Source of the DNA: a virus
Strand: one strand, 5' to 3'
Virus record (IMG/VR): IMGVR_UViG_3300032291_002461
Span: 1-30,306 of that record
Length of the DNA: 30,306 nucleotides
This document shows positions 1-30,306 of this stretch, piece by piece (position 1 is the first letter of the stretch; the number at the start of each line of letters is the position of its first letter). The notes beneath the pieces were generated by a model. That model saw nothing but the letters and a program-made list of their open reading frames with translations, was not told the origin of the DNA and made no database searches. The position numbers and the translations under genes are program-made.

Positions 1-189
1 AAATCCTAATATATCGCATCTACGTTTTTGTAAATTAAATAAAGTATTTTCAGTGTAAGTCTCTACAAGGTATCTTACTAAGTAGTGTTTTATTATTTCT
101 CTATCATCAATAATAGCAATAGCAATAGTATTGGGTTTTATTTTTGGATTACCTTTTAAGGATTGATTTTCACTTGTAAATAGGTTCAT
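1..189 (-). CDS. Partial ORF of unknown function, cut by the left edge
   Basis: An ATG on the minus strand at 189-187 opens a frame with no stop for 63 codons to the window edge, so only the N-terminus is visible. It starts inside the last codons of the 2OG-oxygenase gene, overlapping it by 20 bases in another frame. This tight overlap is typical of the cluster. The peptide contains a hydrophobic strand followed by acidic residues (TIAIAIIDDREI) and then a helical-looking segment (KHYLVRYLVETY). I do not recognise a family. Reality of the gene rests on the uninterrupted frame and the compact arrangement; no strong Shine-Dalgarno is seen. Confidence 0.55.
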   Translation of the reverse strand, partial: MNLFTSENQSLKGNPKIKPNTIAIAIIDDREIIKHYLVRYLVETYTENTLFNLQKRRCDILGF

Positions 190-850
190 AATTTTTTTCA
201 AAACTTTCTACAAATAACTTACAAAAATCATCATTATAATTAGCGTGAGCTATAATATGAAATCTATTTTTATCTGATTTATTAAATGCGTAATGCATTT
301 CATCATTATTAAAAAGATATATTTCAAATGGCTTAAACGGAACAGGACCATTATCTAAATGAGTTAATTCACAATTGTCGGGTTGAGTAATACACATATT
401 CAATGCACTAAAAATAGAATCTACTTTTCTAGGATTGTAAGGTACTTTACTAGGCGCATCACAATGTTCTTCTATGAAACCAGATGGTTCTAATAACATA
501 TATCTTAATCTTCTATAACCATTTGCGGGAAATTCTTTTTTAAAAAATTCAGTTGTTTTTGGAGCATAATCACAAACATCAGTCCAATTCCATTTTATAG
601 ATTCATCAGAATCATTTTCATAACCATATTGTTTACCACTCATTGTTTTCCAAAAATCTCCATTGACAGAATGTAGTGCAGCGGATAACCAACCTTTATG
701 ATTCCAACCTCTATGTTTTACAAAAAATTTTTGATTGTAAACAGCCAATACTTCTTCTAAAGATTCTTTAGGTAAAGTAATATTTAATTTAAGATAGTAT
801 AGTTTATGATTTTCTATAATATCTCTTGCTATTTTATAGTAATCTTTCAT
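170..850 (-). CDS. Aspartyl/asparaginyl beta-hydroxylase-like 2OG-Fe(II) oxygenase
   Basis: Predicted 226-aa non-haem iron dioxygenase. It would couple 2-oxoglutarate decarboxylation to hydroxylation of a protein or small substrate in the infected cell. The C-terminal half shows the facial triad in order: His129-Cys-Asp131 (HxD), then distal His186 in MHYAFN. Arg196 follows ten residues later and would hold 2-oxoglutarate. The spacing and the H-x-F-N-x-S...R-F-H ending match the Asp/Asn hydroxylase family. The N-terminal 100 residues are unassigned. Its ATG overlaps the stop of the upstream glycosyltransferase-like gene (ATGA), which implies translational coupling. The substrate is unknown; the position after fibre genes suggests, but does not show, virion or surface modification. 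Confidence 0.8.
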   Translation of the reverse strand: MKDYYKIARDIIENHKLYYLKLNITLPKESLEEVLAVYNQKFFVKHRGWNHKGWLSAALHSVNGDFWKTMSGKQYGYENDSDESIKWNWTDVCDYAPKTTEFFKKEFPANGYRRLRYMLLEPSGFIEEHCDAPSKVPYNPRKVDSIFSALNMCITQPDNCELTHLDNGPVPFKPFEIYLFNNDEMHYAFNKSDKNRFHIIAHANYNDDFCKLFVESFEKNYEPIYK

Positions 851-1431
851 TTGTAAAATCCATTATATAAGACTATTGTATTTTCTTTGTTCTCTTTCCA
901 ACTAGAAATTTTGTCTGTTATAAAATATTTATATGGCAATTTCTCGTTGTATATGAATCTATCTGTTGCTTTATAATCTTTTATAAATTTATCTTTGTTT
1001 GATAAAAAATAATTACATATATCTGTACTATTTGACCAACGCATTATAGAAGTGTTTATAAAGGTGTTATTAAATAATTTAAATTTAAAATCGAAAGAAG
1101 TTTTACTTGATGTTTTTTTCCAAGGCTGAGAATCAATAACTGTAAAGTCTTTAAAATCACTTGCTAAAAAATTTATGTTATCGCTAATTTTAACATCTAA
1201 ATCAAAATATAAAGAAGGTCCAGTAAATTCTAATAAAGCAATTTTATGCCACACACCTTCTAAATAATTATATTTAACAGGTATATCATAATCAGTTTCG
1301 GGTTTATCTGTATAACATTTAAAATCATAATCAATAGTTAAATATTTTTCTAATGACGATTTTAAATCTTCTACAAATTTTCTATTGTACTTAACTCCCC
1401 ATTTAAGACAATAAACAGTTATTTTGTTCAT
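847..1431 (-). CDS. Small GT-A-like glycosyltransferase
   Basis: Predicted 194-aa sugar-transferase-like protein. The N-terminus is a beta strand ending in KWG (residues 4-12). A segment WHKIALLE (61-68) precedes LYFDLDV (74-80), whose Asp77-Leu-Asp79 fits the DxD metal/nucleotide-sugar site of GT-A enzymes. The layout resembles short phage and bacterial capsule-type transferases, which have the strand-DxD core but little else. Length is near the lower limit for GT-A folds, so a reduced or specialised enzyme is possible. It is coupled to the downstream oxygenase by a 4-base stop/start overlap. No Shine-Dalgarno is obvious. A role in glycosylating fibres or host surface is inference only. Confidence 0.65.
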   Translation of the reverse strand: MNKITVYCLKWGVKYNRKFVEDLKSSLEKYLTIDYDFKCYTDKPETDYDIPVKYNYLEGVWHKIALLEFTGPSLYFDLDVKISDNINFLASDFKDFTVIDSQPWKKTSSKTSFDFKFKLFNNTFINTSIMRWSNSTDICNYFLSNKDKFIKDYKATDRFIYNEKLPYKYFITDKISSWKENKENTIVLYNGFYK

Positions 1432-1439
1432 TGTAATTT

Positions 1440-1904
1440 TTATATGTTTTCAAATTCTTTTACTAATTGTAAGGGATTTGTTGCTGTTCTTATCTTTGAT
1501 TTTTTATCAGTATCATTACAATTTTTAAGTTTAGCTGATTCAAACATTTTTAATTTTAGTTTAAATAGAAGTTCATCATCTTTGTCATCATAATTAAATA
1601 AAAATTTATCAAATCTATCTAAAAATTTTTCATCACTATTTTCTGATTGATATTTTAAACTATCAGTTACGTTAGTTATATAGTTAGTCAATTGTTGACG
1701 ATATACTTTTTGTTTATTTTTAGTATTCTTTTCTATCTGTTCCAAATCTACTTCAGTTAATAAGTCTTTAAAATCTGAATTTTGAAAATCTACTGGTACA
1801 AAATAATTTACCGTACTATTATTTTCATTATATAAAACTTCAATCGTAGTTTTATTTTTATCGTAAAAACAAACCTCTTTTATTTTATTACTAAAAACAG
1901 CCAT
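1440..1904 (-). CDS. Hypothetical protein (154 aa) after the fibre genes
   Basis: A 154-aa charged protein rich in Asn, Asp and Lys, not recognised. The N-terminal 40 residues look like a beta hairpin (EVCFYD, TIEVLY, NYFVPVD). The remainder is predominantly helical and highly charged, with segments such as DLEQIEKNTKNKQKVYRQQL. It has a good Shine-Dalgarno (GAAGGAG, 8 bases before the ATG). It sits directly downstream of the cupredoxin-type virion protein and 8 bases before the glycosyltransferase-like gene. Small helical proteins at such sites are often fibre assembly chaperones or virion accessory factors, but nothing in the sequence proves this. Confidence 0.7.
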   Translation of the reverse strand: MAVFSNKIKEVCFYDKNKTTIEVLYNENNSTVNYFVPVDFQNSDFKDLLTEVDLEQIEKNTKNKQKVYRQQLTNYITNVTDSLKYQSENSDEKFLDRFDKFLFNYDDKDDELLFKLKLKMFESAKLKNCNDTDKKSKIRTATNPLQLVKEFENI

Positions 1905-1925
1905 ATCAACTCCTTCATTATATTA

Positions 1926-3215
1926 TTATGTTTTATCTATCGTTAAATTATACACATTTGCAATTTCAACAGCAACATTGGCAGGAAATTCTTGAGCTCT
2001 ATAATCATCACCAATTTGTACTGTTTGATAATTACCTGTGTTTGTTAATCCTACAATTGAATTTAACATACTTGTTCCTCTTTGATTTCCTGTTCCATTT
2101 ATATTATATCTTATTCTATAATTATCAGGAGAGTTTACAGTTAAATATCTAAGCCAAGTAGTTAAATTGTTTGAAAAAGTTGTTTTATCATACACCTGTA
2201 TATTACCTGTTGGAGTTATAAAAACAGGTACTACGGTATAATCAGGATCACTTCCTGTGTTTCTTTTATGTAAATAATAATTGTTAATTGTAATTGGTTG
2301 ATCTTGTGCTTCTGGTATACCACCAGCAGTAAATAAAGTTAAATCAGCTCTAGTATCTGTAAATACTGCAGTTGCTGGAGGATCTACTAATACTATTTGA
2401 CCTCTCATACCCCCGTGTAATTCACAATTATAATAATATGTTCCTGGCGCATAACCTGTAGTAACCCAAGTAATAGTTCCTACAGCAGAACCATTATTTG
2501 TTGTTCCTGTTGTTAAACCATTTGCAGGTGTGGTGGATGCTTCAGCTTTTATCCAAAAAGGGTGACCTGATGCGTTTAGAACAAATACTAATGTATCTCC
2601 TACAGTAGCGTTTACAGTAGGATTTGATCCTGATATATCTCCTGAAAAAGTATATGCACCACTACCAGCATTCGTTACGCTATAATTTCTTGTTATACCA
2701 ACAACTGGCTGAATAACAGCAGTATGATTAGCTAAAACAGTTGAAGTGGAAATTGAATACGTATTTCCTGTTAATGTAGATGCAGTTGAAGCAGAAGTTA
2801 TTAAATCTATTGCAGGGTGAAAAAAAGTATCTTTCATATCTTGTAAACTCATTGCTTGTATATTACCACCAGCTGTTAAATAAGCAGGCCAATCTGTAAG
2901 TGTACTTGTAGGTAAAGACAGTGACGATACTGTTTGTAAAATTTTTTGATATGATACTGTTACTAACTGAGGTTCTTGTGTTGTAGCTTCAGTTGGAAAT
3001 GCCGTATTTGTTTGTGATGTTGCTCCAGCGCTCCAACGAGTGTCGTTTATGGCTGTTAAATTTGAACCACTATTAGCTGTAACTGAAAGAGTAACTGTAG
3101 GATTTATAGACCATCTATAAGCAATATAATTTATAATTTGATTAATTTCACCACTAGATAAATTAGTTAAATCTCCTGTAAATGTGTTATAATATAAAGG
3201 TGTTCTAATAGCCAT
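1926..3215 (-). CDS. Virion-type protein with an embedded cupredoxin (type-1 copper) domain
   Basis: A 429-aa Ser/Thr/Asn-rich protein placed among fibre genes. Residues 1-160 and 285-429 look like phage structural sequence without a recognised family. Between about 176 and 278 lies a cupredoxin-like beta-sandwich. It has His218 in GHPFWI, a Pro-Gly-Thr-Tyr-Tyr-Tyr strand, then Cys264, His267 and Met270 in NCELHGGMRG. The C-x2-H-x2-M loop has the spacing of amicyanin, and the upstream His completes a type-1 copper ligand set. No signal peptide is present, so this is not a normal periplasmic electron carrier. A structural or binding role on the virion is the simplest reading. The start has a modest AGGT upstream. 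Confidence 0.8.
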   Translation of the reverse strand: MAIRTPLYYNTFTGDLTNLSSGEINQIINYIAYRWSINPTVTLSVTANSGSNLTAINDTRWSAGATSQTNTAFPTEATTQEPQLVTVSYQKILQTVSSLSLPTSTLTDWPAYLTAGGNIQAMSLQDMKDTFFHPAIDLITSASTASTLTGNTYSISTSTVLANHTAVIQPVVGITRNYSVTNAGSGAYTFSGDISGSNPTVNATVGDTLVFVLNASGHPFWIKAEASTTPANGLTTGTTNNGSAVGTITWVTTGYAPGTYYYNCELHGGMRGQIVLVDPPATAVFTDTRADLTLFTAGGIPEAQDQPITINNYYLHKRNTGSDPDYTVVPVFITPTGNIQVYDKTTFSNNLTTWLRYLTVNSPDNYRIRYNINGTGNQRGTSMLNSIVGLTNTGNYQTVQIGDDYRAQEFPANVAVEIANVYNLTIDKT

Positions 3216-3229
3216 TGTATATACCTAGG

Positions 3230-3427
3230 TTATACTCCAGGTGTTACTAAAGTTTTTAAAACTGTTGTTCCGTCTGAAGCTATAATATTCAAAGTAACTG
3301 GAGTACTAAATTTATTAATTGTTACTGCTGAATTTTGAATTTTAGGATTAGTAACTGAGTCTGAAGCCAAATCATCAGCCACTATTGTTGTATCCGTAAT
3401 ATTTTTATTTGTAATTCGTTGTGTCAT
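3230..3427 (-). CDS. Small fibre-type protein (65 aa)
   Basis: A 65-aa protein beginning TQRITNKNITDTTIVADDLA. This resembles the short repeat-like leader found in phage and prophage fibre proteins (ITxxNIxDxTIxxxDLA...VTxxKI). A beta-rich tail ends in LKTLVTPGV. It is too short to be a fibre alone and could be a fibre-tip or connector subunit. It lies between the 207-aa fibre-like gene and the cupredoxin protein on the same strand, with 8- and 14-base gaps. A late-promoter-like CATAAATA ends 5 bases before its ATG and overlaps the end of the upstream gene. Function is by resemblance only. Confidence 0.7.
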   Translation of the reverse strand: MTQRITNKNITDTTIVADDLASDSVTNPKIQNSAVTINKFSTPVTLNIIASDGTTVLKTLVTPGV

Positions 3428-3435
3428 AATATTAT

Positions 3436-4059
3436 TTATGTTAATATTAATTCTCTTATTTGAATGGCATTTCCAGTATCAGGAGCAGAAGTAAATATAC
3501 AGTTATTACCTACAACGCTATAATCTGTTGTTGGTCTTTGAATTATTCCATTTTCTGATACTATTATTGTGGCTGTAGATTGACCTACAGTTACACCAAA
3601 AGATGTTTGAGCACCGTCTCCTGTATAAGATCTAACGTTAAAGGTAACTGAAGCTAATGCACCAATATCAGCTCTAACTTCATTACCTGTTCTGTATTTT
3701 AAAGTGTTTCCATCAGCAACTAAAAATTTATCAGTATCAGTAGTTGCAAAAGTTAATCCTGTTAATATGTCAGATAAATCTGCTGAAATAGTTATAGTAT
3801 CTGTAGATACGACTGCAGTAATTCCAGTAGAGCCCGTTACGTTAACAACATCATTTGAACTTACTGTTGTTTGATTAAAAGCACTATCTCTAAAAATAAA
3901 ATCTCTTGGAGCAGCATAAGTTTCGTTAATAGCAGCAACAATACTTGTTTTATTTGAAGTAGATAGACCAGATAAATCTCCTACGTCTGTACCCAAAGAG
4001 TTAAACGTTGTTCTAAACGTATTAACTGTATCTGTTGTTGCAACTGTTCTAATAGGCAT
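3436..4059 (-). CDS. Fibre-like virion protein (207 aa)
   Basis: A 207-aa protein with typical fibre composition (Thr, Asn, Asp, Val, Gly). Residues 8-55 contain TDTVNTFRTTFNSLG and LSTSNKTSIVAAINE, a pattern common at the N-terminus of marine phage fibre proteins. The last 70 residues contain NVRSYTGDGAQTSFGV and a terminal strand pair ending in IQIRELILT. This resembles the short beta domain that closes many phage tail proteins. Its ATG overlaps the stop of the 72-aa gene by one base, suggesting coupling. Probably a tail-fibre or baseplate appendage component; exact place in the virion unknown. Confidence 0.75.
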   Translation of the reverse strand: MPIRTVATTDTVNTFRTTFNSLGTDVGDLSGLSTSNKTSIVAAINETYAAPRDFIFRDSAFNQTTVSSNDVVNVTGSTGITAVVSTDTITISADLSDILTGLTFATTDTDKFLVADGNTLKYRTGNEVRADIGALASVTFNVRSYTGDGAQTSFGVTVGQSTATIIVSENGIIQRPTTDYSVVGNNCIFTSAPDTGNAIQIRELILT

Positions 4060-4277
4060 TATTTTTTAATAACCTCTTTTAATAAATTTTTAATTTCAAA
4101 CAATTCTTGTTTTAAAATATTTATCTCTTTTATAGTACTTCTTATTTGATCGCTTTGTTGTTCTCTCATCTTCATTCTTTTCATATAAATTGTGTATTCG
4201 TTTTTAGATGTATTAACAATAGCATTTGTTCTAACATCTCTTTCTAAATTTTCAAAACCTTCCACTTTTAATTTCAT
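4059..4277 (-). CDS. Small coiled-coil protein (72 aa)
   Basis: A 72-aa basic protein. The N-terminus (VEGFENLERDVRTNAIVNTS) resembles a small conserved protein found beside fibre genes in T4-like marine phages. The C-terminal 30 residues (from about 45) form a likely coiled coil with hydrophobic heptads in IKEINILKQELFEIKNLLKEV. It is packed between the 2038-aa protein (1-base gap) and the 207-aa protein (1-base overlap). A role in oligomerisation or assembly of the neighbouring fibres is plausible but not shown. No signal or membrane segment. Confidence 0.75.
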   Translation of the reverse strand: MKLKVEGFENLERDVRTNAIVNTSKNEYTIYMKRMKMREQQSDQIRSTIKEINILKQELFEIKNLLKEVIKK

Positions 4278-4278
4278 A

Positions 4279-7200
4279 TTACAACGCTAATGCTATACCC
4301 CTTAAATCTCTAATAATAGGAGGATAAGAAGAATTAGTTCCTTTTAATACTATTTTAATTTGAAACGCTGTAAATTCACCTAATCCATTGATACTATATT
4401 TGTATTCTTTAAATGAACTATCATTTTCAGCAGGAGATACAGTATCATCTTCACTACCGTCAATATTAAAAGCATTCCAAGTTAAATCGTTAATATTTCT
4501 AACTTCATCAGCACCAGTTACTCTATAAAATACTTTTACTGAAGATGAAGTTCTTACATTTTGAGTTAGTCTTACATCTAATGCAGTTGACGCATTTTCT
4601 AACAATATAGGTCTAGTTACATATACTGCAGCTGATGATGTTCCTGATGAGTTAAAATCAGAAACAAAATTTGGCGTATTTGAAACTGTTGGATTATTTA
4701 ATCTATTTTGTACCGCAACCATACTCATTCTTGAGGTATCTAAAACAGGAGAAATTTTTGTATTTTCAGTAGTTAAAGTTAAAATATTAAATAATGATTT
4801 GCTACCTGACATTTCATTAGTTTCATTAATTGAACTTGCAATTAATCTAGGAGAAGTAAAATTAATGTTATCTGAAGGAGTTACATTGATTGCTTGACTT
4901 GATGATTCTAATAAGAATGATGTTTCTGTGCCGTGTATTGAACTTCCACTTGTTGTTCTTAAAGAGTATCCTATTCTAGTTCCTGGAACTGTCATAGTTG
5001 AAATATTTAAACAAGCAACATCAAATAATCTATTTTGTGTTGTTACAACAGAACTTCCTCCAACGTCACCAGTAGATGTTGCAGTACCAGCAGTAGTAAT
5101 ACTAAATGTATCTAAAGTTACATTTGAAATAGAAGTGTAAGTTCCATTTATTAGTGTATGAGCTATACCGTTATATGTTCCAGCAGGTACACCTGAAATT
5201 GTAACATTATTAGTTAAACTATGCATTCCGTGATTTCTACAAGTAACTGTAATAACACCAGAACCAGACGTTGTTCTTAAAGGGTTAAGATTTAATGTTC
5301 TTGTAGGTACAGTATCATTTACTAAAGTAACGCTACCACTTACGTTTTCAAATTCTGCTCTATTAATTTTAAATTTTATATCTTCCATTTGTTCAGCTGT
5401 CCAAGTTGAACCATTTTGAGATTTAAATAATACTCCAGCATAAGGATTTTCAGATATTGTTCTATTTGAACCAATTTGAGTATCTCCTAATCTTGCAACA
5501 AAAGCATTATAATTATTACAATCAGATAATACTACAAAACAATATTCTGTTTTTTCTTGTAAATACACAGGAGATGGGAAAGTAAATTTAGTTGCAACAC
5601 TTGCATCTTCACTAGTATTAACTGAAGATGGATTTAATGTTATTTCACCAAATGGTATTACAGTCCTAGAAGGATAACCGTTTACTACTTCTCTAATTTG
5701 TACTGTAATAGGAATATTTGTATCTTTAGATTGCAAATATAAATCTATTGAAGTAATGAATACTCCACCAGTATTATCTATTAAAAATGTTTGTGCAAGA
5801 GGATCATTCCAACCTATAATATCAGAAGTTTCTCTTGTTGATGTTCTTGTAATATTTCTAGTATCATTAACGTCAATTCTTACTAAACGTGGCTCTCTTG
5901 TTGATACAATTGTATTCTGTACAGTTTCTAAAGAACCTTTAGCTATATAATCTGCTTCAGCAGAAGTTTCAACATCTGTTGTTGAATTTGTAATTGAACT
6001 AGTTAATCTGAATACTCTTTGACCAGTTCTCCATCTTGGATTATTATTATTAGTAGAATCAGGAATACTAAAAGTACCTGATACAGAACCATTTACGTTT
6101 GTTATTAAAGGTCCTCCAAGAGCTCCTCCTGTAGGAGTTATGTAAGATGCAATACTTATGTTATCAAAATATGGATAAACTCTTGTATTTGGTTTCATTC
6201 TTGTAGCTGTAAAATTTATTACTCTACTTCTTATAAAAGGTATAAATGCTATATTTAATACTCTATCACCCAAAGCAGTTCTTACAACTTGAGGTACTAA
6301 AGATGTTCTAATACCTGTTCTTGTTTGAGAAACTTGTTGTGATGTTTCAATTGTTCTATCTCTTACAAGAGCTCTTCCAGCCCATCTTGTACTTTCGCTA
6401 CTAATTCTATCTGCTGAAGATCCTTGCCAAAAATCTTGCCACTCATTCCATACAGTATCAATTTCTACGCTATCTAAATTAGGATTACCTAGTGCTTCAA
6501 CCATTGTATCAAAAGCACCTCTTTCATTAACTAATAAATCAGGAACTCTATTTGTTTCTTTCCATTCATCGCCTGGAGGATCAAGTGCAACTGAACCTGC
6601 CCAAGTAAATATATTAAAGGGATTAACATTTAGATATTTACTAGCATAAGGTTGTTCTATTAAATTTACTTCTGTGTAAGGTAAAGTAATTAAATCTCCA
6701 GTTTTTTGATAATTAGAAGCTAGTCTATCAGCTGTTAAAATTGTAGTGTTTCCTGAACTTGTTGCTTCAATCAATTTTACAGATTCAGAATTAAACATTG
6801 GTCTAAGGAATCCACCAGCCATATCCATAGAAACTTTATAATCAAAATTACCTACATCGCCAATACCGTGACCCGTAAAATTATCTACAATAAATCCGTT
6901 TTTAAATCTGTCAAAACCTTCTGCATCTTGTATTTGTAAAGATTGTGCTTGTGTTTCTAGTAAAGATAATTGAGTATAATATTCTACATTTGATATTCTT
7001 TTTTCTAAACGACCAATATCTCTCATTGTATATCTTCGATTATCAATTTTTTCAATATCTATATCTGAAGTTTTTAATGATAATGTATAACTATTTAAAG
7101 CTAATGTAAATAAATGCATAGCATTATCTAAATTTTTAGGAAGTTGAGGAGTTAAAGAACTTGCTCCTTTAACAACTTTAAAATTACCATCTTTATCTAA

Positions 7201-10200
7201 AAATATTTTATCAAATCGTTTTAAATAATATTCTAAATCAGTAGTAATATCAGAATTGAATTGAACAGGATCTACGGCAGATGCTCCCAATCCGTTGTAT
7301 TGTCTTAATTGACCAGAACCAACAACAATAGATGCATCATCAACTCTAGGTCTAAAATCTAAACAATCACGTAACTGATATGTTAATCCTGAAGTATCTG
7401 AAGTATAAGAAGGGATATCCTTATAGTCAATAACACTTGTATAAGAATCAACAGAAAAATAATCTCCAGAACCGTGAGAAAAATAATCAAAGTCTATTAA
7501 TAATCTACCGGTAGGATTAAGAGAACCTGGTTTTAATTTAAGTCTACCTATATCATAAAAATTATCTCTTTGTCCAGTATCTAAATCAAATCTTGATTTA
7601 ATATCAGTATCAGAAGATGTAGCATTTGTAGAAAAATTTGCTGACATATAAACTGCATTAATTCTGTATACATCTGCTTTACTTAAACCTATTAAACCAG
7701 ATTGTATTGTTGTTTGAGTTGAAATAGATAAACTAGAATTTAATACAAGCGTTTTTGTTTTTTCATTAGCAACAGTACGTGATATTGTGGCAACTATTTT
7801 TATTTTATGTCCTGCAAAATTTGCACCAAAATCTAATGATAAAGTTTTTCCAGTAGGAGTACCTGTTAAAGTAAATATTGGATCGCCTTCGTGATTATTT
7901 CCTGATAAACTAAAAATATCTCCTATATTTCCAGAAGGACCAGCGCCTAGATTTATAATAGAAACAGTGAAATCTCTTTCAGATAATCCTGTAAATGTTT
8001 CATTTGTTCCTGCAGTTATTTGAGCATCACCATTTGCAGATAACAATGCTATAAAATTTCTTCTTACGTAAAAATTTGTATCTGTAATATTATTATTAGA
8101 TGATGTTTTTAAAGTTTTGATAGTTTCGTATGGTAACTTAAATATTGAAATGTTTTTATTAGATCCAATTAATTTTGATCTTCTTCTTACACCAACTGTT
8201 TTTGTTGACACATCAGATGCACCTACTGCAGTTGAAAATGTTAAACTAGTATTAGATGTTACAGACTCAACAATTTTAGTTATAATAGTTCCATTGTCAG
8301 CTGTAAAATGTATTGTATCTCCTAGTCTTAATTCTGTTAAAAATAATGTTCCATAACCAGTAACTACTGTTCCATTGTTTGCAATTGAAAACGTTCCAAA
8401 TAGTTGGTAATTATCTCCAAAAGCTGCACTAGTTTCTGTATCAGCAGTATAGTTTATTCCTGCTCCACCTGTCATACCAATTTGTTTTACAGAAGAAAAA
8501 TCAAAGTTTTGTACACCGTGGAATCCTAAAACATTATTTTGTACTGTTGATGTTACTCCAGATGTTGACCCTGTAATAGTTTCTCCATTAGTAAATATTC
8601 CTAAAACGTTAGCTAATACAACAACACCGTGATTTGCAGTTCCTCCAGAACTAAATGATGTAACATTTACAGGACTAGTTCCATTAGATGCATATAATTC
8701 AAAAGTATTTGCTGTTGGATTTTTTACTGTATAAACAGCAGCAGTAAGAACTGAAACTGAATTAATTGACCAAGTACCTCCTGAAATCTCAACTTGCATA
8801 CCTTCTTTAAATGTATGAGCTGTAGAAGTAACAATAGAAGGATTTGCAATAGACATATTGCTAATTACAGCCGATTTGTATGATGAAATAGTTTGAACGT
8901 AACCTGTAGCTCCAGATGTACTTCCTGTAATTTTTTCTCCGTTAGTAAATGCGACTGCTTTAGATACGTTAAGATGTGTAAACATTTCTATATCAAAAAG
9001 ATAATGTTTATAAACGTTACTTGTTAAAGATGATGTTGCAAATAAATTAGAACTTGCAATACCATTATTTAATTCAAAACCTCTAGACTTTGCTCTACCT
9101 ATTTGAGGTACAGCCACACCAGATGTAGATTTTAATGAACCTCTTACATCAGCTCCTGTAGGACTTAAATATGATAATCTATTATTAGTTGTACTGGTGT
9201 CGTATAAATTTACATTTTTAAATGTTTCAGTTTCTCCAGGATTGTATGTAATATCTGGAGCATTATAAACATTAGAAACATTTACATAACTTTCTAAATC
9301 AAATCTAGTTTTAAAATTATTAGATGTACTAAAATCTCTTGCCTTATCAACATCTAAAAACGTTGTACCTATTGTTTCAATTTCATAACCTTTAACATAA
9401 GCTTTACCAGGACCAATTGCAGCTACTAATTTTGTTTCTACCCCACCATCACCAGATGAGTAAATACCTCTATTAGTTCCTGATAATAAATGTTCTCTTA
9501 AATCTATATCAAAATCTTTTACACTGTAGTCTCCTGATTCGTCATACGTTCTTCTTGCAAACGTATCTTCTAAAACAGAATATTCAGTTGTTCTAATTTG
9601 ATTTTGTAGTATTCCATTTTCTAATCTTAATAATTCTATAAAGTTTGAATCATCAACAGAATTTAAAGCTCTTTTTGATAGTGTTAATGATATTTTAAAT
9701 CTGTGTGCACCTGGAGCATTAAAATTAGATGTGCCTGCTGCATTATCAACTAGTGTACCATCTTCGTTAGCAGTTATAAATGATTCTACTATATCAACAC
9801 CAATACGATAACTTGGAGTATTTGTATATTTGTCTAATACTATTGTTTGATCTAAAATTGTAACGTAATATCCATTAATGTAATAAACACCTTTTGCAAT
9901 TGATGCAGCTGAACCTGTTGCAGTTGTGTTAACTGTTACTGTTTGAGCAGCTGAACTTACTGTACAATTACAAATTTCACCATTCGTAAATACAAAACTA
10001 GTATTACTAGTTCCAGTTTTAATATACTTAACGTAAAGAGTATCAGGATCAGTACCAGTACTTGCTACAGCATTAACAACTTCTGCTTGAACTCCTGAAG
10101 TTACACCTGTTAAAATTACACCGATATATGAATTTATATTACTTAAAGATTTAGCACTTAATTTAATAGCATAGTAATTTAAATCGAACGCTACTTGACC

Positions 10201-10395
10201 AGGTATGACCATTGCGCCTTTTTTAAAGACGTGATCAGAAAATTTTTCAATCTGATTTTGTAATATTGTTTGTGACTGTGTTAATTCTCTCGCTTGTACT
10301 GCAAATGATGGTCTAAACAGTACTCTATGAAAATTTTTATTTTCATTAAAATCATCATAGTATGGAGAAAGATTAAAGTCAGTTGGACTTGGCAT
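4279..10395 (-). CDS. Giant DUF4815-type baseplate/fibre protein (2038 aa)
   Basis: A 2038-aa structural protein and one of the two giants of the region. The N-terminus carries the DUF4815-family signature: PYYDDF at 12-17, FRPSFAVQARELTQSQ at 27-42, LQNQIEKF and KKGAMVIPG at about 59-66. Proteins of this type in T4-like marine phages are baseplate-attached fibre or adhesin components. The middle contains several short beta modules of the form FTNGExITGSTSGxT. The C-terminal third is beta-rich with DPLAQTFLID and ends in RDLRGIALAL. A Shine-Dalgarno AGGAAG lies just upstream of the ATG. It follows gp8, where T4 carries gp9 to gp12, so it may take over the fibre-linking role (inference). Confidence 0.85.
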   Translation of the reverse strand: MPSPTDFNLSPYYDDFNENKNFHRVLFRPSFAVQARELTQSQTILQNQIEKFSDHVFKKGAMVIPGQVAFDLNYYAIKLSAKSLSNINSYIGVILTGVTSGVQAEVVNAVASTGTDPDTLYVKYIKTGTSNTSFVFTNGEICNCTVSSAAQTVTVNTTATGSAASIAKGVYYINGYYVTILDQTIVLDKYTNTPSYRIGVDIVESFITANEDGTLVDNAAGTSNFNAPGAHRFKISLTLSKRALNSVDDSNFIELLRLENGILQNQIRTTEYSVLEDTFARRTYDESGDYSVKDFDIDLREHLLSGTNRGIYSSGDGGVETKLVAAIGPGKAYVKGYEIETIGTTFLDVDKARDFSTSNNFKTRFDLESYVNVSNVYNAPDITYNPGETETFKNVNLYDTSTTNNRLSYLSPTGADVRGSLKSTSGVAVPQIGRAKSRGFELNNGIASSNLFATSSLTSNVYKHYLFDIEMFTHLNVSKAVAFTNGEKITGSTSGATGYVQTISSYKSAVISNMSIANPSIVTSTAHTFKEGMQVEISGGTWSINSVSVLTAAVYTVKNPTANTFELYASNGTSPVNVTSFSSGGTANHGVVVLANVLGIFTNGETITGSTSGVTSTVQNNVLGFHGVQNFDFSSVKQIGMTGGAGINYTADTETSAAFGDNYQLFGTFSIANNGTVVTGYGTLFLTELRLGDTIHFTADNGTIITKIVESVTSNTSLTFSTAVGASDVSTKTVGVRRRSKLIGSNKNISIFKLPYETIKTLKTSSNNNITDTNFYVRRNFIALLSANGDAQITAGTNETFTGLSERDFTVSIINLGAGPSGNIGDIFSLSGNNHEGDPIFTLTGTPTGKTLSLDFGANFAGHKIKIVATISRTVANEKTKTLVLNSSLSISTQTTIQSGLIGLSKADVYRINAVYMSANFSTNATSSDTDIKSRFDLDTGQRDNFYDIGRLKLKPGSLNPTGRLLIDFDYFSHGSGDYFSVDSYTSVIDYKDIPSYTSDTSGLTYQLRDCLDFRPRVDDASIVVGSGQLRQYNGLGASAVDPVQFNSDITTDLEYYLKRFDKIFLDKDGNFKVVKGASSLTPQLPKNLDNAMHLFTLALNSYTLSLKTSDIDIEKIDNRRYTMRDIGRLEKRISNVEYYTQLSLLETQAQSLQIQDAEGFDRFKNGFIVDNFTGHGIGDVGNFDYKVSMDMAGGFLRPMFNSESVKLIEATSSGNTTILTADRLASNYQKTGDLITLPYTEVNLIEQPYASKYLNVNPFNIFTWAGSVALDPPGDEWKETNRVPDLLVNERGAFDTMVEALGNPNLDSVEIDTVWNEWQDFWQGSSADRISSESTRWAGRALVRDRTIETSQQVSQTRTGIRTSLVPQVVRTALGDRVLNIAFIPFIRSRVINFTATRMKPNTRVYPYFDNISIASYITPTGGALGGPLITNVNGSVSGTFSIPDSTNNNNPRWRTGQRVFRLTSSITNSTTDVETSAEADYIAKGSLETVQNTIVSTREPRLVRIDVNDTRNITRTSTRETSDIIGWNDPLAQTFLIDNTGGVFITSIDLYLQSKDTNIPITVQIREVVNGYPSRTVIPFGEITLNPSSVNTSEDASVATKFTFPSPVYLQEKTEYCFVVLSDCNNYNAFVARLGDTQIGSNRTISENPYAGVLFKSQNGSTWTAEQMEDIKFKINRAEFENVSGSVTLVNDTVPTRTLNLNPLRTTSGSGVITVTCRNHGMHSLTNNVTISGVPAGTYNGIAHTLINGTYTSISNVTLDTFSITTAGTATSTGDVGGSSVVTTQNRLFDVACLNISTMTVPGTRIGYSLRTTSGSSIHGTETSFLLESSSQAINVTPSDNINFTSPRLIASSINETNEMSGSKSLFNILTLTTENTKISPVLDTSRMSMVAVQNRLNNPTVSNTPNFVSDFNSSGTSSAAVYVTRPILLENASTALDVRLTQNVRTSSSVKVFYRVTGADEVRNINDLTWNAFNIDGSEDDTVSPAENDSSFKEYKYSINGLGEFTAFQIKIVLKGTNSSYPPIIRDLRGIALAL

Positions 10396-10403
10396 ATCTT
10401 CCT

Positions 10404-11873
10404 TTAAAATTCAATAATTAGTTTAATATTTTCAGTTTGGTCCGCTGCTCTTGTAATTGGTGCTCTGTTTTCAATGTAAATAACATCACCTTTATCAACA
10501 TCTAATTCTGAAGCAGCATAACCATTAGAAAACGTTATACTATCAGCTGTTTCACTAGCAGAAGCACTTGGAGTAGCTGTTGCTCCAGATGTTGCGCCAG
10601 TAATAATGTTTACTCCACTAAATGCAACTAAATTTCCACTAGCATTAATACCACCATCTACAAATCTTGTTTGAACATAATGTAAAATTCTATTAACAGA
10701 GTCCCATTCTACAACTCTACCTACAGCACCTGTAGTTCCTTGAGTAATTTTTTCGTCAACTTGAAAAGTTCCTGGTGTAGGTGAAGCAGCAATTCTAATA
10801 GCTTTTGTTGTTCTTAATGTAGATGATGTTGCAACATTTCCTAGTGATTCTGGGTCTTTTAATAATACTATTTTTCTAAAATCGTTTTCAGTTGTAAAAT
10901 CTCCAGTGTTTGCTGATTCTGTTCCTTCTAAATTAATATTCAACATTACAAAAAATCCACCTAATTCTTTTACTGCATTATAACCGTGTCCACCTTTAGG
11001 TTCAATAATACAATCTAATTCTGCTCCTGTTAAGAATCCAGAACTTGCAGTATTAATATCAGCGTTTCTTACTGAAGCAAAAGTATAACCAGTACCTGCA
11101 CTTGTAACTGTTACACCTGTAACAGCTGTTCCTGAAATTACTACTGTACAAAATCCACCTGAACCATCTCCTCTTAAAGGAATACCTGCATAAGTGCCGT
11201 TTGTTCCTCCAGTACCACCATTTTTAATTTTAATTATATTTACTCCTCCATCTACTGCTGCACTTTGTACTGTACTGTTTGTTTGAACAGCCATAAAATC
11301 TGTAGATAAAAAATTTATTTGTTGAGAGGCACTTAAAGTGTACATAAATTTCCATTTATAACCATCGCCTGTTGAAAGTATAGAAGTTGAAGTTCCTGTA
11401 GGTTCAACTGTAGAAGCAACGCCATTATTATTATCTAAACATTTATATACGTTGTATGCGGAATTTAAAACATAAAAAGTTGAGTCAAATAAATTTGAAG
11501 CACCACTTGTTGATGTTAAAGTAGTTGTTGTTCCTGTTATTCTATTACCATAATCATTTCTGTACATATCATAAATCGTACCCACAGTCCAATTTCTTCT
11601 AGGAATAACATAACTTACGTTTGAAGCCGAAATTTTTTTAGCAGCTAATAAATCATCAAAAGTATAAAGTTCTTCTGTAACACTGTCTGCAGGTACAATA
11701 GGAGAACTATCAGAACCCGTATTGTCTGTTCTTAAATCTGCTCTTGTATATGTTCCCCAAGATAAAGGAGCACCAATACCTAGATAATAAGCATTAGGCG
11801 CAGCTTCAGAAAAAGATTCTACAAACTGTTCACTATTATGTATTCTAAATTTATTTGTTATAATTGCCGGCAT
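10404..11873 (-). CDS. gp8: Baseplate wedge protein, gp8-like
   Basis: A 489-aa protein matching the T4-like gp8 wedge subunit as it appears in marine phages. Evidence includes the N-terminal PAIITNKFR, YYLGIGAPLSW (29-39), VIPRRNWTVGTIYDMY (89-104), YVLNSAYNVYKCLD (134-147) and GDGYKWKFMYTLS (169-181). In T4, gp8 is a dimer in each baseplate wedge and is 334 aa. The extra length here lies in the C-terminal half, which carries two inserted-looking modules (KITQGTTGAVGRV and IITGATSGATATP). It is separated from the upstream 1822-aa gene by 6 bases and from the downstream giant gene by 8. Gene order supports the wedge assignment. Confidence 0.8.
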   Translation of the reverse strand: MPAIITNKFRIHNSEQFVESFSEAAPNAYYLGIGAPLSWGTYTRADLRTDNTGSDSSPIVPADSVTEELYTFDDLLAAKKISASNVSYVIPRRNWTVGTIYDMYRNDYGNRITGTTTTLTSTSGASNLFDSTFYVLNSAYNVYKCLDNNNGVASTVEPTGTSTSILSTGDGYKWKFMYTLSASQQINFLSTDFMAVQTNSTVQSAAVDGGVNIIKIKNGGTGGTNGTYAGIPLRGDGSGGFCTVVISGTAVTGVTVTSAGTGYTFASVRNADINTASSGFLTGAELDCIIEPKGGHGYNAVKELGGFFVMLNINLEGTESANTGDFTTENDFRKIVLLKDPESLGNVATSSTLRTTKAIRIAASPTPGTFQVDEKITQGTTGAVGRVVEWDSVNRILHYVQTRFVDGGINASGNLVAFSGVNIITGATSGATATPSASASETADSITFSNGYAASELDVDKGDVIYIENRAPITRAADQTENIKLIIEF

Positions 11874-11879
11874 ATTTTT

Positions 11880-14800
11880 TTAAGCTTGTGCTTCTCCCCA
11901 ACGTAATAATAAGTTTGTATTAACAGCAGTACCAGAAGCTTTGTATATATTTATCGCCAAAACATCGGGACCATTTGGAAATGTTCCTCTACCACCTAAT
12001 GTAGTAGTTGTTAATTCTTTTAGTTTTGATAGGGATAAACTGTTACTTTCTCCCGAGTTTGCAATAAACGAAAATACTGTTTCACCTGGTAGTGCGTAAG
12101 CAGGTTGGAAAAATTGGAACGTAATTGTAGATCCAGCAGTTACTGCAGAAACAGCGTTTTGTGTAAATGTTACTCTATAGTATTGTGTTCCACCATATGT
12201 AAGTGTAGCTGATATTGAAGCTACTTTTGTATTTGCAGGGAATTTTGCATCTACAACAGATGTTCCTGCAACTGCTCCGCTAGCGTCTAAAGTTGCTTTT
12301 GTGAAATATAAAATACTTGTACCTGATGCAGCGTTACCAGCAAAAGTAAATGCAATTGATGCGCCAGAATTGGTAGAAGGCAATGATCTATTAAAATTAA
12401 CTTGTGTATAAAATCCAAAATCTGTTATTGAAGTTATAACAGCATTATTATATCCAGCAGTTGTAATTGATGATCCTACAACTATTCCTGTTGTGTTCCA
12501 ACTTGCTGAAGTAAAATATAGTGTTGAACTACCATTACCTGTGTTATAAGCAATTGTTGCTGAAGCTGTTAAAGCAGCCGTAGTAGTTCCTGTTTGAGTT
12601 GTTGTACCCGCTCCAGATTTCCAAGTTACAGAACCTCCTGATGCAATTTGAGCAAAACTAGGTTGTCCTCCTTGAGCAACACCTTGTAATGTTGTCCAAG
12701 ATACTGAAGCTGGATCAATAGGATAATTTTGTGGATTTAAAACACCTTCTACAATAATTGCACCCGTACTACCTGAATCTGAAGTTATTTCAATACCTTC
12801 AAGTAATAGTTGAGCTCTATTTAATAATTCTCTTTCTCCTAGATCACCTATAATTGCGTTTGATACGCTAGGTGCTAATCTAATTAAAAATGCAGTTTGT
12901 TTAGTAGTTGTTGCTGATAAGTTTGTTTGAGCATAGTTAAAAATATATCCTCTATCTTCATCAAATTCTCCATCAATTAAATATGCAGAACCCCAATGAG
13001 ATATTGCCGGACTACAAGTATTTGTTACGTAAATTACTCCTGCATTATCATTGTGTGAAGCAGCGGCTCCAGCAGAGTATGAACGTGTTGCTCCAGCATT
13101 AAAATTAGTTAATGTTGTACCTCTTACACAACCCGTTAATGTATTTGCTGTAGCATTTTTACCTGTATATGAAATTAGCTCATTATCAATATATACAACA
13201 CCTGAAGTTGGTAAACCTGTAACATCTTCCACTGTAATAGTTGTTACTGAACTATTAATAGCTCCATCTAGTCTAGTACTTGGTATTTCATTTAAAACTT
13301 CATATCGAACTGGTGCGTTACCTGTTCTCATATAAGCTTCAGTATTTAAATTGTTTCCTTTTAATCTGTGACAGAATACATAATTACCGTTAGGACCTCT
13401 TAGCATCCAATCTATAAATCCAGCACCATACCAGCTAAATTGTATACCTATCATTTGCATTTTAGTAGGATCTATTACATATCCACTTGGTCCTGTACCG
13501 TCACACTTATCTAAATTCCATTCTGATTGAGGTATAATTAAATCTTGTACTTTACAAATTGAACCACCAGATACATTCGATACACCTCTAAAATCAGGAG
13601 TAACAGACATTGAAGTTTGACTTGTAATATTAGTTACCACGTGTGTCATACCTTTTATAACAACTCTATCTCCAGCTTTTAATTGATCATTAAATCTTGT
13701 ATTTGTACCTGTAATTGCATTTGAGTTTGTGTTAACTGCAATAGTACCGCCTAATTGAAATGTAGATGATCTTCTTCCTACAGAAAATTCTTCTCCATCG
13801 TATTGCCAAAATATTCCATTTTGATCATCATAAGGACCTGATCTTACAACAGCCCCTTTCCATTTATATAAATTCATTTTAGCATCAGCACTTAATTCAG
13901 CTGTAGAATTAGAAAGAACATTAGTTGCAATAACTGTTAAAGTTCTTTCATCAATAATACTTGATACAACATAGTGTCCGTCATAACCTGGCGTAATAAC
14001 ACCTTCTATTCTAATTTCAGCACCTACTTGGCATCCGTGGTCAGTATCGTCTGTAACGAGCGTAATTAAAGAATTTACTGCTGTTCCTGATGCAGTAACA
14101 CTTCTTAATTGATAACTAGGAGCAAAAAGAGCACCTGTATTATACATAGCGCCTTTTCCTGATTGATAACGAATATATTTTTTACTTTGACGAATTGCTT
14201 GACCTCCATGCTGAGGACCTCCAGTACCTAATTGAACTCCACCATCAAAAGGTCTATGTACAAAAAATGCATCTGGTCTTACGTAAATTGTTCCTTGAAT
14301 ATTTGCAGCACCTACAGAAGAATCATTTAATAACGTTAAAATGGTACCTGATGCTCTTGCAGTGTATCTTATTCTAGTAGAACTTTGAATATCATTAACT
14401 ATAATAGGACCAGAAGCTAAATTATGATTATTTGAACCAGCATCAGAACTAACAACAGATAATAAAGACATACCAGGGACAAATCCGTGTGGTGATGCAA
14501 AATCAACTTGAACTACAGCAATTGAAGCATAAGACGCTGTAGCAGTTGCTGCAGAAGCTAATATAGTAGGAGCACTTAATGCTAATGTTGAATATATAGG
14601 AATTTGACTACCTCTAATAGCTGTTCCAGTTGTAGTAAAAGTAGTTACAGCACCTGTACTTACACCACTTACTGTAAGTGCAACATCATTCGTAACATCT
14701 AATCCTTCGCATTGAGTTCCTAATACTTTATATCTTTGTCCTATAACATAACCACTACCCCCAGCAGTAACTGCGGAAGTATATAATCCACCATTTCTTG

Positions 14801-17348
14801 TTATATTAACAGAAGCACCAGTAGAACCATTACTTGTTGCATAAGGAATTCTACTTGAATAGCTTGCAGTACCTGCAACAGCTAATCCAGAAACTATTGT
14901 TACTGTAGCAATACCTGAACCAGAAAGTGTTGCCACTCTTAATATTAAATCATTTCCTAAAACTGCAGTTCCCGTTATTGTAACTGACGTTACAGCACCT
15001 ACGCTTGTAGTAGCTATTCTTATTGTAGCATCATTTGTAGGAGTAGTTCCATCTAAAGAAGCTCCTGAACATAAAAATCTTGTGCCTAAAAAGTAATTAC
15101 TTCCGCCGTTATTAATTGTTGGAACAGTATATACTCCAGCATTTCTATTAATATTAATATCAAGTCCTGATGCTAATGTAGAAGTATTTGTACCAAAAAC
15201 TGCAGTATAAGCACCTGAACCATTTGCAGTTCCACCAAAACCAATTGTTGTAATAGCGCCGCCTGTAGAATCATTCGTAACACCTGTAATAATAATACTT
15301 AAATCGTGTGTTGGAGAAGTACCTCCTAAACTTGTTCCTGGTATATTAATTGCATCTCCTATAAAATATCCAGTACCTGCATTGTTTATCGTTACAGTAT
15401 CATACACTCCTGCAGTTTTATTTACGTTAAAAGTTGCACTTGTTCCTGTTGATATAATTTCAGTTAATGTTACAGAATTATATGTTTCATTATTATTTTC
15501 AACTCCACCTAAATCTGAACCCAAAATTTTTAAAGTGTCTGCTACAGCATAACCTGAACCCGGTATAGGAATTCCCGCAATACTATAAGAACCACCTGCT
15601 CTTGAAATGTTAAATCTAGCATTTACTCCAGTTGATAAAACTTCTGAATATGCTACAGTTGTGTATGTTTGAACATCTCCTTGAAGTGATGTTGTTAAAG
15701 CAGAACTTAAAGATAATGTATTTCCTACTATGTTAGTAATTATAGCTTGTGTTCCTGTTCCATTATTAATAGCCATTCCTGGAACTAATCCCGATACAGT
15801 TGAAAGTGTAACTGATGATGAACCATTTGCAGCATCTGAAGCAACGTAATTTGTTGAAACTGTTCCTCCTGTTCCTGAATTTGAAGTAACTTGTGTACCT
15901 ACTGTTATATAAGCAGCAGATGAAGTTGTTGAAGATGAAGTTATAGGAGCGCCACTTGGTGGAACTGCTCCTGTAAAAGTTAAACTTGTAGCACCTAGAG
16001 GCGCTGCTAATATTGTTGAAAAAGAACCACTTGAACCATTTGAAAATATTGAATATGTAGGATTACCTACTCCTGCTCCAGTATAAAATCCTGCTTCTCT
16101 TAAAAGAGTTGTTGAAGTTACTACTGTTTGTCCACTTGAAGTTCCAACTTTTGCTTTAGCGTAATAAGTAAATGAAGAAGAAGTTGGTATACTATTTACA
16201 ATAAAACTTCCTTCAGCTCTTGAAAATCCTAAAGTAGACGGAGATAATGCTTTAATTGTAAAAGGTTGTCCTACACTCCATCCGTGCGCTCCTTGAGTAG
16301 TAACAGTAATAATTGAAGGTCCAACTCCAGCACTTGTAACAGAGGCATCAGTTGTAACAGACAATACATTTTTTTCTGTACCTGGTATTTCGTAAGTAGA
16401 GGGATATCCTCTTTGTGTTGCAATTGCTTGCCATTTAGTAGGTTGTAATCCATATTCAAAGTCAGCGTCAATCATCGCTTGAGGTCTTGCAACTCTCATA
16501 CGCTCAATTGCATCTGTTCCAAAATCGTAAGGTCTTACAATCATTTCAGCATTTTCTTCAAATATTTGTAAAATATCAGAAGTTGCCATTGCATCAGTAT
16601 TGTATTTTAAATAAATTGTTGTTGTACCATTATCAACTGTTAATGCATTAGGAAAGTTTACAGAATTTGCAGCTGTGAAAGTAGTTGATGCTCCTTTTAG
16701 AGGATCACCAAAACTATAAAGTACTTCATTATCTGTAACATTTGTAATTAATAATAAATCATTTAAATCTACTTTTCCTATTAATTCTATAGAACTAATT
16801 ACGTTAGGAGATAGAACAGGTAAACTAGATAATCCATTTGTTATAGTATCTGTGATTGTTGTAAATCCAGTAGTAATTTTTGCAGTTGCGCCTGCTTCTG
16901 CTGTTGTAGCAGAATTTATATTTTGAGTAGTCATTACAGGACTTTGTAATGTAGGATATATTGTATTTGTTAAAATATAATTATTGATAATATTTCTACA
17001 GTAAGTGATATAAGTAGTTTCAGGAACTCTTGTACCAGAAATTATAGGAGTTGCACCTACCCAATATGTTGCAGCTTTTGTTCTAGTCGAAGCGTTACCA
17101 TTATATCGTAAATCATATATTGCTGCTTCTATAATTGCATCAATATCATTTTGTAATGCAGCACTTGAAAAAACATAACCAATGTATGGAGCGTTACCAG
17201 CCAGCTTTTGCTGATTAACATATGCCTCAACTTCATCTTTTATAAATTCTTTATTTGCTACAATTTTTGCATATGCAATAGGATTTCTATTACTAGCTAA
17301 AGGTATACCAGGTTGAAAGTAATAATTTTGACGTAATTTTTTTGCCAT
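11880..17348 (-). CDS. Giant fibre-like virion protein (1822 aa), paralogue of the 1058-aa protein
   Basis: An 1822-aa beta-rich protein. It shares with the 1058-aa protein (23949-27125) a core with LLLITNVT, IVRP, the exact stretch MIDADFEYGLQPTKWQ (about residue 290), TLGFSRAEG and FTYYAKAKVGT. Also shared are FDGGVQLGTGGPQHG, NTEAYMRTGN, RGTFPNGPDVL and the same last eight residues LRWGEAQA. Compared with the paralogue it has an extra N-terminal region and a large insertion at about 565-910. That insertion is built of at least four beta repeats (pattern NxxRxGGxYxxxxxxGGxGYxxG). A further insertion lies near 1600-1750. Likely a tail-fibre or adhesin component; related proteins in marine T4-like phages are annotated only as virion structural proteins. 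Confidence 0.8.
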   Translation of the reverse strand: MAKKLRQNYYFQPGIPLASNRNPIAYAKIVANKEFIKDEVEAYVNQQKLAGNAPYIGYVFSSAALQNDIDAIIEAAIYDLRYNGNASTRTKAATYWVGATPIISGTRVPETTYITYCRNIINNYILTNTIYPTLQSPVMTTQNINSATTAEAGATAKITTGFTTITDTITNGLSSLPVLSPNVISSIELIGKVDLNDLLLITNVTDNEVLYSFGDPLKGASTTFTAANSVNFPNALTVDNGTTTIYLKYNTDAMATSDILQIFEENAEMIVRPYDFGTDAIERMRVARPQAMIDADFEYGLQPTKWQAIATQRGYPSTYEIPGTEKNVLSVTTDASVTSAGVGPSIITVTTQGAHGWSVGQPFTIKALSPSTLGFSRAEGSFIVNSIPTSSSFTYYAKAKVGTSSGQTVVTSTTLLREAGFYTGAGVGNPTYSIFSNGSSGSFSTILAAPLGATSLTFTGAVPPSGAPITSSSTTSSAAYITVGTQVTSNSGTGGTVSTNYVASDAANGSSSVTLSTVSGLVPGMAINNGTGTQAIITNIVGNTLSLSSALTTSLQGDVQTYTTVAYSEVLSTGVNARFNISRAGGSYSIAGIPIPGSGYAVADTLKILGSDLGGVENNNETYNSVTLTEIISTGTSATFNVNKTAGVYDTVTINNAGTGYFIGDAINIPGTSLGGTSPTHDLSIIITGVTNDSTGGAITTIGFGGTANGSGAYTAVFGTNTSTLASGLDININRNAGVYTVPTINNGGSNYFLGTRFLCSGASLDGTTPTNDATIRIATTSVGAVTSVTITGTAVLGNDLILRVATLSGSGIATVTIVSGLAVAGTASYSSRIPYATSNGSTGASVNITRNGGLYTSAVTAGGSGYVIGQRYKVLGTQCEGLDVTNDVALTVSGVSTGAVTTFTTTGTAIRGSQIPIYSTLALSAPTILASAATATASYASIAVVQVDFASPHGFVPGMSLLSVVSSDAGSNNHNLASGPIIVNDIQSSTRIRYTARASGTILTLLNDSSVGAANIQGTIYVRPDAFFVHRPFDGGVQLGTGGPQHGGQAIRQSKKYIRYQSGKGAMYNTGALFAPSYQLRSVTASGTAVNSLITLVTDDTDHGCQVGAEIRIEGVITPGYDGHYVVSSIIDERTLTVIATNVLSNSTAELSADAKMNLYKWKGAVVRSGPYDDQNGIFWQYDGEEFSVGRRSSTFQLGGTIAVNTNSNAITGTNTRFNDQLKAGDRVVIKGMTHVVTNITSQTSMSVTPDFRGVSNVSGGSICKVQDLIIPQSEWNLDKCDGTGPSGYVIDPTKMQMIGIQFSWYGAGFIDWMLRGPNGNYVFCHRLKGNNLNTEAYMRTGNAPVRYEVLNEIPSTRLDGAINSSVTTITVEDVTGLPTSGVVYIDNELISYTGKNATANTLTGCVRGTTLTNFNAGATRSYSAGAAASHNDNAGVIYVTNTCSPAISHWGSAYLIDGEFDEDRGYIFNYAQTNLSATTTKQTAFLIRLAPSVSNAIIGDLGERELLNRAQLLLEGIEITSDSGSTGAIIVEGVLNPQNYPIDPASVSWTTLQGVAQGGQPSFAQIASGGSVTWKSGAGTTTQTGTTTAALTASATIAYNTGNGSSTLYFTSASWNTTGIVVGSSITTAGYNNAVITSITDFGFYTQVNFNRSLPSTNSGASIAFTFAGNAASGTSILYFTKATLDASGAVAGTSVVDAKFPANTKVASISATLTYGGTQYYRVTFTQNAVSAVTAGSTITFQFFQPAYALPGETVFSFIANSGESNSLSLSKLKELTTTTLGGRGTFPNGPDVLAINIYKASGTAVNTNLLLRWGEAQA

Positions 17349-17349
17349 A

Positions 17350-18024
17350 TTAAGAACCTAATGCCACAGATAAAACATACAATTGATTTTGAATATTACT
17401 TGATACACCATCTAAGTATTCAAATTCTGTATTTGAAACATTTCCACTTCCTATAGAAGAAGCATTAATGTTTGTAATTGTATTGTTTGATCCATTAATT
17501 GTTTTATTTGTTAAAGTTACTGCATTATTTGCTGTAACTATACCAGTTGCTCCAGTTAATAAATTTAATTCTGTTGATGTTGCTGTAAGAGTTGCTCCTC
17601 CATTTATAACAGGAGAAGTTAAAACTTTATTAGTTAGAGTTTGATTACCTGTAAGAGTAACAACACTATTATCAACTGAAACTGTAACTGTATCTGTTGA
17701 TGATGATATTGTATTAATACCAGTACCAGCTAATATATTTAATGTGTCTCCACTATTTAATAGTTGAGCTGCACCAGAAGTACCTTGTACAAATAGTGAG
17801 TATGTAGCTGCCACAGCACCAGGTTGAAATCTAGCATTTGCTGCATCATATATTAAAACATTATTAGCTGATGCACCAGCAACGTTTATTTTTAAATTAC
17901 TACCGTCACCTAAATTGTTATATAGTTCTGTAAAATTAGAATTGATTATATTACCGCCAGCACGTAGTGTTGTACCTGTACCGTCGTTTGCTACACTTCC
18001 AATATTAACTGATTGTTTAGACAA
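17350..18024 (-). CDS. Short tail-fibre protein with a TTG start
   Basis: A 224-aa fibre protein. The N-terminal motif NIGSVANDGTGTTLR...NSNFTELYNNLG is a well-known leader of T4-like marine fibre proteins. It fixes the start at a TTG codon (18024-18022), with GGAA 8-11 bases upstream. The middle has the repeats TLTNKVLTSPVI and TLTNKTINGSNN, which are common shaft sequences. The C-terminus is NIQNQLYVLSVALGS. Two late promoters lie just upstream. The downstream 1822-aa gene begins 1 base after its stop, so the pair is a cassette that mirrors the 221-aa/1058-aa pair. Confidence 0.8.
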   Translation of the reverse strand: MSKQSVNIGSVANDGTGTTLRAGGNIINSNFTELYNNLGDGSNLKINVAGASANNVLIYDAANARFQPGAVAATYSLFVQGTSGAAQLLNSGDTLNILAGTGINTISSSTDTVTVSVDNSVVTLTGNQTLTNKVLTSPVINGGATLTATSTELNLLTGATGIVTANNAVTLTNKTINGSNNTITNINASSIGSGNVSNTEFEYLDGVSSNIQNQLYVLSVALGS

Positions 18025-18042
18025 TTGTAATTCCTTTTTTAT

Positions 18043-18050
18043 TATTTATA
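18043..18050 (-). promoter_or_regulatory. T4-type late promoter (proximal) for the 224/1822-aa cassette
   Basis: Exact TATAAATA on the minus strand, 18 bases before the TTG start of the 224-aa fibre gene. Confidence 0.7.
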
Positions 18051-18054
18051 CGAC

Positions 18055-18062
18055 TATTTATA
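18055..18062 (-). promoter_or_regulatory. T4-type late promoter (distal) for the 224/1822-aa cassette
   Basis: A second exact TATAAATA, 12 bases upstream of the first, within the same 54-base gap. Confidence 0.65.
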
Positions 18063-18078
18063 TACTTATTCATAAACT

Positions 18079-20682
18079 TTATATACCAGGATTAGGAACA
18101 GGAGTGGCGTCATTTGTTACAATAGTATTATCAAAAGTGTTGATATCTTCATCAAAAGTATCTGCTCCATTTGTTAAATCTCTTGTTGATTCAGATGGTA
18201 TTGTAAAATACGTTTTATTTTTAAATAGAAAATCTCCCATATTTAATGATTCACCATCTATTGCAACATTTTTAGTTCCTATTAGTGTAATTGAACCCAA
18301 TTGTTGTAAATCTATTTGTGTAGAAAAATTTTGTTCTAATAATAAAGAATCTAGTGATTTTAGATTAATACTAAGAGCTCTACCAAATCTTGTATCATTA
18401 TTTCTTATATTTGTATTTTCTTTTAAAACAAAGTTAAAATTATTTTTTGATCTTAAAGTTAAATCTCTAGTATTAGGTGTAAAATGTTCAATTGTTGCAG
18501 GATTTAAGTCTGCTGGTACTCCTCTATTAGCATTTGTTCTTAAAGAAGTTCCATCTGTCAATGTTCCTAATCTTCTACCAAATATTGTAGCAAATAATGT
18601 GTTAACAACACTGTATATAGGTGTATCAATAATGCCTGAAGTTATTCCAGCAACAGGAGATGATATTCTTACGTTTAGATTTGATTCGATATTTAAAGTG
18701 CTTATAAAATAAAATCCTGCAGAATGATTTGTTTTTTTAAAACTATCTCTCCAATCATTAATTGTTCTTCCTACTTTTATAATATAAGAAAAATCTTGAT
18801 ATAATAAACTATCTTGTATTTTAATTGTATTTTCTGAAACTTGTCCGTCTTGATTTATATAAGTCCCATTAGTATTTAAAACTGAAACAATATTTGATGT
18901 TGCTAATGCTTGATTAAATTCTTTTATTGTTGCAGTTGCTCCTGAAGTTAATCCAGTTATAGTTGCATTTTTTTTAAACGTACCAGATACAGGATTTAAA
19001 TATAAAACGTTTATTCCACTATTTTGAGATCTTAATGTTCCTGTAATTATAGTAGAATTATCGTTACTTAAAGCAGATACAGTTTCTCCAACTAAAAATG
19101 TTCCTGCACGATTTAAATAAAATAGATTAACTGGAAGATTTAAAGTAAGAGCAGGAGAATTTTGATATCCTTTACCAGGTTCTACTATTTTTAATGATAA
19201 AATTTTTCCAATATTAGGACTGTATGTTTTTAATACGGCAGAAGCACCTAAAAAACTATTTACAGTTGCTATAGGTAAATTAGAATAATTATAACCTGGA
19301 TTTATAAGTCTAACATCAGTAATATCTTTATTTCCAGTGCTAGATTCTTGTACAAATTTATTTCCTACATATAAATCACCTTTAACAGTTTCATCTTCTA
19401 AAATAATATGATCGTCAATTAAACTTGAACTTTCTTCTTGTGTAAATCCACCATTTACAACTGAAACTTTAGCAACAGCAGCTCCACCATTAGTATTTGC
19501 ATTATTAAATACTACATCATCACCTATTTCGTAATTTGTTCCTCCATTTTCTACAAATATATCTGTCAATCCTGAACGACCAACATTTTCTACTTGTATT
19601 AATGCTCCTTGACCACCACTTATTAAATCAATTACTGTATTTTCTGTATATAAATTTCCTGAATTTGTTATAACGGGAATATTTGGTAATCCTGTAACGT
19701 TTACTTTTATAAAATTGAAATCATTATCAAATTGTGTTCCTCTAACCTCTTCTCCTATAATAAAATTGCCTGAAATAGAACTAGTGTTTAAAACAAATTC
19801 AGTTACCTCATCACTACCAATTTGAAATTTAAATACGTTTTCAATTATGGCAGTAGTTCCTGAAGTTACACCCAATATTGTTCTACCTATCAATAAACCT
19901 GTATCACCCTGTGTTGCTATTCCTCTTAATATTTTACTTGTATTCCATTTACCATCTGAAAGTCTTAAAACTTGTTCTCTAGGGTATGAAGTTTCTGATT
20001 CTAAACCAAATAATAATCTAAAAAATATTTGATTACCTACATTTGTACCTTTTAAACGATATAAAGATTTAATATTTTTTATTAATGTTCTTTTATTAAT
20101 ATTATCATCAACTTTGTCAGGTAAAGTAGCAAATAATTCATTTCTAAATTGTTTTAAAAAATTAGAGATTACTTTATCAGGATCTCTAAAGTCTAATAAT
20201 TCTTGTATATTTGTTACTGGATTAGGACGATAGTTATTTACAATTGCACTTGCGTTAGACGTTAAACCAAGTACGGTTTCACCCATTATAAATTTATTTT
20301 GAGCAGAAATATATAATTTAGAGTTGTCTATATCTTCTGATAATATTGTTGATTGTGCTTTTGATGTTTGTCCTTGTATTATTTCACCTCTTGTGAATTT
20401 ACCAAAAGAAGAACTTTCTAAAATTAATTTATCACCTTCATCTGCAGGCGTTCTATCTGATTCAATACGTGTTCCATCTAATAATATATTTTTTATTACT
20501 TGACTTTCTGCTTCTAAAGCAATACCATCAGTAGTTTGAATACCTGTAATATTTAATTCAGCAGATTCCATAAAAGTGTAATACACTTTTAAAAATTCTA
20601 AAAATTTAGGGTGTTCTGATAATACAAATTCTGGAACCTGAGAATTTATCAGGTTAGATATTTTGTTTTTAAACTTTGCCAT
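18079..20682 (-). CDS. Baseplate/virion protein in the gp7 position (867 aa)
   Basis: An 867-aa protein directly after gp6, the position held by gp7 in T4 (1032 aa). Landmarks are PEFVLSEHPKFLEFLKVYYTFME (17-39), LDFRDPDKVISNFLKQFRNE (163-182), LYRLKGTNVGNQIFFRLLFG (207-226) and LRLSDGKWN (239-247). This set recurs in large T4-like marine phage virion proteins that follow gp6. At least four copies of a short module (for example MGETVLGLTSNASAIV at 133-148 and ILGVTSGTTAII at 269-280) are spread along it. Wedge membership is inferred from order and size; I cannot show homology to T4 gp7 by eye. It begins 2 bases after the gp6 stop. Confidence 0.75.
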   Translation of the reverse strand: MAKFKNKISNLINSQVPEFVLSEHPKFLEFLKVYYTFMESAELNITGIQTTDGIALEAESQVIKNILLDGTRIESDRTPADEGDKLILESSSFGKFTRGEIIQGQTSKAQSTILSEDIDNSKLYISAQNKFIMGETVLGLTSNASAIVNNYRPNPVTNIQELLDFRDPDKVISNFLKQFRNELFATLPDKVDDNINKRTLIKNIKSLYRLKGTNVGNQIFFRLLFGLESETSYPREQVLRLSDGKWNTSKILRGIATQGDTGLLIGRTILGVTSGTTAIIENVFKFQIGSDEVTEFVLNTSSISGNFIIGEEVRGTQFDNDFNFIKVNVTGLPNIPVITNSGNLYTENTVIDLISGGQGALIQVENVGRSGLTDIFVENGGTNYEIGDDVVFNNANTNGGAAVAKVSVVNGGFTQEESSSLIDDHIILEDETVKGDLYVGNKFVQESSTGNKDITDVRLINPGYNYSNLPIATVNSFLGASAVLKTYSPNIGKILSLKIVEPGKGYQNSPALTLNLPVNLFYLNRAGTFLVGETVSALSNDNSTIITGTLRSQNSGINVLYLNPVSGTFKKNATITGLTSGATATIKEFNQALATSNIVSVLNTNGTYINQDGQVSENTIKIQDSLLYQDFSYIIKVGRTINDWRDSFKKTNHSAGFYFISTLNIESNLNVRISSPVAGITSGIIDTPIYSVVNTLFATIFGRRLGTLTDGTSLRTNANRGVPADLNPATIEHFTPNTRDLTLRSKNNFNFVLKENTNIRNNDTRFGRALSINLKSLDSLLLEQNFSTQIDLQQLGSITLIGTKNVAIDGESLNMGDFLFKNKTYFTIPSESTRDLTNGADTFDEDINTFDNTIVTNDATPVPNPGI

Positions 20683-20684
20683 TG

Positions 20685-22544
20685 TTAATTGTTACTAGGT
20701 GTTGTTGTATAACCTATACCTGCATCAGCTGAACCTCCTAAAAAAGTATCTGGTTCAACAATGATTGTAGAATTTGAAATATCAATATTAATAATTTGAT
20801 CTCTTACTGGAACTATGTCATTAGAACTTGGCTTAATAGTTAATTCAATAGCTGTAGATAGTTCTCCTCTAATATCCTCAACATCTGATACGTTTAATGA
20901 ATTTAAAGTAATTTGACCTGTTAAATAATTAATCGTACCCTGTGGTGTTGCATTATAAATTTTTACTGAACCTGTCAATCTGTATCTTCTTACATTTCCT
21001 AAACCATCATCATCTAAAAAATAAACATTTGTACTATCTCCATATATTTTAAAACCACTTGATTCTAAAATACCACCATTTAAAGCATTATATCCTGCAA
21101 CTGGATTATATGCTGGGTTTCTAAAGTAAATATCGTATCTAGTTGAAGATTCTAATATGGGTGTAAATGTTTTTCTTATTTTTAATGTAGTAATATTTGA
21201 TACAATACTCGTATCAGCATCATCTATCAATCTTAATATTTTTGAATATCTAAAAATACTGTCAAATTTTTGTAAAGTACTATTATTATAATTTGTTAAT
21301 GATGATACTATATCTGTTTTTAAATTTTCAGCTGTTTTAGTAGTTGACTTTTGATCATATTTAACATATGACGTTAATAATATTGTAGTAGTTTCGGGAT
21401 CAACAATTACAGGTCTAACAGACGCAACATTATATTTTTTTAATTGAGTAACAATACTTGCTTTAGTAGCCGATGTTAATGATGAACCAGACAATGGTTT
21501 AATTGCAATTTTAACTGTACCATAAACAGGATTTTCTTCATCTTCTCCACCCCAAGCACTTACAGATTGAGCATTTGGATAAATTGATTTAACAATTGTT
21601 TCATAATCAGTTGTAGTTACTGCTCTATTTTGTGCTGCATAATTTAAAGGAGCATTGAAACGAATTGACTCTTTACTTTCGGCAGAAGTTCCACCTTGTG
21701 CAACTGAATTTACTGTTATAGTTAAATTACTAAATCCACTTATAGTAGAAGTTGCAGAAAATGTAGCTGCTCCATTGGCTCCTGTAGCATTTGTAACGAT
21801 ATATTCTAAGATGACTATGTTACCATCTATTAAAGATGTACCTATTATTCCATCACCAAAATAAACTTCAAATTTACCATCTTCTGCCTCTTGTAAAAAA
21901 TATGCTTTTGTTAAATTTGAAACGTTTTGTAATCCATTAGCTAATGAATATGTAAATGTAGTTGTATCAACTGAACTATTTTGTACTTTAACAACAAGTG
22001 TTGATGTATCAGCTAAAGAACTTGGTATTACAAATTTTTGATCTGGGTCATTTGTATCTACCACATATCTAAATGAAACAGGAGTACCTTCATATATTGA
22101 TACGTTTGAAAAATTATAAACTCCATTGATAGGAGTAATTGTTATATCCGAATTTGTTATAAATTGATATCCAATACCATCTACAGTAGATGTAAATGTA
22201 GTTCCTTTTGTCATAGTAATTGAATTACCTGTTCCATCATTGACAGCTATATTAATATTTGCAATAGGTGTTCTTACTGAAGTTGGTGTGTAACCTAACA
22301 TCTTTGCTAATGACACAATATTTTTTCTAATGTCAGCACTATCTAAGTACATTTCATTAGCTAACATATTAGCATTAAAACCTAGGTAGTGTGTATTGTA
22401 AGCAAGTGTATCTAAAAGAATTGAAAATCCAGAACCTTCAAAATTATAATCTTGGAATTCTGATTGACTTTGTAAAAATGTTTTTAAATTGGCTTTTATA
22501 CTGTCAAAATCAAAATCTGATATTTCTAATTTATTACTTGCCAT
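20685..22544 (-). CDS. gp6: Baseplate wedge protein gp6
   Basis: A 619-aa homologue of the T4 gp6 wedge subunit (660 aa in T4), of the baseplate J family. gp6 dimers form the inner ring of the baseplate and drive the sheath-contraction switch. The N-terminus is characteristic: LKTFLQSQSEFQDYNFEGSG (21-40), LLDTLAYNTHYLGFNANMLANEMYLDSA (48-75), then IVSLAKMLGYTP. The mid part has the J-like RAVTTTDYETIVKSIYPNA and the W-G-G-E-D-E acidic turn. It lies 1 base after gp25, as expected for the wedge operon. Confidence 0.92.
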   Translation of the reverse strand: MASNKLEISDFDFDSIKANLKTFLQSQSEFQDYNFEGSGFSILLDTLAYNTHYLGFNANMLANEMYLDSADIRKNIVSLAKMLGYTPTSVRTPIANINIAVNDGTGNSITMTKGTTFTSTVDGIGYQFITNSDITITPINGVYNFSNVSIYEGTPVSFRYVVDTNDPDQKFVIPSSLADTSTLVVKVQNSSVDTTTFTYSLANGLQNVSNLTKAYFLQEAEDGKFEVYFGDGIIGTSLIDGNIVILEYIVTNATGANGAATFSATSTISGFSNLTITVNSVAQGGTSAESKESIRFNAPLNYAAQNRAVTTTDYETIVKSIYPNAQSVSAWGGEDEENPVYGTVKIAIKPLSGSSLTSATKASIVTQLKKYNVASVRPVIVDPETTTILLTSYVKYDQKSTTKTAENLKTDIVSSLTNYNNSTLQKFDSIFRYSKILRLIDDADTSIVSNITTLKIRKTFTPILESSTRYDIYFRNPAYNPVAGYNALNGGILESSGFKIYGDSTNVYFLDDDGLGNVRRYRLTGSVKIYNATPQGTINYLTGQITLNSLNVSDVEDIRGELSTAIELTIKPSSNDIVPVRDQIINIDISNSTIIVEPDTFLGGSADAGIGYTTTPSNN

Positions 22545-22545
22545 C

Positions 22546-22980
22546 TTATCTTAATCTTTCTAAAAATGTTTGCACTTCTACCGGTTCTTGTGTTCCTACA
22601 ACATAAAACATAATTCTTAAATCATAAGAATTTTTATCATAATCAGGTCTTGCTAATATTTGAACTAATCTTATTCTAGGTTCAAAATTAATTAATACTT
22701 CTTGTACCTTTCTTTGCAAATTCAATGCAGTTAACGGCGTCATTGGTTCAAATAACATCGCTCTAACATTAGAACCTATCTCTGGATGGAAAGGTCTTTC
22801 AAAGTGTGATGTGTTAATTAAGTTACGAACACTTCTTTTAACAGCTTCAACATCAGTCAATTTATTAACATCATTTGTTACTAAATTACGACCGAAATCT
22901 AAATCTAAATCTTTATATAATCTAGTAGCTCGTTTACTTTTGTTTAAGGAAACTGTACTTGATGCATCGTAATTTGGCAT
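22546..22980 (-). CDS. gp25: Baseplate wedge protein gp25
   Basis: A 144-aa homologue of T4 gp25 (132 aa), which contacts the first sheath ring and belongs to the gp25/type VI TssE family. It shows RNLINTSHFERPFHPEIGSN (52-71), AMLFEP (74-79) and the conserved Glu-Pro-Arg in NFEPRIRL (98-105). The start lies 7 bases after an exact TATAAATA octamer (22995-22988). No convincing Shine-Dalgarno is visible. It is followed by gp6 with a 1-base gap. Confidence 0.92.
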   Translation of the reverse strand: MPNYDASSTVSLNKSKRATRLYKDLDLDFGRNLVTNDVNKLTDVEAVKRSVRNLINTSHFERPFHPEIGSNVRAMLFEPMTPLTALNLQRKVQEVLINFEPRIRLVQILARPDYDKNSYDLRIMFYVVGTQEPVEVQTFLERLR

Positions 22981-22987
22981 ATTACAA

Positions 22988-22995
22988 TATTTATA
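22988..22995 (-). promoter_or_regulatory. T4-type late promoter before gp25
   Basis: Exact TATAAATA inside the 17-base gap between PAAR and gp25, ending 7 bases before the gp25 ATG. Initiation would fall at or near the start codon. Confidence 0.6.
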
Positions 22996-22997
22996 CG

Positions 22998-23297
22998 TTA
23001 CCCAGCAAAGACATTAGCAGAACCTGTAATCATTTCGCCTGAATCTGTTGAGTCACCTATTCTTGCAATAAATTTACCTACAACACTAACTGTAGAAGAG
23101 CCCATATTAACAAATCTAACGTGATTGGGACAAGGAGGTGCGGGAGGGGCAGAATGAGAAACTGTTACGTCATCAACTCTTGCAATTAATATTCCGTTGG
23201 CTCTTACTGTACCTTGACTTGGTACGTCTAAAGTTGTTGTACTTGAACAAGAATGTCCAGTAGTAAGAGTATCTCCTTGTCTGCAAACTGCTGGCAT
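22998..23297 (-). CDS. PAAR-domain spike-tip protein (gp5.4-like)
   Basis: A 99-aa PAAR-repeat protein, the conical tip that sits on the gp5 spike and first pierces the host envelope. Evidence includes GDTLTTGHSC (8-17), NGILIARVDDVTVSH (34-48), C56-PN-H59, GSSTVSVVGKFIARIGD (66-82) and TGSANV near the end. His15, His48, Cys56 and His59 are candidate metal ligands. It corresponds to T4 gp5.4 (97 aa). Its ATG shares one base with the stop of the 49-aa basic protein (TAATG), so the two are probably translated together. Confidence 0.92.
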   Translation of the reverse strand: MPAVCRQGDTLTTGHSCSSTTTLDVPSQGTVRANGILIARVDDVTVSHSAPPAPPCPNHVRFVNMGSSTVSVVGKFIARIGDSTDSGEMITGSANVFAG

Positions 23298-23446
23298 TAT
23301 CTACCTTGACCTCTATAAGGTTTTAAACTTCTTTTTTTATGTTTGTTTAATGTTTTTGTACTGAAATGCCCACGACCTATACTTGTTTTTTTAGGTGTAC
23401 TATCTTTTTTTGAGGAATTTGTATTTCCTTTTACTTTTTTTGCCAT
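23297..23446 (-). CDS. Small basic protein (49 aa) with TSIGR...YRGQGR motif
   Basis: A 49-aa Lys/Arg/Ser-rich peptide upstream of the PAAR gene: start MAKKVKGNTNSSKKD, middle KKTSIGRGHFST, end SLKPYRGQGR. The TSIGR and YRGQG elements resemble a very small protein carried by T4-like marine phages. It has a good Shine-Dalgarno (AAAGG about 8 bases before the ATG) and a one-base stop/start overlap with PAAR. No function is known to me. Strong positive charge suggests binding to DNA or to an acidic virion partner. Confidence 0.72.
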   Translation of the reverse strand: MAKKVKGNTNSSKKDSTPKKTSIGRGHFSTKTLNKHKKRSLKPYRGQGR

Positions 23447-23561
23447 AATTTTTTACCTTTTTTCGTTTTTTCGAATCAATATCATCAATCATAAATGATA
23501 AATCATCAATTTTATCAAAATCAATCATATATTTACTATTTAGTTTGATTTTTTTAATCAT
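23400..23561 (-). CDS. Possible small ORF (53 aa) overlapping the 49-aa gene
   Basis: A minus-strand frame from ATG 23561 (or an internal ATG at 23528, 42 aa) runs to a TAG at 23402-23400. It overlaps the start of the 49-aa gene by 47 bases in another frame. The visible part is Asp/Ile-rich (MIDFDKIDDLSFMIDDIDS), followed by a Lys/Arg-rich tail that is largely an out-of-frame reading of the 49-aa gene. No Shine-Dalgarno is seen at either start. It may be a chance ORF in the leader of the PAAR operon. Confidence 0.25.
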   Translation of the reverse strand: MIKKIKLNSKYMIDFDKIDDLSFMIDDIDSKKRKKVKNYGKKSKRKYKFLKKR

Positions 23562-23618
23562 AATAAATAAGTCATTGATTTTATTGACATATTTCTTTAA
23601 AAAATACCAATTTAACCC

Positions 23619-23647
23619 TTGTTTTAATGAAAAATACAGTGTATATT
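23619..23647 (+). promoter_or_regulatory. Sigma70-like promoter for the plus-strand mini-operon
   Basis: TTGTTT (23619-23624) and TATATT (23642-23647) are separated by 17 bases. Transcription would begin near 23654, before the ATG at 23677. No TATAAATA octamer is present here, so this island looks host-promoter driven, unlike the late genes around it. A second TTGACA at 23584-23589 lacks a good partner box. Confidence 0.45.
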
Positions 23648-23676
23648 ATATGTATATTAACAACAAAAATAAAAAA

Positions 23677-23808
23677 ATGACTAAAGATGATGTTAAATCT
23701 CTACTATTAGCTGGTTCTATTGTAACTGGTTCATATATTTTATTTTACGTAGGTGCAAAATATATTGTAAAGTATGCTGAAGCTGCTTGTATAATAGGTT
23801 GCCTGTGA
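23677..23808 (+). CDS. Small single-pass membrane protein (43 aa)
   Basis: A 43-aa peptide starting MTKDDVKS with one hydrophobic stretch of about 20 residues (LLLAGSIVTGSYILFYVGAK), then a short tail with two cysteines (EAACIIGC). Likely an inner-membrane micropeptide. The ATG at 23677 is chosen because it follows the predicted promoter by a normal leader; an in-frame ATG at 23650 would give 52 aa but lies before the expected transcript start. No Shine-Dalgarno is seen. Its stop overlaps the GTG of the next gene (GTGA), supporting a two-gene unit. Function unknown. Confidence 0.55.
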   Translation: MTKDDVKSLLLAGSIVTGSYILFYVGAKYIVKYAEAACIIGCL

Positions 23809-23990
23809 AAACATCTGTTGTAAAACACGAATTAGAACATATGGGTTTAAATGCGTGGGGTAAAAAAATATTTTTAGTAAGATATAGTGGTTTTTCTAAC
23901 GTTATGGCTGAAGATGAAATTACTGATTGGTGTAAAGAAGTGGACGAATTACGCTTGAGCCTCACCCCAACGAAGAATAACGTTACCTAA
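23805..23990 (+). CDS. Hypothetical 61-aa protein converging into the giant fibre gene
   Basis: A 61-aa protein from a GTG start. AGG lies about 7 bases upstream and the GTG overlaps the preceding stop by 4 bases. Sequence features include VVKHELEHMGLNAWGKKIFLV and MAEDEITDWCKEVDEL, an ordinary soluble alpha/beta composition. The last 14 codons run antisense over the 3' end of the 1058-aa gene, a convergent overlap of 42 bases. A TTG at 23787 would give a 67-aa version. No family recognised. Coding status is supported by the coupled start and non-repetitive composition. Confidence 0.55.
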   Translation: MKTSVVKHELEHMGLNAWGKKIFLVRYSGFSNVMAEDEITDWCKEVDELRLSLTPTKNNVT

Positions 23991-26900
23991 AATTGGAGAT
24001 CCTTGAGTTAAATATAAATTTATAAACAAGACATCAGGTCCATTTGGAAATGTTCCTCTACCACCAATTGGTGTATTTGTTAATTCTTTTAAGTTCGCTA
24101 AATCTAAAGCGTCTCTACTAGATTGTCCTGCAATAAATGAAAAAATAGTTTCTCCTGGTACTGCATAAGTATTACGGAAAAAAGTAACATTGGCACTACC
24201 CGTTAAAGCTGTAATAAGTGGAGCACTAATCACAACACTTGTACCAGCATTTATTGCTGTAATACGAGTATTTCCAGCAAAAGCATTCAATACAGAAGTT
24301 GAAATAATATCATCACCTATTGCTAATCCTGTTGTATTTGCTACTGGTATGGTAGTTGCACCAACCGCTGCTCCTGAAGTAGTAGTAGATAATGAAAATG
24401 TATTATTAAATGTAACGCTTGCTCCTGTAGCAATTTGTGCAAAACTAGGTTGTCCTCCAAAAGCTGCTGAGTTTAAAGTGTTCCAAGTAATTAAAGCAGG
24501 GTTTGTTGGATAATTTTGTGGATTTAAAACTCCTTCAATTACAAGAGCTGAGTTTACATTCGCACTACCTCCTGCTGTAACCTCAATACCTTGAAGTAAT
24601 AATTGAGCTCTATTTAATAATTCTCTTACTCCTAAATCTCCTGTGATTGCATTAGATACTGTAGGTGCTAATCTAATAGCAAAAGCTGATGTTTTTCTTG
24701 TACTAATACTTGTGTTTGTAGATTGATAGTTAAAAATATATCCTCTATCTTCATCAAATCCACCATCAGACATCATAGCAGAACCCCAATGACTAATAAT
24801 TGGTGTTGCAGTTTGACTTATTAAAATAACTCCAGCATTTATATTATGAGAAGCAGCAGCTTCAGCTGTAAAAGAACGTAAACTACCAGCAGTAAATAAT
24901 GATAAATTTGTTGCTCTTGTACAACCTGTTAAATTTCCAGGTCCTGTAGATGTACTCTTTCCTGTGTATCTAATAATTTCATTGTCAATATATACTGTTC
25001 CAGTAGTAGGAAAATAAGTTGTATCGTTTATTGGTAAAGTTGTTACTGAACTATTAATTGCACTAGATAATTCTGATGCTGCAGCCTCATTTATAACTTC
25101 ATAACGAACAGGCATGTTTCCTGTTCTCATATAAGCTTCAGTGTTTACGTTTGAATTTTTTATACGATGCACAAAAATATATTTACCTTCAGGCCCCCTT
25201 AACATATAATCTATAAATCCTGCACCATACCAAGTCCATTGCATACCTATCATTTGCATTTTATCTGGTTTTAAAAGATATCCACTTGGATTGAAAGGAC
25301 TATTTGTACCATCGCAACGATCCATATTCCATTTATTTTGAGGTATTATATAATCTATAGTTTTACATATTTTAACACCAACAGCATTAACGGCTCCTCG
25401 ATAGTCAGGAGTAACTGTCATTGAAGTATCACTAATAATATTTGCAACAACGTGTGTCATACCTCTTATTACTATACGTTGTCCGTTTGCTAATTGTTGA
25501 GTAAATCTTGTATTTGTTCCCGTAATTGCATTTGAATCACTGTTAACACTTACTACACCTGATAATTGAAATGTTGATGATCTTCTAACTACAGACATTT
25601 GTTGACCATCATACTGCCAAAACATACCATTTTGATCATCAAACGTTCCTGCACGAACTACAGAACCATGCCAAGTTAATACAGACATAGTACAAGGACT
25701 TCCAATAACTGCTGTTGTAGCACCTAATGTTTGTGTAGCTGAAAAAGTTAATGTTCTTTCATCAGTTATTGCTGAAACAATATATGTTCCATTATAACCA
25801 CTTGTAGTAACTCCAGATATTGATATTTGTGCTCCAACTTGACAACCGTGATCTGTGTCATCAGTTGTTAATGTTACTGTACTACCAACAATTGTTCCTG
25901 TAGATGTTAATGATCTAATATCATAAACAGGAGCAAAAAGAGCACCTGTATTATAATTAATTGCTTTACCTGATTGATAACGTACATATTTTTTACTTTG
26001 ACGAATAGCTTGTGCTCCGTGTTGAGGACCGCCAGTACCTAATTGAACTCCACCATCAAAAGGTCTATGAATATAAAAACAATCTGGTCGAGTATAAACT
26101 GCTCCTGATATTACTCCTGTAATAGTTCCAGCTGCACGTGCAGTATATGTTATAGAAGTTGTGGAAGGAACTGTTTCTACAAAAAATGGTCCAGAAGCTA
26201 AAGTATGATTATTAGATCCATTGTCACTTGATTGTGTTACTGTAAGACTTGTTCCTGGAACTAATCCGTGAGCAGTAGCAAAAGTAACTGTGATTGTAGA
26301 AGGTGATGTAACGTTACTATATGTGATTGTAGGAACTCCAATTGTAGCACCAGTATATAAACCACCTCTCCTAACTTGTGTATATGTAGTTGATAAAACT
26401 TCATTGAATGTTGTACCAACTTTTGCTTTAGCGTAATATGTAAAACTGTTTCCTGTTGGAACAGAATTAATGAAAAATGTACCTTCTGCTCTACTAAATC
26501 CTAAAATTGTATTTGCATATCCTTTAACTAAGACTGGTGTTCCTACTGTAAATCCGTGATTACTAACTGTGTTAATTGTAATTAAACTTGCTCCTACTCC
26601 TGAAGTAGGAACTGATGCATCAGTTGTTACTGAAGTTACTGCTAAGTCTGTTCCTGGTAATTCGTATATACTTGGATAACCTCTTAATAAATCTATTGTC
26701 TGCCATTTAGTAGGTTGTAATCCATATTCAAAGTCAGCGTCAATCATTGACTTAGGATTTGCTGTACGAGTACGTTCAAATGCATCTGTACCCATTTCCC
26801 AAGGTCTTACAATAGTTTCTGGCTTATCTATAAAAACTTGAATTACATCATTATTGTTTTGTGCAGTTGTATCTACTTGTAAAGTTATTGTTGTAATTCC

Positions 26901-27125
26901 ATCTGTGTTATCTAATGTAGTAGAAAAAGGATCAGTATTTGTTCTACTATATGTAACTGTAGTTCCAGTAAATGCAGAGTCCGCAAAATTGTAAAGTATA
27001 ATATTTCGTGTAACGTTAGTAATTAATAGTAGTGAATTTAGAGATACAATACCAGGAATTTTTACTGTTCCTACTCCTACTGCGCCTTTTGTAAATGAAT
27101 ATTGTTTTACTAATGTTTTAGCCAT
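23949..27125 (-). CDS. Giant fibre-like virion protein (1058 aa), compact paralogue of the 1822-aa protein
   Basis: A 1058-aa beta-rich virion protein sharing the full core of the 1822-aa protein. Landmarks are LLLITNVT (32-39), ETIVRPWEMGTDAFER (103-118), MIDADFEYGLQPTKWQ (127-142), FSRAEG, YYAKAKVGT, FDGGVQLGTGGPQHG, NTEAYMRTGN, RGTFPNGPDVL and the terminal LRWGEAQA. It lacks the 350-residue repeat insertion of the larger copy. DNA identity is locally complete over more than 40 bases (26701-26748 against 16431-16478). It is preceded 9 bases upstream by the 221-aa fibre gene. A late-promoter-like CATAAATA ends 6 bases before the ATG. Its 3' end is overlapped by a convergent small gene. Confidence 0.8.
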   Translation of the reverse strand: MAKTLVKQYSFTKGAVGVGTVKIPGIVSLNSLLLITNVTRNIILYNFADSAFTGTTVTYSRTNTDPFSTTLDNTDGITTITLQVDTTAQNNNDVIQVFIDKPETIVRPWEMGTDAFERTRTANPKSMIDADFEYGLQPTKWQTIDLLRGYPSIYELPGTDLAVTSVTTDASVPTSGVGASLITINTVSNHGFTVGTPVLVKGYANTILGFSRAEGTFFINSVPTGNSFTYYAKAKVGTTFNEVLSTTYTQVRRGGLYTGATIGVPTITYSNVTSPSTITVTFATAHGLVPGTSLTVTQSSDNGSNNHTLASGPFFVETVPSTTSITYTARAAGTITGVISGAVYTRPDCFYIHRPFDGGVQLGTGGPQHGAQAIRQSKKYVRYQSGKAINYNTGALFAPVYDIRSLTSTGTIVGSTVTLTTDDTDHGCQVGAQISISGVTTSGYNGTYIVSAITDERTLTFSATQTLGATTAVIGSPCTMSVLTWHGSVVRAGTFDDQNGMFWQYDGQQMSVVRRSSTFQLSGVVSVNSDSNAITGTNTRFTQQLANGQRIVIRGMTHVVANIISDTSMTVTPDYRGAVNAVGVKICKTIDYIIPQNKWNMDRCDGTNSPFNPSGYLLKPDKMQMIGMQWTWYGAGFIDYMLRGPEGKYIFVHRIKNSNVNTEAYMRTGNMPVRYEVINEAAASELSSAINSSVTTLPINDTTYFPTTGTVYIDNEIIRYTGKSTSTGPGNLTGCTRATNLSLFTAGSLRSFTAEAAASHNINAGVILISQTATPIISHWGSAMMSDGGFDEDRGYIFNYQSTNTSISTRKTSAFAIRLAPTVSNAITGDLGVRELLNRAQLLLQGIEVTAGGSANVNSALVIEGVLNPQNYPTNPALITWNTLNSAAFGGQPSFAQIATGASVTFNNTFSLSTTTSGAAVGATTIPVANTTGLAIGDDIISTSVLNAFAGNTRITAINAGTSVVISAPLITALTGSANVTFFRNTYAVPGETIFSFIAGQSSRDALDLANLKELTNTPIGGRGTFPNGPDVLFINLYLTQGSPILGNVILRWGEAQA

Positions 27126-27134
27126 TGTGATTAT

Positions 27135-27800
27135 TTATGATAGTGCTACACCCATAGCCACAGCAAATGATCTTATATTTGAACCACCTACTATTGCCGT
27201 TGATGTTGTTACTGTTGTAGCATTTACGTTACCTGTTAAATTACCTTGTACGTTTCCTGTTACGTTACCTGTTAAATTTCCTAATACGTTTCCTGTTACA
27301 TTACCTGTAACTGCACCTGAAACTGCTCCTGTAAAACTTGTACCTGAAACTGCTCCACTGAAAACACCTGTTGTTCCTGATACTGAACCTGACGATACAA
27401 CTGATGTTGCATTCACTGCGCCTTGAACTGTTAAATTATCATTTATAGTTAATAAGGTTGTATCTGTAGAGCGAATTGTATTTCCACTTATTTCTACTGT
27501 ACCAAAAGTATTTAATGTTCCTGCCGCAGTAATATTAGAACTTAAATTTAAAGATTTGAATTTTTTAGTTGAACTTCCTAAATCACTTACACCTGTTGTT
27601 GTAGGTATAATTGTTGAAGCCACTCCTACTACAGATAATTTATTATCAATTGATGAATTTAAATTTGTAGTAGATAATTTACTTGAATCTATTAAAACTA
27701 ATTCGTCTAGTATTTTACCCGTTTCTCTATTTACTGAACTTCTAAATTGATCAGGAAATGTTTTAGGGCTAATTTTTATAAGACTACGATTATATGCCAT
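27135..27800 (-). CDS. Short fibre protein with TGNV-type repeat shaft
   Basis: A 221-aa fibre-type protein. The N-terminus (KTFPDQFRSSVNRETGKILDE, about 14-33) and VSDLGSSTKKFKSLNLSSNI (71-90) fit phage tail-fibre leaders that describe trimeric beta shafts. Residues 157-193 are a tandem repeat of TGxV and TGNV/LGNL units, a triple-beta-spiral or collagen-like shaft pattern. The C-terminus is SNIRSFAVAMGVALS. It is the first gene of the 221-aa/1058-aa cassette, with TATAAATA 25 bases before the ATG. Confidence 0.78.
   Translation of the reverse strand: MAYNRSLIKISPKTFPDQFRSSVNRETGKILDELVLIDSSKLSTTNLNSSIDNKLSVVGVASTIIPTTTGVSDLGSSTKKFKSLNLSSNITAAGTLNTFGTVEISGNTIRSTDTTLLTINDNLTVQGAVNATSVVSSGSVSGTTGVFSGAVSGTSFTGAVSGAVTGNVTGNVLGNLTGNVTGNVQGNLTGNVNATTVTTSTAIVGGSNIRSFAVAMGVALS
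27231..27330 (-). repeat. Tandem 12-base-period repeat encoding TGNV/LGNL units
   Basis: Imperfect copies of ACGTTACCTGTT and AATTTCC/ATTACC-type units lie in direct tandem. They keep the reading frame and encode Gly-Asn-Val/Leu-Thr/Leu-Gly units. This is a coding shaft repeat likely to expand or contract by slippage, not a CRISPR array. Confidence 0.7.
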
Positions 27801-27825
27801 ATTTCTTTTTTGATTTGAGCACTAC

Positions 27826-27833
27826 TATTTATA
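27826..27833 (-). promoter_or_regulatory. T4-type late promoter for the 221/1058-aa cassette
   Basis: Exact TATAAATA on the minus strand, 25 bases before the ATG of the 221-aa gene. It overlaps a plus-strand TATAAATA by four bases (27830-27833). Confidence 0.75.
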
Positions 27834-27837
27834 AATA
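27830..27837 (+). promoter_or_regulatory. T4-type late promoter for the plus-strand accessory genes
   Basis: Exact TATAAATA reading rightwards, 25 bases before the ATG at 27863. Together with the minus-strand box it forms the palindrome TATTTATAAATA. Confidence 0.75.
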
Positions 27838-27862
27838 CTATTGCCAACAACATAGGAGTTTT

Positions 27863-28015
27863 ATGGCTAAAAAAAAGAAAATAGTAACTCCTGAAGATAT
27901 CATTGAATCTATAAAAGAAAAACAATCTGAAATTGACGACTTATTATACGACTTAGAAGATAAGATAAGTGTTTCGTATGAAGAAGAAGAAATAGACGAA
28001 ACAGACGAAGAATAA
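27863..28015 (+). CDS. Small acidic protein (50 aa)
   Basis: A 50-aa protein with a basic N-terminus (MAKKKKIVTPEDI), a short helical region (ESIKEKQSEIDDLLYDLEDKI) and a strongly acidic tail (YEEEEIDETDEE). The ATG at 27863 is chosen over an in-frame upstream codon because a good Shine-Dalgarno (AGGAG, 27854-27858) stands before it and the late promoter is at 27830. No family recognised. The charge asymmetry and leucine-rich helix suggest a small binding or inhibitor protein, but this is speculative. It is followed by a strong double hairpin. Confidence 0.7.
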   Translation: MAKKKKIVTPEDIIESIKEKQSEIDDLLYDLEDKISVSYEEEEIDETDEE

Positions 28016-28032
28016 TAACAATCTATATTTCA

Positions 28033-28072
28033 GGTGCCTAGGAAGCTAGGCACCCTTTGACACAACAAAGGG
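28033..28072 (+). terminator. Double hairpin, probable terminator or RNA-processing element
   Basis: GGTGCCTAG (28033-28041), loop GAAG and CTAGGCACC (28046-28054) form a perfect 9-bp stem, strikingly GC-rich for this genome. A second hairpin, CCCTTTG (28053-28059), loop ACACAA and CAAAGGG (28066-28072), follows and shares two bases with the first. There is no long T-run, only CTTT, so termination may be partial. The element lies between the 50-aa and 55-aa genes. Confidence 0.65.
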
Positions 28073-28077
28073 TATAA

Positions 28078-28245
28078 ATGAACCATCTATACGTAGGATT
28101 AATCATACTTGCCAGTATCATTGCTGGTTTAGGATATATTTACATCTCTATCTTTTGTCAAACAAAACGCTATTTAAAAAGACTAAAACAATTAAAAAAA
28201 CTTAAACTGTTAGCGTTAAAAGGTAGGAGAAAACGTGGTTGGTAG
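28078..28245 (+). CDS. Small membrane protein (55 aa) with basic tail
   Basis: A 55-aa peptide: N-terminal membrane segment (LYVGLIILASIIAGLGYIYI, about 4-23), a cysteine at 27, and a Lys/Arg/Leu-rich tail (RYLKRLKQLKKLKLLALKGR) that would be cytoplasmic or lie along the membrane. The ATG follows the second hairpin by 5 bases; AAAGGG in that stem could serve as its Shine-Dalgarno, so folding may control translation. It overlaps the next gene by 11 bases. Single-pass proteins with helical basic tails occur in phage lysis and membrane-remodelling roles, but no family is recognised. Confidence 0.6.
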   Translation: MNHLYVGLIILASIIAGLGYIYISIFCQTKRYLKRLKQLKKLKLLALKGRRKRGW

Positions 28246-28480
28246 AAAACAAAGAAAACCTAATTTAAAAACTTTAAAGAAAAAAGCACCAAAGATACCT
28301 GACTTTACTTGTCCTGATATAGACCATATTATTAGTTATGTTGAGGATAAAGATTTATTAAATCGTACTCAACTGGCCTATTTCAAAAGACGTATGGAAA
28401 AACTACGTACTTCGAATGAAAAATTAAGAGATAGTGGTATCTATTGGTATGAAGAAATAAAGAAACTATTGTCTAAATAA
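28235..28480 (+). CDS. Hypothetical protein (81 aa) with EKLRxxNExLRxxG motif
   Basis: An 81-aa protein from a GTG start, with a strong Shine-Dalgarno (AGGAG within 28221-28230). The N-terminus is very basic (GRKQRKPNLKTLKKK). The core is FTCPDIDHIISYVED, followed by a helix MEKLRTSNEKLRDSGIYWYEEI. A Cys-Pro-x-Ile-Asp element followed by LRxxNExLRxxG is a pattern I associate with small unannotated phage proteins. Possibly a DNA- or protein-binding helical hairpin. It overlaps the preceding membrane-protein gene, so the two are probably coupled. Confidence 0.7.
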   Translation: MVGRKQRKPNLKTLKKKAPKIPDFTCPDIDHIISYVEDKDLLNRTQLAYFKRRMEKLRTSNEKLRDSGIYWYEEIKKLLSK

Positions 28481-28484
28481 TAGT

Positions 28485-28646
28485 ATGTACACAGACAGAC
28501 AAAACGAACCTCAGTATAATGCTGGTAATTTTCAGGAATATGATTATGAAAAAGAGTGGATTGATTGTACCTGGAATATAATATATAATCAAATTCATTT
28601 AGTAACGGCATTTACTTATCCTTGGATTCCTCTAAAAAGCACTTGA
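28485..28646 (+). CDS. Hypothetical protein (53 aa)
   Basis: An ATG 4 bases after the previous stop opens a 53-codon frame: an N-terminal polar part (MYTDRQNEPQYNAGNFQEYD) and a C-terminal aromatic part with three tryptophans (EKEWIDCTWNIIYNQ, TYPWIPL). No Shine-Dalgarno is seen, and there is no family match by eye. Its last codons cover the -35 box of the nuclease promoter. The tight packing favours a real gene, but it is short and could be chance. Confidence 0.45.
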   Translation: MYTDRQNEPQYNAGNFQEYDYEKEWIDCTWNIIYNQIHLVTAFTYPWIPLKST

Positions 28647-28671
28647 CAAAATGATTAAATGATGATATATT
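28643..28671 (+). promoter_or_regulatory. Near-consensus sigma70 promoter of the thermonuclease gene
   Basis: TTGACA (28643-28648), a 17-base spacer and TATATT (28666-28671), with an extended -10 TG at 28663-28664. The expected transcript start is about 28677-28679, at or next to the nuclease ATG. This is a host-type promoter and points to early expression. Confidence 0.75.
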
Positions 28672-28678
28672 AGAACAT

Positions 28679-29110
28679 ATGAAAATATTATTATTGTTAT
28701 GTATGTTTCTACCCTCTTTGGCGCTGGCGAAGCAAGTAGAAATGAAAGTATATGATTATAAATTAACAAGAGTATTAGATGGTGATACTGTAGGTTTTGA
28801 AGCGAAGTTTCTACCCGATCCACTTAAAAAAGAATTACTGATTCGTGTCTATGGTGTTGATACGCCAGAAAAAGGATTTCGTGCTAAATGTGAATCTGAA
28901 AACGCTAAAGGTCTAGCCGCATCTGAATTTACAAAGAAAACAATTGCTAACGGCAAGAAAATACAGGTTGCCATATCTGATTGGGATAAGTTTGGTGGAC
29001 GTGTATTAGGTGATGTACTCATTGATGGCAAATCGTTACGTGTATTATTAATACAAAATGGATACGCACGAGAGTATTATGGTCTTGCAAAAGAATCGTG
29101 GTGTAATTAA
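28679..29110 (+). CDS. Exported thermonuclease (staphylococcal nuclease-like)
   Basis: A 143-aa SNase-fold phosphodiesterase with a clear signal peptide (Lys2, hydrophobic core to residue 17, ALA cleavage site before Lys18). It should act in the periplasm or outside the cell. Catalytic residues are all present: Asp34-Gly-Asp36-Thr, Arg56, Asp61 and Glu64 in RVYGVDTPE, and Arg108 in DKFGGR. The offsets of Arg56, Asp61, Glu64 and Arg108 from the staphylococcal Arg35, Asp40, Glu43 and Arg87 are all +21. Calcium-dependent cleavage of DNA and RNA is expected. It begins right at the predicted transcription start with no Shine-Dalgarno, so it may be read from a leaderless message. Possible roles are nucleotide scavenging, destruction of incoming DNA, or help in lysis. 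Confidence 0.9.
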   Translation: MKILLLLCMFLPSLALAKQVEMKVYDYKLTRVLDGDTVGFEAKFLPDPLKKELLIRVYGVDTPEKGFRAKCESENAKGLAASEFTKKTIANGKKIQVAISDWDKFGGRVLGDVLIDGKSLRVLLIQNGYAREYYGLAKESWCN

Positions 29111-29206
29111 ATGATGATCGCAACTGTATTTACAATACTTACACTGATCACATTCATTTTAGTAATTGGTCTTTGGATATTAATAGTTAAAGATATCATA
29201 TTATAA
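29111..29206 (+). CDS. Membrane micropeptide (31 aa)
   Basis: A 31-codon ORF whose ATG touches the nuclease stop. Almost the whole peptide is one membrane span (TVFTILTLITFILVIGLWILIV), ending in KDIIL. The next gene starts 1 base after its stop. The exact fit between two genes and the single clean hydrophobic helix support a real gene. Function unknown; small single-span phage peptides can be lysis or superinfection-exclusion factors. Confidence 0.55.
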   Translation: MMIATVFTILTLITFILVIGLWILIVKDIIL

Positions 29207-29207
29207 A

Positions 29208-29789
29208 ATGGTCGTTCCTGGTTTTAGTATACCCATTGGTTTATATAATATAACAGCTGATGAAATAAACAACGAAACCCTTGTAACCAATCTACGTAAT
29301 TATAAAAAAATCAATACATCAGAACCATTAGTACATAATGGCATAACAAGTTACTTTGACAATACTGAAACATTGTTAAATGAAACAAACTTTATTTCTA
29401 CCGGAACAGCATTGCAAAACAAAGTATATGAGTATTGTTCCACAATAGGTATACCAAAAGTAAGTATATCATCATCTTGGTTTAATATCACGCAATTCAA
29501 TGGTATGATACTTCCACATCGCCACGAACTATCTGTAATCAGTGGAGTCTATTATCCTGTTGTAAATGATAAAACAAGTCCATTAATACTTGAAAATCCA
29601 TTGAACATATATCGTATGGTAGATTGTAAATATAACGTAGAAAACAACTATACACGAAAAGAAATGATACTACAACCAGAGAATGGTTTACTTGTATTGT
29701 TCTCTAGTTATATCAATCATTATACAAAGCCGTGTGACAGTGAAAGAATCACAATAGCATTTGACACGATATACGAAGAAAAAAAATAG
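29208..29789 (+). CDS. Putative 2OG-Fe(II) oxygenase (193 aa)
   Basis: A 193-aa protein with the layout of phage 2OG-Fe(II) oxygenases. It shows SSWFNITQFNGMILPHRHE (89-107) with candidate metal-side residues His104/His106, and ISGVYYPV (111-118). Then come LILENP, LQPENGLLVLFSSYINHYTKP (155-175) with distal His171, and Arg180 in SERITIAFDT for 2-oxoglutarate binding. The GVYY strand and FSS-x3-H element are typical of this group. The usual middle Asp is not clear; Glu107 or an HxH arrangement may replace it. It forms a tight unit with the nuclease and the micropeptide. Its substrate is unknown. Confidence 0.75.
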   Translation: MVVPGFSIPIGLYNITADEINNETLVTNLRNYKKINTSEPLVHNGITSYFDNTETLLNETNFISTGTALQNKVYEYCSTIGIPKVSISSSWFNITQFNGMILPHRHELSVISGVYYPVVNDKTSPLILENPLNIYRMVDCKYNVENNYTRKEMILQPENGLLVLFSSYINHYTKPCDSERITIAFDTIYEEKK

Positions 29790-29851
29790 TCAAAAAAATT
29801 TTACTCACTAAAGATACTACATAAAGCTATATAGATTTGCCCCCACCCACC

Positions 29852-29887
29852 TTATATAACGAAGTATTATAAGAAGCCGTTATATAA
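29852..29887. repeat. 10-bp inverted repeat in the convergent intergenic gap
   Basis: TTATATAACG (29852-29861) and CGTTATATAA (29878-29887) are perfect inverted copies around a 16-base spacer. An alternative smaller stem (CTTATA 29851-29856 with TATAAG 29868-29873) overlaps it. No T-run follows. The rest of 29790-29951 holds a C-rich stretch (GCCCCCACCCACC at about 29839-29851) and no ORF or tRNA that I can see. Confidence 0.6.
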
Positions 29888-29940
29888 TGGATACCGTTAT
29901 TGAGTCATTATAGTTTACTGCTTGGCTTTTAAATTATATG

Positions 29941-29950
29941 GCCGGCCGGC
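29941..29950. repeat. GC-only palindrome GCCGGCCGGC at the end of the gp5-like gene
   Basis: A perfect 10-base GC palindrome one base beyond the stop codon of the gp5-like gene. It is striking in an AT-rich genome and marks the edge of the higher-GC segment. Confidence 0.6.
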
Positions 29951-29951
29951 T

Positions 29952-30306
29952 TTAGTTCAGATCAATTGTTGCGCCACTGATGGCCACTGCGCCACCGGCA
30001 GTTAAATTCATATTCCCGGCTGCAAATAGATTTAAATTGTTATTGCTATGTATGTTTAGATTTCCATTCGCTGTTACATTCCATTCACCTTTTATGTATA
30101 TATGGCTATTGTTTTCTGTAATGCTATAGCTGTTATTCTTAGTATATGAGATCACATTGCCATTGCTATCCATTGTGATATATGAGCCAGTGTTTGATCT
30201 TAGAGTTACGTGTTCATTGCCGGGTGTGTCGTCAAATGTAAATGTATGGCCGGCTTCTGTTTCATATGTGTTATTGTATGGATAAGATGATATGCCGGGG
30301 ATGGCT
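29952..30306 (-). CDS. gp5: Baseplate hub/spike protein gp5-like, C-terminal part (cut by window edge)
   Basis: The last 117 codons of a gp5/VgrG-type spike protein. The visible part starts IPGISSYPYNNTYETEAGH, then FDDTPGNEHVTLRSNTGSYI, a classic join from the OB-like domain into the beta-helix of gp5-type spikes. It ends in short beta-helical repeats (ANGNLNIHSNNNLNLFAAG, NMNLTAGGAVAISG). The N-terminal part, including any lysozyme domain, lies outside the window, so enzymatic activity cannot be judged. GC content and codon choice (GCC, GGC, CCC) are clearly higher than in the other baseplate genes. gp5 and PAAR form one spike in T4, yet here about 6.6 kb separates them. Confidence 0.85.
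   Translation of the reverse strand, partial: AIPGISSYPYNNTYETEAGHTFTFDDTPGNEHVTLRSNTGSYITMDSNGNVISYTKNNSYSITENNSHIYIKGEWNVTANGNLNIHSNNNLNLFAAGNMNLTAGGAVAISGATIDLN

Follow-up and report, generated by a model that had tools for sequence, protein, structure and literature searches.

The question raised by this locus is what a complete set of type-1 copper ligands is doing inside a protein encoded by a phage, and whether the site would hold copper in the virus particle. The DNA analyzed here, called the window, is the whole stretch of 30,306 nucleotides at positions 1 to 30,306 of the IMG/VR virus record IMGVR_UViG_3300032291_002461, and its G+C content is 31%. A first-pass annotation made from the sequence alone had read a cupredoxin inside one of its gene products, here called P0001. 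The reading frame and the 429 aa length that it gave were borne out, and we add the strand, which the annotation had left out and which is minus (Table 1).

Table 1. Features of P0001 and of the surrounding tail and baseplate genes, in positions of the window.
Feature	Position	Strand	Basis
P0001, carrier of the inserted cupredoxin, 429 aa	1926-3215	minus	ORF and translation; 80 relatives measured, 30 aligned with P0001
Carrier N-terminal part, residues 1-169	2709-3215	minus	Conserved in insert-free relatives
Inserted domain (predicted cupredoxin), residues about 170-280	2376-2708	minus	Present in the window and L002-L005; model pLDDT 95.2
Carrier C-terminal part, residues 281-429	1929-2375	minus	Conserved in insert-free relatives
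Codon for His218 of the GHPF motif, putative first ligand of copper	2562-2564	minus	His in 121 of 125 rows
Codon for Cys264, the sole Cys of the protein, putative ligand of copper	2424-2426	minus	Cys in 120 of 125 rows
Codon for His267, putative ligand of copper	2415-2417	minus	His in 120 of 125 rows
Codon for Met270, putative axial ligand of copper	2406-2408	minus	Met in 121 of the 124 rows that have a residue in this column
Small virion structural protein (phrog_473)	4059-4277	minus	E 1.2e-19; two small genes before P0001
VrlC-type large protein (phrog_358, DUF4815)	4279-10395	minus	Mosig gene at the same place annotated VrlC
Baseplate wedge protein (phrog_438)	10404-11873	minus	E 1.1e-145
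gp9-type protein (T4_gp9_10_N), 224 aa, without cupredoxin domain	17353-18024	minus	PF07880, phrog_677
gp6- and gp25-type baseplate wedge genes	20685-22980	minus	phrog_219 and phrog_261

Reading the translation places His218, Cys264, His267 and Met270 exactly where the first-pass annotation had put them, and the stretch C264-E-L-H267-G-G-M270 has the C-x2-H-x2-M spacing of the amicyanin sequence aligned to it, the motif residues of which we take to be amicyanin's copper ligands. When the sequence of P0001 was shuffled, a pattern of the form H-x35..60-C-x2-H-x2-M arose in 4 of 200,000 shuffles. A structural model of the domain, predicted from 125 aligned sequences (pLDDT 95.2, pTM 0.88), has eight strands. 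Its best Foldseek match was rusticyanin (E 7.0e-6, TM 0.58 by query length, rmsd 4.8), and VIA-align matched it to residues 24-137 of Hyphomicrobium nitrite reductase, i.e., a cupredoxin domain (Z 10.9), and to rusticyanin (Z 10.5; 95 residues at rmsd 2.4), two-domain laccases ranking just below these. In the model, His50 (which is His218 of P0001) sits in the loop that follows the fourth strand (40-46), and Cys96, His99 and Met102 sit in the loop that joins the last two strands (90-95 and 103-109); these are the two loops that the ligands of type-1 copper occupy in known cupredoxins. The cupredoxin fold proposed in the first-pass annotation is in this way upheld by structure prediction, as is its complete ligand set, and going by the model we regard residues about 170-280 as almost certainly a cupredoxin domain.

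Which residue of the domain meets the first His ligand of a known cupredoxin depends on the aligner used. His218 meets the first His of pseudoazurin in one alignment and stands two residues before the first His in the alignments to amicyanin, plastocyanin and one nitrite reductase (2vmj); GHPF is paired with the GHSF of rusticyanin under one of two gap settings, and hhalign, run with the domain alignment against a rusticyanin fragment, aligned the C-terminal loop only. In the predicted model, His218 lies in the right loop. A model of full-length P0001 was poor in the insert (pLDDT below 50 for residues 171-278, a region covered by four rows), and a PDB search with that full-length model gave no match at E <=0.001.

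Sequence profiles reach the same family from a distance. The Pfam Copper-bind family PF00127 was matched at E 0.0096 (16.8 bits) with the whole protein and at E 0.00076 (20.3 bits) with the domain, both under the cut-off of 21.2 bits; 54 of 125 module members matched it at E <=0.01. Searches of P0001 with phmmer against pseudoazurin, amicyanin and plastocyanins gave weak matches (E 0.19-0.95), and a profile of 125 relatives reached copper nitrite reductase, auracyanin, rusticyanin and plastocyanin, at best with E 7.6e-5. Among the models of single cupredoxin types, amicyanin (TIGR02657) scored 17.0 bits against a cut-off of 110.2, and rusticyanin (TIGR03095) was matched at E <=0.01 by 24 of 125 members, the domain of the window not being one of them. 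P0001 was rejected as a plastocyanin on its score with the PetE model TIGR02656 (20.3 bits, cut-off 87.85). The domain thus has the predicted fold of the type-1 cupredoxins (rusticyanin, pseudoazurin, amicyanin, plastocyanin and Hyphomicrobium nitrite reductase), with His/Cys/His/Met in two loops, at about 17-25% identity in structural alignments. It differs from them in lying inside a tail-cassette protein, and the module as a whole differs in having Pro after the first His (124 of 125 rows).

To see how the domain sits in its carrier, we took relatives of P0001 from an IMG/VR scan and measured the best 80 of 275, the frames of which all run to a stop. The cupredoxin insert is present in four of these 80 (L002-L005, 429 aa each). 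Sixty-six of the best 80 are 305-326 aa long and have nothing at that place, as is also the case for the relative in the cultured pelagiphage Mosig (Mosig_00097, 306 aa), which is the same carrier beside VrlC but without a cupredoxin domain. In an alignment with 30 relatives, the insert site immediately precedes a DTRAD stretch that is conserved. In P0001, the segment of residues about 170-280 forms a discrete insertion into one loop. The remaining 10 of the best 80 (L006-L015) are 386-393 aa long and carry a different insert of about 75-80 residues at about residues 185-270, close to the cupredoxin insert site, and foreign domains are thus tolerated in this loop region. Among the members of the window's group, the amino-acid sequence of the insert has changed as fast as that of its flanks or faster (dN 0.023-0.054 for the insert, 0.003-0.026 for the flanks), and in one pair the insert had dN > dS on few changes, none of them in a ligand.

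The first-pass annotation had also taken the flanks of the domain for fibre sequence, and this reading was not supported: two insert-free relatives (one of them in the case of Pfam) gave no PHROG or Pfam match better than E 0.042. The PHROG tail label of P0001 most likely comes from the cupredoxin domain, since the insert-free relatives lack any convincing match, and P0001 meets phrog_677 only at positions 204-410 of 412. The N-terminus of phrog_677 was not reached by P0001, nor did P0001 match PF07880, the gp9/10 N-terminal anchor. Identity of P0001 with gp9 was rejected because it is without the gp9 N-terminus and the window has its gp9 in a separate gene. At 12 of the best 80 of 275 loci, the cupredoxin module stands at the end of a neighboring tail-fibre-like frame, beside an insert-free relative of P0001. 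We would like to note that the insert-free carrier may itself consist of three similar segments of about 100 residues. The hhalign probabilities for these internal repeats are only 22-36%; the P values are 4e-4 to 1e-3, versus 0.37-0.6 for three column shuffles of one segment.

The genes around P0001 are those of a tail. Read along the minus strand, the order is gp25 and gp6, the gp9-type gene, the phrog_438 gene, the VrlC-type gene, the phrog_473 gene, two short genes (one with tail-fibre matches) and P0001, and this order places P0001 in a baseplate/tail cassette. The gp6- and gp25-type genes mark the cassette as one of T4-like type, judging by their PHROG matches, and the gp9-type protein scored 33.7 bits with PF07880 (cut-off 25) and matched the phrog_677 N-terminus at E 1.6e-19. 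In Mosig, the gene adjoining VrlC, which is the counterpart by position of the window's phrog_438 gene, is annotated as gp8. The gp6-type protein is 64.9% identical to that of pelagiphage Mosig and 55.1% identical to that of HTVC008M; by these identities the window phage reads as a T4-like marine myophage related to both, and its host was probably a SAR11-type bacterium. The tail and baseplate setting proposed in the first-pass annotation is therefore supported by the PHROG matches and by the gp6 identity to pelagiphages, and membership of this gene cassette makes it very likely that P0001 is a component of the virion.

Other genes of the window are worth recording. Two proteins of 1822 and 1058 aa (11880-17348 and 23949-27125) both match phrog_5838 (virion structural) and look like paralogues. 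A PAAR-motif protein adjoins gp25 (22998-23297) and is, we presume, the tip of the tail spike. Two genes for iron-type oxygenases, one with an aspartyl/asparaginyl hydroxylase match and one a putative 2OG-Fe(II) oxygenase, lie at 170-850 and 29208-29789, and a Staphylococcal-nuclease-like protein, the start of which resembles a signal peptide by eye, lies at 28679-29110. The window contains no tRNA gene and no Rfam match at gathering scores.

If the site binds metal, its ligands should be kept or lost as a set, and this was examined across the module. From 170 distinct copies (161 with the motif, four fragments and five without ligands), 142 near-complete copies were retained, with L082-L099 left out; 130 remained after near-duplicates were removed, and 124 were aligned with the window. 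Six divergent first copies (L193, L199, L211, L212, L225 and L227), none of them among the motif-less copies, were left out of the alignment. All four ligands, H, C, H and M, are kept in 120 of the 125 rows (75 of the 79 viral rows and 45 of the 46 cellular ones). The five exceptional rows read HDLL, QSGM, TSNQ, LAVA and RNF- at these positions, i.e., each has lost three or four ligands together while keeping the fold, and such joint loss is predicted by a metal site and not by a mere scaffold. The YY-x-C loop is near-invariant in the module. The close homologues L002-L005, in which the first-pass annotation had foreseen that ligand loss would tell against its reading, keep all four residues.

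Most relatives in the 125-row alignment were gathered by scanning with patterns of which GHPF or YYxC formed part (one scan returned at least 80 loci), and the alignment therefore overstates how well the first His and the Cys are conserved. Two controls address this. Among the 27 rows that lie away from the places reported by the scans, 22 are complete, a smaller share than in the whole alignment, and the other five are the same exceptions; one of the 27 is L002, which is near-identical to the window. The second control used gp9-type genes gathered with the N-terminal 298 residues of Syn33 gp9 alone. Here, 78 of the best 80 of 557 loci have HP and CxxHxxM, the other two ending at contig ends, and all 51 distinct complete domains from these best 80 keep the motif. 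The 80 genes are the closest of the 557, at 67-100% identity to the query, so gp9 was sampled narrowly. A chance motif in P0001 was ruled out by the shuffles, by the conservation over 125 rows and by the gp9 set gathered without the motif.

The first-pass annotation saw a single unusual phage, but the module recurs in many marine phage records. A tblastn search with one module member matched 353 of 50,697 phage records, a count that includes isolates of one species and duplicate accessions and in which the ligands were checked for a subset. Nearly all of the 353 are cyanophages; two are pelagiphage records and one is an Actinomycetia phage. The ligand motif was seen in gp9 of Syn33, ACG-2014d and S-SM1, in two Prochlorococcus podoviruses, in a tail fibre-like protein of P-SSM2, and in proteins annotated as peptidase S8 or subtilisin-like. 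The T4-GC519 proteins of P-HM2 and S-BM3 and a like protein of MED4-213 hold one or more copies in carriers of about 1,830-2,650 aa, much larger than P0001, and proteins of this type are annotated as Ig-type, peptidase S8 or hypothetical. In S-BM3 the T4-GC519 gene comes after GC112; in the window P0001 comes after the phrog_473 gene with two small genes between, and from gene place GC112 and phrog_473 appear to correspond. Carriers range widely in length, and the domain takes up very different places in them. In cellular genomes the module was found at 50 loci, many of them in marine Bacteroidota proteins that resemble lipoproteins by eye, at their starts, with the module C-terminal (e.g., L186 and L207). 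A tree of 135 domains left the insert of the window unplaced among mostly viral copies and did not show a donor.

In T4, gp9 is the connector between the baseplate wedge and the tail fibre. The cyanophage gp9 proteins (Syn33, S-SM1 and ACG-2014d; phrog_677, T4_gp9_10_N) have the same module and ligand motif as P0001, but there the module is the C-terminal domain and in P0001 it is an internal insertion. The N-terminus of Syn33 gp9 scores above the cut-off of Pfam T4_gp9_10_N, and because this end belongs to the T4 gp9/10 family, the module would be at the other, presumably fibre-facing, end. Judged from these sequences, the predicted cupredoxin module appears to be a mobile one that marine tailed phages attach to proteins of tail type, its most regular site being the C-terminus of gp9.

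The window itself has no cupredoxin match better than E 0.1 beyond P0001. To compare gp9 genes, we used the contigs of 15 of the 80 loci, namely the four with the insert and eleven longer insert-free ones chosen for their length. On the four insert-bearing contigs, the gp9 frames are 228-231 aa long (224 in the window) and have no cupredoxin match within them; one of these contigs has a second clear copy in a 306-aa frame, and one has a weak partial match. On the eleven insert-free contigs, the gp9 frames are 387-610 aa long and in four of the eleven the gp9 frame contains a cupredoxin match; the available records of the other seven have no cupredoxin match. A divergent copy that has all four ligand residues lies in the gp9-type tail fibre gene of Mosig. 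These comparisons suggest that the module is able to pass between tail proteins, although the insert-bearing phages are one lineage.

We think it probable that copper occupies the site in the particle. Against this stands that P0001, which begins MAIRTPLYYN, shows no obvious signal for export, whereas type-1 copper proteins usually receive their metal outside the cytoplasm. The site would most likely take up copper after folding, either inside the infected cell or, once that has lysed, in the seawater. With the metal bound, the GHPF loop and the C-x2-H-x2-M loop would be locked into one rigid hydrophobic patch, and the copper end of the domain would be its working face, docking to a tail-fibre protein or to a molecule of the host surface. 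Soluble cupredoxins dock around their exposed His ligand. On balance, we favor P0001 being a conserved tail/baseplate-cassette protein that has received a cupredoxin domain by insertion and is one carrier among several of a mobile tail-protein module, for which docking is the most likely role. That the role is docking rather than electron transfer is a preference we hold tentatively. Of the roles raised in the first-pass annotation, stabilization of a fibre and attachment to a host molecule are equally compatible with what was observed.

The alternative to be taken most seriously, though we consider it unlikely, is a borrowed fold, in which the domain is a beta-sandwich for display or adhesion that is metal-free in the particle, like Ig-like tail domains. 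Phage tails often carry decorative beta-sandwich domains, the module-bearing protein of P-HM2 is annotated with the Ig-type family PF07686, and five copies have lost their ligands and yet persist. A mere scaffold would be expected to lose its ligands independently, however, whereas the full set survives in 120 of 125 rows and three or four ligands are missing from each of the rest; moreover, the motif is kept in 78 of 78 complete gp9-type copies (from the best 80 of 557 loci) that were gathered without it. The first-pass annotation had itself named a borrowed fold; one without copper is made less likely by the joint loss of ligands. It is rather improbable, and to a slightly greater degree, that zinc or some other metal occupies the site, which then does no more than stabilize the fibre: His/Cys/His/Met sites can take other metals in vitro, but the H/C/H/M set and the near-invariant YY-x-C loop resemble the type-1 copper proteins in sequence and predicted fold.

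As a further alternative, an electron-transfer center or redox switch would exchange electrons with a redox protein of the host surface or periplasm, and so trigger tail contraction or sense a living cell. The ligand set is that of electron carriers, and the closest folds include rusticyanin; redox use is nevertheless not implied by ligands alone, the carriers differ widely in size and domain position, and we know of no partner. We consider this reading improbable, to about the same degree as the presence of another metal. Least of all do we expect an auxiliary metabolic cupredoxin made for the infected cell. Cyanophages do carry petE, the plastocyanin gene (PMC3037559), but the domain in P0001 is fused inside a tail-cassette protein and scores 20.3 bits against the 87.85 of the plastocyanin model, so that a counterpart of cyanophage PetE is very improbable here.

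Extended from P0001 to the module as a whole, the docking reading becomes more speculative still. It is possible that many marine T4-like phages, cyanophages above all, carry type-1 copper centers at gp9 or nearby, that copper sets a docking face there, that infectivity is copper-dependent, possibly with a redox or copper trigger, and that the module moves between tail proteins. If a conserved copper site at the tail connector is real, copper would be part of how marine viruses attach or fire, infection would be tied to trace-metal chemistry, and a function would be gained for a domain now recorded as hypothetical, Ig-type, peptidase or tail connector. Cupredoxins have long been known, but a cupredoxin with complete ligands as a standing part of phage tail proteins is apparently new, in that searches of the open-licence PMC literature turned up, among the papers listed, none that describes a phage tail protein with a cupredoxin or a copper site.

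Two kinds of divergent copy were also seen. Five alphaproteobacterial proteins (L193, L199, L211, L225 and L227) and one from a gammaproteobacterial MAG (L212), of about 430-450 aa, each have two cupredoxin modules, the first of them divergent, and no evident export signal. In Syn33 (L230, 4286 onwards) and S-SM1 (L237, 15618-19778), the baseplate wedge gene after gp9 has a weak divergent match, with HPM followed by YYYC or YYHC and then H and M, which is perhaps a second cupredoxin subfamily.
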